From contig CAIVAR010000139.1 in NCBI GenBank assembly GCA_903904005.1, positions 1-64,000 of the forward strand: a DNA stretch of 64,000 nucleotides, read 5' to 3'. This stretch comes from an uncultured Anaeromyxobacter sp. (lineage in GTDB: Bacteria; Myxococcota; Myxococcia; Myxococcales; Anaeromyxobacteraceae). The position numbers were made by a program, and so were the translations under genes. This document shows positions 1 to 64,000 of the stretch, in pieces. The stretch's first letter is position 1. Every line of letters starts with the position of its first letter. Below the pieces are notes generated by a model that was not told the origin of the DNA, did not search any database, and saw only the letters and a list, made by a program, of their open reading frames with translations.

Positions 1-84
1 GACAAGATCGAGCCTCTCATGGCCAAGTTCGGAGAGATGCTCCGGGAACAACGCACATTCCGTGAAGTCTTCGGGCTCATCTGA
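1..84 (+). CDS. C-terminal end of an unrecognised protein (partial)
   Basis: Frame 1 is open from the window edge to a TGA at 82-84, giving 27 residues that end in REVFGLI. It looks helical and mixed-charge. It is too short to identify. The downstream tail-fibre reading frame has lost its start just after this stop, so this end may have been brought next to it by insertion or recombination. Confidence 0.35.
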   Translation, partial: DKIEPLMAKFGEMLREQRTFREVFGLI

Positions 85-185
85 AATGAGGGGATGGCTC
101 AGACAACACCCTGATCGGCGATTATTCGGGAACGAGCAGCACGGATAATACGAAGGGCCTCACGACGGGCTCCAACAATATCCTC

Positions 186-2621
186 GTGGGTCGGTACGCT
201 GGTGGGGCAGTCACCAGCGGGAGCAACAACGTGGCCGTGGGTAACGGAACCACGGTGCTGGCAGACGCGAGCAATCAGATCGCCATCGGTCACGGCGCCA
301 CTACCACTGCGGCCAACATGGCGGTGATCGGGAATGGCTCGATCACAAAGACCTTCATCGCGGGCATCAAGGATGTCACGCTCGCCGGGACCACGAAGAG
401 CGTGGTGATCGACACCACCACCGGTCAGCTCGGGGCGGTGACGGCTGGCGGTGGCGGCACGGTGACGAGCGTGGCAACTGGAACCGGACTGACCGGCGGC
501 CCCATCACGAGCACCGGCACCATCGACCTCGCCAACACGGCTGTGACTGCCGGATCGTACACTCGGGCCACGATCACCGTGGACGCACAGGGGCGCCTCA
601 CCGCAGCGAGCAACGGAGCGGCAATCGACCTTACCTCCGGTGTCACGGGCACTTTGCCTGTGACCAACGGCGGAACGGGGGTCGCTACGGCGCCCTCCGC
701 TGCCGGGGGCGTGATCTACGCCGCCAGCACAAGTGCCTTCGGGGCCACGGGTGCGGGAGCTTCTGGGCAGTCGCTGCTCAGCGGTGCTGCGGGCGCACCG
801 ACCTGGGGCACTCCCGCCAGCGCGACCACGGCCACCAACCTGGCGGGCGGCGTCGCAGGCGCAGTCCACTATCAGTCGGGCGCGGGCGCCAGCGGCTTCA
901 GCGCCGCGGGCACTTCCGGCCAGGTACTGGTCAGCGGCGGAACGGGCGCACCCACCTGGACCACCAACATCGCCGGCAACGCGGCCAATGTGACCGGCAC
1001 TGTGGCCGTGGCAAATGGCGGCACGGGTAACACGACGGGCACGGCGGCAATCGCGAACGCCCTCGCCTCGGCGACCACGACCGTGAGCGTCTCGGCGGCG
1101 ACAGCACCGACAACCGGTCAGGTCCTCACGGCGACGGGCAGCACGGCCGCTACATGGCAAACCCCGGCGGGCGGAAGCATCGACTCCGACGCATTACGCT
1201 CTACAAAGGGCGGGACCGGTGCACTGGCATCTTCCCTGAGTGGCAGTTCGACGTTGAACACTGCATTCGGCTACAACGCGTTGAACGCACTGACAGGCAT
1301 TAGCAGTTTCGCAAACACGGCATTTGGCGCTGAGGCCCTGAAGTCAAGCACGGCTGGCGCCAAGAATACGGCCGTTGGGGAGTCGGCCGGAGGCGCCGTC
1401 ACTACTGGAACGTACAATACGTTGGTCGGATATTCGGCTGGTGAGTTCATCAACACCGGCAGTTCCAATACGCTCATTGGTGCGAACGCGGCGCCGCCCT
1501 CTTGGGTCGCCACCCTTACCAGTTCCATAGCAATCGGAGCGGGCGCGACACCCAATGCCAACTACCAGATGGTTCTCGGAGGGTCCGGGATTTCGAGTGC
1601 CTTTGACGCTGCGCTCACCCAGGTCATCCCCGGAAAAAACAACTCCGCGAGCCTGGGCTCGACGACGAACGCTTGGACCGGGCTCTACCTCGCCGGCAGC
1701 ACCTCGGGGTACATCGCGCTGAAGGCCCCGGCCGCGCCAACCAGTTACACGCTCACCCTTCCGGGCACGGCGGGCACGAGCGGCTACGTTCTCAGCACCG
1801 ACGGGAACGGAGCGACGTCGTGGATCGCCGCGGGCGGTGGAGGAATTGTTTCCGATGCCGCTGGAAATACCAAGGGCGGGACATCGGCACTAGGGAGCCT
1901 TACTACGGGAGCGAACAATACTGCGTTCGGCTCCGGCGCACTGGTCACGCTGACGGACAGCTCCAACAATACCGCCATTGGCATTTCAGCCCTGGGAGCG
2001 GCGACAGGAAACGCCAACACAAGCGTGGGAGTCCGAGCCGGATATGGAAACACTACCGGAGGCGGCAACACCTTCTTTGGGATGGGAGCCGGGGCAGCGA
2101 ATACCGACGGCTATAACAACACGTTTATTGGAAGAGATTCTGACACGACGGGCGGCAGCAGCTTCTTCAATGCCACGGCAATTGGATACGGCGCACAGGT
2201 CACCGACAATAACATGGTGCGCATCGGTAACGCGACCGTGTCGGTCATCGGAGGTCAAGTCGCCTGGACGGCTACTTCCGATCGCCGCCTCAAGCAGAAC
2301 GTATTGAGTTCCGGTCTGGGACTCGACTTCATCCTGAAGCTTCGCCCGGTGACTTACAGTTTCATCACCCAGCCCACGGTCACCCACGAAGGCCTCATCG
2401 CCCAGGAAGTGGAAGCGGCCGCCCAGTCCATGGGTACCACCTTCCACGGAGTGAAAGTCCCCGCCACTGCCGACGGCTACTACAGTCTCGCCTACTCCGA
2501 CTTCGTCATGCCGCTCATCAACGCGGTGAAGGAACTCAAGGCCGAGAACGACGCCCTCAAGGCGGAGAACGAGGCTCTCAAGGCCGACGTCGCCGCCATC
2601 AAGCGGGCTCTCGGGCTGTAG
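186..2621 (+). CDS. 5'-truncated tail-fibre/trimeric-adhesin-like protein with C-terminal peptidase S74 chaperone domain
   Basis: Surface or phage-fibre protein made of many NTAFG / NTLIG / NNVAVG-type repeats, as in trimeric beta-roll stalks. It ends in an intramolecular chaperone of endosialidase (peptidase S74) domain that starts at TSDRRLK, with the expected Ser-Asp at about residues 698-699 from the GTG at 186. A coiled coil of AEN(D/E)ALK repeats closes the protein. In this family the chaperone helps the fibre trimerise and then cleaves itself off at the Ser. The frame is open back to a stop at 87-89 and already encodes repeat sequence (DNTLIGDYSG) with no ATG, so the GTG at 186 is probably not the native start and the 5' part is lost. 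It lies on the mobile-element side of the att scar near 4.03 kb. Confidence 0.8.
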   Translation: MGRYAGGAVTSGSNNVAVGNGTTVLADASNQIAIGHGATTTAANMAVIGNGSITKTFIAGIKDVTLAGTTKSVVIDTTTGQLGAVTAGGGGTVTSVATGTGLTGGPITSTGTIDLANTAVTAGSYTRATITVDAQGRLTAASNGAAIDLTSGVTGTLPVTNGGTGVATAPSAAGGVIYAASTSAFGATGAGASGQSLLSGAAGAPTWGTPASATTATNLAGGVAGAVHYQSGAGASGFSAAGTSGQVLVSGGTGAPTWTTNIAGNAANVTGTVAVANGGTGNTTGTAAIANALASATTTVSVSAATAPTTGQVLTATGSTAATWQTPAGGSIDSDALRSTKGGTGALASSLSGSSTLNTAFGYNALNALTGISSFANTAFGAEALKSSTAGAKNTAVGESAGGAVTTGTYNTLVGYSAGEFINTGSSNTLIGANAAPPSWVATLTSSIAIGAGATPNANYQMVLGGSGISSAFDAALTQVIPGKNNSASLGSTTNAWTGLYLAGSTSGYIALKAPAAPTSYTLTLPGTAGTSGYVLSTDGNGATSWIAAGGGGIVSDAAGNTKGGTSALGSLTTGANNTAFGSGALVTLTDSSNNTAIGISALGAATGNANTSVGVRAGYGNTTGGGNTFFGMGAGAANTDGYNNTFIGRDSDTTGGSSFFNATAIGYGAQVTDNNMVRIGNATVSVIGGQVAWTATSDRRLKQNVLSSGLGLDFILKLRPVTYSFITQPTVTHEGLIAQEVEAAAQSMGTTFHGVKVPATADGYYSLAYSDFVMPLINAVKELKAENDALKAENEALKADVAAIKRALGL

Positions 2622-2632
2622 ATCGGGCCACC

Positions 2633-3094
2633 GTGCCCTCCCTCCCCCTCCTCTGCTGCCCCCGCTGCCTGCGCCCTTCCTCCGGGAAGGGTGGCAGGCT
2701 CACCGGGCGTACGTCTGCATCCCGTGACGCCACGACGGTCCCGCCCTGCGCCGACTGGCCGGAATGCAAGTCGGTGTCGCAGACGGCGGAAGGGCCGGAC
2801 AAGTTCCGAGGGAACCCGCCGCTCTGCAAGCTCCACGAGTGGGACGCCGGGATCAAAGCCGCGATCCGCATCCTCTGCGACGAGGGCATCTCGTACCTGA
2901 ACGGCTGCGACGGCCACGGTGTCTCGGCCGCATGGATCGGCATGGACGACGTGGAGGAGGCGAAACGCGCGGTGAAACTGTTGCGCCGCTACGCGCCGAA
3001 GATCGTGGGACTGAAGCTGAACGCCGACGGCTCGCAGGACCTGGCCGTGGTGCTGCACAAGGGCGTGAAGCACGAGGGGATGGACGGGAAGTAG
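2633..3094 (+). CDS. Hypothetical protein with Cys-rich N-terminal half
   Basis: Starts at a GTG 11 bases after the S74 gene and encodes 153 residues. The N-terminal half has several Cys (LLCCPRC, PPCADWPECK, PLCKLHEWD) that could bind a metal. The C-terminal half has a regular alpha/beta look (DDVEEAKRAVKLLRRYAPKIVGLKL). I do not recognise the family. The close spacing suggests co-transcription with the fibre gene, which would fit a small accessory phage or adhesin protein. The start is uncertain because no good ribosome-binding site is visible. Confidence 0.45.
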   Translation: MPSLPLLCCPRCLRPSSGKGGRLTGRTSASRDATTVPPCADWPECKSVSQTAEGPDKFRGNPPLCKLHEWDAGIKAAIRILCDEGISYLNGCDGHGVSAAWIGMDDVEEAKRAVKLLRRYAPKIVGLKLNADGSQDLAVVLHKGVKHEGMDGK

Positions 3095-3111
3095 CCAGTA
3101 GACCCTGAACC

Positions 3112-3405
3112 GTGGGTCACCACGCCGCCCAGCGTGATGCCCTGACCCCAACAGGTCAGGTCTCTCTTACATCTCTCTCGTCTCAATCGCGTCTGTCCCC
3201 CCGGACGCGCCCCTGTGCGAATCTGGCCAAGGCCCGCGCTGTGCTCGCCGCGAAGCGCAAGGCTGGCTGGAAGCCCAAGCCCCGCAAGCAGGTCAAGGAT
3301 GCTCCGACGGCCAGGGTTGCCGCTCTCCGCAAGGCGCTCGAGCAGGAAGCGGTTTCGCTCGAGGAGCGGGCCAAGAAGCTCCGGGCGGCGGCCGAGTTGC
3401 TGTAG
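3112..3405 (+). CDS. Small basic hypothetical protein
   Basis: 97 residues from a GTG at 3112, 17 bases after the preceding gene. The first ~35 residues have a non-coding-like composition; the remainder (AKARAVLAAKRKAGW to the end, KLRAAAELL) is a convincing basic helical or coiled-coil segment. The real start may be internal. It could be a small DNA-binding or structural protein of the mobile element, but there is no family match. Confidence 0.3.
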   Translation: MGHHAAQRDALTPTGQVSLTSLSSQSRLSPRTRPCANLAKARAVLAAKRKAGWKPKPRKQVKDAPTARVAALRKALEQEAVSLEERAKKLRAAAELL

Positions 3406-4001
3406 CTCGATCGCGCGGCAGCACCTTGGGCGATGGCGAGCGCGCGCATGGCGTCGACCCCCCGCGGACACCTTGGGTGGTGGCCCTCCCGGCGAGGGCC
3501 TTGCCAGACGCGAGGAACAGTTCCTCCGTCAAGCCAGGCAACATCATCTGCGCCCCCGCCGCCTGGCCATTTCGTGGCCACTTCGCGTCCGAACACGCTC
3601 TTTCGGGGCGATCAGCCGTGTCCACGCGCTCGGCGCTTCCCGAGTCGTTGAGCGCAGTTGAGCCTCCCATCCGGCCAGTGTCACTTATAGTAAAACGCCC
3701 CCGCAGTCCACCATCTCGAGGTTGCCGGGAACAAGATCGGGCCACGTCTGCGCGCCATCGACTCGGTCACCCACGCGTGGGTCGCGGCGGCGCCGACCGA
3801 AGCGATGCGACCCGCTCCGCCTTCTCCATGAGCTCACGCGCACCTGCGAAGTCGCCCAGGGTCGCGGCCTCGATGGCGAGCCGGACGCACGCTTCGAGGA
3901 ACGAGGGGAGGGGACTGGGAAGTCCGGACGGGTCCGACGCGTCCGGCCCGTCGACTGGCCATGTCACGCTCGGTGCGGGGTCGCCTCGAGACGCATAACG
4001 A
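3406..4001. other. Intergenic end of the mobile element
   Basis: About 600 bases with no convincing plus-strand gene. The right half carries the minus-strand integrase-tail remnant annotated separately. A comparatively AT-rich patch lies near 3681-3695. I see no insertion sequence ends. Confidence 0.4.
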
Positions 4002-4024
4002 CCTGTGAATACAGGCGAATTCGC
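4002..4024. repeat. Two adjacent short palindromes next to the att core
   Basis: CCTGT-GAAT-ACAGG at 4002-4015 is a perfect 5-bp inverted repeat. It shares one base with the perfect 10-bp palindrome GCGAATTCGC at 4015-4024. Both sit directly before the tRNA-like fragment and could be recombinase arm or core sites. Confidence 0.5.
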
Positions 4025-4027
4025 GCC

Positions 4028-4047
4028 TTCAAGTCCCGTAGGGGTCA
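4028..4047 (+). other. tRNA 3'-end fragment (candidate attachment-site core)
   Basis: TTCAAGT fits a T-loop (T54 T55 C56 A57 A58), CCCGT the 3' strand of the T-stem, AGGGGTC the 3' strand of the acceptor stem, and the following A the discriminator base. The matching 5' strands (ACGGG, GACCCCT) are absent upstream, so this is not a complete tRNA. An intrinsic terminator follows 8 bases later, as expected behind a real tRNA gene. This is the usual scar left by integration into a tRNA 3' end. Confidence 0.55.
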
Positions 4048-4054
4048 CACAGTG

Positions 4055-4087
4055 CCCCGTCTCCGTCGTCCCGGAGGCGGGGTTTTT
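4055..4087 (+). terminator. Rho-independent terminator
   Basis: An 11-bp stem (CCCCGTCTCCG at 4055-4065 with CGGAGGCGGGG at 4072-4082, one T-G wobble), a 6-base loop and five T's at 4083-4087. It would end transcription of the tRNA whose 3' end lies just upstream. Confidence 0.85.
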
Positions 4088-4291
4088 CATTGCTATGCCG
4101 TTCACCAAACGTGAAGTAGAGGGCCCCGTCTCCAGAATGTCTCCAAACTCGCGGGCGCGAATGGCACCCTCGAGGGGCGCTGGAGGGGGGTGGCTGGGAT
4201 GCCGGTCATGGCGCGGGTGACCCGGGTGCGGGTGCCCCACCCGTGGCAGCCGAAATGACGAGCAAGTCGGCTGGCCTGTGCGAGGTGCGGG

Positions 4292-4306
4292 CGGCATGGC
4301 CGTTGC
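4292..4306 (+). promoter_or_regulatory. Candidate sigma-54 promoter element
   Basis: CGGCAT-GGCCG-TTGC has the GG-N10-GC spacing of a -24/-12 promoter and continues as TTGCAA. It lies 31 bases before the ATG of the lipase-like gene. The match is fair, but a GC-rich background makes chance hits common. Confidence 0.4.
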
Positions 4307-4336
4307 AAACTCCAGGGGAGCCACCCGGGAGGTTCC

Positions 4337-5764
4337 ATGCGCCGCCACCGCTCCGTCGCCCTCATCGCCATCCTGACGATTCTCGTTCTCGGTACGACGG
4401 CCTGCGCCGGCTCGTCCGGGGCTCCCGGCACCGTCATCGAGACCGAGACCGTGCCCGCGAACATCGACGTGACCTCGCTGGAGAGCGCGGTGGACGACGC
4501 CCTCGCGCGCGTCACGGCCGCCCAGGAACAGGCGACGACGCCCAACGAGAGGGCCCAGCTTGCTATCGACAAGGGGCTGCTCGACTACCTCAAGGACGTC
4601 GTCCTGGAGACACTGAAGACCACGTTCGCCGGGCGCCTCCACTGGGTCGGCCACTCCCGGATCAAGTACTGGTCCACCGACGCCAGCGGAAAGGCCGTCC
4701 GGCTGAGCGGCGTGATGTTCGTGCCCTACATCATCAAGTGGGACCCGCACGCCTTCCCCCTGCTCTCGCTCCAGCACGGGACGCAGATCTACCGCCCGTA
4801 CGCACCGTCGCTGTTCACCTACGACATGAAGAACCTCTTCAAGGACGGGAGGGTCCTGGCCCAGATCGAGGTGGTGCTGGGGATCTTCATGGCGGTGCCG
4901 GGCTACGTGGTCGTCATGCCCGACTACCCCAGCCTGGGCGTCTCGACCGACCCCCATCCGTACACCCACCTCTCCATCGCCAACTCGGTGGAGGACATGC
5001 TCAAGGCGTCCAGGGCGGTCCTCGCCAGCGAGTGGCGCGACTACGCAACGTGGGACGGGAGGGTCTTCATGAGCGGCTACTCCGAGGGAGGGTACGCGAC
5101 GCTCGTGACGGCGAGCCAGCTCCAGGCGAAGGGCTCGGACCTCACCCCCGTGGCCGTGGCGCCACTGGACGGACCGCACGACCTCTCCACCACCATGCGC
5201 ACGCTCATGGTGGCGGACCGGCAGCACCCGTCGGCGTACTTCCTTCCCTACATGCTGTACGGCGAGAAGTTCATCTACGGGGATGCCGTCTACGGCTTCT
5301 CGAAGACCATGCGCTCCCCGTATGACGCCACGCTCCCGCCGCTCCTCGACGGTACTGCGAAGGGCGAGCAGGTGGTGTCCGCCATGGCCTTCCGCCCGGG
5401 GGCGACCTACCCCGTCCCGGCCGACATCCTCACGGCCGACTTCCTCGCCCTGGTGCAGCGGCCCTTCACGGGCGACCCCGTCACCGATGGACCGGTGGTG
5501 ACGATGCTCGCGGCCAACGACGCCTACCGGGGCTGGACGCCCTCGATGGCGCTCAAGTTGTTCCACTGCGCCACGGACGACCTCGTTCCACGGGGCAACT
5601 CGGACAAGGCGTACGCCGAGTTCAAGGGGCGAAACGCGCCCAGGCTGGAGACCATCGGCGACGTCGAGCCGCTCCCGATCCCGGACGCGACGGTCCACGT
5701 TCAGGCGGCCCTTCCGGCCTACATGAACGGCTACATGTGGATCGACACGCACTACAAGAAGTGA
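4337..5764 (+). CDS. Secreted lipase-like alpha/beta-hydrolase lipoprotein
   Basis: 475 residues beginning with a lipoprotein signal (hydrophobic ALIAILTILVLG, then TTAC with the Cys as lipidation site), so probably anchored in the outer membrane or released. The nucleophile elbow GYSEGG is followed by YATLVTASQ. A candidate Asp sits in CATDDLVP and a late His in ATVHVQAA. The layout resembles secretory lipases with a lid region (family PF03583-like). It would hydrolyse esters or lipids; the substrate is unknown. A good ribosome-binding site (GGGAGG) precedes the ATG. The gene stands alone and convergent to the sensor kinase behind it. Confidence 0.75.
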   Translation: MRRHRSVALIAILTILVLGTTACAGSSGAPGTVIETETVPANIDVTSLESAVDDALARVTAAQEQATTPNERAQLAIDKGLLDYLKDVVLETLKTTFAGRLHWVGHSRIKYWSTDASGKAVRLSGVMFVPYIIKWDPHAFPLLSLQHGTQIYRPYAPSLFTYDMKNLFKDGRVLAQIEVVLGIFMAVPGYVVVMPDYPSLGVSTDPHPYTHLSIANSVEDMLKASRAVLASEWRDYATWDGRVFMSGYSEGGYATLVTASQLQAKGSDLTPVAVAPLDGPHDLSTTMRTLMVADRQHPSAYFLPYMLYGEKFIYGDAVYGFSKTMRSPYDATLPPLLDGTAKGEQVVSAMAFRPGATYPVPADILTADFLALVQRPFTGDPVTDGPVVTMLAANDAYRGWTPSMALKLFHCATDDLVPRGNSDKAYAEFKGRNAPRLETIGDVEPLPIPDATVHVQAALPAYMNGYMWIDTHYKK

Positions 5765-5775
5765 GATCCGCCGGC

Positions 5776-5791
5776 GACGGCCGCGGCCGTC
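5776..5791. repeat. Perfect 16-bp GC palindrome between convergent genes
   Basis: GACGGCCGCGGCCGTC reads the same on both strands and lies in the 89-base gap between the converging lipase and kinase genes. It can form a hairpin in either transcript but lacks a T-run, so a terminator role is only possible. Confidence 0.45.
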
Positions 5792-5853
5792 CTGCCACCC
5801 TCGATCGAGCTCGCCAGGCAACCGCCCAGGGAGGGTATCCGCTTCGGATCGAT

Positions 5854-8775
5854 CTAGACGGGCCTCCGGGCGGCGGGGGAGAAGCGTTTCAGCACCCGGT
5901 CGAGCGCGGCCCAGTCGACCGGCTTCGTGAGGTAATCGTCCAGCCCCGCCTTCATGTAGTGCTCCCGGAACTCGGGAAGCGCGTCGGCGGTGAGGGCGAC
6001 GATGGGGACGCGGGCGCGCTCCCCGTCGAGCTGTCGGATCTGACGGGTCGCGCCGGCCCCGTCGAGCTCGGGCATCTGCATGTCCATGAGGACGAGGTCG
6101 AAGCTGCCGTCGCGCACGGCCTGCACGGCCTGTACGCCGTCCTCGACCAGCACCACGTCGTGCCCGCCCCGGCGGAGTCGGGTGCTGATGAGGAGCCGGT
6201 TCACCGCGTTGTCCTCGGCCACCAGGATCCGCATCCCGGTGGCGGCGGGCTCCGGCGGAGCGGGGGCGGCCTCGATGGCCGCCGGCACCGGCTCCGCGGC
6301 GGCGCGCCGGAGCCGCAGGTTGATCCAGAAGGTGGAGCCGCTACCGGGCCGACTCTCCACGCCGATCTCCCCTCCCATGGCCTCCGCCAGGCGACGGCAG
6401 ATGGCGAGCCCGAGCCCGGTCCCCCCGAACCGGCGGGTGGTCGAGGTATCTGCCTGCTGGAAGGGGCGGAACAGCGTCGGCAGGACGTCCTCGGGGATGC
6501 CGAGCCCCGTGTCGCGAACCTCGAAGCGCAAGGGGACGCCGTCGCCGTCCCCGCCGGGCATGCGGGAGACGGCCAGGGTGATCGTTCCACGTTCGGTGAA
6601 CTTGACGGCGTTGCCCACCAGGTTGAAGAGCAGCTGCCGGAGCCGGGTCGGGTCGCCGGACACGCGGGGGATCTCCGCGGCGTTCCATGCGGTCCGGATC
6701 TCGTTGCCCTTCCGGGAGGCGGCATTCACGAAGACCTCGACCACCTCGCGCGCCACCGCGAGCGGATCGAAGTCGATCTCCTCGAGCTTCAGGTGCCCCG
6801 CCTCGATCTTGGAGAAGTCGAGGACGTCGTTCAGCACCCGGAGCAGCGACTTGGCCGAGGTGTCGAGTGCCGAGACGAAGCGCTTCTGCTCGCTCGACGT
6901 CGAGGAGTCGGCGAGCAGCTCGATCATGCCGATCATTCCCGCCATGGGGGTCCGCAACTCGTGGCTCATCATCGCCAGGAAGCTCGACTTGGCGAGTGCC
7001 GCCGACTCGGCTGCGTCTCGCGCGCTCCGAAGCTCCTGCTCGTAGCGCTTCCGCTCGGCGATGTCGTGCCAGGAGACGAGCATGGCGTCGTGCTCGGCGA
7101 ACCGGATGGGCGTGAGCGTCATCTCCACGGGAACGGGACGACCGTCGAGCGCCCGCGCCGTCCACTCGAGCCGGGCCACTCCCTCCCGGCGGGCGACCTC
7201 CTCGATCCCCCGCAGGACCTCCGGGGACCCGAAGGAGCTGGAGTCCGACACGGGAGCCGCCAGATCCGAGAGCTGCTTTCCCAGGACGTCGGCCGGGGTC
7301 GAGGCTCCGAGGAGATGGAGCGCGGCGTCGTTCAGGTCGACGAGCCCGGCAGCGTCGAAGAGCAGGTGGGGCTCGCCGGAGCGCTGGAAGAGCGTCCGGA
7401 AACGCTCCTCGGCCTCCATGGCCCCGGTGATGTCCCGAACGATCCCGGTGAAGTAGCTCTCGCCCTGTTCGATCACCTCGCTGACCGCCAGGTTCACGAC
7501 CATGGGCGTGCCGTCCCGGCGGCGGGTCTGCATCGTCCGCCCGTGGCCGATGATCGTGGCGTGGCCGGTGGCCAGGTAGCGGTCGAGGTATGCCTGGTGC
7601 CCGGCCAGTTCGGGCGGGAGCAGGTCGGTGATGGGACGCCCGACGGCGGAGGATGCCGGCACCCGGAAGATGGCCTCGGCTGCCTGGTTGTACTCCCGGA
7701 TCATGCCGCGCTGGTCGATGGTGACGATGCCGTCTGCCGCAGAATCGATGATGTTGCGGAGGCGCCGTTCCTGCGTGGCGAGGGTCTGGCTCGAGGCGTC
7801 GCGCTGGCGGAACGAGCGGGAGAGGAGGCGCGCGTTGACCCAGACCGCCGTCAGCGTGAGGAGGAGCACGACCAGGGGCACGGTGAGCTGCCGCTGCCAG
7901 AGGTCGGTCACCATGCTCTCCGGGATGCGGGCCTCGACCAGGATCGGGAAGTCGTCGGTGGCGTCGAAGTGGGCGATCCAGCGTCGGCCGTCGGGTTCCT
8001 GGTCGGTGAAGCCGCCGCTCTCCCGGTCGGGCAGGAAGCCGGAGAAGATGGGGTGCGCCGGTCGGGGCGGGAGCGTCCCCTCCCGATCGGTGGCCAGGAG
8101 CTCGCCGTCGTACCTCATGACGGAGATCGACTCCTGCGTCCCGCGGGTCATCCGCTGGAGGTCGTTCATCAGGCTGTCCGCGCCCACCACGGCCACGATC
8201 CAGGGTCCGCTGGGAGAGTCCCCGGCCAGGCGGGAGACGGTCAGGAAGCCGGTCCGGGCGAAGGCTCGCCCGCTGCCTGCGGAAGGGGTGCGCCCGAACG
8301 ACCTCCCCTCCGACGGGATACCGACGCGGAGCCGGGAATCCCGGGGGGCGGAGAGGAAGCTGTACCCGGTGAGGAGGAGCCCCACATGGGCAGGATCGGA
8401 GGACGCGAGCACCCTTCCGTTCGCGGCGACGATCGCGATCTCGCGCAACATGTTGCTCTCTCCGACCTCCGTGGACAGGATGGCATTCGCCCGGGTCTCA
8501 TCCCGCTCGTTCAGCGCGTTGACGACCGTATCGTCCACGGCCTCGAACTGGGTCCGGATCTCGGAGAGGCGACCCTCGACCACCCGGGAGAGGACCCGCG
8601 AGAGGTTCTCGACCCGCTTCTCGATCCCTCCGCGCACCGTGAACCAGAGCTGGGCGAGGTTGGCCGCCGTGGCCAGGACCAGGACGAGGGAGAAGACGAG
8701 GGACACCAGACGGACGGTCCGGTCCGGCGAGTGGTGCTGGCGGGAGGGCCCGAGGCCGGAATCCACGCCCGTCAT
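5854..8775 (-). CDS. Membrane hybrid sensor histidine kinase with three PAS-like regions and a C-terminal receiver
   Basis: 973 residues. A first membrane segment (VSLVFSLVLVLATAANLA, about 25-45) and a second (VPLVVLLLTLTAVWVN, about 290-310) bracket a periplasmic Cache-like sensor domain. PAS-type regions follow, then HisKA with MMSHELRTPM (His about 605) and an ATPase domain with NLVGNAVKF, DTGLGIPE and GTGLGLAI. The receiver domain has VLMDMQMPELDG (Asp about 898) and YLTKPVD. It autophosphorylates and passes phosphate to its own receiver; no output domain or dedicated regulator adjoins it. Its ATG overlaps the stop of the solute-binding protein gene by 4 bases, so the two are translated together and the binding protein may present the ligand. 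Confidence 0.92.
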   Translation of the reverse strand: MTGVDSGLGPSRQHHSPDRTVRLVSLVFSLVLVLATAANLAQLWFTVRGGIEKRVENLSRVLSRVVEGRLSEIRTQFEAVDDTVVNALNERDETRANAILSTEVGESNMLREIAIVAANGRVLASSDPAHVGLLLTGYSFLSAPRDSRLRVGIPSEGRSFGRTPSAGSGRAFARTGFLTVSRLAGDSPSGPWIVAVVGADSLMNDLQRMTRGTQESISVMRYDGELLATDREGTLPPRPAHPIFSGFLPDRESGGFTDQEPDGRRWIAHFDATDDFPILVEARIPESMVTDLWQRQLTVPLVVLLLTLTAVWVNARLLSRSFRQRDASSQTLATQERRLRNIIDSAADGIVTIDQRGMIREYNQAAEAIFRVPASSAVGRPITDLLPPELAGHQAYLDRYLATGHATIIGHGRTMQTRRRDGTPMVVNLAVSEVIEQGESYFTGIVRDITGAMEAEERFRTLFQRSGEPHLLFDAAGLVDLNDAALHLLGASTPADVLGKQLSDLAAPVSDSSSFGSPEVLRGIEEVARREGVARLEWTARALDGRPVPVEMTLTPIRFAEHDAMLVSWHDIAERKRYEQELRSARDAAESAALAKSSFLAMMSHELRTPMAGMIGMIELLADSSTSSEQKRFVSALDTSAKSLLRVLNDVLDFSKIEAGHLKLEEIDFDPLAVAREVVEVFVNAASRKGNEIRTAWNAAEIPRVSGDPTRLRQLLFNLVGNAVKFTERGTITLAVSRMPGGDGDGVPLRFEVRDTGLGIPEDVLPTLFRPFQQADTSTTRRFGGTGLGLAICRRLAEAMGGEIGVESRPGSGSTFWINLRLRRAAAEPVPAAIEAAPAPPEPAATGMRILVAEDNAVNRLLISTRLRRGGHDVVLVEDGVQAVQAVRDGSFDLVLMDMQMPELDGAGATRQIRQLDGERARVPIVALTADALPEFREHYMKAGLDDYLTKPVDWAALDRVLKRFSPAARRPV

Positions 8776-9572
8776 TCCAGGAGCACGATCGGCTCGAGCT
8801 TGTGGGCTCGGGCTGCCGCCAGGAGGCGCCCGTCGCGCTTCACGTCGGCCACGAACTGGTTCACCCGTGCGAGCCAGGGCTCGTCGCCGGGAGCCACGGC
8901 GTAGGCGTAGGAGAGCGGGAAGACCGGCTTCTCGGGTGGCATGACCCGGGCCCAGTCGAAGCTGTCCACGACGCGCCGGCTGTACGGATAGTCGGTCATG
9001 AAGACGTCGGCGCGCCCCGACTGGACCTCCTTCTCGCGGGTGGCGGGAGGTCGGATCAGGACCATGTCCGCCTGCTGGAGCCGCGAGCGCATCACCGGCT
9101 CCATGAAGGTCCCTGCCTGGACGGCGACCACCCGGCCGGGCCGGTCGATGTCGTCCCAGGACTTGATGCTGGGGTGGGTCCGTGTCGTGACCGCGTAGAT
9201 GTCGGAGCGGAGGTAGGGCTGGGAGAAGCGCACCTTGGCGGCCCGCTCCGGAAGCATGCCGACCCCGAACATGGCGACGTCACAGCGGTCGGCGAGCAGG
9301 TCGGCGATGAAGGTGGGGAAGCTCGAATCGACGTACGAGACCTTCACGCCCAGGTCCTTGGCGAACGCGGTGGAGAGCATCTCGTCGATGCCGGAGAGCT
9401 CTCCCGACTTCGGGTTCCGGAAGGTGATGGAGTAGTAGTCGGGCCAGATGCAGACGCGCAGGACGCCGGACGATCGGATGTGCTCCAGGTGGCCGCCCGC
9501 CGGGGGGGCCTGGGCGAGAGCGGTGCCGGCCCAGGTGACGAGAAAGAGGAGGAGCGTTCGCAGCAAGCCCAT
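8772..9572 (-). CDS. Periplasmic solute-binding protein (SBP family 3, amino-acid type)
   Basis: Chosen start is the ATG at 9572: it gives a signal peptide MGLLRTLLLFLVTWAGTALAQ and is preceded by an AAGGGA ribosome-binding site; the longer frame to 9665 adds an unlikely Arg/Gly leader. The mature protein has the SBP_bac_3 pattern (SSGVLRVCIWPDYYSITF, ELSGIDEML, DRCDVAMFGVGMLPERAAK). No ABC permease or ATPase is nearby. The gene runs straight into the hybrid kinase, so sensing a small polar ligand for that kinase is more likely than transport. The genomic setting at the edge of the EPS locus suggests nutritional input to matrix production. Confidence 0.85.
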   Translation of the reverse strand: MGLLRTLLLFLVTWAGTALAQAPPAGGHLEHIRSSGVLRVCIWPDYYSITFRNPKSGELSGIDEMLSTAFAKDLGVKVSYVDSSFPTFIADLLADRCDVAMFGVGMLPERAAKVRFSQPYLRSDIYAVTTRTHPSIKSWDDIDRPGRVVAVQAGTFMEPVMRSRLQQADMVLIRPPATREKEVQSGRADVFMTDYPYSRRVVDSFDWARVMPPEKPVFPLSYAYAVAPGDEPWLARVNQFVADVKRDGRLLAAARAHKLEPIVLLE

Positions 9573-9604
9573 GATCAGTCCCTTTCCTTTCCAGGAAGGG
9601 GGTT

Positions 9605-9619
9605 GCACGACCCGGGCCA
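9605..9619 (-). promoter_or_regulatory. Candidate sigma-54 promoter of the binding protein-kinase operon
   Basis: On the minus strand TGGCCC-GGGTC-GTGCA has exact GG-N10-GC spacing and ends 33 bases before the ATG at 9572, leaving room for the visible ribosome-binding site. A GTTCC-GAATC-GGGTC half-degenerate dyad lies just upstream at 9649-9663. Confidence 0.55.
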
Positions 9620-9680
9620 GATTACGGCCACCCGGGCCACCAAGTCTCGTTCCGAATCGGGTCATCGGGGGTTTCCCGGG

Positions 9681-11471
9681 TCAGCGCCCCAGCGATCGGG
9701 CGTGAAGCCGGTCGCCGAGCGCCTCCCGGGCGCCGAGGAGCCGCGCCGGGTCGGAGGCGAACTCGTCGGCGCGCCGGATGAACGAGGCCGCCTGCTCCCT
9801 GGCGAACGCCCCCTCGCCCTGGGCCTCGAGCAGGTGCAGCAACTCGTAGTCCTCCATGCCCTCCCGGATGAGCTCGAGCCGGATCGACGAGAGCGGGACG
9901 TGGTGCTTCCCCCCGATCGTGCGGGTGTTTCCCGGGTAGATCAGGGTCCCGTCGCCGTGCCCGCCGAAGGCGTATACCGAGCGGAGCGGGTCGCGGGAGG
10001 TCGACCCGGTGGGGCCGCACTCCCGGGTGAAGCAGTAGTCGACCGCGTAGTAGAGCTCCCCCTCGATCCGCTCCAGGAAGGCCATCCACTGGAAGACCCG
10101 GTTGCGCATGGGGGAGGCGTCGACCATGTAGCTCGGCCAGGTGGCCTGCGCGGGGCCCATCCGTCCGTTGGCGCAGCTCTCATGCTGGTCGCAGGACTGG
10201 TACCAGAAGAGCTGCTTCCGGGGCGACCTCGAGAGGAAGGCGTCGTACCGAGGGCGCTGGCTGGGCTTCCCGTGGGGTTGCATGCGGTCGAGCACCGGGA
10301 CCGCGACGTCCACCGAGTCGAGGAGGCCGTGCTTCTCGAGGTGGTCGAGGTCGGTGGTGAGGAGCGTCCGGAAGTCGGGCGCGGCGGCGTGGACCCGTTC
10401 CTCCTCGGCGCGCGCGTCGGCGAAGGTGCAGGTGCCATTCCCCGGTTCGTCGCACCGGTACCAGACGAGGCGGTCGAGCCAGCCACGGGATCGGAAGTGC
10501 TTCGCCCAGCGGGACAGGGAACCCGCATCGGTGCCTCCGGCGTAAGTGAACCGCGTGAGCCGGGCGCCGGGGAGCAGCGTCGAGGCCCGCCCCTCGAGCA
10601 GCGGCCCGTAGACGGTGTCGAAATGGCGCCAGTCGTCGTCGCGGGGGCCGGCGTAGGTCACGTTGGCGAAGGAGACGCGGCGGTCGAGACCGAAGGTGGC
10701 GTAGAGGACGTGGAACTGCTCCACGCCGGCGTCCCGGCTTCCGGTGGGGGTGGCCGCCCCGCAGGCCTCGTAGCTCCCGAACTCCTGCACGCAGGCCCCG
10801 TTCCAGCTCATGGCGAAGTGGGAGGCCAGCGAGGCCGTCGACGGAAGATCGACGTTCCATACCTTGAGCCGCACCGGGAGCTTCGCCATCCCCCGCCCAT
10901 CCACCCGGACGCTCACGCTCCCCAGGTACCACCCAGAGGGGATGCCGCGAGGCACGTGGACGTCGATCCAGGCCGAGAGGTTCTCCCCGGTGCGCACGTC
11001 GGCGGGGAAGGCGTTCCGGGTCTCCCCCCAGTGGCGGTCCCGCGCCGGGACGAGCGCGTCGGGCACCTCGCCGGGAAGGCCGTTCGCATCGCTCCGGAGA
11101 TCGGGCGAGATGCGCTGGTAGAGCTCCCGCGAGACGGTCACGTTCGTGGCGGCCGGGATCCGCGCTCCGCTCCGGACGTCGACCAGGTCCGTGGACTCGA
11201 CAGTCACCCCCCGCAGGGCGGTGGTGGCCCGCACGTGGACCTGGAAGCTCTCCACCTCGTTCCGGGCGGAGGAGAGGACCGCCCAGTGGACCGGGCCGGG
11301 GGGATCGGTCCGCCGGACCTTGGCCATGCTGCCGGTGATCCAGACGTTCGCCGGGTAGGAGGCCGGGTCGGTGTCGACGGCGGGCGCGAGCTCCAGGGCG
11401 AGCGGGTCGGCGGGAGCGGCCGGTGCCGCCCCGGCGAGGAGCAGCGCCGCGAGGACGATCGCGCCCGGCAT
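9681..11471 (-). CDS. Secreted DUF4091 / glycoside-hydrolase-123-like protein of the EPS locus
   Basis: 596 residues with a signal peptide (MPGAIVLAALLLAGAAPAAP). The middle resembles GH123-type enzymes. The C-terminus carries the DUF4091 signature (SSIRLELIREGMEDYELLHL). Many Trp, Tyr and acidic residues (WYRCDEPGNG) suggest a carbohydrate-binding cleft. It is the last gene of the leftward EPS operon; its ATG overlaps the stop of the sugar-transferase fusion by 4 bases. It probably trims or processes the exported polysaccharide or a glycan in the envelope. The substrate cannot be read from the sequence. Confidence 0.75.
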   Translation of the reverse strand: MPGAIVLAALLLAGAAPAAPADPLALELAPAVDTDPASYPANVWITGSMAKVRRTDPPGPVHWAVLSSARNEVESFQVHVRATTALRGVTVESTDLVDVRSGARIPAATNVTVSRELYQRISPDLRSDANGLPGEVPDALVPARDRHWGETRNAFPADVRTGENLSAWIDVHVPRGIPSGWYLGSVSVRVDGRGMAKLPVRLKVWNVDLPSTASLASHFAMSWNGACVQEFGSYEACGAATPTGSRDAGVEQFHVLYATFGLDRRVSFANVTYAGPRDDDWRHFDTVYGPLLEGRASTLLPGARLTRFTYAGGTDAGSLSRWAKHFRSRGWLDRLVWYRCDEPGNGTCTFADARAEEERVHAAAPDFRTLLTTDLDHLEKHGLLDSVDVAVPVLDRMQPHGKPSQRPRYDAFLSRSPRKQLFWYQSCDQHESCANGRMGPAQATWPSYMVDASPMRNRVFQWMAFLERIEGELYYAVDYCFTRECGPTGSTSRDPLRSVYAFGGHGDGTLIYPGNTRTIGGKHHVPLSSIRLELIREGMEDYELLHLLEAQGEGAFAREQAASFIRRADEFASDPARLLGAREALGDRLHARSLGR

Positions 11472-13270
11472 CAGTGGGCGCCCTTGCCCTTCACCATCAC
11501 CATCACCGTCCGCAGCGCCACGTTGACCTCCATTCCCAGGTAGCTCCGGAGATCGTACAGGTGGGCCACGTAGGCCAGGTCGTAGAGCACCTTGGTGCGC
11601 ACGCTGTCGATCGATGTATCGTACTCACAGTGAATCTGGGCCCAGCCGGTGACCCCGGGCTTGCAGCGCGCCACCCGGTCCGTGTAGCCGGGGATCATGT
11701 CGCCGAGTTGCTTCACGAAGGAGGGGCGCTCCGGACGGGGTCCGACGAGCGTCATGTCGCCGCGGAGGACGTTCCAGAGCTGGGGGAGCTCGTCCAGCCG
11801 GGCCTTGCGCAGGAGGCGCCCCACCGGGGTGATGCGGGGGTCGGCCACGGTGGCCCAGACCGGGCCGGAGCGGGCCTCCGCGTCCACCCACATGCTGCGG
11901 AACTTGAACATCTGGAAGGAGATCGGACGTCCCCGCGAATCGTGGCGGACCCGCTCCTGCCGGAAGATGGCCGGTCCGGGCGAGGTGACCCTCACGGCGA
12001 CGGCCGAGGCCAGCAGGAAGGGCCAGGTGACGAGGAGCAGCAGTGTCGATCCCACGATGTCGAGGGTTCGCTTGGCGCCGCGCACGCTCAGCGGAAGCGG
12101 GGGAGGAACGTCTCCTTCGGCGTCGCCGTCGACCGACTCCCAGCCCACGCTCTGGTCCCCGCGGAGCGCCTGCCAGGCACCGGCCGCGGTCGCCACCTGT
12201 CCGAGCAGCCCGTAGCCGAGGAGGCCGAGCGGGCCCCGGACCGGCCGCCCGTCGAGCTGCCGCCAGAGGGCGATGCCCGCGGCCACCAGCACGACGAGCC
12301 CGGTGGCGAGGATCGCCTGGAACGAGGGGTACCGGGTGGCGCCCACGATGGCCGTGGCGAGCGCGGCCAGCAGGATCCACGGCCCCAGGATGCGCAGGAG
12401 CTTGGTCGCCACCAGCGGGAAGGCGAGGCGGGGGCGCAGCGGGGAGAGGAGGTCGGTGTGGCGGGAGAAGAGCTGCCAGTTGCCGCGGGCGATCCGGGCG
12501 AGGCGCAGGTAGACCGCCTGCGGGCCGGAGGTGGCTCCTTCGGAGGAGGCCACGCCGTGGACGTAGGCCACCTGGCCGCCGTCGGCCCGGACCAGCGCCG
12601 GGAGCAGCAGGTCGTCGTTCACGGTCCCGTTCGGGAGGGGAGGGATGGCCGCGCGGCGCGCCAGGTAGCACGCACCGTGCGCACCCACGACGAGGCCGCG
12701 GTCGGACTCGGCCTTCTTGAGGGCGGTCATGAGGCGCCAGTAGGCCCCCTCGCCCCCCTCCTGGCCGCGGGTCGCGTAGCGGGGAACCGCGATGGCGATC
12801 TCGGGGTCGCGCAGGGTGTCGAGGAGCTCGGGGAGGACGTCGGGGGCGATCTCGGCCCCGGCGTCGGTGAAGAGGACGAACTCGCCCTGGGCCTGCCGGG
12901 CCAGGTCGGAGATCACGGCCGCCTTGCCTCGGCGGGCGCCCCGGTCGACGAGCCGGACCCGGGGATCCCGGGCGGCGGCTGCGAGGACGATGGAGGCGGT
13001 GGCGTCGGTGGAGCCGTCCGAGCCCACCAGGACCTCGCGGATGCGCGACCGCGGCTCGAGCGCCAGCGTGGCCTCGAGCTTGGCGGCGAGCGTGGCGGCC
13101 TCGTTGCGGGCCGGGATCACCACGCTCACGTCCCCTTCGACCGGGGGGCCGCGACGCACCGGCCGGCGCGGGAAGAGCAGCACCGCGAGCGGATAGCCGG
13201 CGTAGGGGAAGAGGGCGGCCGCGCAGAGCGCGGCGAAGAGGATCCAGAGGGACAGTTCGCTCATCGTCAT
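11471..13270 (-). CDS. Fusion of a GT2 glycosyltransferase with a WcaJ/PglC-type priming sugar transferase
   Basis: 599 residues. The N-terminal ~330 residues are a membrane GT2: an initial membrane helix, SVVIPARNEAATL, GSDGSTDAT, LFTDAGAEI, and C-terminal membrane helices. From about residue 398 follows a bacterial sugar transferase (KRTLDIVGSTLLLL, FKFRSM, RKARLDELPQLWNVL, GDMTLVGPRPE, KPGVTGWAQI). The second half would move a sugar-phosphate to undecaprenyl phosphate to start the repeat unit; the first would add the next sugar. The two activities normally come from separate genes. It overlaps both neighbours by 4 bases in the leftward EPS operon. Confidence 0.9.
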   Translation of the reverse strand: MTMSELSLWILFAALCAAALFPYAGYPLAVLLFPRRPVRRGPPVEGDVSVVIPARNEAATLAAKLEATLALEPRSRIREVLVGSDGSTDATASIVLAAAARDPRVRLVDRGARRGKAAVISDLARQAQGEFVLFTDAGAEIAPDVLPELLDTLRDPEIAIAVPRYATRGQEGGEGAYWRLMTALKKAESDRGLVVGAHGACYLARRAAIPPLPNGTVNDDLLLPALVRADGGQVAYVHGVASSEGATSGPQAVYLRLARIARGNWQLFSRHTDLLSPLRPRLAFPLVATKLLRILGPWILLAALATAIVGATRYPSFQAILATGLVVLVAAGIALWRQLDGRPVRGPLGLLGYGLLGQVATAAGAWQALRGDQSVGWESVDGDAEGDVPPPLPLSVRGAKRTLDIVGSTLLLLVTWPFLLASAVAVRVTSPGPAIFRQERVRHDSRGRPISFQMFKFRSMWVDAEARSGPVWATVADPRITPVGRLLRKARLDELPQLWNVLRGDMTLVGPRPERPSFVKQLGDMIPGYTDRVARCKPGVTGWAQIHCEYDTSIDSVRTKVLYDLAYVAHLYDLRSYLGMEVNVALRTVMVMVKGKGAH

Positions 13271-14388
13271 GTCTCCGATGCGTGTGCGGCCCGGGGGGCC
13301 GTCGGGATGGCGTTCACGGTGCGTTCGAGCTCCGCCGCGCGGGAGCTCCAGGAATCGCCCGCCACGCCGCGGCGCCGCTCGGCGCGACGGAAGGGCGAGT
13401 CATGGGCCGCCTCGTCGGCGAGCCAGGCGACCACGTCGCCGGCCGTCCGCCCCAGGCGGACGCCGCGGATCTCCCGGACCTCCGGCAGGGGCGTGCAGAA
13501 GGATGGGAGGCCTGCCGCCAGGTACTCGCGGATCTTGAGCGGGTTCACCGCTGCGGTGAGCTCGTTCATGGCGAAGGGGGCCCAGGCGGCGCGCCAGGTG
13601 CGCATGACGGACGGAAGGTCGGCGTACGGGACGGCGGGAAGGAGCCGGACGTTCGGCAGGGCCTGGAGCGCCGTGGTGTCCACGTCGGAACGCCCCACGA
13701 ACTCGAGCGTCCAGTCGGGCGCCGCCCGGGCGACGGCGGCGACGAGGTCGAGGTCGATCCAGGGCGCGAGCAGCCCGAAGAAGCCGAGCACCTTGCCGCC
13801 CGGAGGGTCGAGCGACACGCGCCCGAAGTGGCTGGCCTCGACCCCCTGGGGCAGGTAGAGCCCGGGAACACCGGCCGGCAGGAGCCTGCGGGCCGTCGCC
13901 GCCACGAGGTCGGCCTGCCGGAGCATGCGTCGCTCGGCGAGCCGCGCCAGCTCCGGGTCGACGCCGGGGAGCTCGGCGTAGTCGTCGAGGCGCAGGTAGA
14001 CGAGTGCCCGCCGGGGGATGGCGTCGAGGTAGAGGGCGGCCACGGGGTTCGAGGCCAGCACGACGGGAACCTCGCCCTGCAGGGCATCGTTCACCGCGCG
14101 GGTGATGGCGGAACGGTTCAGCGCTGCCACGGCCGGGGAGCGGTGCCAGGGGAGCACCCGGGGGCGTGGCCGGACGAGCCAGGAGGGATCGGCAGAGGCC
14201 GGAGTGGACGAACGGCCCCTGCGGAGCCTGCCCCACAGGCGACGGGCGTCGTCGGCGGTGAGGGTGGGGGACCGCATCCCGATGGAGTCGATCCAGACGA
14301 CCCGGGAGTGCTCCCCGAGCTGCCGGGCCAGGTGCTGCGTCGTGGAGGGGTGGCGGCCCCAGTCGTCGCCGAAGACGAGCCAGGTCAT
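13267..14388 (-). CDS. Glycosyltransferase (GT-B fold, family 1-like)
   Basis: 373 residues from the ATG at 14388 (MTWLVFGDDWGRHPSTTQH). Features of GT-B enzymes: a substrate domain with VVWIDSIGMRSP, a nucleotide-sugar domain beginning near KVLGFFGLLAPWIDLDLV, and a late LKIREYLAAGLPSFCTPLPE motif, where the E-x7-E region usually sits. No signal peptide, so cytosolic, perhaps membrane-associated. Its ATG overlaps the stop of the upstream glycosyltransferase and its stop overlaps the fusion gene, so it is the second gene of a four-gene EPS operon. Donor and acceptor sugars are unknown. Confidence 0.8.
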   Translation of the reverse strand: MTWLVFGDDWGRHPSTTQHLARQLGEHSRVVWIDSIGMRSPTLTADDARRLWGRLRRGRSSTPASADPSWLVRPRPRVLPWHRSPAVAALNRSAITRAVNDALQGEVPVVLASNPVAALYLDAIPRRALVYLRLDDYAELPGVDPELARLAERRMLRQADLVAATARRLLPAGVPGLYLPQGVEASHFGRVSLDPPGGKVLGFFGLLAPWIDLDLVAAVARAAPDWTLEFVGRSDVDTTALQALPNVRLLPAVPYADLPSVMRTWRAAWAPFAMNELTAAVNPLKIREYLAAGLPSFCTPLPEVREIRGVRLGRTAGDVVAWLADEAAHDSPFRRAERRRGVAGDSWSSRAAELERTVNAIPTAPRAAHASET

Positions 14389-15494
14389 GCCGCCCTCCGA
14401 CGGTGGAGCGCGGAGCGGTAGACGTGGACGTAGGCATCGGCCATCGCGCCCATCGAGTAGCTCGACCGGACCAGCTCCCGGCCGCTGGCGCCGGCAGTCC
14501 TGCGCCAGGCCGGATCGGTGGCCGCCGCGGCCATTGCGGTTGCGAGGGCGGGGACGTCGCCGGCGGGCACCGTCCGCCCGGCGCCGCCCGAAAGGACGCG
14601 CGGCATCTCTCCGACCGCCGTGGTTACCGCGGGAATCCCCGCGGCGAGCGCTTCCAGCAGCGAGAGGGGCAGCCCCTCGCGGCGGCTCGCCAGGGTGAAG
14701 AGGTCGAGCCCGGGCAGGAGGCCGGCCACGTCGGAACGGGAGCCGAGGAAGAGGACCCGATCCGCCAACCCCAGGTCGGAGGAGAGGGATTCCAGCGTGG
14801 CTCGCTCCGGCCCGTCTCCGACGAGCACCAGGCGGAGACGGGGGCCCGTCGGCAGCGCAGCGTGCACGGCCCGGACGAGCGTGGCGTGATCCTTCTCCGG
14901 GGCCAGCCTGGCCACGCAGCCCACCGCGACGTCGTCGGGCTCGAGCCCCAGTACCGCGCGTGCCCGGGCCCGGAGTTCCGGCGTGGCGATCGGCGGGACG
15001 GGAACGCCGTTCGGGATGACGGTGCAGCGTCGCCCCAGCGTCGCCTCCCGCCAGGAGGCGATCTCCTCGGACACCGCCACGACGGTGGCGAGGCCGTCCA
15101 TGCGGCGGCCGATCGCGCGGCGCCGGGGGGCGTCGTAGATCTCGTGGGAGTGCTCCGTCTGGACGTGGGGGACGCCGGCCAGCCGGGCGGCGGCGGCGCC
15201 ATAGATGAAGGGGCCAAGGTGATGGGTGTGGAGCACGTCCGCGCCGGAGGTGCGGATCCAGCGGGCGATGCGGAAGGGGAGCAGGGGGTCGAGCCCCGCG
15301 CGGCCGGGGAGGAGGGTTGCCCGCGCACCCCGCGCCTCGAGGGCCTGCCGGACCGGTCCGTCGCCCCGGTAGGCCGCGACCACCGTGTCGACGCCTCGAG
15401 CCGAGAAGGGGGGGACGAAGCCCTCCACCATCCGCTCGATGCCTCCGATGCCGAAGTACTGGATGAGCTGTGCGACGCGAATCGGTCGTGCCAT
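14385..15494 (-). CDS. Glycosyltransferase family 4
   Basis: 369 residues from the ATG at 15494 (MARPIRVAQLIQYFGIGGIE), with the glycine-rich acceptor loop GIGGIERMVEG, the sequence VLHTHHLGPFIYGAAAARL, and IPNGVPVPP. The donor side has ARLAPEKDHATLVRAV and the E-x7-E motif in SRREGLPLSLLEALAAGIP. Such enzymes are retaining transferases acting on lipid-linked sugars at the inner face of the membrane. It is the first gene of the leftward EPS operon. A sigma-54-type element sits 15 bases before its start. Confidence 0.88.
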   Translation of the reverse strand: MARPIRVAQLIQYFGIGGIERMVEGFVPPFSARGVDTVVAAYRGDGPVRQALEARGARATLLPGRAGLDPLLPFRIARWIRTSGADVLHTHHLGPFIYGAAAARLAGVPHVQTEHSHEIYDAPRRRAIGRRMDGLATVVAVSEEIASWREATLGRRCTVIPNGVPVPPIATPELRARARAVLGLEPDDVAVGCVARLAPEKDHATLVRAVHAALPTGPRLRLVLVGDGPERATLESLSSDLGLADRVLFLGSRSDVAGLLPGLDLFTLASRREGLPLSLLEALAAGIPAVTTAVGEMPRVLSGGAGRTVPAGDVPALATAMAAAATDPAWRRTAGASGRELVRSSYSMGAMADAYVHVYRSALHRRRAA

Positions 15495-15508
15495 GCCTCC
15501 CTGCCTTG

Positions 15509-15523
15509 GCAAGCGGCGTGCCG
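15509..15523 (-). promoter_or_regulatory. Candidate sigma-54 promoter of the leftward EPS operon
   Basis: Minus-strand CGGCAC-GCCGC-TTGC differs from the TGGCAC-N5-TTGC consensus at only one outer base. It ends 15 bases before the ATG at 15494, implying a very short leader. Confidence 0.6.
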
Positions 15524-15661
15524 GCCCCATCGCGCCCCGGTGGGGGCGGAGAACCGTTCCATTCCCGGGCGACTGTTCCGAAGCGGGAGCCGTAGCCCGG
15601 GTGGCGCCCTCCTGCGCCCCGGGAGGGACGGGCCAGGTGTTCCAACCGTGAACGGTCGGGC

Positions 15662-15676
15662 TGGATCGCCGGTTGC
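15662..15676 (+). promoter_or_regulatory. Candidate sigma-54 promoter of the rightward EPS operon
   Basis: TGGATC-GCCGG-TTGC(A) has exact -24/-12 spacing and ends 18 bases before the ATG at 15694. Because this element covers the alternative TTG at 15673, the ATG at 15694 is preferred as the start. Confidence 0.6.
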
Positions 15677-15693
15677 ACAGGGACCCGGTAGCC

Positions 15694-16317
15694 ATGCGCT
15701 CAATCGCCCGACACGACGAAGCCGCCGCCGATGGCGCCTCCAAGAAGGAGGTGCTGGCCCGGCGCATGCTCGCCGAGAGCGTGGCCGCCGCGCTCCGAGG
15801 GACGCCATGCCGCTTCATCCTGGTCGTCTCGGCCCGGAGCGGCGACGGGAAGAGCCACCTCTTCCACACCCTGGAGTCGACGCTCGCCGTCGCCGAGCCC
15901 CAGAACTGGTGCTTCATCGACGTGGTGACGGCCGCGACCGTCTCCCCTTCCGACTTCCCCGAACCCTGCCGCGTCGTCATCGACGGGGCGGCCCTCCTCG
16001 ACGGCGACGGCGGGATCGACCTCGACGCCCAGTGGATGGCCGCCCTCGACGGCGCGCTCATCGTCCTGCTCGCCGGCCGCACCACCGAGGACGAGGTGAC
16101 CCAGCTCCGGTCCCGCCTCGACGCGCTCGAGATCCCGCCGGTCGGCGTGGTCTGGAACGACCGGGACGACCGCGGCTTGCCGTCCCTTCTGGGTGCGCTC
16201 CGTCGCCGGGCGTCGGCCGTCCGCCACATGTTCCCGGGCTCCAGTGCCGCACGAACGGAGCGGGACGTCGCTCCGGGGGGCTTCCTCCGCCGCGTCCGTG
16301 GCGGGAGCGCAGCATGA
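15694..16317 (+). CDS. Degenerate BY-kinase / CpsD-like P-loop protein
   Basis: 207 residues from the ATG at 15694. A deviant Walker A typical of bacterial tyrosine kinases (VVSARSGDGKSHL) and a following FIDVV segment in the Walker A' position mark a ParA/CpsD-like fold. CRVVIDGAAL may be the Walker B strand. The C-terminus is Arg-rich with no tyrosine cluster, and the usual activation partner region is short, so kinase activity is doubtful. It is the first gene of the rightward EPS operon and overlaps the Wzz-like gene by 4 bases, which is where a chain-length control kinase is expected. Confidence 0.65.
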   Translation: MRSIARHDEAAADGASKKEVLARRMLAESVAAALRGTPCRFILVVSARSGDGKSHLFHTLESTLAVAEPQNWCFIDVVTAATVSPSDFPEPCRVVIDGAALLDGDGGIDLDAQWMAALDGALIVLLAGRTTEDEVTQLRSRLDALEIPPVGVVWNDRDDRGLPSLLGALRRRASAVRHMFPGSSAARTERDVAPGGFLRRVRGGSAA

Positions 16318-17759
16318 AGCCCGTCATCAAGGCCGGGACCTGGTCCCTCATCGCCACGGCCGTCCGGCGCCGGTGGCTCATGGTCCTCGTCGCCGTGGTG
16401 GTCACGCCGGTGGTCGCGGTGGCCGTCAACAAGGCGATGCCCAACCGCTACAAGGCCACCGCCAAGGTGCTGATCCAGGAGAGCAAGGCGGTCAACCCCA
16501 TCCTGAACGACAAGATGGTGGACTGGAACGTCAAGAACCGCATCCAGGTCCTGCAGGAGCTCATCCGCGGGAACGCCATCCTGGAGAAGGTGCTGCGACA
16601 GACGGGGCAGATCACCGAGAAGGACACGCCCCCGAGCATCGAGGCCAAGGTGGCGCGCTTCCGCAAGGAGGTCGAGGTCTTCGGCCTCGCCAACACCATG
16701 GCGCAGCTCACCGTGACCCAGGGGAGCCCGGACGCCACCTACGAGACCTTGAAGGTCCTGGTCGCCACCTTCATCGGCGAGATGCTCCGGCCGCAGAAGG
16801 AGTCGATAACCGAGTCGGCCGAGTTCCTCCGCGTCCAGATCCAGCGGCTGCGCTCCGAGCTCCAGGGGGACGAGCGGCTCCTCGCCCAGTACAAGGGGGA
16901 GAACGCCACCGAGCTCCCCGAGGTGTTCCACCAGAACCTCGACATGACCCTGCAGCTCCGCAGGTCGCTCGCCGAGGCCGAGACGGAGCTTCAGGCCGCG
17001 CTCCGGAGGAAGGACCTGCTCGAGACCCGCCTGCGTTCCCAGACCCCGGCCTCGCGCCAGGTGGAGGTGAAGCTCCTCGAGGCCAAGGCGCGCCTGCGGG
17101 AGTTGCGGGGGGCCTACACCGACGAGCACCCGGCACTCGAGACGCAGCGCGTCCTCATCCAGCGCCTGGAGGCGGAGCACAACAACCCCGCCCCGGCCGC
17201 CAGCGAATTCGACCTCGCCCATCTCGAGGCGCTCGCCAGCTCCCGAGGGGGGGACCGCCGCACCGGCGGCGGCGTCGATGGCAGGGGAGACCTGCTCTCC
17301 AGCGACATCCTCTCCTACAAGTCGGTCCTCGGCGAGATCGAGGGGGCGCTCGGCAAGGTCCAGGCGGTGAAGCGCCGCCTCGCCCAGTCCGACGGGCAGG
17401 TCCGCGAGTTCGCCCGGAACGAGATGAACGTCACCCACATGCAGCGGGACGTGGATGCCAAGTCGAAGGTCTACCGCGAACTCCTCGTGAAGTACGAGGA
17501 CGCGCTGGTGACGCGCGAGCTCGCGCTCTATGACGAGAAGGGGCAGGTCTGGGTGGTCGAGCCGCCCACCCGCCCCATCCACTCCACCAAGCCGGCCACG
17601 CCCATCGTCGCCATCGGGGGGCTCTTCGGGGGCATCGTCCTCGGGGTGGTCCTCGCTGCCCTCGCCGAGTTCCTCTCCGGGGTCGTTCGCCGGGACCGGG
17701 TGGCCACCATCGTCGGCGTGGACCTGGTGGGAACGCTGGGATCCCGGAGCGCGCCGTGA
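16314..17759 (+). CDS. Polysaccharide co-polymerase / chain-length determinant (Wzz/GumC type)
   Basis: 481 residues from the ATG at 16314. An N-terminal membrane helix (WLMVLVAVVVTPVVAVAV) is followed by the Wzz pattern (YKATAKVLIQESKAVNPIL). A long periplasmic coiled coil (ESAEFLRVQIQRLRSELQ, LLEAKARLRELRGAYTDEHP) precedes the Pro-rich segment VVEPPTRPIHSTKPATPIVA and a second membrane helix (GGLFGGIVLGVVLAALAEF). No kinase domain is fused; the separate P-loop protein upstream may be its partner. It sets EPS chain length and links Wzy to the OPX exporter. Both ends overlap neighbours (ATGA at the start, GTGATG at the end). Confidence 0.9.
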   Translation: MKPVIKAGTWSLIATAVRRRWLMVLVAVVVTPVVAVAVNKAMPNRYKATAKVLIQESKAVNPILNDKMVDWNVKNRIQVLQELIRGNAILEKVLRQTGQITEKDTPPSIEAKVARFRKEVEVFGLANTMAQLTVTQGSPDATYETLKVLVATFIGEMLRPQKESITESAEFLRVQIQRLRSELQGDERLLAQYKGENATELPEVFHQNLDMTLQLRRSLAEAETELQAALRRKDLLETRLRSQTPASRQVEVKLLEAKARLRELRGAYTDEHPALETQRVLIQRLEAEHNNPAPAASEFDLAHLEALASSRGGDRRTGGGVDGRGDLLSSDILSYKSVLGEIEGALGKVQAVKRRLAQSDGQVREFARNEMNVTHMQRDVDAKSKVYRELLVKYEDALVTRELALYDEKGQVWVVEPPTRPIHSTKPATPIVAIGGLFGGIVLGVVLAALAEFLSGVVRRDRVATIVGVDLVGTLGSRSAP

Positions 17760-19096
17760 TGCGCAGGCCCGCCATCGCCGCGGCCACCGCCGTCGGCGCG
17801 GCGGGCGTGGGCTCGCTCGCGATGTACCACCCCATGGCGCCGGCCGGCGCCGTGCTGGGGGCCGCCCTGGGGGTCTACGTCTTCGCGAGCCCGTTCCGGG
17901 CGCTGCTCGGCTTCATGCTGATGCTCCTCCTGCGCCCCGCCGACATCATCCCGGCGCTCGCGGTGCTGCAGCCGGCCAAGCTGTTCGCGCTGGGGGCGCT
18001 GGGGCTCTGGGCGATCGAGAAGATGGTCCGGCAGGACACGAGCTGGGCCCGGTGCAAGCTCGACCTCTATTTCGTCTGGCTCACCGCGGCGCTCGTCGCC
18101 TCCTCGCTCGTGGGTACCGACCCGGGCACCAGCCTCGCGCTCTTCCAGGACGTCTTCGTCAAGATCATCATCCTCTACGTCCTCATCATGAACCTGGTCA
18201 CGACGCCCGGGCGCGCCGCGACCACGCTCACCACCATCGCCGTCGCCTGTGCGTCGCTCGGCGTCTACGCGCTGCAGGCCAAGCTGAGCGGCCAGGCCAC
18301 CATCGAGGGCAGCCGCGCCGGGTTCGTGGGCCTCCTCGGGGACCCCAATGACCTGGCCCTCTGCCTGCTCATGGGCATGCCCTTCCTGGCCAGCGCGGTG
18401 ATGGGCACGAAGGGGAGGCAGCGCTGGTTCTTCGGGATCCTGCTCCTCGCGGTGGTCTCCGGGATCGTCTCCACACAGTCGCGCGGTGGGTTCATGGGCA
18501 TGGGCGCTGCGGCCTTCATCCTGCTGCGCGAGAAGGTGAAGAGCCGGGGCATGCAGGTCGCCATCCTCGCGGTCGGCATGGCCGTGCTCATGGCCGCCTC
18601 CGGCATGTCGAAGCGATCGAGCGGCGGCGGGGAAGGGGACGGGATCGACGAGTCGGCCCAGGGAAGGCTCGACGCCTGGATGGCCGGGGCCCGGATGGTG
18701 AAGGCCAAGCCGATCCTGGGGGTGGGCTACGACCGGTTCGCCGACAACTACCCGTCCTACGTCACCAACGCCGTCATCTGGGGGAAGCTCGAGGCCCACA
18801 ACTCGTTCGTGAAGGCCATCGCCGAGACCGGCCTCGTCGGGTTCATCCCCTTCATGGCGATGGTCGTCCTCTCCTTCCGGTCGGCCTTCCGATTGCGGGC
18901 GCGGCGCGAGGAACTCGATGACCCGCTCGAGCGGGCGGCGGTCGGGTCCCTCTTCCCCACCATCCTGGCCTTCTTCATCTCCGCCTTCTTCCTCTCGCAG
19001 TGCTGGAGCTGGTTCACCTTCATCCTGCTCGCGCTCATCGCGGCGACCGAGCGGAGCATGCCCGCCGCACCCGAAACTCGAGGAGCCACGTCATGA
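17759..19096 (+). CDS. Wzy-type polysaccharide polymerase / O-antigen ligase family membrane protein
   Basis: 445 residues with about ten membrane segments. The Wzy_C region shows STQSRGGFMG and, after a periplasmic loop, GVGYDRFADNYPSY with AHNSFVKAIAETGLVG, the His/Asn-containing signature of this family. It joins flipped repeat units at the periplasmic face. The ATG at 17759 overlaps the stop of the Wzz gene; a GTG at 17756 is the alternative. The position between Wzz and the glycan-modifying genes supports a polymerase over a ligase. Confidence 0.85.
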   Translation: MRRPAIAAATAVGAAGVGSLAMYHPMAPAGAVLGAALGVYVFASPFRALLGFMLMLLLRPADIIPALAVLQPAKLFALGALGLWAIEKMVRQDTSWARCKLDLYFVWLTAALVASSLVGTDPGTSLALFQDVFVKIIILYVLIMNLVTTPGRAATTLTTIAVACASLGVYALQAKLSGQATIEGSRAGFVGLLGDPNDLALCLLMGMPFLASAVMGTKGRQRWFFGILLLAVVSGIVSTQSRGGFMGMGAAAFILLREKVKSRGMQVAILAVGMAVLMAASGMSKRSSGGGEGDGIDESAQGRLDAWMAGARMVKAKPILGVGYDRFADNYPSYVTNAVIWGKLEAHNSFVKAIAETGLVGFIPFMAMVVLSFRSAFRLRARREELDDPLERAAVGSLFPTILAFFISAFFLSQCWSWFTFILLALIAATERSMPAAPETRGATS

Positions 19097-19821
19097 TCCA
19101 GGGACTCATCCGCAAGGTGAAGCGTCGCGAGACGCCCTTCTTCGACCGGCTGTACCGCCTCGCCAAGCGGATCCGCACCTTCGAGGTGCCGGCGCCGAAG
19201 GCGATCTTCCTTCCGGTCTGGTACGTCCACCACGGCCTGCTGAACGGGTTCCGGTGGCTCTCCCGGTCCTTCTACTACCAGCCCATGTTCCGGGCCCGCT
19301 GCGACCGCGTGGGCAAGAACCTGCGGGTGGACCTGGGCGTGCCCTACCTGTACGGCGCCCTGAAGATCCGCATCGGGGACGACTGCACCATGAGCGCCAT
19401 GTCGAGCTTCGTCTCGACCAGCGTCGGCAAGGATCCGGTGCTCGAGATCGGCAACAAGACCTACCTGGGCTGCCGGCTCACCATCAGCGTGGGCAGCCGG
19501 GTCAGCATCGGCAACCACGTCCTCATCGCCGACAACGTCTTCATCGCAGACAACCCGGGTCACCCCATGGACGCGATGAAGCGGCGCAGCCAGGGAGTGG
19601 AGCCGGATCAGATCCGGCCGGTCACCATCTGCGACGACGTCTGGATCGGCAACGGTTGCAAGATCATGCCGGGCGTCACCATCGGCGAGGGATCGGTGGT
19701 CGGCGCCGCCTCCATCGTGACCAAGGACGTCCCGCCATTCACCCTGGTGGCGGGATCCCCGGCCAAGGTCATCCGCGACCTCCGCCCGCTCCCGGTCGCG
19801 TCCGTCACCGCGGCGGCCTGA
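19093..19821 (+). CDS. Left-handed beta-helix acyltransferase (hexapeptide family)
   Basis: 242 residues from the ATG at 19093 (MIQGLIRKVKRRETPFFD), overlapping the Wzy stop. The second half has hexapeptide repeats (VLEIGNKTYLGCRLTISVG, VSIGNHVLIADNVFIADN, VTICDDVWIGNGCKIMPGVT) and closes with GAASIVTKDVPPFTLVAGSP. The catalytic-type His is in NPGHPMD. It probably acetylates a sugar of the repeat unit using acetyl-CoA in the cytoplasm. It is part of the rightward EPS operon; the acyl group and sugar are inferred, not seen. Confidence 0.87.
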   Translation: MIQGLIRKVKRRETPFFDRLYRLAKRIRTFEVPAPKAIFLPVWYVHHGLLNGFRWLSRSFYYQPMFRARCDRVGKNLRVDLGVPYLYGALKIRIGDDCTMSAMSSFVSTSVGKDPVLEIGNKTYLGCRLTISVGSRVSIGNHVLIADNVFIADNPGHPMDAMKRRSQGVEPDQIRPVTICDDVWIGNGCKIMPGVTIGEGSVVGAASIVTKDVPPFTLVAGSPAKVIRDLRPLPVASVTAAA

Positions 19822-19824
19822 GCC

Positions 19825-20928
19825 ATGGCCACCATCCTCCATCTCGTCGCCTCGCCTTTCGTGGGCGGCCCGGAGCGGCAGATGATCGGGCTCGCCCGGG
19901 CGCTCGGCGGGACCGATCGGTCGGTGTTCCTGGGCTTCCCCGAGGGCGGAGCCCTCGACGAGCGGCTCCGCGCGGAAGGCTTGGAGTCGCACCTCCTCGC
20001 CACGACCGGTCGGCCGCTGCGCCAGGCGGTGGCCGAGGTGGCGGGCTGGCTCTCCAAGATCGCCCCCGACGTGGTGATCACCCACGGCTACAAGCCCGAC
20101 CTGGTCGGGCTCCTGGCGTCGAGGCGTGCCGGGATCCCGAACATCGCGGTCTCCCACGGGTGGACCGGGGCCACGCTGCGCGTGAAGGTGAACGAGGCCA
20201 TCGACAAGCTGGTGATGCGCGGCGCGCGGCGGGTGGTGGCCGTGTCCCACCGGCAGGGGCAGCGGGTGAAGGACGCGGGCATCCGGGCCGACCGGGTGGT
20301 GGTCATCCAGAACGCCGTGGATGTCTCCCGCTTCCCCGCGTCCGACGCCGAAACGCGCCGGGAGATGGAGGCGCTCTTCCCGGTCCGGCCGGAGCGGCTG
20401 GTGATCGCGGCAGGCCGACTCAGTCCCGAGAAGGGGTTCGCGGACCTGGTCCGGGCCGCGCGGCTCGTGGTGGACCGGATGCCCGGTGTGGGCTTCCTCC
20501 TCGTCGGGGACGGGCCGCTGCGGGGGGCGCTGGAGGCCGCCATCCGGGAGGCAGGGCTCGACGCGAACTTCGCCCTGGCGGGGTTCCGCGACGACCTCGA
20601 CCGGCTCATGGCCAGCGCCGACCTCTTCGTCCAGTCGTCGCACACCGAGGGGCTCCCCAACGTGGTCCTCGAGGCGGGCGCCTGCGCCGTGCCCATCGTC
20701 GCCACCGCGGTCGGTGGCACCGGAGAGGTCCTGGAGGATGGCCGGCAGGGGCGCCTCGTCCCCCCGCGGGAGCCCGAGGTCCTCGCCCGGGCGATCGTCG
20801 AGGTCCTCTCCGACCCGGCCGCCGCGCGCCGGATGGGGGACGACGCCCGCCGCCGGGTGGTGGCGGAGTTCACCTTCGCCGCCAAGGCCGCCGCCTACCG
20901 GCGCATGCTCGCGGAGTGCCTGTCGTGA
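19825..20928 (+). CDS. Glycosyltransferase family 4
   Basis: 367 residues with the N-terminal loop VASPFVGGPERQMIGLAR, DVVITHGYKPDLVGLLA, the donor domain VIQNAVDVSRFPAS and AAGRLSPEKGFADLVRAARL, and the E-x7-E motif in HTEGLPNVVLEAGACAVPIV. It adds one sugar to the lipid-linked repeat unit in the cytoplasm. It starts 3 bases after the acyltransferase and overlaps the flippase gene by 4 bases, so it is translationally coupled in the EPS operon. Confidence 0.9.
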   Translation: MATILHLVASPFVGGPERQMIGLARALGGTDRSVFLGFPEGGALDERLRAEGLESHLLATTGRPLRQAVAEVAGWLSKIAPDVVITHGYKPDLVGLLASRRAGIPNIAVSHGWTGATLRVKVNEAIDKLVMRGARRVVAVSHRQGQRVKDAGIRADRVVVIQNAVDVSRFPASDAETRREMEALFPVRPERLVIAAGRLSPEKGFADLVRAARLVVDRMPGVGFLLVGDGPLRGALEAAIREAGLDANFALAGFRDDLDRLMASADLFVQSSHTEGLPNVVLEAGACAVPIVATAVGGTGEVLEDGRQGRLVPPREPEVLARAIVEVLSDPAAARRMGDDARRRVVAEFTFAAKAAAYRRMLAECLS

Positions 20929-22196
20929 AGCGCCTGCGCCTTCCGCCCGCCGCGGCGACGATGCTGGTCCAGGTCATCGACATGGGAAGCCAGGTCGTGG
21001 CCGGCGTGCTGGTCGCCCGCGCCCTCGGGCCCGTGGCCATGGGGCATTACACCTTCGCGCTGGCGGTGGCGGGCATCCTGGCCATCGTCCTCCTCTTCGG
21101 GGCAGGGGAGGTGGCCATCACCCTCTACGCCGAGCGGAAGCACGACCCGGGCGCGGTGCTGGAGGGCTCCCTCGCCGCGCTCTCCAAGGGCACCGCCATC
21201 ACGGTCGTGGTCGGCCTGGCCATCGGCCTGGGTCTGCGGCTCGATGCGGATGGCGCCGGGTCGCTGGCGCTGGCCCTTCTTGCACTCATCGTGAACGGCC
21301 TGGCCACCACCTTCAACTACTCCATCCTCGGCCGGGGGGCCTCGGCCCGGGACCTCCCCGTGATCGTCGTGTCCCGCGCGGTGATGCTGGCCGGTGTGGC
21401 CCTGGGAGCCTGGCGCGGGAGCCTCATCATCGCCATGTGCGGCCAGCTGGCGGGGGCGATCACGCTGAGCGCGGGGCGCGCGGCGGTGGTCCACCGGAAC
21501 CTGTTCCCCCTGCGCCCTCGCAGGGATTCCGAGGTGCGCGAGCATTACAGCCGGCGCGGCCGATGGATCGGACTCTCCTCGGTCTTCGGCTCCATCTCGG
21601 CCCGTGTCGACATGATCCTCCTCGAGGGGCTCTCCACCCCTGTCCAGCTCGGCCTCTACGGCGGCGCCTACCGGGTCATCAACGGGGTCGCCACCGGCGC
21701 GGGCGCATTCGCCATGGCGCTCTTCCCCGGACTCGTCTCGGCGGACCCGGCGGCGCGGGCCAAGGCGCGCAAGCTCGGCTTCCTGGCCTCGGTCGGCCTC
21801 TCGGCCGGCCCGCTGCTCATCCTCCCGTTCGCGGGCGCCTTCATCACGCTCCTCTACGGCAAGGGCTGGAGCGATGCGGCCCCGGCCTTCGCCTGGCTCC
21901 TCGGCGCGAGCGTCCTCCAGGTCCAGACGGCATTCCTGTCCCGCCGGATGGTCGCCGCCGGGCGGGAGAAGGTGATGCCCTTCGGCCAGGGGCTCGCGGC
22001 CGCCGCGAACGTGGGCGTGAACCTGCTGCTCATCCCTTCGATGGGTGCCCTGGGCGCCGCCATCGCGACCTTCGTCGCCGAGGCCTGTGTGCTCGGGATC
22101 TACCTGGTCGGGCCGCGGGTGTTCCACCTGTACCGCGCCAACCGTTCCGAAGCGGTGCAGGGCGTCCCGGACGCGACGCCCGCTGCCCCGCGCTGA
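20925..22196 (+). CDS. Wzx-type polysaccharide flippase (MOP superfamily)
   Basis: 423 residues from a GTG that overlaps the previous stop (ATG at 20961 is the alternative). It has about 12 to 14 hydrophobic segments, with typical starting sequence MLVQVIDMGSQVVAGVLVAR and ALGPVAMGHYTFALAVAGI and a mid segment YGGAYRVINGVATGAGAFAM. It would flip undecaprenyl-linked repeat units to the periplasm. The gene sits between a glycosyltransferase and WecB in the EPS operon. A GTTCC-GAAGC-GGTGC motif lies inside its 3' end, upstream of the next promoter element. Confidence 0.87.
   Translation: MKRLRLPPAAATMLVQVIDMGSQVVAGVLVARALGPVAMGHYTFALAVAGILAIVLLFGAGEVAITLYAERKHDPGAVLEGSLAALSKGTAITVVVGLAIGLGLRLDADGAGSLALALLALIVNGLATTFNYSILGRGASARDLPVIVVSRAVMLAGVALGAWRGSLIIAMCGQLAGAITLSAGRAAVVHRNLFPLRPRRDSEVREHYSRRGRWIGLSSVFGSISARVDMILLEGLSTPVQLGLYGGAYRVINGVATGAGAFAMALFPGLVSADPAARAKARKLGFLASVGLSAGPLLILPFAGAFITLLYGKGWSDAAPAFAWLLGASVLQVQTAFLSRRMVAAGREKVMPFGQGLAAAANVGVNLLLIPSMGALGAAIATFVAEACVLGIYLVGPRVFHLYRANRSEAVQGVPDATPAAPR
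22144..22158. promoter_or_regulatory. EPS dyad-type site inside the flippase 3' end
   Basis: GTTCC-GAAGC-GGTGC matches the left half and spacer of the GTTCC-GANNC-GGAAC dyad found beside the regulator gene. It lies about 70 bases upstream of the sigma-54-type element of wecB. Confidence 0.4.
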
Positions 22197-22229
22197 CGCA
22201 CTTCGGTGTCGGATGTCCTCCCCGGGGGC

Positions 22230-22244
22230 TGGCACCCCCCGTGC
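22230..22244 (+). promoter_or_regulatory. Candidate internal sigma-54 promoter before wecB
   Basis: TGGCAC-CCCCC-GTGC(A) keeps the full -24 box and GG-N10-GC spacing. It lies in the 62-base gap between the flippase stop and the wecB ATG at 22259. It would drive the precursor genes separately from the operon start. Confidence 0.6.
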
Positions 22245-22258
22245 AATCCAGGGACGAC

Positions 22259-23416
22259 ATGAAGAAGATCAACGCTCTCGCCGTGATCGGCACCAGGCCC
22301 GAGGCCATCAAGATGGCCCCGGTCGTCCGGGCACTCCGCGCCACCGGCCATTTCGACGTCCACGTCCTGTTCACCGGGCAGCACCGCGGCCTTCTCGATC
22401 AGGCTGCCGCCGACTTCGGGCTCGTCGCCGACGCCGACCTCGACCTCATGCGCCCCGACCAGGGGCTCGCCAGCCTGACCGCCAGGCTCCTCGAGGGAAT
22501 CGAGGGGGTGATGGCGCAGCGGAGCTTCGACGTCGTCCTGGCCCAGGGGGACACGACCACCGTGCTCGCCTCCGCCATGACCGCCTTCTACCGCCGGATC
22601 CCGTTCGCCCACGTGGAGGCCGGGCTTCGGACCGAGAGCATCGACAGCCCCTTCCCCGAGGAGGCCAACCGCCGCCTCGCGGGGGCCCTGGCGAGCATTC
22701 ACTACGCCCCCACCCGGGGAGCGCTCACCAACTTGCTCGCCGAGGGCGTGTCGGCCGACCGCATCGTCGTCACCGGGAACACCGGGATCGACGCGCTGCT
22801 CGACGCCTCGGGACGATCCCCGCAGCTGCCGGTCCCGATCGCCGAGGTGGACAGGCTCGTCCTCGTCACGCTGCACCGGCGCGAGAGCCTGGGCGCGCCC
22901 CTGCGGGGCGTGCTGGGCGCCATCCGTGACGCCATCGCCGGCGTTCCCCGTGCGCGGGTCATCTGGCCCGTCCACCCCAATCCGCACGTGCGCCAGGCTG
23001 CCCAGGAGGTGCTCGGCGGCGTTTCCGGCGTCCAGCTCGTGGAGCCGCAGGCCTACCTTCCCTTCGTCTCGCTCATGCAGCGGGCCGACGTCATCGTCAC
23101 CGACTCGGGCGGCGTCCAGGAGGAGGCTCCCACGTTCGGAGCGCCCATCCTGGTGGTGCGGGAGACGACCGAGCGCCCAGAGGGCGTCGACGCCGGGCTG
23201 GCCGAGCTGGTCGGTACCGATCCGGAACGGATCGCGCGCCGTCTCGGAACACTCCTGACCACATCGGTGCGCCGCGCACGGACGGTCAATCCGTACGGCG
23301 ACGGCCGCGCCTCGATTCGCATTGCGGATTCGCTGATCCAGCTGTTCGGCACGCGTCCTGCAAAGTACTCGACTGTTCCGGTCGTGACTCCAACCCATGC
23401 ACTGAAGGTCGCCTGA
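22259..23416 (+). CDS. wecB: UDP-N-acetylglucosamine 2-epimerase (non-hydrolysing)
   Basis: 385 residues from the ATG at 22259 (MKKINALAVIGTRPEAIKM). The family signatures are GTRPEAIKMAPVV, VLFTGQH, VLAQGDTTTVLA, HVEAGLRTESIDSPFPEEAN, VTLHRRES, the PVHPNP loop, and DSGGVQEEAPTFGAPILVVR near the C-terminus. It converts UDP-GlcNAc to UDP-ManNAc in the cytoplasm, which a dehydrogenase can oxidise to UDP-ManNAcA. The dehydrogenase two genes downstream fits this route. Full length for the family. Confidence 0.92.
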   Translation: MKKINALAVIGTRPEAIKMAPVVRALRATGHFDVHVLFTGQHRGLLDQAAADFGLVADADLDLMRPDQGLASLTARLLEGIEGVMAQRSFDVVLAQGDTTTVLASAMTAFYRRIPFAHVEAGLRTESIDSPFPEEANRRLAGALASIHYAPTRGALTNLLAEGVSADRIVVTGNTGIDALLDASGRSPQLPVPIAEVDRLVLVTLHRRESLGAPLRGVLGAIRDAIAGVPRARVIWPVHPNPHVRQAAQEVLGGVSGVQLVEPQAYLPFVSLMQRADVIVTDSGGVQEEAPTFGAPILVVRETTERPEGVDAGLAELVGTDPERIARRLGTLLTTSVRRARTVNPYGDGRASIRIADSLIQLFGTRPAKYSTVPVVTPTHALKVA

Positions 23417-23417
23417 C

Positions 23418-23744
23418 ATGAGCCCTCCCGCCTACGCCGCCGCCCTCCCGATGCCCAGCGCCGCCCTCCCGATGCCCAGCGCCGCCCCCGCCGCCGCCGC
23501 CGCCTTCGCCGCAGGCGAGGTCGTGTCGCTCGCCGGTGTGCAGAACCTCGACGCCGCGGTGCTCTCCTCGCTGGTCCGCACCCACGGCCGGGTCGCTCGC
23601 ACCGGCAGAAAGATCCGGATCGTGAACGCCACCCCCGACGTCGCCCAGATGCTCAAGGACCTCGGCCTCTCCTGGATGCTCGAGGGGCGCCCGCTGCCGA
23701 ACCTCGCGCCGGCCAACGAGCCGATGCGCCAGGTCGCAGCCTAG
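23418..23744 (+). CDS. Small STAS-domain protein in the EPS operon
   Basis: 108 residues. After an Ala/Pro-rich leader with a duplicated ALPMPSA unit, residues ~35-95 have the STAS (anti-sigma-factor antagonist) pattern: VVSLAGVQNLDAAVLSSL, GRKIRIVNATPDVAQMLKDL and GLSWMLEG. The usual phosphorylatable Ser near the start of helix 1 appears displaced (NLDAAVLSSL). It starts one base after the WecB stop. STAS proteins usually switch partner kinases or sigma regulators, so this one may set EPS precursor supply or act with the kinases further on. That role is inference. Confidence 0.6.
   Translation: MSPPAYAAALPMPSAALPMPSAAPAAAAAFAAGEVVSLAGVQNLDAAVLSSLVRTHGRVARTGRKIRIVNATPDVAQMLKDLGLSWMLEGRPLPNLAPANEPMRQVAA
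23440..23481 (+). repeat. Perfect 21-bp tandem duplication in coding sequence
   Basis: The 21 bases at 23440-23460 are repeated exactly at 23461-23481, encoding the doubled ALPMPSA unit. A run of GCC triplets follows at about 23484-23505. The in-frame unit could vary in number by slippage without breaking the gene. Confidence 0.8.
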
Positions 23745-23780
23745 TCGTCTCCCGTCGCCCAACGCCGCACTGGAGGAACG

Positions 23781-25181
23781 ATGTCCACCACCGTCGCAGC
23801 TCGAAGCCCGGTAACAGTCGCGAAGCCCCGGGTCGCGGGCGTGGAGGCGGTCGACGTCGCGCACGATCTCATGGCCCGGATCGAGGCCCGGACGGCCCGG
23901 ATCGGGATCATCGGCCAGGGCTACGTCGGGCTCCCCCTGGCACTCGTCTTCGCCGAGGGCGGCTTCCCCGTGGTGGGCTTCGACGTCGACTCCCGCAAGG
24001 TGGAGGCCCTGGGGCGCGGCGAATCGTACATCAAGCACATCGGCCCGGAGCGGGTGGCCGAGGCCATCCACGGGGGGCGCTTCTCCGCCACCACCGATTT
24101 CGACGGTCTCCGCGCGTGCGACGTCATCGTCATCTGCGTCCCCACGCCCCTCGGTCCGCACCGCGAGCCGGACAACTCGTACATCCACCGCACCGCTGAG
24201 GCGATCGCCCCGCGCCTCCGCCGCGGGCAGCTGGTGGTGCTCGAGTCGACCACCTATCCCGGAACGACCGACGGTGAGGTGCGCCCCATCCTCGAGAGGG
24301 GCGGGCTCCGCTGCCCCGAGGACTTCCTCCTCGCCTTCTCCCCCGAGCGGGAGGATCCGGGCAACGGGCGCTTCTCCACCCGTGCCATCCCCAAGGTGGT
24401 GGGCGGCGTGGACGGCCCCTCCACCGACGCCGCGGTCGCGTTCTACGCCGCCGCCGTCGAGAAGGTGGTCCGGGTCTCGTCGGCCCGCGTGGCCGAGTCG
24501 TCGAAGCTCCTCGAGAACATCTTCCGTTCGGTGAACATCGCCCTCGTCAACGAGATGAAGGTGATCCTCGACGGGATGGGGATCGACATCTGGGAGGTCA
24601 TCGAGGCCGCCAAGACCAAGCCCTTCGGCTTCATGCCCTTCTATCCCGGCCCCGGCCTGGGCGGGCACTGCATCCCCCTCGACCCCTTCTACCTCTCCTG
24701 GAAGGCCGCCGAGCACGGGCAGTGGGCCCGCTTCGTCGAGCTCGCGGGGGAGATCAACACCAGCATGCCGCGCCACGTGTGCGGCCGGATCGCCTCGGCC
24801 CTGAACGACGACGGGAAGGCGGTCCGCGGCTCCCGGATCCTGGTCCTGGGTCTCGCCTACAAGGCCAATGTCGACGACGACCGGGAGTCCCCCTCCTACG
24901 AGATCATCGAGCACCTTCAGGAGTCGGGCGCGACCGTGGACTTCTGCGACCCGCACTTCCCCGAGGCCCGCAAGGGGCGCAAGCACGACCTGACGCTGTC
25001 CTCCATCCCCGTGAGCGCGGAGCGCTTCGCAGAATACGACGCCGTGGTGGTCTCGACCGCCCACGACGTCTTCCGCAACGCCTCCCTGTTCGGGAAGGTG
25101 AAGCTCGTGGTGGACACGCGCAATCTCCTGGCTCCTCTCTTCCCGAACGGATCCCCGCCCTGCCGCCTGGTGAAGGCGTGA
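23781..25181 (+). CDS. Nucleotide-sugar dehydrogenase (UDP-GlcNAc/UDP-ManNAc 6-dehydrogenase type)
   Basis: 466 residues. The Rossmann motif IGIIGQGYVGLPLA follows a ~35-residue N-terminal extension. Family signatures include VIVICVPTPLGPHREPD, LESTTYPGTT, SPEREDPGN, SSKLLENIFRSVNIALVNE, and the catalytic Cys in GPGLGGHCIPLDPFYLSWKA. The C-terminal domain has LGLAYKANVDDDRESPS. The LDPFYLSWKA wording resembles WbpA-type enzymes. With NAD+ it oxidises the C6 alcohol to a carboxylate, giving GlcNAcA or, after WecB, ManNAcA. It overlaps the downstream epimerase by 4 bases. Confidence 0.9.
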   Translation: MSTTVAARSPVTVAKPRVAGVEAVDVAHDLMARIEARTARIGIIGQGYVGLPLALVFAEGGFPVVGFDVDSRKVEALGRGESYIKHIGPERVAEAIHGGRFSATTDFDGLRACDVIVICVPTPLGPHREPDNSYIHRTAEAIAPRLRRGQLVVLESTTYPGTTDGEVRPILERGGLRCPEDFLLAFSPEREDPGNGRFSTRAIPKVVGGVDGPSTDAAVAFYAAAVEKVVRVSSARVAESSKLLENIFRSVNIALVNEMKVILDGMGIDIWEVIEAAKTKPFGFMPFYPGPGLGGHCIPLDPFYLSWKAAEHGQWARFVELAGEINTSMPRHVCGRIASALNDDGKAVRGSRILVLGLAYKANVDDDRESPSYEIIEHLQESGATVDFCDPHFPEARKGRKHDLTLSSIPVSAERFAEYDAVVVSTAHDVFRNASLFGKVKLVVDTRNLLAPLFPNGSPPCRLVKA

Positions 25182-26217
25182 GCCCCGCGCCCCTGCAGTT
25201 CCGGGTGGGGCCGCCCCGCACATGGCTCGTGACCGGCGGGGCCGGCTTCATCGGCTCCCACCTGGTCGAGCAGTTGCTCTCGCTCGGCCAGCACGTCCGC
25301 GTCCTCGACAACCTCTCCACCGGCCACCGCGACAACCTGGACGAGGCGTCGGAGGTCGCGCCGGAGCGGTTCGAGTTCCTCGAGGGGGACATCCGAGAGC
25401 CGGCCGCGTGCCGCGCCGCCTGCGAGGGCGTGAGCGTGGTCCTGCACCAGGCCGCGCTGGGATCGGTTCCCCGCTCGATCCGGGACCCGGCCACGAGCCA
25501 CGAGGTGAACGTCACCGGGTTCGTGAACGTCCTCGACGCAGCGCGGAACGCCGGCGTGAAGCGGGTGGTCTACGCGAGTTCCAGTGCCGTCTACGGTGAC
25601 CACCCGGGACTTCCCAAGGTGGAGGACGCCACCGGTCGGCCCCTCTCCCCCTACGCCGCAACCAAGGCCGCCGACGAGCTCTACGCCCACGCCTTCTCGA
25701 ACGCCTACGGCCTCGACACGGTCGGGCTCCGGTACTTCAACGTCTTCGGTCCGCGACAGGACCCGCGCGGCGCCTACGCGGCCGTGATCCCGCTCTGGTT
25801 CGACGGCCTCTTCGGCGGGGCCGCGCCCTTCCTGCACGGGGACGGCGAGACGAGTCGGGACTTCTCCTACGTGGGAAACGTCGTCCAGGCGAACCTCCTG
25901 GCCGCGACCACGTCCAATCCGTCCGCGCTCCGCACCGTCTACAACGTTGCGTGCGGGGACCGCACCACGCTCCGAGTCCTCTTCGAGATGATGCGGGAGG
26001 CTGCTGCCTCCCTCCATCCGGAGGCGGCCCGGGTGACGCTCGAGAACCGTCCGGCGCGTGCCGGCGACATCCGCCATTCCCACGCCGACATCGGCCGGGC
26101 CCGCGAGCGGCTCGGCTACGGCCCGACCCACTCGCTGCGCCAGGGGCTGGCGGTCGCCGCGCCCTGGTACTTCGGACGGCTGGTCGGAGCGGGGCGTCGG
26201 GCCGGAGCCGTCGCAGC

Positions 26218-26221
<4 letters not shown>
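25178..26221 (+). CDS. NAD-dependent UDP-sugar epimerase (extended SDR, WbpP/Gne-like)
   Basis: 347 residues from a GTG that overlaps the previous stop. The SDR markers are WLVTGGAGFIGSHLVEQL, VVLHQAALGSVPRSI, YASSSAVYGDHP and SPYAATKAADELYA (Tyr-x3-Lys), followed by LRYFNVFGPRQDPRGAYAAV. The QDP and QAALGSVPRS wording is typical of UDP-GlcNAc 4-epimerases. It would make a C4 epimer of a UDP-amino sugar or uronic acid for the repeat unit. Its stop overlaps the stop of the converging regulator gene by 4 bases, with no terminator between them. Confidence 0.88.
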
Positions 26222-27729
<1,508 letters not shown>

Positions 27730-27751
27730 GTCCCACCCTGGTGTGCACGTT

Positions 27752-27766
27752 GCGGGCCGAGTGCCC
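27752..27766 (-). promoter_or_regulatory. Possible sigma-54 promoter of the regulator gene
   Basis: Minus-strand GGGCAC-TCGGC-CCGC(A) has GG-N10-GC spacing 23 bases before the ATG at 27729, but its -12 box is weaker than the others (CCGC instead of TTGC). If used, the regulator controls itself. Confidence 0.35.
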
Positions 27767-27835
27767 CGGGTCGGAACGATGGATGATTCCGGCACATTTG
27801 TGTTCCACGACCCGGTCAGTCCACACCCGGGGTGC

Positions 27836-27850
27836 GTTCCGACTTGGAAC
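27836..27850. promoter_or_regulatory. Perfect GTTCC-GACTT-GGAAC dyad between divergent regulator genes
   Basis: A 5-5-5 inverted repeat, with matching TG and CA one base further out on the two sides. It lies between the candidate sigma-54 elements of the NtrC-type regulator (leftward) and the receiver-Hpt-kinase operon (rightward). Looser GTTCC/GGAAC halves lie at 27802-27806 and 27773-27777. This is the best example of the shared EPS motif and a candidate activator binding site. Confidence 0.55.
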
Positions 27851-27878
27851 ACAGGCCTCCGAATACCGCCTTCCGCCG

Positions 27879-27893
27879 TGGCGCGGAGCGTGC
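27879..27893 (+). promoter_or_regulatory. Candidate sigma-54 promoter of the phosphorelay operon
   Basis: TGGCGC-GGAGC-GTGC(A) has exact spacing and ends 14 bases before the ATG at 27907. The perfect dyad sits 28 bases further upstream. Confidence 0.55.
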
Positions 27894-27906
27894 ACTACGC
27901 CCCTTC

Positions 27907-28302
27907 ATGAACGGAAAGCGAATCCTCTACGTGGACGACGACGAGGCGATGCTGCGCATCGTGGCGGCCACGCTCCCGCGCCTGGCAGGGGTGGATGTGG
28001 TCACGGCTGCCACCGGAACCCACGCGCTGTCCCTGCTCGCCGGGGGACGGTTCGATCTCATCCTGCTCGACTACGAGCTGCCCGACTTCGACGGTGCCGA
28101 CCTCTGCGCCGAGATCCGGATTCGGCTCGGCGCGTCCATCCCGGTGGTCTTCCTCTCCGGCCACGAGGACGGTCCCCAGCGCCACGCCGGCCTCGCCGCG
28201 GGCGCCAACGCCTTCCTCCCGAAGCCTTCTCCTCCCGCCGTCATCGCCGCCGGCATCGCGCCGCTGCTCCGCGCCAACGCCACGGCCGAGGTACTCCAAT
28301 GA
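27907..28302 (+). CDS. Stand-alone response-regulator receiver
   Basis: 131 residues from the ATG at 27907 (MNGKRILYVDDDEAMLRIV). Acidic pocket Asp10-12, phospho-acceptor Asp55 (LILLDYELPDFDG), a Ser in VVFLSGHEDG and the Lys in LPKPSPP. There is no output domain, so it works as a phosphate carrier or by protein contact. It overlaps the Hpt gene by 4 bases and opens the operon that also encodes a hybrid kinase with its own receiver and Hpt, suggesting a multi-step relay that could end at the NtrC-type regulator transcribed the other way. Confidence 0.88.
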   Translation: MNGKRILYVDDDEAMLRIVAATLPRLAGVDVVTAATGTHALSLLAGGRFDLILLDYELPDFDGADLCAEIRIRLGASIPVVFLSGHEDGPQRHAGLAAGANAFLPKPSPPAVIAAGIAPLLRANATAEVLQ

Positions 28303-28616
28303 CCAGCCGGATCGATCCCTACGTCGCCTACCGCCTCCAGCTCCTGCAGGAAGGGCAGACCCTGCGCTCCTTCTGGGAACAGCTCGGGCAGGGCGACCCG
28401 GAGGCACGTGAGCGGCTCGCGAAGTTCCTGCACCGTCTCCACGGGACCTCCGGGACCTACGGCTTCGATCGTGTCTCCGAGCTGGCCCGTTCCCTCCAGG
28501 ATATCGTGGTGGCCCGGCCCCCCCGGATCCTCGACGAGGCGCTGGTGGAGCCGCTTCTGGGGGCCCTCCTCGAGGCCTCGCTCGGGCAGGAGGCCACCGA
28601 GCCCGCGTCCCCGTAG
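28299..28616 (+). CDS. Hpt (histidine phosphotransfer) protein
   Basis: 105 residues, helical throughout. FLHRLHGTSGTYGFDRVSEL matches the Hpt consensus HxLxGxSxxxG with His45 as the phosphorylated residue. The 4-base overlap with the receiver gene upstream and the 22-base gap to the hybrid kinase downstream place it as a dedicated relay partner. The kinase already carries a C-terminal Hpt, so the locus has two, which would allow branching. Confidence 0.8.
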   Translation: MTSRIDPYVAYRLQLLQEGQTLRSFWEQLGQGDPEARERLAKFLHRLHGTSGTYGFDRVSELARSLQDIVVARPPRILDEALVEPLLGALLEASLGQEATEPASP

Positions 28617-28638
28617 CGGACGAGGGAGACGGACCACC

Positions 28639-31401
28639 GTGCGCGTCCCGCTCCAGAGGAACCTCAGGCAGCTGGCCGTGGCAGTCGTCACGGTCCTGCT
28701 GGCCCTGCTGTTCCGCTGGATCTTCTCGGGGATCCTCGGGAACCGCTTCCCTGCAGCGACCTTCTACCCGGCGGTCACGCTGGCGGCCCTCCTCGGCGGA
28801 GCGGTTGCCGGGATCCTCGCGGGCCTGTTCTCGACCGCAGCGCTCGTGTGGGTGAGCCCGCTCCTCACCGGCATCCCGTTCGTCGGCGACGCTGCGGAAC
28901 GGATGGGCCTGGTCATCTTCCTGATCAACGGTGTGATCATCTCCGTCATCGCCGAACGACTCCACAGGGCACGTGCGGCGGAGCGTGAGGCGAGTGAGAG
29001 CGACCGGCGCCGTGCGGTTGAGCTTCGGCGGAGCCAGGAGCAGCTTGCCCTCGTGATGGAGGGGAGCTCCGACGGGTTCTACGACGTGGACTACCTGGCG
29101 CAGCGAATCATGGTCAGCGCCCGCTACAGGGAGATCATCGGCCGCCCGGAGCTCCCGGACCAGATCCCCCTGGGCGATCTCGGGGGCTTCATCGAACCCA
29201 GCCACCTGCCCGAGATCCGCGCCTCCATGGAGGAGCTGAGCACCGGAGCCAAGGACCGCTTCTCCTGGGAGTACCGGGTCCGGATGCCTGGCGGTGGCCT
29301 CCGCTGGGTGCAGGTCCGTGGAAAGGTGGTGGCGCGGGACCCGGGCGGGAGGGCCCTGCGCGTCTCCGGGACCCTCACCGACATCGAGGAGCGGATGGTG
29401 GCTGCGGAGGCACTCCGGGAGAAGGAGGCGCAGTTCCGCGCCTACTTCCAGGCGCCCAACGTCGGCATCGCCATCACCAGCCCGGAGAAGGGCTGGCTCG
29501 AGGCGAACGACGCCATCTGCGCGATGCTCGGCTACACGCGGGATGAGCTCCGGAAGCTGACCTGGCTCGAGCTCACCCACCCGGACGACGTGGCGGACGA
29601 CGTGGCGGAGTTTGAGCGGCTCATGGCCGGGAAGATCGACCGCTACTCCCTGGACAAGCGGTTCCGGCGCAAGGACGGGATCTTCGTCTGGACCATGCTG
29701 TCGGTGAGCTGCGTCCGGAACCAGGACGGCACGGTGAAGTACTCGGTGGCCATCCTGAAGGACATCGGCCGGAGGAAGCGGGTCCAGCTGGAACTCGCGG
29801 GGGCCAAGGAGGCGGCCGAGCAGGCCTCGCGGGCCAAGTCCGAGTTCCTGGCCAACATGAGCCACGAGATCCGGACCCCGTTGAACGGGGTCATCGGGAT
29901 GCTCTCCCTGGCGCTCCGGACAGACCTCACACCGGTCCAGCGGGAGTACGTCCAGACCGCTGCCAACTCGGCCGAATCCCTGCTCCACGTGCTCTCCGAC
30001 ATCCTCGACCTCTCGAAGATCGAGGCCGGGAAGCTGGACCTGGAGTCGGTGCCGTTCTCGGTGGCCGCGCTCGTCGACCGGGTCACCCGCCCGATCGCGG
30101 CCCGGGCCGCGCAGAAGGGGCTCCGCTTCGACTGCCGGGTGGCGCCGGGCACCGTCGACGACCTGGTGGGCGACCCCTGGCGGATCGGGCAGATCCTGAA
30201 CAACCTGCTCTCCAACGCGGTGCGCTTCACCGAGCGCGGGTCCGTGGAAATCGACGTGTCCGCGGTCGAGGCGAGCCCCGGCATCGCCGAGCTCGTGTTC
30301 AACGTCCGGGACACGGGGATCGGGATCGAACCCAACCGGATCCGGCAGATCTTCGAGCCCTTCTCGCAGGCGGACGGCTCCATCACCCGGCGGTTCGGCG
30401 GGACGGGGCTGGGGCTCGCCATCTGCAGGGAGCTGGCGGATCGGATGGGCGCCTGCGTGGGGGTGGAGAGCGTCCTCGGGAAGGGGAGCACCTTCCGGAT
30501 GGTGGGGAGGCTGCCGGTGAGCAGCGTGCCGGCCGAGACCGGCGCCGCCACCACCGGCGGAACGGTGGCGCCGGCGAGGACCCCTCGCAAGGTCCTGCTC
30601 GCCGAGGACAACCCGGTGAACCGGCTGCTCGCGGTCCGGCTGCTGACCGAGGCGGGGCACACCGTGGTGACGGCGGAGAACGGTCGGGAGGCACTCGACC
30701 GGATGGCGGAAGGAGGGTTCGACGTGGTCCTCATGGATCTCCAGATGCCGGTGATGGGCGGGATCGAGGCGATGGAGCGGATCCGGGCCGCGGAGAAGGA
30801 GACCGGGACCCACGTGACCCTGGTGGCCCTCACCGCCCAGGCGATGAGCGGCGACCGCGAGCGGTGCCTGGCCGCGGGGGCAGACCACTACCTGGCGAAG
30901 CCCTACTCCCCGAAGGCGCTCGAGGCAGCCGTGTCCGGCGCGGTCCACCTGGCCTCCGGCGACACCGCCATCCGGTCCAGGGCCGAGCCGGCCTTCGGGG
31001 CCTGCCGGACCTGCCGGAACGAGGGGTTCGATGGGTGCCCTCGCCGCATCGACCGGCAGCCACTCGACCTGGCCCGCGCCCTCGCCACCTGTGGCGACGA
31101 CGAGCAACTCCGCCGGGATGTGACCCGCGAGATGCTCGCAACCCTTCCGGCGGAGCGATCCGCCCTGGCGGCGGCCGTAGTGGCCGGTGATGGAGCCGCG
31201 GTGGCCCGCGCCGCCCACAAGCTGAAGTCGTCGCTGGCAGCGCTCGGGGCCATCCCGGCCGGTGAGTCGGCCTCGGTCCTGGAGCACGCGGCCCGTGCCG
31301 GGGACGAGCGGGTGGCCGGCCTCGCCGATCGGTTCTCGTGCGAACTCGACCGTGCCGCGGAGGCCCTCGCCGCTTCCATCGGGGTCGGGCCGGGCACATG
31401 A
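28639..31401 (+). CDS. Membrane hybrid histidine kinase (DUF4118-like, PAS, kinase, receiver, Hpt)
   Basis: 920 residues from the GTG at 28639, behind a CGAGGGAGA ribosome-binding site. The N-terminus has about four membrane helices of the DUF4118 type (RFPAATFYPAVTLAALLGGA). Two PAS domains follow, with PAC-type ends (RVSGTLTDIEER, YSVAILKDIGRRK). Kinase: MSHEIRTPLNG (His409), NNLLSNAVRFTERG, DTGIGIEPN, GTGLGLAIC. Receiver: VVLMDLQMPV (Asp700), LAKPYSP. A C-terminal Hpt has His860 in RAAHKLKSSLAALGA. A Cys cluster (GACRTCRNEGFDGC) precedes the Hpt. It probably feeds the receiver/Hpt genes upstream. It overlaps the next glycosyltransferase by 4 bases. Confidence 0.92.
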   Translation: MRVPLQRNLRQLAVAVVTVLLALLFRWIFSGILGNRFPAATFYPAVTLAALLGGAVAGILAGLFSTAALVWVSPLLTGIPFVGDAAERMGLVIFLINGVIISVIAERLHRARAAEREASESDRRRAVELRRSQEQLALVMEGSSDGFYDVDYLAQRIMVSARYREIIGRPELPDQIPLGDLGGFIEPSHLPEIRASMEELSTGAKDRFSWEYRVRMPGGGLRWVQVRGKVVARDPGGRALRVSGTLTDIEERMVAAEALREKEAQFRAYFQAPNVGIAITSPEKGWLEANDAICAMLGYTRDELRKLTWLELTHPDDVADDVAEFERLMAGKIDRYSLDKRFRRKDGIFVWTMLSVSCVRNQDGTVKYSVAILKDIGRRKRVQLELAGAKEAAEQASRAKSEFLANMSHEIRTPLNGVIGMLSLALRTDLTPVQREYVQTAANSAESLLHVLSDILDLSKIEAGKLDLESVPFSVAALVDRVTRPIAARAAQKGLRFDCRVAPGTVDDLVGDPWRIGQILNNLLSNAVRFTERGSVEIDVSAVEASPGIAELVFNVRDTGIGIEPNRIRQIFEPFSQADGSITRRFGGTGLGLAICRELADRMGACVGVESVLGKGSTFRMVGRLPVSSVPAETGAATTGGTVAPARTPRKVLLAEDNPVNRLLAVRLLTEAGHTVVTAENGREALDRMAEGGFDVVLMDLQMPVMGGIEAMERIRAAEKETGTHVTLVALTAQAMSGDRERCLAAGADHYLAKPYSPKALEAAVSGAVHLASGDTAIRSRAEPAFGACRTCRNEGFDGCPRRIDRQPLDLARALATCGDDEQLRRDVTREMLATLPAERSALAAAVVAGDGAAVARAAHKLKSSLAALGAIPAGESASVLEHAARAGDERVAGLADRFSCELDRAAEALAASIGVGPGT

Positions 31402-32522
31402 CCCCGGACCTCCCGCGCGCTCCGCTGCTCCTCGTCCACGACGAGAGCCCGGGCCTGGGCGGGTCGATCACGAGCCTGGGGGCCCTCGTTCCGTTCCTCC
31501 GGCGGTCCGGCTGGCGCGTCGAGGTGGCGGCGCTGCAGCCGGAGGGCTGGAAAGGGGAGGGGATCTCTCCCCACCTCCTGCCCCGCCGCGGCGAACGGAT
31601 CGAGGGGACGGCCTACTTCGCCCGGGAATCGGTCCGTGCGCTCGACCTCCGGTCGCTGTGCCGGACCCTCCAGCCCGACGTGCTGCTCGCCAACAACGGC
31701 CCTGTCGCCAACCTCTCGACCCACCTGGCCGGTCGCCTCCTCGGGGTCCCCGTGGCCCAGTACGTCCGCGGTCCGTTCCACCCGTCTCGCCTGGCCGGCC
31801 GGGTCCTGCGCAGTGCCGCCGCGATCTTCACGGTGGGGGACGAAGCCACCCGGCAGGTGGCCGCGACGGGGCGCACGGCCCCGGAGCAGATCGACGAGGG
31901 GCTCGACCCGGGCCGCTGGCCCGCCCCGCACGATCCCTTCGCTCGGGACTGGCTCTGGAACTCCGCGCTGGTGGGCTGGAAGGGACTTCCCCTGCTCCTC
32001 GAGGCCTACCGACGGGTCGGGGCCGAAGCGCCCAGACTCCATGTCTGCTACGCGGCGCACCCGGCCGGCCATCCCGACGCCGTCGTGCCACCGGCCCACG
32101 TCCCGCAGGGTGTGACCCTGCACCCTTCGCCGGACGACCTCGCCGCCATCCGCTCCCGTTGTCTCGTCTACGTCCACACCGCCCTGCGCCCCGAGCCCTT
32201 CGGCCGCTCGCTGCTCGAGGCCATGGCGGCCGGCCTCTGTCCGGTGGTCCCGCACGCGGGGACGCCCGGGAAGCTCGTCCGGCACCTCGAGAACGGGCTC
32301 TCCTATCCGCCGGGATCGGTCGAGGGGCTCACGGGCGAACTGCGGCGTGCAGCCCGTGACCCCGACCTGTGCGCGCGGCTCGGCGCGCGTGCGGCGCTGG
32401 ACGCGAGGGCCTACCGGGCCGACCGGGTGTTCCAGCCCGTCCTGGCCGTACTGGAACGGATCCGCTCCGAACGGGTCGCGCGGACCGTTCCGATCCGGAA
32501 CGAAATGGCCACGGAGGAGTGA
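31398..32522 (+). CDS. Glycosyltransferase (GT-B fold, family 4-like)
   Basis: 374 residues from the ATG at 31398, overlapping the kinase stop. N-terminal acceptor domain: LLLVHDESPGLGGSITSLGALVP. Middle: VAQYVRGPFHPSRLAGR. The donor domain has YVHTALRPEPFGRSLLEAMAAGLC, the E-x7-E motif, then HLENGLSYPPGS. Linkage to the kinase operon rather than the biosynthetic operons means its expression follows the regulatory genes, so it could add a regulated or terminal sugar. A perfect copy of the GTTCC-N5-GGAAC dyad lies within its last codons. Confidence 0.85.
   Translation: MTPDLPRAPLLLVHDESPGLGGSITSLGALVPFLRRSGWRVEVAALQPEGWKGEGISPHLLPRRGERIEGTAYFARESVRALDLRSLCRTLQPDVLLANNGPVANLSTHLAGRLLGVPVAQYVRGPFHPSRLAGRVLRSAAAIFTVGDEATRQVAATGRTAPEQIDEGLDPGRWPAPHDPFARDWLWNSALVGWKGLPLLLEAYRRVGAEAPRLHVCYAAHPAGHPDAVVPPAHVPQGVTLHPSPDDLAAIRSRCLVYVHTALRPEPFGRSLLEAMAAGLCPVVPHAGTPGKLVRHLENGLSYPPGSVEGLTGELRRAARDPDLCARLGARAALDARAYRADRVFQPVLAVLERIRSERVARTVPIRNEMATEE
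32487..32501. promoter_or_regulatory. Perfect GTTCC-GATCC-GGAAC dyad upstream of the LruC gene
   Basis: Second perfect 5-5-5 copy of the EPS dyad, with flanking C and G extending it to 6 bp per arm. It lies at the end of the glycosyltransferase gene, about 30 bases before a sigma-54-like element. Overlap with coding sequence means codon use could contribute. Confidence 0.5.
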
Positions 32523-32530
32523 GATCGGGC

Positions 32531-32545
32531 TGGCGCGGCTCTTGA
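32531..32545 (+). promoter_or_regulatory. Possible sigma-54 element before the LruC gene
   Basis: TGGCGC-GGCTC-TTGA keeps the -24 box and the TTG of the -12 box but has GA where GC is expected. It ends 15 bases before the ATG at 32560, the same distance as in two better EPS elements. The overlapping AAGGAG also serves as the ribosome-binding site. Confidence 0.35.
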
Positions 32546-32559
32546 AGGAGAGCCCCTCC

Positions 32560-35500
32560 ATGAAGCCACGGATCCACCTCGCACTCGCTGCCGCGGTCGC
32601 CTTCCTCACCCCCGGGATCGCCCCGGCGCTCGAGGAATCGCACGTCGGGACCCACTTCCAGGTCTACCTGCCCCCCAACGCAGCCTCCTACTCCCGGGCC
32701 AATGCACTCGTCGTGACCGCGCAGGCCGGGTCGGCGAGCACGCCCTGCGTCGTCGACGTGTACGACGATCCCGCGGACGGCGACTCGGACGACTCGATGT
32801 TCGGGGTCCGGCTGGCCAAGGGGGAGAGCGTCGTCATCTACCTGAAGATGGGCGCGGTGAACGACGAGAGCGGCGGCAAGGCCGACGGCGACTACTTCAT
32901 CATCGACGCCTCCCTGCCGGTGAGCGTCCGGATCTCCTCCGACTCCGACTGGGAGCACGACTGGGCCCCGGCGACCAGCGGCACGCTGCGAGGCTCCGAG
33001 TTCTTCCTCTACTCCCAGTTCACGGGCTCGACCAACCAGGACATCGACGTCTTCGCATACGAGAACGGCACCCACGTCGAGATCTACGACGTGACGAGCG
33101 GGACGCCGGTCGTCTCGACCACGGGCGTCGCCCGGGTGGCCCCGCGGTCCGGTGCGCCCATCCTGTCGGCCGACCTGAACGAGGGGGAGGACCTCAACCG
33201 GCGCTACGGGCTGGGCAAGGACATCTTCCTCGCCGGCCACGTCTACCAGGTGGTGGCGACCAAGGACGTCACGGCGCTCTTCGGGGCGCTCGACAGCGTC
33301 TCGGTGGTGAACCAGGCCCGCGACGGAGCGGGCTTCGTCCCCGGGCGATCCGGCCACGCCATCGACAACGATTTCTACTTCGCCATCCCGCACAACATCG
33401 GAGCGCTGAACGAGCAGGAGCTTCGGATCGTGGCGGGAACCGTCCCGGCGAACGTGACGCTGAACGGCTGGAGCACGGCCACCAACACCTGGGTGGTCCT
33501 GAAGACCTGGAGCCTCGCCCCGTTCGGTCACGCCGACTACGTGGGCGGGACCTACGACCTCTACCGCCTCACCTCGACGGGCGGCAACGTCACCGTCTAC
33601 GAGGCCAACTGGATGGAGACGGGGCAGATCGGCACCAGCGACGACGCCGACTTCGCCCCCGGCTTCTTCAACGCCGACGGCAGCGAGACCTTCGTCGTCT
33701 ACATCGGCCCCCCCGGGACGGAGACCCTGACCTCCCAGGCCGGGACCTTCAGCCACGTCTACCTCTTCAGCTACGGCGGGGAGGCGGCCGTGTGGGTGCG
33801 CGACGCCGATACCAACGGGACCCTCTTCAACCAGACCGTGGCCATACCGGCCCGGGGGTACGTGGACGTGAAGATCACGCCCGCCCAGTGGACCGCCATG
33901 AACGTTCCGGCGTCCGGCAAGCGCCCCTACCTGCGCATCGACTCGAAGGGGCCCATCGCCGTCAACATGTCCAACTGGAACGACAACATCATGGCCTTCG
34001 CCACCTCGGTGATGCCGCTCAACCCCAAGGTCGAGGTCGTCGCCCCGCCGGCAGCCACGGTGGGGAGCACGGTCACCATGGGCGGCGCCATCACGAACCA
34101 GGGCGGGACCTCCATCTCCGCGGTGGAGACCCGCGTGACCGTGCCCAGCGGGATCACCTATGTCGAAGGGACGCTCGCCGGGCGCCCCGAGACCGCGGTG
34201 ACTCCGGTGTCCGGTGGCACCGAGGTGGTCTACAACCTGCCGACGCTCGCACCCGGCGAGTCGGCCGCGCTGGCGATGACCGTGACCATCACGGCGTCGA
34301 CCGGACAGGTGGCCTCGGTGAACGTCTCCACGACCGCCACCGACGCGGGCGTGCGCATCGGTCAGACGGGCAGCGCCGCGACGCGTCCCCCGGCAGCCGC
34401 GGTGGCGACCATCAGCAACCTCGTCGCCGGATCGGCCAACTCGGTGGTGGTCCTCACATGGGAGCAGCAAGCCGACCCCGGCGTCACGAGCACCATCTCC
34501 GTGCAGCGCGGAACCGCGACGACGGGTCCCTGGACCGAGCTCGTCCCGGCCCGGCGGAACTACACCGGCACCGGCTCCCCGGCATCCGCCTCCTACTCGG
34601 ACACGACCGCCGTGAACAACGGAAACTACTACTACCGCGTGGTCGCCACCGGCTCCGGGGGCTCCATCAGCACCGCCGGACCTGTCCTGGGCCAGCCCCG
34701 GAACAACACTCCTCCGCCCACGCCGGTCGTCCAGCTCTCTCCCTCGAGCGGCACCATCAACATCTCGCTGAGCGGCTCCTCCACGCCGGACCTGAGGGGC
34801 TACCTGGTGGAGCGGTCGGGGAGCTCGGCCGGCCCCTGGTCGGTGATCACCGCAACCCCCGTGGTGGGCCCGACGGCGGTCGTCGTCGACGCCAACCTGG
34901 TGAACGGCACGGTCTACTGGTACCGCGCACGGGCCGTGAATACGGCGAGCCTCTACAGTTCCTACAGCGCGCCGAAGAGCGAGGTCCCTGGGGTGAGCGC
35001 CACGCGCAGCTCCAACCTGGTCGTCTTCTTCGAGGACATGCTCGGCTCCGGCGTGAACGACTGGGACTACAACGACTTCGTGATCCGGGTCGCCTCCACC
35101 GAGATCGTCTCGGGCGGTGAGCTCATCGGGATCACCATCGATTACGAGCCTCTGGCCCGCGGGGCCTCCTACGTCCACTCCTTCCGCCACCACATCCCGG
35201 TGGCCGGCGGGTGGACGGCGACCCTGACGCGTTTCGCCCCGGGGAATCCGTCCCAGGTGGTCTCCCGCAGCACCACCGCGGGGACCGGTCCCATCGACAT
35301 GGAGATATACGCGGACACCAAGGACGCGCTGCCGCCGGTGGTGGGCAACTTCGCCAACACCGTCTCCACCCAGGTTGGCGTGCAGGCCGGGGCGCTGTCC
35401 CGGCTGGAGATCACGCTCTCCAGCCCCGGCCAGAACCCGGACGGTGCCGCCGGCGCCGCGCCCTGGGACGTCTACCTCCGGATGCCGTACCTCACCGGTG

Positions 35501-35760
35501 CGCAGGGCAACGAGGTGCATCGCAGCCTCTACGGTGGCGCCACGGAGGTCGTGACGAGCGGACCCCTCGTCGGGCACGTCCTCGACTTCGTGATGATCCA
35601 CCCGCTCGCGACGACGCTGCCGAGCTGGTGCTACGAGGGCGCCCCGGTCTGGGATTCCTACCCGGCCTTCACGCCGTACCAGAAGACCGCTGCACCCGCC
35701 GAGTCCGACTGGCCCGACCGTCCGAAGGACCGCCGCTCGGTCTTCGACTCGAACCACTGA
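32560..35760 (+). CDS. Large secreted LruC-domain matrix or surface protein
   Basis: 1066 residues from the ATG at 32560 with a Sec signal (MKPRIHLALAAAVAFLTPGIAPA). Residues ~20-490 are a beta-rich region with a D-rich stretch (DDPADGDSDDS) that could bind calcium. Next comes a DUF11-type beta domain (TVGSTVTMGGAITNQGGTS), then two fibronectin-III-like domains (VVLTWEQQADPG, GYLVERSGSSAGPW). The C-terminal third is an LruC domain (VVFFEDMLGSGVNDWDYNDF). No membrane anchor. As the next gene after a glycosyltransferase in the EPS locus it is a good candidate for a polysaccharide-associated matrix protein. Confidence 0.75.
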   Translation: MKPRIHLALAAAVAFLTPGIAPALEESHVGTHFQVYLPPNAASYSRANALVVTAQAGSASTPCVVDVYDDPADGDSDDSMFGVRLAKGESVVIYLKMGAVNDESGGKADGDYFIIDASLPVSVRISSDSDWEHDWAPATSGTLRGSEFFLYSQFTGSTNQDIDVFAYENGTHVEIYDVTSGTPVVSTTGVARVAPRSGAPILSADLNEGEDLNRRYGLGKDIFLAGHVYQVVATKDVTALFGALDSVSVVNQARDGAGFVPGRSGHAIDNDFYFAIPHNIGALNEQELRIVAGTVPANVTLNGWSTATNTWVVLKTWSLAPFGHADYVGGTYDLYRLTSTGGNVTVYEANWMETGQIGTSDDADFAPGFFNADGSETFVVYIGPPGTETLTSQAGTFSHVYLFSYGGEAAVWVRDADTNGTLFNQTVAIPARGYVDVKITPAQWTAMNVPASGKRPYLRIDSKGPIAVNMSNWNDNIMAFATSVMPLNPKVEVVAPPAATVGSTVTMGGAITNQGGTSISAVETRVTVPSGITYVEGTLAGRPETAVTPVSGGTEVVYNLPTLAPGESAALAMTVTITASTGQVASVNVSTTATDAGVRIGQTGSAATRPPAAAVATISNLVAGSANSVVVLTWEQQADPGVTSTISVQRGTATTGPWTELVPARRNYTGTGSPASASYSDTTAVNNGNYYYRVVATGSGGSISTAGPVLGQPRNNTPPPTPVVQLSPSSGTINISLSGSSTPDLRGYLVERSGSSAGPWSVITATPVVGPTAVVVDANLVNGTVYWYRARAVNTASLYSSYSAPKSEVPGVSATRSSNLVVFFEDMLGSGVNDWDYNDFVIRVASTEIVSGGELIGITIDYEPLARGASYVHSFRHHIPVAGGWTATLTRFAPGNPSQVVSRSTTAGTGPIDMEIYADTKDALPPVVGNFANTVSTQVGVQAGALSRLEITLSSPGQNPDGAAGAAPWDVYLRMPYLTGAQGNEVHRSLYGGATEVVTSGPLVGHVLDFVMIHPLATTLPSWCYEGAPVWDSYPAFTPYQKTAAPAESDWPDRPKDRRSVFDSNH

Positions 35761-35771
35761 GGGGAACCGCC

Positions 35772-37112
35772 ATGAACGTCACCGCACTTGTCCTGGTTGC
35801 ATCGCTCGGCGCCGCCCCCTCCCTCTCGGACGAGCGTCCGCTCTGGGCCGGCTCCTTCCGTCCCACCTCCGAGGTCCTCCTCGTGGCCGCCGTCCCCGGC
35901 GGACTCGGCGTCCGCTCCTCCTCGGCGACGACCGTGATCGCGGGTGCCGCGGCCAACGCGCTCGGTGCCGGGCTCTGCACCGGCACGGAGCCCAGGCTGG
36001 CGATCCCGTCGGGGAAGACCGTTTTCCTGCTCGGCCCCGGCGCGCCGGCTTCCCTGGTCGCCACGGTGACCCTGCCGTCCCAGGCGGTCTCCGGCGCCAT
36101 GCCGGTGACCACCACCTCCGGCTGCCAGCTCGCGGTCGTCCTCCAGAGCGGAGACGTCGCGCTCGTCGGCTCCTCCGGTGGGCTCACGACCCTGTCGCAG
36201 CTCCTCCCCGCCATCGCCGACTGGCACGAGCTGCCTCGCGGGGTGCTCATCGCGTCGCGCCAGGACCTGCTCGTGGTGGGAGGCGTGGACGGGAGCCTCG
36301 CCGCCATCCAGCTCTCGGACGGCAAGCGCTTCACCGGGAAGGTCCCGATGGCGGCCGTGCCCGGCACGGTCTGGTCCGAGGGGCAGCCCGCGATCTGGTT
36401 CCTCGGAAAGTCGGGAACGCTCTTCGCCTGGAAGGTGACCACCGACGTGCCGCAGGTCGTCCACGAAGGCACGGTCGGCGCACCGGGTGGCCTCGTGGCG
36501 TGGGGCGGAAAGGCCGACCGGGGGATCGCGTGGGCCGACATGCAGGGCGACGTGAGGTCCTGGAAGGGGGGCACGCTGCGGAAGCTCGTCCGGCTGCCCG
36601 CCGCGGTCCGGTGGCCGATGCTGGTCGCGGACCTCGACGACTCGGGCGACCTGAAGCTCGTGGCCCCGGTCGATGGCGCGGTGGTCGCGCTCGTCACCGA
36701 GGAGACCGCCGGAGGTTCGTTTCAGCTCCTCCCCCTCGCCGGGCGGCCGGCCGGGTCGCCGGTCGCCTACCAGATGTCCCTGGACAGCGCTCCCGTGCTC
36801 GCCATCCCCGCCGGTCCGACCCAGGGGTCGTTCCAGGCCGCCGACGGCGTTCCCGCGGGTCAGCTCGTGACCGACCAGGCCATCCTCAATCCGGGGGCCC
36901 AGTTCCTGGGCTTCGTGCCCGGTACAGTGACGGCGCTCCTCGACCCCCCGGCGAGCACGGGCGGCGGAACCGGAACGGGCGGCAGCGGCGAGACCGCTCC
37001 GTCGTCCACGAAGTCCGGGTTCGGATGTTCGACGGTTCCCGCCTCCGACGCGCTCGGCCTGCTCCTCGCGCCGCTCCTCCTGCTGCGGCGCCGGCGCCGG
37101 GCGGCTGTCTAG
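35772..37112 (+). CDS. MYXO-CTERM-type surface protein with propeller-like repeats
   Basis: 446 residues with a short signal sequence (MNVTALVLVASLGAAPS). The body has repeated beta-strand units (VVGGVDGSLAAIQLSDGKRF, AIWFLGKSGTLFAWKVTT) that suggest a beta-propeller. A Gly/Thr/Ser-rich linker leads to the tail FGCSTVPASDALGLLLAPLL then LLRRRRR: Cys, hydrophobic stretch and Arg cluster as in MYXO-CTERM sorting signals, which are lipidated, cleaved and displayed at the cell surface. It starts 11 bases after the LruC gene and is probably co-transcribed. No family is recognised for the main domain. Confidence 0.7.
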   Translation: MNVTALVLVASLGAAPSLSDERPLWAGSFRPTSEVLLVAAVPGGLGVRSSSATTVIAGAAANALGAGLCTGTEPRLAIPSGKTVFLLGPGAPASLVATVTLPSQAVSGAMPVTTTSGCQLAVVLQSGDVALVGSSGGLTTLSQLLPAIADWHELPRGVLIASRQDLLVVGGVDGSLAAIQLSDGKRFTGKVPMAAVPGTVWSEGQPAIWFLGKSGTLFAWKVTTDVPQVVHEGTVGAPGGLVAWGGKADRGIAWADMQGDVRSWKGGTLRKLVRLPAAVRWPMLVADLDDSGDLKLVAPVDGAVVALVTEETAGGSFQLLPLAGRPAGSPVAYQMSLDSAPVLAIPAGPTQGSFQAADGVPAGQLVTDQAILNPGAQFLGFVPGTVTALLDPPASTGGGTGTGGSGETAPSSTKSGFGCSTVPASDALGLLLAPLLLLRRRRRAAV

Positions 37113-38545
37113 GGAAAGTCGGGCGTCTGGAAGGACGCCGACAGGTATCCGGTGACCTGGACGAAGCGGCTGTTCGTCGCACCGGCGAGCTGGGTCTGGG
37201 CGAACCCGCCGGCCAGGAGCGAGGCCCACCGGACCGGCGTCCACACCGCGGAGACGCCCAGCACCCCGTAGGACTCCGGGGCCCGGCTGGTGAAGGGGAC
37301 GAGCGCGGAGGCGAGGGAGGCCTCGAGCTTCCACTGCCTGCCGACGAACCACTCCGCGCTGAGCCGTGCGGTGATGCGCTGGTAGGCGGCCTGTAGATAG
37401 GTGTCGACGTAGGGTCCCAGCCCGACCTCGGCCATGAAGCGGACCATGTCGCGGGAAGACTGGACCCAGGTGGCCTTCAGCCCCGCCACCGGGAGGAAGT
37501 GACCCACGGTGACGCTGGCCGCGGGCGGGTTGTTCACCGCCGCCACGCCGAGCGAGACCGAGGTCTCGAGGTTTCCCGACCAGCGGTGGCTCCAGGTCTC
37601 GGCGCCGGCGACGATGCGGATGGCCGCGTCCCCCACCAGCTGGGAGCTCAGGGCGGCGACGCTGGTGGTGAGGATGGCGCGGGGACCCACGAAGACGTCG
37701 ACGGCGGCGTCGCCGCGCGGGCCCCAGGTGCGGGGCTGGTTCTGCTGCCCCACCTCCCCCACGCCCCCCACGTCGAACCAGCCGACGGTGGCCCGCAGGC
37801 GCAGGTTCTGTCGGATGCTGAAGGCGGCGGAGGCGTTCGCGTCGACGGAGAGGTACAGGTAGGTCGAGTAGGTACGGACCGGCTGGATGCTCGGCGTGGA
37901 GGGGCCGGGCCCTCCCGGCGTCGAGCTCGGGACGAGCTGGGAGTAGTCCCCGTAGGTGCCGTTCGCCCATGCTGCGAGCGCCCAGGCCTTCGACGGATTC
38001 CACTCCAGCCGCGCCGTGGCGCGCTGGAGGACCGAGACCGGGACGCCGTGGTAGACGGCCGGAAAGTAGAGGCGCGGCACGTAGCTCAGGGTCAGCTGCG
38101 CCTTGTGGCCGAAGGAGTAGAGGGTGATCCCGGGTACGACCTCGAGATCGGTGTCCCACTGGGTGAACCCGGTCTGGGCGGAGACGTTGCGGGTTCGAAG
38201 CGTCCCCATGGCCCCGGCCGCCAGGTGCGTGCCGATCCGGGGACGGGTCGGCGCCGCGGCAGAGGGGAGGAACGGGATCCGGGAACGCCGTAGCTCCTCG
38301 TTCTCCTGGGCCTCCGACCGTCCCAGGACGTCGGCCAGCCCCACGGGATCCGGCGGGGGCAGCGAGGCCGAGGGCAGGCCCGTCTCGGCCGACTCCTGGG
38401 GCTCGAAGAAGACGGGAGGCTCCTCCTCGACCGTCGTCGCCGGCGGCTCGAAGACCGGCAGGGAGGAGGGGTCGGGCGGCTCCTCCGGCACCTGCGCCAG
38501 CGCGGCCAGGAGCGAGAGGATCGCGGCGGCGAGCGCCAGGTGCAC
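37109..38545 (-). CDS. Outer-membrane beta-barrel, probable EPS export porin (Wzp-like)
   Basis: 478 residues from a GTG start, with a signal-like N-terminus (MHLALAAAILSLLAALAQ) and a Pro/Glu-rich linker. From about residue 100 to the end it alternates like transmembrane beta strands (FTQWDTDLEVVPGITLYSF, KAQLTLSYVPRLYF, WKLEASLASALVPF) and ends in SASFQTPDFP. It follows the OPX gene after 2 bases. In myxobacteria OPX proteins lack the outer-membrane helix and are thought to pair with 18-stranded Wzp porins encoded nearby; this gene pair has that arrangement. The strand count here is not measured. Its stop overlaps the stop of the converging MYXO-CTERM gene. Confidence 0.65.
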   Translation of the reverse strand: MHLALAAAILSLLAALAQVPEEPPDPSSLPVFEPPATTVEEEPPVFFEPQESAETGLPSASLPPPDPVGLADVLGRSEAQENEELRRSRIPFLPSAAAPTRPRIGTHLAAGAMGTLRTRNVSAQTGFTQWDTDLEVVPGITLYSFGHKAQLTLSYVPRLYFPAVYHGVPVSVLQRATARLEWNPSKAWALAAWANGTYGDYSQLVPSSTPGGPGPSTPSIQPVRTYSTYLYLSVDANASAAFSIRQNLRLRATVGWFDVGGVGEVGQQNQPRTWGPRGDAAVDVFVGPRAILTTSVAALSSQLVGDAAIRIVAGAETWSHRWSGNLETSVSLGVAAVNNPPAASVTVGHFLPVAGLKATWVQSSRDMVRFMAEVGLGPYVDTYLQAAYQRITARLSAEWFVGRQWKLEASLASALVPFTSRAPESYGVLGVSAVWTPVRWASLLAGGFAQTQLAGATNSRFVQVTGYLSASFQTPDFP

Positions 38546-38547
38546 GG

Positions 38548-39159
38548 CTACTCGACGACGATCACGTCGCCGTTCTGAAGCCGGAACGTGGCCGCCGCTC
38601 CCCGCAGCTGCGTGAGGGCGTCGTAGTCGAAGCGGATGCGGACCCGGTTCCCCGAGGGCTCGCGGCGGATGACGACGATGCGGTCGGTGGAGGCGTACTG
38701 GGTCGGGCCGCCCGCGGCGGCCATGGCCTCCATGAGGCCGCTGCCCTGCTCGAGCGGGTAGCTGCCCACCTTGGCAACCTCTCCCAGGACCGAGATCATC
38801 ATGGCCCGGGGTTCCTCGAGCGACACCGCCACCGAGGGGTTCACGATGAACTTCCCGAGCCGTTCCTGGATCTGCTTCGCCAGCGCGGAGGGGGTGACCC
38901 CGGCGGCGACCACGTCGGAGAGCAACGGCAGGGAGATCTTCCCGTCCGGCCGGACCTTGGCCCGGGCCGAGACAGCGTCCTGCCCCATGACCCTCACCTG
39001 GAGGATGTCCCCGGGACGGATGAGGTACTCGTTCTCGGGGGTTTCGGCGGGGGCCTTGTAGTCGTCGATCTTGACGTACTCACCGCTCGAGCGGCACGCG
39101 GAGAGGGCGACCGCGAGGACCGCCAGGGAAAGCCAGGGGAGGGCGACTCGGCTCCGCAT
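38548..39159 (-). CDS. Periplasmic OPX polysaccharide-export lipoprotein (short Wza-like)
   Basis: 203 residues from the ATG at 39159. The lipobox LSAC places the lipidated Cys at residue 22. The polysaccharide-export domain follows (YLIRPGDILQVRVMG, KISLPLLSDVVAAG), then one SLBB-type domain (MISVLGEVAKVGSYPL, LMEAMAAAGGPTQY) and it ends at NGDVIVVE. Canonical Wza is nearly twice as long, with a C-terminal amphipathic helix forming the outer-membrane pore; that part is missing. The adjacent barrel probably replaces it. Confidence 0.9.
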   Translation of the reverse strand: MRSRVALPWLSLAVLAVALSACRSSGEYVKIDDYKAPAETPENEYLIRPGDILQVRVMGQDAVSARAKVRPDGKISLPLLSDVVAAGVTPSALAKQIQERLGKFIVNPSVAVSLEEPRAMMISVLGEVAKVGSYPLEQGSGLMEAMAAAGGPTQYASTDRIVVIRREPSGNRVRIRFDYDALTQLRGAAATFRLQNGDVIVVE

Positions 39160-39429
39160 CGACTCCCCGTTCCATAGCACGTCCGTCCGGATCGGTCCGG
39201 TTCGCGACCATCCCGGGAGCGGGAGGCGCCCCGGGAGGGGCGGGCCGAGCGTTCCGTTCCGGCCCCCGTCCGGAGGTGTGCGCCGCCGCGGAACACCCGG
39301 CGCGCCTGCTCCCGGGAAAGCGCGCCGGTGCGGAACAGGTTCGGGCCCCGGCGGGCCCGTGAAGGTTGGCCTGGCGCTTGAAGAGGCTTCCTCCGTCTCC
39401 AACGCGGATCTACCGAAAGGACTCGCCTC
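39160..39429. promoter_or_regulatory. Divergent control region between OPX and glmS
   Basis: 270 non-coding bases. It holds GTTCC/GGAAC half-sites at 39168-39172, 39251-39255 (GTTCC-GTTCC-GGCCC), 39290-39294 and 39332-39336, and one sigma-54-like element near glmS. No convincing minus-strand -24/-12 element for the OPX gene was found. Confidence 0.4.
39367..39381 (+). promoter_or_regulatory. Possible sigma-54 element before glmS
   Basis: TGGCCT-GGCGC-TTGA has correct spacing to TTG but GA in place of the -12 GC, as in the element before the LruC gene. It ends 49 bases before the glmS ATG. Confidence 0.3.
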
Positions 39430-41258
<1,829 letters not shown>

Positions 41259-41262
<4 letters not shown>

Positions 41263-42206
41263 CCATGGGCCAGAAGATCCTCATCACCGGTGGTGCCGGT
41301 TTCATCGGGTCGAACATCGCCGACGCCTTCCTGGGCGACGGCTGGGAGGTGGCGGTGGTCGACGACCTCTCCTCGGGCAAGCGGGCCAACCTCGACCCGC
41401 GTGTCCGCCTCCACGTCTGCGACGTGCGCAGCCCAGAGGCCGCCGCGGCCATCGTGGCGGAGCGGCCCGACGTGGTCTGCCACCAGGCCGCCCAGATCGA
41501 CGTCCGCAAGTCGGTGGCCGACCCGCGCTTCGACTGCGACGTGAACCTGGGCGGGCTCCTCAACGTCATGGAGGCGGCCCGGAAGTCCGGGGCGGTGAAG
41601 CAGGTGCTCTTCGCCTCCTCGGGTGGGGCCATGTACGGCGACACCGAGGTGATCCCCACCCCGGAGGGGCACCCGGCGCGCCCCATCTCCCACTACGGTG
41701 CGGCCAAGTGCTCGTCCGAGCTCTACCTCGGCGTGTACGCCTCGCTCTACGGGATCCGCACGGCGGCGCTACGCTACGCCAACGTCTACGGTCCCCGCCA
41801 GAACCCGCACGGCGAGGCCGGCGTGGTCGCCATCTTCGCGTCCCGCCTCCTCGGCGCCGAGCCCTGCACCATCTACGGCGACGGCACCCAGACCCGCGAC
41901 TACGTCTTCGTCGAGGACGTGGCCCGCGCCAACCTGCTCGCGGCCCAGGCCAGCTTCGCCGGCGCGGTCAACGTCGGCACCGGCGTCGAGACCGACGTGA
42001 ACCAGGTCTTCGGGATCATGGCCTCGGCCGCCGGCGTCGAGGCGAAGCCCCGGTACGCGCCGGGCCGCGCCGGGGAGCAGAAGCGTTCCTGCATCGACCC
42101 GGGGAAGGCCTGGGAGGTCCTGGGCTGGTCCCCGCGGGTCGCCGTCGCCGAGGGGCTCTTCCGGACGGTCGACTTCTTCCGGGCGGGTCGCAGGGCGGCG
42201 GCATAG
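41259..42206 (+). CDS. NAD-dependent UDP-sugar epimerase (GalE-like extended SDR)
   Basis: 315 residues from the ATG at 41259 (a second ATG at 41265). GGAGFIGSNIADAF binds NAD. VCHQAAQIDVRKSVADP is characteristic of GalE-like enzymes. The active site is FASSGGAMYGD with SHYGAAK (Tyr-x3-Lys), and the substrate loop is LRYANVYGPRQNPHGEAGVV. It probably interconverts UDP-glucose and UDP-galactose or their N-acetyl forms. Translational coupling to glmS ties it to amino-sugar supply for EPS. It is the second epimerase in the locus; the one at 25.2 kb differs in its substrate-loop wording. Confidence 0.88.
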
Positions 42207-42273
42207 CCAACGGTCCCGGGCGGGTACTCCATCGTCATTGCCTTCCGGCGCCGGTGGGGCTACCTCTGCGGGC

Positions 42274-43554
42274 ATGACCGACGAAGTCCATCTCGACTCC
42301 AACGTCCCCGGGAATCCCGCCTACCACTTCACCATCGTCCCGGCGGGCACGCCCGGGCGCGTCGGCTGGGCCCTGCGCGGGCCGCTCGTCCCCGGCGCCG
42401 CGCTGGCCACGAAGTGCGTCCACGCCGGCGTCCAGCCCGACCCGGCCTACGGCGCCGTGATGCCGCCCATCTACCAGAGCTCGACCTTCGCCTTCCGCGA
42501 CGTCTGCGTGAACGCGGGCTTCGACTACACGCGCAGCGGGAACCCCACCCGGGCCGCGCTAGAGGAGGCCATCGCCATCCTCGAGGGGGGCAAGGGCGCC
42601 ACCTGCACCAGCACCGGCATGAGCGCCGTCATCGTCGCGCTCAACCTGCTCCCCACGGGCAGCCACCTGCTCTGCACGGTCGACTGCTACGGCGGGACCT
42701 TCCGGGCCCTCGAGCACGCCAAGGTGGCCTACGGCCTCGAGGTCACCTACCTCGACCTGGCCGACCTCCAGGCGGTCGCCGCTGCCTTCCGCCCCAACAC
42801 CCGCATGGTCTGGATCGAGACCCCGTCGAACCCGCTCCTGCGCCTCACCGACATCCGCGCGGTGGCCGCCCTGGCGAAGGCCGGGGGCGCACTCACGGTC
42901 GTGGACAACACCTTCCTCTCCCCCGCCCAGCAGCGCCCCTTCCGGCTCGGCGCCGACCTGGTGGTGCACTCGACCACCAAGTACCTGAACGGCCACAGCG
43001 ACGTGGTCGGCGGTGCGGTGGTCTCGGCGCCCGGCCAGCTGGCGCTGCTCCAGCGGATCCAGAGCATGAACAACCTGCTCGGGACCTCGCAGAGCCCGCA
43101 CGACGCCTTCCTGGTCCTGCGCGGCCTCAAGACGCTGCTCCTGCGCATGAAGGCCCACGAGGCGGGGGCGACGGTGGTGGCGCGCTGGCTCGCCGCCCAC
43201 CCGCAGGTGGCGAAGGTCCACTACCCGGGGCTCGAGAGCCACCCGCAGCACGCGCTGGCGAAGGCGCAGCAGGAGGGGTTCGGGGGCATGGTGAGCTTCG
43301 AGCTGTCCCGGTTCAGCCAGGCCCGCGTCGACCACGTGCTCCGCACGCTGCGCTGGTTCACGCTGGCCGAGAGCCTCGGCGGCGTGGAGAGCCTGGTGGC
43401 CCACCCGGCCTCGATGACCCATGCCTCCATGACGCCGGAGGCGCGCCTGCGCGCCGGCATCACCGACGGCGTGATCCGGCTCTCCATCGGCATCGAGGCC
43501 CCGGAGGACCTCGTGGCCGACCTGGATCAGGCGCTGGCGACGCTGCCCGGCTGA
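42274..43554 (+). CDS. PLP-dependent cystathionine gamma-synthase/lyase family enzyme
   Basis: 426 residues from the ATG at 42274. It has a ~45-residue N-terminal extension, then the family pattern: TKCVHAGVQPDPAYGAVMPP, YQSSTFAF, DYTRSGNPTRAALEEAI, CTSTGMSAV. The cofactor Lys is in HSTTKYLNGHSDVVGGAVV. The C-terminal domain has LAESLGGVESLVAHPASMTH. It handles cysteine/homocysteine chemistry (gamma-synthase, gamma-lyase or a sulfhydrylase); these cannot be told apart by eye. It converges on the RND pump gene and overlaps it by 28 bases. A sulfur/selenium-type locus begins 4 kb further on. Confidence 0.88.
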   Translation: MTDEVHLDSNVPGNPAYHFTIVPAGTPGRVGWALRGPLVPGAALATKCVHAGVQPDPAYGAVMPPIYQSSTFAFRDVCVNAGFDYTRSGNPTRAALEEAIAILEGGKGATCTSTGMSAVIVALNLLPTGSHLLCTVDCYGGTFRALEHAKVAYGLEVTYLDLADLQAVAAAFRPNTRMVWIETPSNPLLRLTDIRAVAALAKAGGALTVVDNTFLSPAQQRPFRLGADLVVHSTTKYLNGHSDVVGGAVVSAPGQLALLQRIQSMNNLLGTSQSPHDAFLVLRGLKTLLLRMKAHEAGATVVARWLAAHPQVAKVHYPGLESHPQHALAKAQQEGFGGMVSFELSRFSQARVDHVLRTLRWFTLAESLGGVESLVAHPASMTHASMTPEARLRAGITDGVIRLSIGIEAPEDLVADLDQALATLPG

Positions 43555-46500
43555 TCGGCGGCCGCCGCCGCCTCGGCCCGGGACTTCTTCCCGTGGTCCT
43601 TGGCGATGAGCAGGTAGATCGACGGCACGAAGAAGATGGTGAAGGCCGTGCCGACGAACATGCCGGCCACGAGCACCAGGCCGATGCTGTTGCGCGCCGC
43701 CGCGCCGGGGCCGGAGACGAAGGTGAGCGGCAGGTGGCCGAAGATGGTCGCGGCGCTCGTCATGAGGATGGGGCGCAGCCGGACCACGGCGGCGTTCTTC
43801 ACCGCCTCGACCTTCGACTGCCCCTCCCGCTGCAGCTCGTTGGCGAACTGCACGATGAGGATGCCGTTCTTGGCGATCAGGCCGACGAGCGTCACCAGCC
43901 CCACCTGCGAGTAGACGTTGAGCGTGGTGGTCCACCCGTCGGTCCAGAAGGGCATGTTGGGGTTCGGCATCTTGAGGAACGTGAGCGCCAGCGAGCCGAA
44001 CATGGCGAGCGGCACCGAGCCCATGAGGATGACGAACGGGTCCCGGAAGCTGTTGAACTGGGCCGCCAGGATCAGGAAGATGAGGACGATGGAGAGCAGG
44101 AAGGCCGGGCCGAACTTGTTGCCCTCGACCCGCAGCTGGCGTGACTCGCCGGTGTAGTCGACGACGTAGCCCTTGGGCAGGATGGTGGCGGCCTCGTCCT
44201 CCAGGTAGCGGAGGGCGTCGTCGAGGGGGCGGATGGCCACGCCGGAGATCTTGACGGCGTTGAGCTGCTGGAAGCGGTTGAGCGACCGGGGCGCCACCGA
44301 GTCCTTGATGGTGGCGATGGAGGCGAGCGACACGAGCTGCCCGTTGGGGCCGGTGACGTAGATCTCCTTCAGCTGCTCGGGGTTGAGCCGGTCGGCCCGG
44401 GAAACCTGGGGGATGACCTTGTAGCTTCGCCCGTCCACGCTGAAGCGGTTGACGAAGTTGCCACCCACCGCCGCAGAGAGGTCCTGCCCCACGGTCTGGA
44501 GGTTCAAGCCCAGCTGGGCCACCTTCTCCCGGTCGATGACCACCTCCGATTCGGGCTGGTCGACCTTCACGTCGATGAGTGGCGGGAAGGCGAAGATGCC
44601 GCTCTTCGCCGCCTTTTCCTGGAGCTGCTTCGCGAAGCCGAGGATCTCGCCCGCGTCGGCGGTGGAGGCGATGACGAACTCGACGGGGAAGTTGCCACCA
44701 CCCGGAAGGGCGGGGGGCAGGATGGGGAAGGTCTGGATGCCCGGGATGGTGGAGACCTTCGCCTGCACCTCGGTCAGGATCCGGGCGGCGCTGCGCTTGC
44801 GCTCCTTCCAGGGCTTGAGCCCCTCGCCCCAGAAGCCGCCCGAGGGGAAGGTGATCTGGAAGGTGAACTGCGTCTCCGGGATGGTCTGGAGCTCCCGGTT
44901 CACCTCGCGGGTCGACTGGGCCACCTGATCGAGCGTCGAGTTGGACGGGGTGTTCACGATCCCGAAGATGACCCCCTGGTCCTCCACCGGCGCGAGCTCG
45001 CGCGGTGACTGGAAGAACATGGCCGCGGCGAGGAGCGCCACCACCACCCAGGCGGCGTAGATCACGCCGCGAACCTGGAAGGAGGCCTCGAGGTGGCGGG
45101 CGTAGGTCGCCTTGATCCGGTCGAAGGCCCGGTTCACGAGCCCGGAGAGCCCCTTGTCCTCGTGCTTCGCCGAGATGAGGCGCGCCGACATCATGGGGGA
45201 GAGGGTGAGGGCGACCACGCCCGAGATGGTCACCGCACCGGCCAGGGTGAGCGCGAACTCGCGGAAGAGCGACCCGGTCAGCCCGCCCTGGAAGGCGATG
45301 GGCGCGTAGACCGCGGCGAGCGTGATGGTCATGGAGATGATGGGCCCGATGAGCTCCCGGGCACCCAGGATGGCCGCGTCGAAGGGGGTCATCCCCTCGC
45401 GCACGTGCCGCTCCACGTTCTCCACGACCACGATGGCGTCGTCGACGACGAGCCCCACCGAGAGGACGATGGCGAGCAGCGTGAGCAGGTTGATGGTGAA
45501 GCCGAAGAGCTGCATCAGGAAGACGGCGCCGATGAGCGACACCGGGATGGCCACCACCGGCACCAGCACCGAGCGGAACCTCCCCAGGAAGAGGAAGATC
45601 ACCACCATCACGATGAGGATGGTCTCGAGGAGCGTCTGCACCACCTCGTCGATGGCGTTCTGGATGTAAGCCGTTCCGTCGAAGGCGATGGTGGCCTTGA
45701 TCTGCTCGGGTAGCTCGCGCTGGATCTCCGTCATCTCGGCGCGGACCTTCTTGATCACGTCGAGGGAGTTGGCGTTGGGGAGCGACCAGATGCCGATGAA
45801 GACCGCGGTGTCGCCGCTGAAGTTGACCATGACGTCGTAGTCCTCGGCGCCGAGGACCACGTCGCCCACGTCGCCGAGCCGGACCACCGACCCGTCCTTC
45901 TCGCGGATGACGAGCTCGCGGAACTCCTTCACCGAGCGGAGATCGGTGTTGGCGGTGAGGTTCACCTGGACGAGCGAACCCTTGGTCTGCCCCACCGCCG
46001 CCAGGTAGTTGTTGGCGGCGAGCGCCTGGCGCACCTGGGCGGGGCTCACGTTGAGCGCGGCCATCTTGTCGGGCTTCAGCCAGATGCGCATCGCGAAGGT
46101 GCGGGCGCCCAGGATGTCGGCGCGCTGCACCCCCTCGATCGCGGTCAGGCGCGGCTGGACCACCCGCACCAGGTAGTCGGTGATCTCGTTCTGCTTCAGG
46201 AACTGGGAGGAGAAGCTCAGGTAGGCCGAGGCGAACTGGCTGTCGGTCGACTCGATGTTGATGATGGGGATCTCGGCCGAGGGCGGCAGGTCGCCGCGCA
46301 CCTGGTTCACCTTGGAGGCGATCTCGGAGAGGGCCCGGTTGGCGTCGTAATTGAGGCGGAGCCGGGCGCGGATGGTGGAGACGTTCTGCTTGCTCTCCGA
46401 CTCGATGTAGTCGATGCCGTCGGCGGCGGCGATGGCCCGCTCGAGCGGGGTGGTGATGAAGCCGCGGACGAGCGCTGCGTTCGCGCCCACGTAGACGGTG

Positions 46501-46643
46501 GTGACGGTGACCGCGGCGTTCTCGCTGCGCGGGTACTGGCGGACGTTCAGGCTGCGGATGGCCTGCACGCCGGCGATCACGATGATCAGGTTGACGACGA
46601 TCGCGATGACCGGGCGGCGGACGAAGATGTCGGTGAACGTCAT
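43527..46643 (-). CDS. RND multidrug efflux transporter, inner-membrane pump
   Basis: 1038 residues, the usual AcrB/MexB length, starting MTFTDIFVRRPVIAIVVNLI. The first periplasmic domain includes YPRSENAAVTVTTVYVGA. TM4 holds the proton-relay acids (SVGLVVDDAIVVVENVERH), with the matching TM10-11 region near TLVGLIAKNGILIVQFA. The late segment GVALTFLKMP-like and VAGMFVGTAFTIFFVPSIYL completes the fold. It exports hydrophobic or amphiphilic compounds with proton import. The adaptor gene lies 19 bases upstream in the same operon; no outer-membrane TolC-type gene is present, so a distant one must serve. Confidence 0.93.
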   Translation of the reverse strand: MTFTDIFVRRPVIAIVVNLIIVIAGVQAIRSLNVRQYPRSENAAVTVTTVYVGANAALVRGFITTPLERAIAAADGIDYIESESKQNVSTIRARLRLNYDANRALSEIASKVNQVRGDLPPSAEIPIINIESTDSQFASAYLSFSSQFLKQNEITDYLVRVVQPRLTAIEGVQRADILGARTFAMRIWLKPDKMAALNVSPAQVRQALAANNYLAAVGQTKGSLVQVNLTANTDLRSVKEFRELVIREKDGSVVRLGDVGDVVLGAEDYDVMVNFSGDTAVFIGIWSLPNANSLDVIKKVRAEMTEIQRELPEQIKATIAFDGTAYIQNAIDEVVQTLLETILIVMVVIFLFLGRFRSVLVPVVAIPVSLIGAVFLMQLFGFTINLLTLLAIVLSVGLVVDDAIVVVENVERHVREGMTPFDAAILGARELIGPIISMTITLAAVYAPIAFQGGLTGSLFREFALTLAGAVTISGVVALTLSPMMSARLISAKHEDKGLSGLVNRAFDRIKATYARHLEASFQVRGVIYAAWVVVALLAAAMFFQSPRELAPVEDQGVIFGIVNTPSNSTLDQVAQSTREVNRELQTIPETQFTFQITFPSGGFWGEGLKPWKERKRSAARILTEVQAKVSTIPGIQTFPILPPALPGGGNFPVEFVIASTADAGEILGFAKQLQEKAAKSGIFAFPPLIDVKVDQPESEVVIDREKVAQLGLNLQTVGQDLSAAVGGNFVNRFSVDGRSYKVIPQVSRADRLNPEQLKEIYVTGPNGQLVSLASIATIKDSVAPRSLNRFQQLNAVKISGVAIRPLDDALRYLEDEAATILPKGYVVDYTGESRQLRVEGNKFGPAFLLSIVLIFLILAAQFNSFRDPFVILMGSVPLAMFGSLALTFLKMPNPNMPFWTDGWTTTLNVYSQVGLVTLVGLIAKNGILIVQFANELQREGQSKVEAVKNAAVVRLRPILMTSAATIFGHLPLTFVSGPGAAARNSIGLVLVAGMFVGTAFTIFFVPSIYLLIAKDHGKKSRAEAAAAADQPGSVASA

Positions 46644-46662
46644 GGGGTGGGGTCCCGGGCCG

Positions 46663-47799
46663 CTAGTTGTCGGACGGCTTGGGGTCGGCCTGGACGTCGG
46701 GGGCCAGGTCGTTGCGGATCACCACGGTGGCGCCGCTGCGGAGCTTGAAGGCGCCGCTCGACACGATCGACTCGCCGGCCTTGAGCCCCGTCACCACCGC
46801 GACGAGGTCGCCCCGGCGCTCGCCGAGCCGCACGAAGCGCTGCTGGGCGGTGAGCTGGTCCTTCCCGTCAGGCCCCTTCTTCGGCTCGAGCACGAAGACC
46901 GAGTCACCGTACGGGGCATAGAGGACCGCCGTCGCCGGCACGAGCAGCACCGGGATCTGCTCCGGCGCCAGGACCTCGACGTTGGTGAACATGCCGGGGC
47001 GCAGCCGGCCGTCCACGTTGGGGACCGTGGCCCGGACCTTCACGTTCCGGGTGGCCACGTCGACCTCGGTGTTGACGGTGCTCACCTTCCCGTTCCAGGT
47101 GGCGCCGGGGAAGGTGTCGGTGTGCAGGTGGACGGGCTGGCCGACCTTGAGCCGGGCGAGCGCCTGCTGGGGCAGCGAGAACTCCACGTAGATGGGGGTG
47201 ACCGACTGCAGCGAGGCCACCGGCGCACCCGCGCCGAGGACCTGCCCCAGCTCGACCTGGCGGATGGCGATGCGTCCGTCGAAGGGGGCGCGGATGGTCT
47301 TCTTCTCGATGGTGGCCCGGAGCGTGTTCACAGCGGCCTGTGCCTGCTTGTAGCGGGCCTCGGCGGCGTCCAGGTCGGCCGGCGTGTTGGCCTGCCCCTT
47401 GCGGACCTCTACGGCCCGCTCGAAATTCAGGCGGGCCAGGTTCTCGTCGGCCTTCGCCGAGGCGAGCTGGGCCTCCTCCGTGGAGGTGTCGAGCTTCACC
47501 AGGACGGCGCCCTTCTTCACGGAGGTTCCGGAGTCGAAGGAGACCTCCCGGATGGCGCCGGGGAGCTCGGAGCCGACGGTGACGCCGCGGAAGGCCACGA
47601 GCGTCCCGCTCGCCTCCTGCAGCGGCTGCCAGGTGGTGCCCTCCACCTTGGCCGAGGTCACCGCCTCGGGGGGCGGAACGAAGGCCTTCCCGGCCTTGAT
47701 CATCGAGCCGATCTGGGCGCCCTTCACCCCGACGAGCACCCCCACGACGGCCAGGACACCCAGGCCCACGCCGATCCAGAGCTTGGTCTTTGTCTTCAT
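46663..47799 (-). CDS. RND efflux periplasmic adaptor (membrane fusion protein)
   Basis: 378 residues. A signal-anchor helix (LWIGVGLGVLAVVGVLVGV) leads to a barrel-sandwich/lipoyl half (GSELPGAIREVSFDSGTSV, KKGAVLVKLDT). A helical hairpin (EEAQLASAKADENLARLNF, AEARYKQAQAAVNTLRATIE) precedes the second lipoyl half (TIRAPFDGRIAIRQVELGQ) and a beta-barrel domain (RLRPGMFTNVEVLAP). It bridges the inner-membrane pump and an outer-membrane channel. First gene of the pump operon; a 26-bp perfect palindrome lies about 55 bases upstream of its ATG. Confidence 0.92.
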   Translation of the reverse strand: MKTKTKLWIGVGLGVLAVVGVLVGVKGAQIGSMIKAGKAFVPPPEAVTSAKVEGTTWQPLQEASGTLVAFRGVTVGSELPGAIREVSFDSGTSVKKGAVLVKLDTSTEEAQLASAKADENLARLNFERAVEVRKGQANTPADLDAAEARYKQAQAAVNTLRATIEKKTIRAPFDGRIAIRQVELGQVLGAGAPVASLQSVTPIYVEFSLPQQALARLKVGQPVHLHTDTFPGATWNGKVSTVNTEVDVATRNVKVRATVPNVDGRLRPGMFTNVEVLAPEQIPVLLVPATAVLYAPYGDSVFVLEPKKGPDGKDQLTAQQRFVRLGERRGDLVAVVTGLKAGESIVSSGAFKLRSGATVVIRNDLAPDVQADPKPSDN

Positions 47800-47854
47800 G
47801 ATCTTCCCCTCTTAGCCAATGACGCCCCGCGCCGCAGCGCAAAGGGTGGAGACG

Positions 47855-47880
47855 GAGCCATCCGCCATGGCGGATGGCTC
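47855..47880. promoter_or_regulatory. Perfect 26-bp palindrome in the divergent promoter region
   Basis: Both halves match over 13 bases each (GAGCCATCCGCCA with its complement, no spacer). It lies between the RND operon (leftward) and the selenate/phosphonate-type binding protein (rightward). It looks like an operator for a dimeric or paired-dimer repressor such as TetR-type pump regulators, but no regulator gene is adjacent in this window. It has no T-run and is not placed like a terminator. Confidence 0.6.
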
Positions 47881-47923
47881 GATCGGGCACTAGGAAGGGC
47901 CAACCACGACCTGGAGGTCAGCC

Positions 47924-48769
47924 TTGCTCCGTACCCTCGCCGCGCTCTCCGCCGTCCTCCTCGCCGCCTCGGCATCGGCCGACCCGGCCGTCCTGCGGGT
48001 CTCGGCCATCCCCGACGAGGCCCCCACCGAGCTCCAGCGCAAGTTCAAGCCGCTCGGCGACTACCTGTCCCGGCAGGTCGGGATGGAGGTGAAGTTCATC
48101 CCGGTGACCGACTACCCGGCCACCGTGGAGGGGCTCGCGTCCGGGCAGCTCGACCTGGTCTGGTACGGCGGCTTCACCTTCGTCCAGGCCCGGCGCCGCA
48201 CCGGGACCGCCATCCCGCTCGTTCAGCGAGAGGAGGACGCCCGGTTCCACTCCAAGTTCATCACCCGGCCCGGCTCGGGCATCGCGAAGCTCGAGGATCT
48301 CAAGGGGAAGAACGTGGCCTTCGGGAGCCCGTCCTCGACGTCGGGCCACCTGATGCCCCGCTGGTTCCTGCTCCAGGCCGGCGTCGACCCCGACAAGGAC
48401 CTCGCGAAGTACGCCTTCAGCGGCGCCCACGACGTCACCGCGCGCTGGGTCGAGACCGGCAAGGTGGACGCCGGCGCGCTCAACGAGTCGGTCTGGCAGA
48501 AGCTCGTCGACGAGAAGAAGGTCGACACGAGCAAGGTGGTGGTCTTCTACACGACCCCGGATTTCTTCGACTACAACTGGACCGTCCGGGGTGACCTCGA
48601 CCCGAAGGTGGTGGAGAAGCTCCGCGCCGCCTTCCTGGCGCTCGACCCGGCGGTCCCCGAGCACAAGGCCATCCTCGACCTCCAGCGCACGAAGAAGTTC
48701 ATCCCCACCGCGCCGGAGAACTACAGGATGATCGAGGAGGCGGCGAAGGAGGCGGGGCTGCTCAAGTAG
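47924..48769 (+). CDS. PhnD-family periplasmic binding protein (putative selenate/phosphonate-type ABC transporter)
   Basis: 281 residues from a TTG at 47924 with a GGAGG ribosome-binding site 8 bases before it. The signal peptide is LRTLAALSAVLLAASASA. The mature protein has VSAIPDEAPTELQRKFKPL, LDLVWYGGFTFVQARRRTG, PLVQREEDARFHSKFI and GSPSSTSGHLMPRWFL. The words FTFVQARxRTG and QREEDA match, as I recall them, the branch annotated as putative selenate transporter binding proteins. The permease and ATPase are encoded convergently on the other strand, with a 49-base overlap at the 3' ends. It would bind a small oxyanion or related compound in the periplasm. Confidence 0.82.
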   Translation: MLRTLAALSAVLLAASASADPAVLRVSAIPDEAPTELQRKFKPLGDYLSRQVGMEVKFIPVTDYPATVEGLASGQLDLVWYGGFTFVQARRRTGTAIPLVQREEDARFHSKFITRPGSGIAKLEDLKGKNVAFGSPSSTSGHLMPRWFLLQAGVDPDKDLAKYAFSGAHDVTARWVETGKVDAGALNESVWQKLVDEKKVDTSKVVVFYTTPDFFDYNWTVRGDLDPKVVEKLRAAFLALDPAVPEHKAILDLQRTKKFIPTAPENYRMIEEAAKEAGLLK

Positions 48770-50418
48770 CGCCCCCGCAGCCAGGTGCTGGCCGCGTCGA
48801 CCGCGAGCACCAGGACGAGGACGACCGCGAGGACGGTGAGCGTCCGTCCGTGGTCGAAGACCGACAGCGAGACGTACAGGATGCGCCCCAGGCCGCCGGC
48901 CCCGACCACCCCCAGCACCGCTGCGGCCCGGATGTTCACCTCCCACCGGTAGAGGGTGTAGGCGACGAGCTGGGCGAAGGCCTGCGGCAGGCTGGCGAGG
49001 AGCCGCTCCGAGGTCGCGCCCGCCCCGGCGGCTCGCAACGCCATCGCCGGGCCGGCGGGTACCTCGTCGAGCGCCTCGGCGTAGAGCCGACCCAGCACCC
49101 CGGCGGTGTGGACGCCGATGGCGAGCGCCCCCGCGAACGGGCCGAGCCCGATGGCGAGCACGAAGGCGAGCGCCCAGAGCAGCTCGGGCAGCGTGCGGCA
49201 GAGGTTCATGAGGGCGCGCGCACCGGCTCCGGCGATCCGGGAAGCGGCTTCGGGGATTCCGATCCGGGCGTCCTCGACCCATCCGCGCGGTGCGGCCGTG
49301 GCGACGAGCGCGAGGAGGAGCCCCAGGGCCGCAGCGAGGGTGGTTCCCAGGACGCTCACGGCGAGCGTCTCCGCCGCGGCCGGGAGGAGCTGCCGGAGGA
49401 AGGGCAGGGCGAGGTCGGGCGGCCAGAGCGACCGCGCGAAGTCGCCCATGGAGCGGAGCGCGCGCGCCGAGAGGAGGGTGCCCGGCGAGAGCTCGAGGAT
49501 GCGCGCGGCCGCGCCCACGACGGCGATCCCGGCCAGCGCCGAGCCCGCGTCCCGGGCCAGACGAGCCGGCGTCGCCGGGAAGAGCGAGGGGCGGAGGGCC
49601 AGGCGGGTTCGCGCGGCCCGGGAGAGCGCGTCGACGCCGGCCACCAGCGCGAAAAGGACGAGCACCCAGGTGGCCGCCTCGTCGTAGCGGAGCATCTTGA
49701 GCGACAGCTCGAGCTCCTGGCCGAGGCCGCCGGCGCCGACGAGCCCCAGCACCGAGGACGCCCGGATCGCGCAGTCGAACCGGTAGAGCGTGTACGACGC
49801 CAGGGTCGCCCGCGCCGCTGGGGCGATGCCGAGCAGGAGGGCCGCGAGCGGTCTCGCCCCCGCGCCTCCCAGTGCCTCGCCCGGACCCCGCGGCGTCGAC
49901 TCCAGGATCTCGGCGAAGACCTTGCCGACGATCCCGCCGTAGGCCACGCCGATGGCGAGCACGCCCGCCGCCGGACCGAGCCCCACGGCGCGGACGAAGA
50001 GGAGCGCCCAGAGGACCTCTGGGATCGACCGCATGACGGCGAGCAGGAGGCGGGCGGCCCGGTGGAGGAGGACCGAGGGCAGCCCCGGACGGCCGCCCAG
50101 GGAGGCGCGGAGGCGGGGGTCGATGGCAGCGAGCGCGAGCGGGATGCCGAGGAGGACCGCGAGCGCCATGCCCGCCGTGGCGATGGCTACCGTCTGGAGG
50201 AGGGGGCGCCAGATCCCGGAGAGAAAGTCGGCCGAGTGGGCGGGCGGAAGGAAGCCGCCCAGGAAGTCGGAGAAGGCCCGGAGGGTGTCGGCGGAGAGGA
50301 GGGTGCCGAGGTTCCCCTCCGAGCCGCGCCAGGCGAGCGCCAGGGCCACCGCGAGCGCCAGGCCGGGACCGCGGAGCCACCAGGGGCGCCGGACCGGCGC
50401 CGCGGAAGGCGGGCTCAC
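48721..50418 (-). CDS. ABC transporter permease with two fused PhnE-type domains
   Basis: 565 residues from a GTG that overlaps the ATPase stop. Two similar permease modules lie in tandem. Each has a membrane bundle (TVAIATAGMALAVLLGIPLA; TLAVSVLGTTLAAALGLLLA), a conserved MRSIPEVLWALLFVRAVGLG / LCRTLPELLWALAFVLAIGL segment, an EAA-type loop (EILESTPRGPGEALGGAGA; EALDEVPAGPAMALRAAGA) and a final YTLYR...LGLVGAGGLG / LGVVGAGGLG box. Most PhnE permeases are single-module homodimers; here both halves are in one chain. It imports the ligand delivered by the convergent binding protein. Confidence 0.87.
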   Translation of the reverse strand: MSPPSAAPVRRPWWLRGPGLALAVALALAWRGSEGNLGTLLSADTLRAFSDFLGGFLPPAHSADFLSGIWRPLLQTVAIATAGMALAVLLGIPLALAAIDPRLRASLGGRPGLPSVLLHRAARLLLAVMRSIPEVLWALLFVRAVGLGPAAGVLAIGVAYGGIVGKVFAEILESTPRGPGEALGGAGARPLAALLLGIAPAARATLASYTLYRFDCAIRASSVLGLVGAGGLGQELELSLKMLRYDEAATWVLVLFALVAGVDALSRAARTRLALRPSLFPATPARLARDAGSALAGIAVVGAAARILELSPGTLLSARALRSMGDFARSLWPPDLALPFLRQLLPAAAETLAVSVLGTTLAAALGLLLALVATAAPRGWVEDARIGIPEAASRIAGAGARALMNLCRTLPELLWALAFVLAIGLGPFAGALAIGVHTAGVLGRLYAEALDEVPAGPAMALRAAGAGATSERLLASLPQAFAQLVAYTLYRWEVNIRAAAVLGVVGAGGLGRILYVSLSVFDHGRTLTVLAVVLVLVLAVDAASTWLRGRYLSSPASFAASSIIL

Positions 50419-51176
50419 GTGGGCCCTTCGATGCGGTAGAGGGCGGCGAGCCGTTCCTCGGTCAGTTGATGCCGGGACAGGTCGAAGAGGACGCGCCCGG
50501 CGCGGAGCCCCACGAACCGGTCGACCAGGTCCCGGAGGGGCGCGATCTGGTGGGTGGAGACGACGAGGGTGCGGCCGGACGCGGCGTCGACGAGGAGGCG
50601 CGCCACCTCCGCCGACCGCTCCGGATCGACCGAGGAGAAGGGCTCGTCGGCGAGCACGAGGTCGGGCTCCTGCCAGAGGACGCGGGCCACCGCGACCCGC
50701 TGCTGCTCGCCCCCCGAGAGACGGTCGACCCGCTCGTCGATCCGCGACGCGAGGCCGACCCGGTCGAGGAGCGCCGCGACGCGTTCCCGGTCCTGGCGGA
50801 GGAGTGGGGCGACCGCGAGCCGCAGCACCCCCTGCGTGCCCACCCGGCCGAGGAGGACGTTCTCGAGCACGCTCGCCTGCGGGACGAGGTGGAGTTGCTG
50901 GTGGATGGTCCCGACGCGGGCGCGCAGGGCGCGCAGCTTCCCGGCTGGGAGCCCGGCGGGGTCCTCGCCGAGGACGCGGACCTCGCCACCGGAAGCGAAG
51001 AGGGACGCGCCGGCGAGGCGGAGCAGCGTGGTCTTGCCGGCGCCGGACGGGCCCACGACGGCGACCCGCTCGCCCCGCGAGACCCGGAGATCGAGGGCGT
51101 CGATGGCCCGGACGCCGCCGAGGGTGCGGCAGGCGCCCTGGAAGGCGAGGACGTCCCGGGGGAAGGCGGATTCCAT
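50415..51176 (-). CDS. ABC transporter ATPase (PhnC-like)
   Basis: 253 residues from the ATG at 51176. Walker A GPSGAGKTTLLRLAG, the Q-loop region GTIHQQLHLVPQASVLENVL, signature LSGGEQQRVAVARVL, Walker B DLVLADEPFSSVDPE and the switch His in VVSTHQIAPL. The HQQxxLVPxxSVLxNVLxGR wording is that of the phosphonate/selenate import group. It powers the fused permease downstream (4-base overlap). It sits 11 bases after the TusA-MetE fusion gene, so transporter and enzymes share one transcript. Confidence 0.92.
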   Translation of the reverse strand: MESAFPRDVLAFQGACRTLGGVRAIDALDLRVSRGERVAVVGPSGAGKTTLLRLAGASLFASGGEVRVLGEDPAGLPAGKLRALRARVGTIHQQLHLVPQASVLENVLLGRVGTQGVLRLAVAPLLRQDRERVAALLDRVGLASRIDERVDRLSGGEQQRVAVARVLWQEPDLVLADEPFSSVDPERSAEVARLLVDAASGRTLVVSTHQIAPLRDLVDRFVGLRAGRVLFDLSRHQLTEERLAALYRIEGPT

Positions 51177-51187
51177 GGCGTCGTCGC

Positions 51188-52723
51188 TCAGGTGTAGCGC
51201 CCGCGGAGCACCCGGGCCACCTCGACTGCCACCGCGAGCTTGCCCCGGGCGATCTCCGCGGAGGCCACCGGGTTGTCGGCGAAGGTGGCGAAGCCGCAGT
51301 CCGGGTTGAGGAGGACCCGCTCCGGGCCAAAAGTCCGGACGGCCCGCTCCGCCCGGTCCAGGACGACCTCGAACGGTTCGACCGCCGGCACCTTCTGGTT
51401 CACCACCCCGACGCCGATGCGCCGGTCCCGGGGGATCTCGGCCAGGACCTCCATCTCCCCGGCCCGGGGGGTGGCGAGTTCGAGGAAGAGGGTCCCCACC
51501 GGCACACGGGAGAGGAGCCCGAGGAGGGGACGGTAGTCGCCCCGCAGCGCCACCGTCTCGTCCGGCGTCCAGTTGCCGCGGCAGACGTGGAGGGCGAGCC
51601 GCTCGCGCGGCAGCCCCCGCGTCAACCGGGCGAGGAGGTCCTCGGCGAAGGCGAGTTCCTCCGGGGTGTCGCGCCGCGCCCCCAGCGCTCCGCACATGAA
51701 GCTGCGGTTCCCGGCGACGGCGCCGCCGAAGACCACCTCGGAGAGCACCGGCTCGTCGAGCTGGACGAGGGCGGCTCCGCCGGCGAGGAGGAAATGGATC
51801 TCCTCGCGGAGGACGCGCACCACGTCGTCGGCGAGGGCCTCGCGGTCCGGGTAGGCCGAGTCGGAGATGCACTCCATCCACATGGTCCGGGCGAGCAGGT
51901 AAGGGCCCGGGAGGGCAATCTTGACTGGACGTGAAGTACGGGATCGAAGGAACTCCAGCTCGTGGACGGCGATGGGGCGGACGCGCGACAGGGGACCGAG
52001 GACGGCCGGGTGGCGCACCTTTCCCGCCGGGACGTCGAGGGCCCGGAGTTCCCTCTCGAACTCCTCCGGGTCCTCCACGTACGGCAGGAGGTCGGTGATG
52101 GGCACGAGCTGGCAGTTGTCGAGGCGGGACGCGACGAAGCTCGCGTAGTTGTCGCGCCGCTGCTCCCCGTCGGTCACGACGTCCACCCCGGCCGCCAGCT
52201 GCGCGTCGAGCGAGAGCGTCACCGCGTCGTCGGCGGTGGCCTGGAACTCGAGCTCGGAGAGCCGTCCGTCCAGGTACTCGTGGAGCGCCTGGAGCATCCA
52301 CCTCGGCCGGGGCCAGCTCCCGACGCCCATCACCGAGAGCGGGGCGATGGTGGGCGCGGGCGCCGGGGGAGGGAGCGAGTCCGGGATCCGGACCGGCAGG
52401 ATCTCCCGTCCTGCCATGCGGGGGCGCCCCGGGGGCGCCTGACCGGGCGGCGCCAGGGAGGGGGCGAACCGCCCCTTCGCGACCAGGAACCGGTACCTCC
52501 CGTCCCCGCGCTCCTCGGAGACGAGCTCGTTGCCCGTCATGCGGCACCAGGCCGGGAGGTCCTCGCACACCGATGCCTCGGCCGAGGCGATCTCCAGCAC
52601 TTGCCCCTCGCGCAGCGGGTCGATGTGCTGCCGGATGAGCAGGAGCAGGCCGCTCCCGCAATCGAGCGTCCCGCCGTCGAAGCTCGCCGCCGGGGTCGGG
52701 TTCCTCGGTTCCTCGGAGGGCAC
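51188..52723 (-). CDS. Fusion of a TusA-like domain with a cobalamin-independent methionine synthase (MetE-type) barrel
   Basis: 511 residues. Residues ~15-85 are TusA-like (TLDCGSGLLLLI, EDLPAWCRMTGNELV), with Cys-Gly instead of the usual Cys-Pro. From ~125 comes a core MetE/UROD-type barrel (SVMGVGSWPRPRWMLQAL, VDVVTDGEQRRDNY, LPGPYLLARTMW, LVQLDEPVL). All four zinc-ligand positions of MetE are visible: His379 and Cys381 (LHVCRGNW), Glu415 (LFLELATP) and Cys476 (LNPDCGFAT). The N-terminal MetE barrel is absent. It may move a methyl group between a thiol or selenol substrate and an unknown carrier, with the TusA part holding sulfur or selenium. That reaction is inference. Confidence 0.8.
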   Translation of the reverse strand: MPSEEPRNPTPAASFDGGTLDCGSGLLLLIRQHIDPLREGQVLEIASAEASVCEDLPAWCRMTGNELVSEERGDGRYRFLVAKGRFAPSLAPPGQAPPGRPRMAGREILPVRIPDSLPPPAPAPTIAPLSVMGVGSWPRPRWMLQALHEYLDGRLSELEFQATADDAVTLSLDAQLAAGVDVVTDGEQRRDNYASFVASRLDNCQLVPITDLLPYVEDPEEFERELRALDVPAGKVRHPAVLGPLSRVRPIAVHELEFLRSRTSRPVKIALPGPYLLARTMWMECISDSAYPDREALADDVVRVLREEIHFLLAGGAALVQLDEPVLSEVVFGGAVAGNRSFMCGALGARRDTPEELAFAEDLLARLTRGLPRERLALHVCRGNWTPDETVALRGDYRPLLGLLSRVPVGTLFLELATPRAGEMEVLAEIPRDRRIGVGVVNQKVPAVEPFEVVLDRAERAVRTFGPERVLLNPDCGFATFADNPVASAEIARGKLAVAVEVARVLRGRYT

Positions 52724-52734
52724 GGGAGGGAACC

Positions 52735-53097
52735 CTAGTAGGAGATGCAGGGAGCGCCGGAGGCCAGGAACTCCACGACCTTGGCGCCGCCCACGATGGT
52801 CGCGCCCTCCACCAGCGCCTTCTCGTCGAGCGCCCGCTTCTTGAAGCAGGGAGAGCAGACGAAGATCTTGCCTCCACCCTTCACGAAGTTGGCGAGGAGG
52901 TCGCGCAGCGGCGCGAACCCTTCCTCGTGGATGTCGTCGGCGTAGCCCTTCACCGCGAGGCGAACGGCCTCGGTGGAGAGGAATACCATCGTCTCCTGGG
53001 CGGACCCCACGGCGGCGTTGGCCACGACGAATCCGACGGTGGCGCGGTCGGGGTCGTTCTTCGCATTGGTGATCGAGACGCAGAGCTTTCCGGACAT
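52735..53097 (-). CDS. DsrE-family sulfur/selenium relay protein
   Basis: 120 residues with the DsrE fold pattern: LCVSITNAKNDPDRATVGF, VVANAAVGSAQETMVFLSTE, GGGKIFVCSPCFKKRALDE (two Cys in CSPC) and a late Cys in SGAPCISY. DsrE-like proteins carry persulfide or selenide on a Cys and exchange it with TusA. It lies 11 bases from the TusA-MetE fusion and 1 base from the TusA-like gene. TusA plus DsrE together recall YedF of selenium metabolism, where the two are fused. Confidence 0.85.
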   Translation of the reverse strand: MSGKLCVSITNAKNDPDRATVGFVVANAAVGSAQETMVFLSTEAVRLAVKGYADDIHEEGFAPLRDLLANFVKGGGKIFVCSPCFKKRALDEKALVEGATIVGGAKVVEFLASGAPCISY

Positions 53098-53098
53098 G

Positions 53099-53338
53099 TC
53101 AGGACTCCTTGGAACGGATGAGGTAACGGGGAGGGTGCGCGCCGACCAGCGCGTGCCCCGTCAGCCGGCACCAGGCCGGGATGTCGTGGGGCGCGCCGAG
53201 GTCGGTCGCGGTGAGCGTGAGCAGCTTGCCGGGTCCGAGGGCGCGCATGCGCTGCGAGAGCAGGAAGACCAGCTCGCCACAGCCCATGTCGCCCGCGTCC
53301 CAGGTGTCGTCCGGCTGGACGGGTTCGTTCATCGCCAT
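53099..53338 (-). CDS. TusA-like sulfur/selenium carrier
   Basis: 79 residues: DAGDMGCGELVFLLSQRM, then a central strand LLTLTATDLG and the family end DIPAWCRLTGHALV. TusA normally carries sulfur on the Cys of a CPxP motif; here it is Cys-Gly, exactly as in the N-terminal domain of the fusion gene two genes on, and both share a second Cys (AWCR). It is the first gene of the leftward five-gene operon ending in the ABC permease. It would receive or deliver sulfur or selenium to the DsrE partner. Confidence 0.78.
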   Translation of the reverse strand: MAMNEPVQPDDTWDAGDMGCGELVFLLSQRMRALGPGKLLTLTATDLGAPHDIPAWCRLTGHALVGAHPPRYLIRSKES

Positions 53339-53531
53339 CGCATGCCCGGTTGGGGGAGATCGCTTCGGAAAATGCGGGAGGGGGAGCGCACGGTTCCCCG
53401 GCCTTTCGGCCTCAGCCCTCGAGCGGGCTGCGCGACTCGATGTCGGTCACGGTCGTCACCTCCGGCACGCCATGACCTGTAGCACGGCGCGGTGGTCGGG
53501 GGAGCGGTCGATCGCGACCGGGGCCCGCCGG
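53339..53531. other. Intergenic region with two small hairpins
   Basis: 193 bases between the TusA-like gene and the converging-side lipoprotein gene (both leftward). It contains GGCC-TTTC-GGCC and GCCC-TCGAGC-GGGC hairpins side by side near 53400-53430. These could be a weak terminator for the upstream lipoprotein gene or a 5'-leader structure of the TusA operon. No T-run follows on either strand and no -24/-12 element is obvious. Confidence 0.3.
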
Positions 53532-54956
53532 CTACCGCCGGGTCGTGACCTGGGAGAGCGGGTAGCCGCCCATCGACCCGACCGTGCCGTATCCCGCCTC
53601 GGAGGTCCCGGTCATGCAGGTCGCCCCCATCATCCCGCCAGGGGCGCAGTCGGCGTAGGCGAGCTTGGCGATCTGCCCCGGCGTCGGCGCCGCGGTCGGC
53701 TCGGCCGCGTCCACGAAGATCCGGACGTAGGCGTTCCCGGGGTTGGCGCCCCCCGGGAACCCCCAGTGGAGCGCCGACCCGGAGCCGGGTGCCCATCCGT
53801 CGGTGCCGCCGAACCTCGGGTCCGAGGAGAGCGTGTCGGTGGTGCCGTGCCGGAAGGTGGTGACGAGCCACCCGTCCGCGCCGTCGAGGGTGACGGGGAG
53901 TGCGGACAGCTGGTGACCGAGGTCGAGCCAGGTCATCGTGTCGTCCGGGTAGGGGACCGGCCCCCCGGTCATGGCCTCGCTCAGCCGCCCGTGGAGATCC
54001 GACACGACGCCGGTGCTGGCGTTGAACGCGTAGGACCCGATGAAGATCGAGTCGTTGGGCTGGGTGTCCGGCTCGCGGAAGACGGTGACCACGTCGTACC
54101 GGGTGACCAGCTCGGCCGGGGCGGAAGCCGGGCCCGTCCCGACGGCATTGGTCGCCGCCAGGGTGAACCGGTATCCGGTGCAGGACGAGGGGCAGGTGGC
54201 GGTGACCGGCTGGGTCGCCCCGGTCGCCGTCACGCCCGGCGGGCTCGACGTGACCGTGAAGCCGGCGAGGGGGCTTCCGCCGGCCTGGACCCCGCCCATC
54301 CGTACCGTCACGGTGGCCGGCAGCCCGCCCGCCGTGGCGGTGACCCCGGACGGCGCACCGGGGACCTGGGGCGCGGGGGGCGCGGTGATGGCGAACGTCA
54401 GGGAGGCGTGGACGTCCCCCGCGCTGGCGACGATGGTGCAATCGCCGGTGGCGATGGCGACCGCGAGCCCGGTGGCGGCGTCGACCGAGCAGGTCGCCGC
54501 CGTGGCGCTGGCGTAGCCGACCGGCAGGCCGGCGCTCTCGACGGCGCGGACCGTCCCCTGGTCGTACACGCCCAGCGAAGGGGCGGGGTCGAACGTGATC
54601 ACCCCCTGGAACCGGAAGGTCACGTCCTGGGTGGCCGGGAAGGCCGCGGCGTAGGTGGCGTCGCCGGACTGGCCGGCTGCGACGGTGCAAGCTCCGGATG
54701 CCGTCGCGGAGACGACGCCGCTGGCCCCGTCGACCGAGCAGAGGAGCGGGGTCCTCGTGGAGTACCGGACCGGGAGGCCGGAGCTGGCCGTGGCCGACAC
54801 GGTCGCCGAGGACTGGTTGACGGCGGGTGAGGGAGCGGGAGCGAAGGTGATGACCTGCGGGCGCGCCTCGATCCGGGGACCCTCGTTGCATCCGCCCAGC
54901 GCCGCGATCGCCAGGGCGGTGAGGAGGAGGGGAACTGGATTCGTGGAGCGGCGCAT
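53532..54956 (-). CDS. Lipoprotein with Ig-like and fibronectin-type domains and a Cys/Met-rich C-terminal motif
   Basis: 474 residues from the ATG at 54956; the lipobox ends LGGC. Two Ig/cadherin-like repeats (VITFAPAPSPAVNQSSATV and VITFDPAPSLGVYDQGTVR, each with a CSVD segment) are followed by a fibronectin-like domain (PGAPSGVTATAGG). The final ~170 residues are homologous to the lipoprotein at 57.4 kb: FIGSYAFNAST, LRSEA-type strand, LVTTFRHGTTDTL, NAYVRIFVDA and the block DCAPGGMMGATCMTGT (Cys437, Cys447). Its Cys/Met spacing suggests Cu(I) binding. It lies 23 bases behind the copper-type TonB receptor gene in the same direction, so is probably in its operon. Confidence 0.7.
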   Translation of the reverse strand: MRRSTNPVPLLLTALAIAALGGCNEGPRIEARPQVITFAPAPSPAVNQSSATVSATASSGLPVRYSTRTPLLCSVDGASGVVSATASGACTVAAGQSGDATYAAAFPATQDVTFRFQGVITFDPAPSLGVYDQGTVRAVESAGLPVGYASATAATCSVDAATGLAVAIATGDCTIVASAGDVHASLTFAITAPPAPQVPGAPSGVTATAGGLPATVTVRMGGVQAGGSPLAGFTVTSSPPGVTATGATQPVTATCPSSCTGYRFTLAATNAVGTGPASAPAELVTRYDVVTVFREPDTQPNDSIFIGSYAFNASTGVVSDLHGRLSEAMTGGPVPYPDDTMTWLDLGHQLSALPVTLDGADGWLVTTFRHGTTDTLSSDPRFGGTDGWAPGSGSALHWGFPGGANPGNAYVRIFVDAAEPTAAPTPGQIAKLAYADCAPGGMMGATCMTGTSEAGYGTVGSMGGYPLSQVTTRR

Positions 54957-54979
54957 GCGCGGTCTCGGGGGGCGGCGGT

Positions 54980-57196
54980 TCAGAACTGGAGCTTCACGGC
55001 GAGGTTGAACGATCGTGCCGGGCCGGGAACGGCGATGCCCCAGGGGATCCCGGTGGTGCTCATCGAGGGGCCCTGGCCGACGTAGGCTCCCCCCTGCGGG
55101 TTGGCGTAGAGCCGGTCGAGGAGGTTCTCGATCCCGGCGTCGACCCGGAGGAACTTCCACTCGTAGCTGGTGCGCAGGTTGACCACGCCGTAGCCGCCCG
55201 TCGGGATCTCGTTGCGGACCTGGGAGACGTGGCTCTTCGCCGCCACCGCCAGGACCTCGGCGGTGGTGGTCCAGGTGCCCAGCTGGTAGACGAGGCCGAG
55301 CAGCGCGTTCACCGGCATGATGTTGTAGAGCCCGTCCCCGGTGGCGAGGTTGTCGCCGCGGACGAACCCCAGCGCGAGGTTGGTGGTGAGGCTTCCCCAG
55401 GAGGCGCCCGAGGCGAGCAGCAGCCGGGCCGAGAGGTCGAGCCCGTAGAGCCGGGCCGGCTGGTTCACGTACTGGAGCAGGACGAAGGCGTCGGTGGCGG
55501 TCACGTTGTCGGGTCCGCACTGGCCGAAGTCGCAACGCTTCGCGTCGATGAAGTCGTGGACGTAGGTGTAGTAGGCGGTGGCCTTCACGCCCCACCGGGC
55601 CCGGTCGGCGTCGTGCCAGTCGCCGGTGACGCTGACGGTGTGGGCGACCTCGGGGGCCAGCCCGATGAGCCCCACGTACCCGTTCCCGTCCCCCACCAGG
55701 TTGTTCATGAGCGCGGCCATCGGGTTCGTCGACCACGGGTAGCGCTGGTAGAGGTTGGGGGAGCGGGACTTGCGCGCGTAGCCCCCCTCGTAGGTCTGCG
55801 TGGGGTCGGGCGTGTACCGCGCCAGCGCCGAGAGGTCCCAGTTCAGGTCGGTGCGACGGTGCGGCGAGGCGTTGAACGCGGCGGCGTCGATGCCCCAGGC
55901 GGGCAAGGAGTCGTCGTAGCCCTGGACCGGTCCGGCATCGGTCACCACCGTGTTGCTGCGGAGGCCGAGTTGCCCGATCCAGGCATCCGTCCAGTGCGCC
56001 TCCCACTCGGCGTAGGCGTCGATCCGCTGGCGCTGGCCGTAGTCGACGTTCCAGAAGGTGTTCGGGCCCATCGTGCCGCCCACCGGCGGCCAGAAGTCGT
56101 AGAGGACGTGGGACTGGTACTCCGCGCCGACCCGCAGGAGGTGCCGGTCGGACAGGATGATGCTGGCCCGCACCAGCGCTCCCCGGGTGCGCGCATCCGT
56201 GTCCATGGGCATCCCGGTGCCGTAGGAGAAGCGGTCCGGTCCCATGTCCATCTTGTGGCGCGTGTCCTGGTAGCTGAGTCGTCCCTCGAGGTCGCCCCAG
56301 TCGAACGACCCGGTGTAGCGCAAGGACAGGTTCCAGTTGTCGTTGTACGTCATGTCCATGCGCTGGTTCGGGAACCCCTCGAACCCGACCGTCTGCTGCC
56401 CGGCCTCGATCTGGAGGAGGTGACCCGGGATGCGCAGGGCGAGCCCGAGCGTCCGCCGGATGGTGCCGTGGTACGCGGAGGACCCGACCACGTCGCCCGG
56501 GATGATGGGGCCACCCTCCGTGCCGGGGGCGGCGGGCTTGAAGTTCCCGGCAGCCTTGAAGTTCTCGGAGCGGGAGTCGGACTGCCCGATGGTGAGGTTC
56601 ACCCACTCCCCGGCGATGGTCGCCCCCACCGTGTAGCCGAAGACGTTTCCGTTGCTCCGGTAAAACGAGCCGAGCAGTCCGCTGGCGAGGAACGGGTCCG
56701 ACGGGGTCGCGAAGCGGGGCGGTGCGGACTTCACCTGGATCGATCCGCCGATGCTGTCCCCGCCCACGCTGACCGGCGTGATCCCGGAGTAGACCGTCAC
56801 GCTCTCGATGCGGCTCGGGTCCGCGTAGGAGAGCGGCGAGTTCATGTGGTTGGGGCAGGCGGCCACCGGGTCCGCGCCGTCGATCTGGATGCGGAGGCGG
56901 TCGTCCGACAGGCCATGGATCGCCGGCAGGCTCGAGATGCCGCCGGCGCCACCGAGGCTCACGCCGGGGACCCCCCGGAGCAGGTCGGCGGCATCGCCGG
57001 TCGTGGACTTCCGCGCGTCCAGGTCGGCCTTCCCGGGCCCGGACGAACCGAGCGTGGAGTCCTTGGCCTGGAGGCTCGGGTTGTCGATCACGACCTCGTC
57101 GAGGGTCACCTCCCGCTTCGGCTCGTCCTCCGCGAGGGCGAGGAGCGGCAGGAGGAGCAGCAGCGCGGCGGCGCATGTCGGGCGAGGTCTCGTCAT
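54980..57196 (-). CDS. TonB-dependent receptor, probably for copper (OprC-like)
   Basis: 738 residues from the ATG at 57196; the signal sequence is AAALLLLLPLLALA. Plug domain: GDAADLLRGVPGVSLGGAGG and HGLSDDRLRIQIDG; the barrel ends with the aromatic AVKLQF. CPNHM (Cys114, Met118) in the plug and HKM (His314, Met316) in the barrel reproduce the CxxxM-HxM copper site described for OprC of Pseudomonas aeruginosa, with similar spacing (200 residues versus about 180). It would import copper or a copper complex across the outer membrane. It is flanked by the twin Cys/Met lipoproteins and followed by MbnP/MbnH. Confidence 0.88.
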   Translation of the reverse strand: MTRPRPTCAAALLLLLPLLALAEDEPKREVTLDEVVIDNPSLQAKDSTLGSSGPGKADLDARKSTTGDAADLLRGVPGVSLGGAGGISSLPAIHGLSDDRLRIQIDGADPVAACPNHMNSPLSYADPSRIESVTVYSGITPVSVGGDSIGGSIQVKSAPPRFATPSDPFLASGLLGSFYRSNGNVFGYTVGATIAGEWVNLTIGQSDSRSENFKAAGNFKPAAPGTEGGPIIPGDVVGSSAYHGTIRRTLGLALRIPGHLLQIEAGQQTVGFEGFPNQRMDMTYNDNWNLSLRYTGSFDWGDLEGRLSYQDTRHKMDMGPDRFSYGTGMPMDTDARTRGALVRASIILSDRHLLRVGAEYQSHVLYDFWPPVGGTMGPNTFWNVDYGQRQRIDAYAEWEAHWTDAWIGQLGLRSNTVVTDAGPVQGYDDSLPAWGIDAAAFNASPHRRTDLNWDLSALARYTPDPTQTYEGGYARKSRSPNLYQRYPWSTNPMAALMNNLVGDGNGYVGLIGLAPEVAHTVSVTGDWHDADRARWGVKATAYYTYVHDFIDAKRCDFGQCGPDNVTATDAFVLLQYVNQPARLYGLDLSARLLLASGASWGSLTTNLALGFVRGDNLATGDGLYNIMPVNALLGLVYQLGTWTTTAEVLAVAAKSHVSQVRNEIPTGGYGVVNLRTSYEWKFLRVDAGIENLLDRLYANPQGGAYVGQGPSMSTTGIPWGIAVPGPARSFNLAVKLQF

Positions 57197-57394
57197 GTCC
57201 GCAGGCGCTCGCCCCCATTCGGCGGCGGGAACGTCGAACCTACCCGTCCGGAGCCCCCTCCCGGTGCGGCCAAATGTCGCAGGAGGGGTGCGGCCACGTG
57301 TCGCAGGGCCAGCACTCGCGAGGGAATCTATCCTGCGCAAGATCTCCGCCGTGCTGGCACGGCGCCACCGCCCCCTGTTCGAGGAGCCCCCGCA
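57197..57394. promoter_or_regulatory. Divergent promoter region of the copper locus
   Basis: 198 non-coding bases between the receptor (leftward) and the second lipoprotein (rightward). It contains the two 17-bp near-identical repeats listed separately and a CTCGCGAG palindrome near 57320. A TATCCT word near 57332 could be a -10 box for the rightward gene. Confidence 0.45.
57265..57305. repeat. Two tandem 17-bp sites, 24 bp apart, with partial dyad symmetry
   Basis: TGCGGCCAAATGTCGCA (57265-57281) and TGCGGCCACGTGTCGCA (57289-57305) differ at two positions. Each is an imperfect inverted repeat (TGCGxC...GxCGCA). A pair at 24-bp spacing upstream of both diverging copper genes looks like a tandem binding site for a regulator. 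Confidence 0.6.
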
Positions 57395-58285
57395 ATGAGA
57401 ATTCCTGGAATCCTCCTGGCAGTCACCCTCGCCGTTTTCCTCTCCGCGTGCGGATCCAGCAGCACTGGGACCCCGCCCGGGTCGCCGACCGGCGTCAGCG
57501 TGGCGCCGGGCGCGACGGCCGGGACAGCCGTGGTGAGCTTCACCGCCCCGGCCTCGGCCGGCACGAGCGCCATCACGGGCTACACCGTGACCATCACCCC
57601 GGGTGGAATCACGGCGATCGGCACGTCCTCGCCGATCACGGTGACCGGCCTGACCGTCGCGACCGCATACACCTATGCCGTCGTCGCCAACAGCGCCGAC
57701 GGGAGCTCGACCCCCGCGACGACCGGAGCCCTGCGGTTCTACTCGGTGGTCGAGACCTTCACCGAGCCGAGCATGATGCTCGCGACCCACACAACGGTCT
57801 TCGAGGGAACCTTCACCTACGACGTTACCCACAAGGAGGTCTCCAACCTCCGGGGCACGTTGACCGAGGTGATGACCGGGGCGACCCCGACGAAACTGAC
57901 CCTCCCCCACCAGCTCTCCTCCGAGGAGGTCGCGGTCGCCGGCGTGCGCGGGCTGCTGGTGACGACGTTCATGTTGGACACCGTCAATACCTTTGACCCG
58001 TACGGCTTCGCCCCCGGTCTCACCACGTACTACGGGCAGGGCGCGGGCGAGCCGAACCCGAAGCCGAGCGGGGTGGGCAACGCCTACGCGATGATCTTCG
58101 TGAACACGGCGACCGGTCCGACCACCGCGCTGGGGGCCAGCCAGATCGCCGTCCTGGCCTACGGGGACTGCGCCGCCGGCGGAATGATGGGCAACATGTG
58201 CATGACCGGCACCACCGCTGCCGTCTACGGGCGACTGGGCACGATGGGCGGTTATCCGTCAGACCAGGTCGTCACGGAGCGTTGA
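57395..58285 (+). CDS. Lipoprotein with fibronectin-like domain and Cys/Met-rich motif, twin of the 53.5-kb protein
   Basis: 296 residues from the ATG at 57395; the lipobox is LSAC. A fibronectin-III-like domain (PTGVSVAPGATAGTAVVSF) is followed by a ~170-residue domain shared with the lipoprotein on the other side of the receptor: VFEGTFTYDVTHKEVSNL, GLLVTTFMLDTVNTF, NAYAMIFVNTATG, and GDCAAGGMMGNMCMTGT (Cys259, Cys269, with four Met) before GRLGTMGGYPSDQV. I do not recognise this domain as a named family. The conserved Cys/Met cluster plus the copper-receptor context suggest a periplasmic or surface copper-handling protein. Confidence 0.7.
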   Translation: MRIPGILLAVTLAVFLSACGSSSTGTPPGSPTGVSVAPGATAGTAVVSFTAPASAGTSAITGYTVTITPGGITAIGTSSPITVTGLTVATAYTYAVVANSADGSSTPATTGALRFYSVVETFTEPSMMLATHTTVFEGTFTYDVTHKEVSNLRGTLTEVMTGATPTKLTLPHQLSSEEVAVAGVRGLLVTTFMLDTVNTFDPYGFAPGLTTYYGQGAGEPNPKPSGVGNAYAMIFVNTATGPTTALGASQIAVLAYGDCAAGGMMGNMCMTGTTAAVYGRLGTMGGYPSDQVVTER

Positions 58286-58511
58286 TCGCCGATGGTGCAT
58301 GCGGCCTCGTTCGCCGGTCCGATCCCCGCCCCCCGGGGGCCGATCCGGGGTGGACGGGGCCGCCGTCGTATTCACTGACGGTCGGCGTGCATGACGGCTA
58401 CCTGTTCCGGTCCGCTGCGACAACAAGCCGCATCTCGTGGGCTTTCCGCCTGGCGTCGGGCCAGGTAAACGTGGACTTCCTTCGTCCATGTTGCCAGGGA
58501 GGCACGACACG
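58286..58511. other. Intergenic region before mbnP
   Basis: 226 bases. It starts with a GC-rich inverted pair (GATCCCCG / CCGGGG-type) just after the lipoprotein stop that could slow polymerase, but no T-run follows. The rest shows no clear gene, -24/-12 element or copy of the 17-bp copper-region repeat. Confidence 0.35.
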
Positions 58512-59366
58512 ATGAATCGCATCCAGACCGCAGCACTCGTCGCAGCAACCATGCTGTCCGCCGCCTGTGGCGGGACCAGCAACGACCCGCAGCCCGTCAC
58601 CATCGACTTCAAGGCGCTGGTCGGCAACCAGGCCTTCAGCTGCGCCGACACGGCCGGCTACACCATCGGAACCGGGACGCTCCCGTGGATCCCGAAGGAC
58701 TTCCGGTTCTACGTCTCCAACGTCCGGCTGGTCGACGCGAACGGGGGCGAGGCCCCGGTCACCCTCGATTCCAGCTTCTGGCAGGGATACGGGGTCGCGC
58801 TCCTCGACTTCGAGAATGGTACCGGGAACTGCACGGGCGGCACGCTCGAGATGAACAAGGCCGTCCAGGGAACCGTTGCGCCCGGAACCTACGTGGGCCT
58901 CAAGTTCGACGTGGGCGTCCCCACCGCCTCGAACCACCTGAACTACCAGGCCGCCAACCCGCCGCTCTCCAACTCGGCCATGTACTGGAGCTGGACCAGC
59001 GGCTACAAGTTCGTGAAGGTCGACGGCCTCATCAACCGCGCGACTCCCTTCACCTTCAACTTCCACCTCGGTTCGACCGGATGCACGCTCGCGACCCCTG
59101 GAGACTTCTCGACCGCTTCCTGCACGACGCTCAACGTTCCCGCGGCGAGCTTCGCCTCCTTCAACGCCAGCACCCAGGCCGTGGCGCTCGACATCGCGGT
59201 GCTCTTCGCGTCCACCAACTTCGACACCGCCGACGGCGGCGGCGCCCCCGGTTGCATGTCGGGCGCGACCGACCCCGAGTGCGCCCCGATCTTCCCGAAG
59301 CTCGGGCTCCCCTTCGGGGCCACCCCGCCGGGCACGCAGACCGCCTTCCGGCTGGTCACGAAGTAG
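58512..59366 (+). CDS. MbnP-family lipoprotein (metallo-mystery pair, MXAN_0976-like)
   Basis: 284 residues from the ATG at 58512; the lipobox is LSAAC. MbnP features: VTIDFKALVGNQAFSC, a strand WIPKDFRFYVSNVRLVDANG, LLDFENGTGNC, YWSWTSGYKFVKVDG (Trp-rich segment) and several Cys (GCTLATPG, SCTTLN, GCMSGATDPEC) of the four-Cys motif. In methanotrophs MbnP gains a copper site when its partner MbnH oxidises a tryptophan to kynurenine; YWSWTSGYKF holds the candidate Trp residues. MbnH is encoded immediately downstream. Confidence 0.88.
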   Translation: MNRIQTAALVAATMLSAACGGTSNDPQPVTIDFKALVGNQAFSCADTAGYTIGTGTLPWIPKDFRFYVSNVRLVDANGGEAPVTLDSSFWQGYGVALLDFENGTGNCTGGTLEMNKAVQGTVAPGTYVGLKFDVGVPTASNHLNYQAANPPLSNSAMYWSWTSGYKFVKVDGLINRATPFTFNFHLGSTGCTLATPGDFSTASCTTLNVPAASFASFNASTQAVALDIAVLFASTNFDTADGGGAPGCMSGATDPECAPIFPKLGLPFGATPPGTQTAFRLVTK

Positions 59367-59387
59367 CGGATGGAGGGCGGAGGAACC

Positions 59388-60518
59388 ATGCACGCACGCA
59401 TCGGAATCGCCGTCGTCGCGGCCGCGCTCGTCGCGGGCTGCGGCGGCGGTGAGCCCCCTCCGCCCCCCGGCGCGGGATACGACTGGAACCTCCCCGCCGG
59501 CTTTCCGGTCCCGGAGGTCCCGGCCGACAACCCGATGAGCGCGGTGAAGGTGGAGCTCGGGCGGCGCCTCTTCTACGACACGCGCCTCTCGGGGAACCAG
59601 ACCTTCTCCTGCGCCAGCTGCCACCGGCAGGAGCTCGCTTTCACCGATGGTCGAGCCAGGGGCCTGGGTTCCACCGGGATGCTGCATCCCCGTGGGCCCC
59701 AGCAGATCGCCAACCTGGCCTGGTTCGGAGCCTTCACCTGGGCCAACTCGGTCGTGCCGAGCCTCGAGATCCAGGCGCTCGTGCCCATGACGGGGAGCGA
59801 CCCCGTGGAGCTCGGCATCAGCGGGATGGAAGGCCTGGTGGCGGCGCGCCTGGCGCTGGACCCGGAGTACCCCAGGCTCTTCCGCGCCTCCTTCCCCGAG
59901 GCGGCGGATCCCTTCACCTACCCGAACATCGCGAAGGCCATCGCCGCCTTCGAGCGGACGCTCATCTCGGGCAATTCGCCCTACGACCGGTACCAGCGCG
60001 GCGATGCCACGGCGCTCTCCGCGCCGGCCCGGCGGGGCATGGAGCTCTTCTTCTCCGACCGGGTCGGCTGCGCGCGGTGCCACTCCGGCTTCGCCTTCAC
60101 GGACGCGGCCAGCGCCCCGGGCGCCCCCGGCAACCCGTTCCCCTTCCACAACGTCGGCCTCTACGACGAGGACGGCCGCGGCGCCTACCCGCCCGGCGGG
60201 ACCGGCCTCGAGGCGCTCACCTTCCGGCCCGAGGACATGGGCAGGTTCCGCACCCCGCCGCTGCGCAACGTCGCCGTGACCGCGCCGTACATGCACGACG
60301 GCAGCGTCGCCACCCTGTCCGAGGTGATCGACATCTTCGCCGCCGGTGGACGGGTGCGGATGCAGACCGGCGTGCCGAGTCCGATCCAGAGCCCGCTCCT
60401 CCGGCCGTTCGCGGTCACCGACGCGGAGAAGGCCGACCTCGTCGCCTTCCTCGAGGCGCTGACCGACGAGGTTTTCCTCCGGGATCCCCGCTTCTCGGAC
60501 CCGTTCGCGCCCCGGTGA
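59388..60518 (+). CDS. MbnH-family di-haem enzyme (metallo-mystery pair, MXAN_0977-like)
   Basis: 376 residues from the ATG at 59388, chosen over 59370 because a GGAGG site and a lipoprotein signal (AAALVAGC) fit it. Two haem c motifs: CASCH at 75-79 and CARCH at 228-232. Other di-haem peroxidase features are LGRRLFYDTRLSGNQTFSC, FRTPPLRNVAVTAPYMHDGS and a C-terminal DLVAFLEALTDEVF. Instead of simple peroxide reduction, MbnH forms a high-valent di-haem that oxidises a Trp of MbnP. It probably matures the neighbouring MbnP, 21 bases upstream, into a copper-binding protein in the periplasm. Confidence 0.92.
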   Translation: MHARIGIAVVAAALVAGCGGGEPPPPPGAGYDWNLPAGFPVPEVPADNPMSAVKVELGRRLFYDTRLSGNQTFSCASCHRQELAFTDGRARGLGSTGMLHPRGPQQIANLAWFGAFTWANSVVPSLEIQALVPMTGSDPVELGISGMEGLVAARLALDPEYPRLFRASFPEAADPFTYPNIAKAIAAFERTLISGNSPYDRYQRGDATALSAPARRGMELFFSDRVGCARCHSGFAFTDAASAPGAPGNPFPFHNVGLYDEDGRGAYPPGGTGLEALTFRPEDMGRFRTPPLRNVAVTAPYMHDGSVATLSEVIDIFAAGGRVRMQTGVPSPIQSPLLRPFAVTDAEKADLVAFLEALTDEVFLRDPRFSDPFAPR

Positions 60519-60522
60519 AGCG

Positions 60523-62256
60523 TCACCTCGCCAGCTCGCCCTCGGCCCACTTCCGCCGCTCGGGATCCTTCTCGAGCGGGATCAGCCGCTCGAGGTAGGG
60601 CCGGGCCTCCGGCCTCCGCCCCATCTCGATCAGGAAGAAGGCCAGGTTGAAGAGCATGTCGGGCTCGTTCGGCCCGAGATCGACCGCCTTCCGGAGCTCC
60701 ATCTCTGCCTCGATCGGCTGGCGGGCCACGTAGAGCCCCACCCCGAGCTGCATGTGGCTCACCGGCTCGTCGGGGAAGATCTCGACGTGCCTGCGCAGTG
60801 CCGAGATCGCCTCCGGGATGCGCCCCTGCTTGAAGTAGTTGTTGGACAGGTTCTTGAGCGCCCGCCAGTGGCGGGGAGACTTCTCGGCGACGTCGTTCCA
60901 GAGCGAGATCTCGGTCTGCCACACGAGGTTCCGGTTCCAGGTCACGACACCCAGGACGGCCCCGGCGATCGCCCCTGCCAGGGCGGTGTCCCGCGCCACG
61001 TGGAGGGGGGCGACGCGGAGGAAGAGGAGGGCGGCCGCCGTCGCCGCCGCGGGGAGGAGGCCGGCCGACGGGAGGTACATCCGGTGCTCGTTCATGACGT
61101 CGGCGATCGGGATCACGCTGGACTCGACCGAGAGGGCCACGAAGAACCAGGCGATCCCGAGCGCCACCAGGCGGACCGCGGGGTCGAGCGGGGGGCGCGT
61201 TCCCCCGGGACGGGACCGCCAGGCGAGCCAGGTCGCCAGAGCCGCCAGGGCCAGGAGAAGGAGCGTGGAGGCGGCGACGTCCGGTGCGAGCCAGGAGGTG
61301 CGGATCGCAACGTCATGGTCGAGCACCTGCCCGACCGGCACGACCAGGAGGCCGAGGTAGCGAACGACCACGACCGCCTCGGTCCGCAGGTAGTCGGCGC
61401 GCGAGGTCACCGTCTGGACCCGCGTGCCCGTGTCGGCCGAAGCGAGCAGGTCCCCGGTCGGCCTGCCCAGGTCGACGAGCGTGAGCGGGATGACCAGGGC
61501 CAGGGCCGCGACGGGCAGGACGGGCAGCCAGCGCCGCGCCCCTCCCTCGAGGAACGCCCACTCCACGAGCGCGATCGCCACCGGGAGCGTGAAGGCGATC
61601 TCCTTCGTCCGGAAGGCGAGCAGGGAGCAGGCGAGCACCCCGGCGTAGAGGAAGATCCGTCCCCGGCCGGGAGGCCGGAGCCGCCAGGCCAGGTAGAGCA
61701 CGACGGCGAGCAGGTAGAAGAGGGTCGCGAGCGAGGTGATCCGCTGCACCACGTAGCTGACCGCCTGCGTGGCGAGCGGGTGGGCCACGAAGAGGGCGCC
61801 GGATGCGAAGGCGATGGCATCCGCAGAGGATGCGAGCGCCGACCCGCGGAGACGGGGCGATCGGAAGGCCAGCCGGACGAGCTGCCAGACGAGCAGCGCG
61901 TTCGCGAGGTGGATGGCCAGGTTCACCACATGCCAGCCGATGGGTTCGTAGCCGCCCAGTCGGTGGTTCAGCGCGAAGCTGAGATAGGCCATGTACCGGT
62001 GCGGCTGTGCACGGTAGCCGGCCGGTCCCAGGAAGGCGCCCAGGTCCCGGATGGTCGGGTTCAGGACCAGCTGCTCGATGTCGTCGAAGACGAACTCGCC
62101 CTGGAGCGAGCTGGAGTAGGCGAGGAGTCCGAGGAGGAGGATGACTCCCACGGGCAGGGCGACCCGGGCGGCCATCCCGGAACCCGGCGCCGGACGCACG
62201 GTCCGCTCGGCGGGCGCGGCCCGTGCGGGGCGGCGGACCTTTCGGGAGCGGGACAT
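60523..62256 (-). CDS. Polytopic membrane protein with C-terminal TPR repeats (TMTC/ArnT-like)
   Basis: 577 residues from the ATG at 62256. A first membrane helix (ALPVGVILLLGLLAYSSSL) is followed by EFVFDDIEQLVLNPTIRDL, the Asp-rich loop of GT-C type proteins, then RYMAYLSFALNHRLGG and about ten more membrane helices. A C-terminal soluble part has TPR units (KNLSNNYFKQGRIPEAISAL, VSHMQLGVGLYVARQPIEAE, DMLFNLAFFLIEMGRRPEAR). This matches bacterial relatives of TMTC/O-mannosyltransferase-like proteins of uncertain function. It may glycosylate secreted proteins. It converges with mbnH with a 4-base gap. Confidence 0.75.
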   Translation of the reverse strand: MSRSRKVRRPARAAPAERTVRPAPGSGMAARVALPVGVILLLGLLAYSSSLQGEFVFDDIEQLVLNPTIRDLGAFLGPAGYRAQPHRYMAYLSFALNHRLGGYEPIGWHVVNLAIHLANALLVWQLVRLAFRSPRLRGSALASSADAIAFASGALFVAHPLATQAVSYVVQRITSLATLFYLLAVVLYLAWRLRPPGRGRIFLYAGVLACSLLAFRTKEIAFTLPVAIALVEWAFLEGGARRWLPVLPVAALALVIPLTLVDLGRPTGDLLASADTGTRVQTVTSRADYLRTEAVVVVRYLGLLVVPVGQVLDHDVAIRTSWLAPDVAASTLLLLALAALATWLAWRSRPGGTRPPLDPAVRLVALGIAWFFVALSVESSVIPIADVMNEHRMYLPSAGLLPAAATAAALLFLRVAPLHVARDTALAGAIAGAVLGVVTWNRNLVWQTEISLWNDVAEKSPRHWRALKNLSNNYFKQGRIPEAISALRRHVEIFPDEPVSHMQLGVGLYVARQPIEAEMELRKAVDLGPNEPDMLFNLAFFLIEMGRRPEARPYLERLIPLEKDPERRKWAEGELAR

Positions 62257-62312
62257 GGCCGGCGAAGATACCAGACGCCCGGCCCGGGGCGGTGGGCGTC
62301 GACCGGTCCCGG

Positions 62313-63407
62313 CTACCCCAGCCGGCCGACGTGCATCGCGAAGAGGTCGGCGTGCGGCGTCGCGAGCGCGGTTCGGGTCCCGAGCGGCCGGATGTCCGGC
62401 CCCATGGCGACGGAGAGCAGCTCCAGCCAGCGCTCCCGCCGCATGTGGTACTCGCTGCGGTCGCCGCGGGGCTGGGTGAGGAGCGAGACCAGTTCCGGCG
62501 CCACGAACTGGTCGGCGCTCTCCCGTGCCACGTCGTCGGGCCGGTCGGGCCCCAGGATCTGGGCGAGCATCCAGCCGTAGGTCTGGTGGACCGAGGCGGC
62601 CAGGTGGGGGGATCCCACCTCCGGCGAGTCGTGGTCGGCGTCGAGCTCGAGGAGGAGGAGGTGATCGATCGAAGGTGCGAGCGCCGAGAGCGCGCGCCGC
62701 TTCACCTCGATCGGCATGTGGTGCAGGGAAAGGGAGCCCACCACGAGGTCGTACCGCCCGTGCAGCGCCGCGGCCACGTGCTCCAGCCGGGCGACCCGCG
62801 AGTCGACCCGGGCGTCCGGCCACTCGGCCGCGAGGCGGGCCTTGGCGACGGAGATCATGTCGGGGGAGGGGTCGAGGAGGGTGATGCCGGCCACCTCGTC
62901 CCAGCGCCCCGCCTCGAGCAGCGCGGGCAGGAGCTCGGCCAGGAGTCCGCCGTCCCCGCAGCCGACGTCGAGCACCCGCAGCGCCCCCGACTCGGACGGG
63001 AGTGAGTCGACGGCGAAGCTCACGAACTCGGCGCGGCAGGCCCGCATGGCCGGGAGCGAGGCGAAGTGGACGTAGGCCCGGGGGTCGGTGAAGGCGCTCT
63101 CGGGCGCCTCGAGGTGACCGCACCGGTGGATGAGGCCGGCCAGGTAGTCGTTGGCCCGGAGCTCGGCGCCATCGGCCTCGGCTCCGGCATCGAGCCAGGC
63201 CTCCGCCTCCAGCGCGGAACGGGAGGCGAGGGCCGTACCGGCGAAGAACCGGAAGGCTCCGACCTGCTCCTCGGGGAGCTGCCGTTCCAGCGGACCGGCC
63301 GGCCGGGCTCGACCGGAGAGGACCTCCGGCAGGAGCCGGTTCCAGGTCGCGACGTCGTCGGGTTCGAGGGTGAGCACGTGTGCGCCGTTGTGTGCCGCTC
63401 CCCCCAT
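62313..63407 (-). CDS. Class I SAM-dependent methyltransferase
   Basis: 364 residues from the ATG at 63407; the ribosome-binding site is poor and a slightly later start is possible. The AdoMet motif is LRVLDVGCGDGGLLAELLPA, motif II is ITLLDPSPDMISVAKARLA, and DLVVGSLSLHHMPIEVKRRA is the motif-IV region. A ~130-residue N-terminal helical domain precedes the catalytic core. The substrate is unknown: small molecules or glycans are equally possible. The reading frame extends upstream to 63527, but that leader is Arg/Pro-rich and unlikely to be translated. Confidence 0.78.
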   Translation of the reverse strand: MGGAAHNGAHVLTLEPDDVATWNRLLPEVLSGRARPAGPLERQLPEEQVGAFRFFAGTALASRSALEAEAWLDAGAEADGAELRANDYLAGLIHRCGHLEAPESAFTDPRAYVHFASLPAMRACRAEFVSFAVDSLPSESGALRVLDVGCGDGGLLAELLPALLEAGRWDEVAGITLLDPSPDMISVAKARLAAEWPDARVDSRVARLEHVAAALHGRYDLVVGSLSLHHMPIEVKRRALSALAPSIDHLLLLELDADHDSPEVGSPHLAASVHQTYGWMLAQILGPDRPDDVARESADQFVAPELVSLLTQPRGDRSEYHMRRERWLELLSVAMGPDIRPLGTRTALATPHADLFAMHVGRLG

Positions 63408-63634
63408 GCGAGCGAAGAACTGTAGAGCACGACACGTGCCACGCGGCGGAGGAGGCCGGTCCCGAAAATCCTTAACGATTCCTCGGTGCGGGGGTAGATC
63501 ACCGGGGTGAGTGCACGAAGCCGCCAAGACCCGGGGGCGCGCCGGCGACCCCCGGTGGAGGGGGGCGAGCCTGCTTCGACTATCATGCCGGGCGTGACGA
63601 GCGCGGGGGCGGCGACGAGGACCGCGGTTCTTCG

Positions 63635-64000
63635 ATGAAGGTGGTCCTCGCTCACACCTCCGGTACGTTGCCGGCCACCGGCTACGGCGGCACCGAGCGG
63701 GTCATGTGGTGGCTCGGGAAGGAACTCGCCGCACGTGGCCACGAGGTCACGTTCCTGGTGAAGGACGGCACCTGCCCGTTCGCCCGGGTGATCCGCCACG
63801 ACCCGGGCCGTCCGCTCGATGCCCAGCTGCCGGCCGACGCCGACATCGTCCACCTGCAGCACCAGCTGCCCGCCGGCGAATCGGTCGCCCGCCCGCACCT
63901 GACCACCCTGCACGGGTCCGGATCGCGCCTCGTCGAGCTCGACCGGAACACGGTCTTCGTCTCCCGGGACCAGGCCTCCAGGTTCGGCTCCACGATCTTC
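63635..64000 (+). CDS. Glycosyltransferase family 4 (3' end outside the window)
   Basis: First 122 residues only: MKVVLAHTSGTLPATGYGGT with ERVMWWLGKELAARGHEVTF, the glycine loop and first helix of GT-B enzymes. IVHLQHQLP and TTLHGSGSRL follow, then VFVSRDQASRFGS near the edge. No signal sequence. The ATG at 63635 gives the conserved start of the family; no strong ribosome-binding site is visible. It is divergent from the methyltransferase, with a 227-base gap that shows no clear signal beyond a TATCAT word at 63581. Confidence 0.8.
   Translation, partial: MKVVLAHTSGTLPATGYGGTERVMWWLGKELAARGHEVTFLVKDGTCPFARVIRHDPGRPLDAQLPADADIVHLQHQLPAGESVARPHLTTLHGSGSRLVELDRNTVFVSRDQASRFGSTIF

Follow-up and report, generated by a model that had tools for sequence, protein, structure and literature searches.

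A Prophage Attachment Core within an Integrase Gene of an Uncultured Anaeromyxobacter and the Probable Exchange of the Integrase C-Terminus on Integration

Introduction

The integrase IntP of the Myxococcus phage Mx8, whose C-terminal exchange was described decades ago, has a prophage form, which is named IntR or IntX. According to excerpts of a review (PMC6070905), the attP site of Mx8 lies within int, integration creates a new 3′ end of the gene and the enzyme is thereby modified and not inactivated; the same excerpts ascribe a similar integration principle to the integrase of the Myxococcus phage Mx9. An excerpt of the Islander paper (PMC4383910) likewise states that the Mx8 and SSV integrases extend across attP. 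In the archaeal (suicidal) SSV-type integrases, as they are described in PMC8371274, the att site is inside the integrase gene; integration splits this gene and thereby separates the N-terminal part from the catalytic domain. In the integration-dependent immunity of mycobacteriophage BPs, as excerpted from PMC4557955, attP is located in a coding sequence and a C-terminally different protein results in the prophage. Among the literature search results, no report of a C-terminal exchange in Anaeromyxobacter was found.

In this study, we analysed a stretch of 64,000 nucleotides (hereafter, the window) that forms the start of contig CAIVAR010000139.1 (C139) in the assembly of an uncultured Anaeromyxobacter sp. 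(GCA_903904005.1). We consider it highly probable that the window opens with the attR end of a prophage and that the attachment core of this prophage is inside the 3′ portion of the gene for its own tyrosine integrase, from which an exchange of the C-terminus would follow.

Results

The 20-mer at positions 4028-4047 of the window occurs in exactly two copies among the 186 contigs of the assembly when up to two mismatches are allowed, the second copy being at C44:10842-10861. The exact shared block is 65 bp long (window 4028-4092, C44 10842-10906) and spans the 3′ end of a tRNA-Glu(CTC) gene and its terminator. Based on the 20-mer match, the ARAGORN tRNA calls and the comparison of the shared blocks, the window retains only a 3′ fragment of this tRNA (4028-4048, plus strand), while its 5′ half is absent. 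The fragment is followed, within the core, by a terminator hairpin and T run (4055-4087, plus strand) in the layout that is seen after tRNA-Glu in element-free relatives. A tRNA gene search of the window found none, and an Rfam search of positions 1-20000 returned nothing relevant apart from two chance matches to lncRNA models. The antisense reading of the 65-bp attR core in the integrase frame is MKNPASGTTETGHCVTPTGLE, and from the core this frame continues for 86 codons to a stop at 3767-3769. The first-pass annotation, which had recognised a tRNA 3′ end with its terminator but no 5′ half and an antisense frame running on into a tail on the element side, was therefore correct on both points, the intact copy of the tRNA being on C44. 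The minus strand also contains a 684-aa ORF (3767-5821) that comes from the chromosomal flank, crosses the core and extends into the tail; high GC probably accounts for it, and it illustrates how open frames can mislead here.

On C44, ARAGORN identified an intact tRNA-Gln(CTG) at 10633-10706 and an intact tRNA-Glu(CTC) at 10790-10862. The latter is adjoined by an ORF of 455 residues (12191-10824) that reads leftward into the tRNA and matches a PHROG integrase family (E 3.2e-18). Its C-terminus, MKNPASGTTETGHCVTPTGLEPMFST, is encoded antisense in the terminator and the tRNA, and the attL form of the integrase ends with VTPTGLEPMFST before the stop, its final five residues, PMFST, lying antisense within the host tRNA. 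The intact tRNA beside a leftward tyrosine recombinase gene that the annotation had predicted is thus present; it was expected upstream on the same contig but is found on C44, because the window begins at base 1 of C139. For the body of the C44 integrase, no Pfam or NCBIfam integrase model reached its cut-off, and a search of the PDB gave two matches only, both to structures of the N-terminal domain. Positions R223, K262, R337, H359 and Y369 are invariant in the integrase alignment and all of them stay in the attL body; we take these five to be the catalytic residues of the family motif, and the histidine that we assume to be usual in the HxxR motif is a tyrosine in the C44 integrase. A helix-turn-helix protein of 140 residues is encoded upstream of the integrase (HTH_17, E 2.7e-4, which is below the Pfam cut-off; PHROG excisionase, E 9.6e-4). 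Upstream of the integrase operon, C44 carries five GGTCC-N4-GGACC palindromes between 13122 and 13311 (at 13122, 13166, 13211, 13255 and 13298, spaced 43-45 bp apart), which in this exact form are absent from the window and which are possibly an operator or a partition site.

In another genome of the same genus (G001), no element occupies the tRNA-Glu site. A single locus in this genome matches the left flank on C44 at 9976-10903 (85.1%) and 9089-9682 (85.7%) and continues past tRNA-Glu with a sequence that matches window positions 4028-4171 at 87.8% identity. Because the empty site joins the outer flanks, positions 1-4027 of the window represent the far end of the prophage, in agreement with the geometry of the duplicated core, 4028-4092 represent attR and the sequence to the right of 4092 is chromosomal. 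On the chromosomal side (4093-5764, plus strand), the first gene (4337-5764, plus strand) encodes a secretory-lipase-like alpha/beta hydrolase (Pfam LIP, E 2.1e-7). A second candidate for an empty site, in G003, was rejected; a fragment of the lipase is present there, but the contig has neither a tRNA nor a match to the window. The remainder of the prophage is on other contigs and includes C44:10907-13338. That the element is a phage is shown by positions 186-2621 (plus strand), which encode a tail fibre or tail spike with an S74-type intramolecular chaperone at its end (Pfam Peptidase_S74, E 5e-10; PHROG tail spike, E 3.8e-42). Between this gene and attR there are two small plus-strand ORFs (2633-3094 and 3112-3405) with no Pfam or PHROG match. 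In G005 (L050 1912-5741) and G010 (L106 5311-9104), the genes that are upstream of tRNA-Gln/tRNA-Glu in G000 directly adjoin attR, and therefore the tRNA pair appears to be inverted with respect to the adjacent genes in that genus.

When the two ends are joined in circular order, the integrase gene encodes 536 residues, and PMFST is replaced by the 86 residues that are read from window positions 4027-3770. This joined gene was constructed rather than observed because the assembly contains no copy of attP or attB. The earlier expectation that an integrase at the far end would gain the tail in the excised circle is supported by this join together with the 65-bp core and the empty site in G001. 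A difference in the recombinase C-termini between the two states, which had also been suggested, is borne out by the sequence, with a 455-residue form ending PMFST on one side and a tailed form of 536 residues on the other; both proteins are presumably produced and presumably behave differently. Read in this way, integration at tRNA-Glu parts the catalytic body (attL, C44), which gains PMFST, from the 86-residue tail (attR, 3770-4027), and the integrase very probably has one ending in the free phage and another in the chromosome.

The detached tail and its stop codon occupy 3767-4027 on the minus strand, an assignment that is based on a tail model and on homologous tails at other attR ends. 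The open frame was discarded as evidence for coding; under an order-1 Markov model, the window tail would be open in 39% of cases, and the chromosomal flank has an open frame as well. Since the chance probability of an open stretch of 86 codons is 0.39, the case for the tail rests on homology. With a model built from the tails of eight other elements, the window being left out, the window tail ranked first among the 985 ORFs of the window (E 8.7e-16), while the second ORF had an E-value of 8.6e-5. Homologues of the window tail were detected at attR ends in G002:C238 (an 87-aa tail, E 3.7e-21) and G002:C62 (E 5.4e-13), as well as in the SeC-site (E 1.6e-7) and Val-site (E 4.4e-7) elements of G019. 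Moreover, a comparison of the joined protein with 60 relatives gave tail-only matches at other element ends, and an alignment search of 24 family genomes gave further tail matches. The alanine-rich, low-complexity composition inflates weak tail scores. The assignment of the G013 pair and of the two G002 tails to the compared integrases is putative.

A test that is independent of tail similarity was performed on 20 integrase cases by comparing the post-catalytic DNA with the fetched element. A second copy of the core was present in 11 of them, the repeats being 95-100% identical over 21-31 bp in ten elements and 87% identical over 63 bp in G005; in the other nine (G080, G070, G029, G015, G017, two in G024, G027 and the Arg-site element of G002), the fetched stretch had no usable second copy. 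Chance short matches were not counted, and neither was a second 20-bp core-like match in the Lys-site element of G031 (L064 14490-14471), which is also open. The integrase frame was open for 78-118 codons past the core in all 11 elements that had been located by core DNA alone, as opposed to 3/22 for the other two forward frames at a minimum of 78 codons (Fisher p 1.9e-6; the control frames overlap the same DNA and are not fully independent). The pN/pS ratio (Nei-Gojobori) was 0.50-0.82 in the integrase frame and was lower than in both shifted frames in eight of eight tail pairs; protein-guided codon alignments lower it somewhat. For the only two ungapped pairs, it was 0.50 vs. 1.10 and 2.11 in the shifted frames (G005/G010) and 0.82 vs. 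0.90 and 1.26, which is little difference (G081/G056). The core DNA of tRNA-Asp is read in two phases, as VARSTGLEP in G081 and as WRGVRDLNP in G056, and homology between the tails was detected in the integrase frame (E 3.2e-41); the tmRNA core is also read in two phases, in G112 and G093, again with homologous tails in the integrase frame (E 3.5e-7). Here, it is the homology of the tails that is informative and not the phase match itself, because the tails were located through the integrase frame. Judged by homology, the tail is real.

AlphaFold2, run on a single sequence, predicted a two-helix stretch in the tail at 3797-3901 (minus strand), which corresponds to residues 63-76 and 80-97 of a 106-aa fragment that was modelled alone. 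For the 10-residue blocks of residues 61-90, the mean pLDDT was 79, 88 and 85; for those of residues 1-60, a linker that is predicted, with low confidence, to be disordered, it was 47-50. Only the local helices are usable because the overall pLDDT was 61 and the pTM was 0.32. The apparently coding, helical tail that was proposed at the outset thus finds support in the attR tail homology and the tail model for its coding nature and in these predicted local helices for its structure. A degradation tag was rejected as the function of the tail, as the tail C-termini have no shared ending.

The alignment of five joined integrases matched 52 of the 145 genomes of the order. Among the examined loci, 41 distinct integrase ORFs extend to the end of the catalytic model. 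Of these, 28 overlap, in antisense orientation, a tRNA or tmRNA gene, three end before a nearby tRNA (G024:C56, G027:C112 and G012:C148), and for ten, including that of the free phage Mx8, neither an overlapping nor a neighbouring t(m)RNA was found. The target genes are of ten kinds (Glu, Asp, SeC, Lys, Val, Gly, Leu, Arg, Gln and tmRNA), and at least four tail types occur: an Anaeromyxobacter type, which includes the window tail, an Mx8-like type (G081 and G056), a tmRNA type (G112, G125 and G093) and a GRVDLA type (two elements of G031). No profile link between the tail types was detected, and no common origin is claimed because the hhalign probabilities were 0-1.9% for all six pairs. In two damaged integrases, G003:C51 and G009:C217, the catalytic domain is directly followed by a GRVDLA-like segment without an intervening core (two-sequence search, E 1.6e-6 and 5.8e-6). 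Homologues of the tail, which the first-pass annotation had asked for as fusions to integrases, therefore occur at attR of other elements that bear an integrase, and in the same frame. Tails that are directly fused to an integrase exist in Mx8 IntP and, with weak evidence, in these two damaged relatives. A genome-contig search yielded nine loci, the relatives being named uncultured Anaeromyxobacter, Anaeromyxobacter sp. PSR-1 and Myxococcales; the viral-contig scans revealed no extrachromosomal relative, and a phage-record search with the integrase matched five records, four of Mx8 and a weak one of a Lactococcus phage. Taken across these genomes, the tail swap looks widespread in the order, with several tail types.

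Several copies of a tRNA-Gly-type core were observed in series at G002:C238 (L035, 6838-12537) and G002:C225 (L043, 9400-13672), and an integrase that ends with GFEGSTR and lacks the helical tail is located at a repeated right end. The arrays have the appearance of tandem or nested integrations, between which tails could be exchanged. The coding linker to the integrase side of the core contains short paired repeats of the GGTTACAG, GGTGACAG and GTGACAG types in G005, G010, G031, G056 and G112, and in some elements such repeats are also present on the tail side; they resemble arm-type integrase sites inside a coding sequence. The GGTTACAG pairs were visible on the integrase side in G005 and G010, with similar repeats elsewhere. 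Arm-type sites remain a lead because GTTAC was not uniformly enriched across the 13 elements examined.

Discussion

There is good support for the view that the excised or infecting circle would encode a 536-residue integrase with a flexible linker and a helical stretch at its end, and that this is the form under selection. Because the tail is conserved, the tailed form that would be made from the circle is expected to be functional. By analogy with Mx8, it might be responsible for integration (attP x attB), while the prophage form, which lacks the tail but retains the catalytic residues, might have an altered activity and might work with the adjacent helix-turn-helix (excisionase-like) protein in excision. 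As excision would restore the tail, the switch would reset itself, and we infer from the same analogy that the tail swap may have an effect on directionality. We tentatively extend this proposal to a large clade of Myxococcota integrases, in which the tail would be a portable, selected module that reports the free or integrated state, with at least four tail types and ten kinds of tRNA/tmRNA targets, a tail frame that follows the changes of the core phase, and tandem integrations at one tRNA that may swap tails. That this amounts to a general, self-resetting covalent direction switch and not to an oddity of Mx8 is conceivable, but we would not yet count on it.

A regulatory role has to be weighed against the alternative that the tail is needed for integration, folding or stability and that its loss in the prophage is a by-product of the position of the core, regulating nothing. 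Cores located within the gene are found repeatedly, at ten kinds of target genes, and the prophage form of the Mx8 enzyme is, in the excerpts of PMC6070905, modified rather than inactive, both of which argue against a mere by-product. Purifying selection on the tail, however, requires only a working tailed form, on which our evidence bears, rather than on the prophage form, and the two damaged relatives have a tail-like segment after the catalytic domain with no core between. We regard the by-product as somewhat unlikely and prefer a tail swap that modifies the enzyme. A suicidal integrase of the SSV type, whose split product is inactive and whose element is stranded until another integrase arrives, is improbable, since the split in the window element falls after the catalytic region and the five residues that we take to be catalytic remain in the attL body. 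The SSV integrases do share the att site inside the gene and its splitting on integration, but there, as excerpted from PMC8371274, the N-terminal part is split from the catalytic domain. It is more improbable still that the antisense frame is open beyond the core by chance, in a non-coding phage arm with binding sites, with the integrase ending where it can. Such a frame would be in keeping with the chance openness of the 86 codons, with the chromosomal side that is also open antisense, to 5821, and with the arm-site-like short direct repeats that flank the cores in several elements, but it does not explain the tail homology in exactly this frame, the excess of open integrase frames over the controls, the lower pN/pS or the fact that homologous tails remain in the frame of the body although the core phase differs. 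Finally, a binning artefact that combined C44 and C139 from different strains, although the assembly is fragmented and both contigs stop inside the element, is scarcely credible in view of the identical core in exactly two copies, the empty site in G001 that carries both flanks and the same arrangement in one molecule in the single-contig genomes G005, G006, G019, G081 and G112.

An integrase whose C-terminus is exchanged on integration, which is the reading we favour, would indicate that Mx8 does not stand alone; an in-frame tail beyond the attachment core appears to be kept by related elements, with target genes of several kinds, both in Anaeromyxobacter-like genomes and in others of the order. 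The prophage-form integrases of this clade that are found in genomes would be shortened versions of the enzyme of the infecting form, and island ends at tRNA fragments can conceal orphan 3′ parts of genes. The conserved tails, with several types and two reading phases of one core, constitute a natural data set for studying the role of the tail in the direction of recombination, the choice of the att partner or stability.

Mx8 is the closest phage. Its IntP and the C44 integrase have a related tyrosine-recombinase body (34.3% identity over residues 1-383, tblastn E 1e-45), and the features of GenBank record D86464 place the recombination site inside the 3′ part of intP, as is the case for the core in the C44/window integrase. 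In both, a tRNA-like core lies inside the int frame, although that of Mx8 is of the tRNA-Asp type and that of the window element is of the tRNA-Glu type. The 65-bp core is in frame within the 3′ coding region, which gives the forms of 455 and 536 residues, and the C-terminus appears to be replaced on integration, attL ending with PMFST and the tail being left at attR. The tails differ, and no homology could be detected between that of Mx8 (113 aa) and the window tail (best phmmer E 0.17, window tail E 1.2; hhalign of type I vs. type II, 0.1%). Mx8-like tails were found in two Myxococcus-type elements, in G056 (E 1.3e-14) and G081 (E 4.2e-10), and the tail is directly fused in Mx8 IntP. While Mx8 was studied experimentally, the window element is known from its sequence alone. 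The Mx9 integrase was not among the five phage records that were matched by the C44 integrase. In the archaeal SSV-type integrases, the N-terminal part and the catalytic domain are split from each other, whereas here only a post-catalytic tail is exchanged and the catalytic region is entirely in the attL body. In BPs, it is the repressor gene that holds attP, whereas here the core is held by the integrase frame. Because of its body, the position of its core and its C-terminal exchange, the window element can be considered a new member of the Mx8 kind with a tail that is not detectably homologous to that of Mx8. The mechanism of C-terminal exchange was already known from Mx8; what looks new here is its apparent breadth in the order and the occurrence of several tail types.
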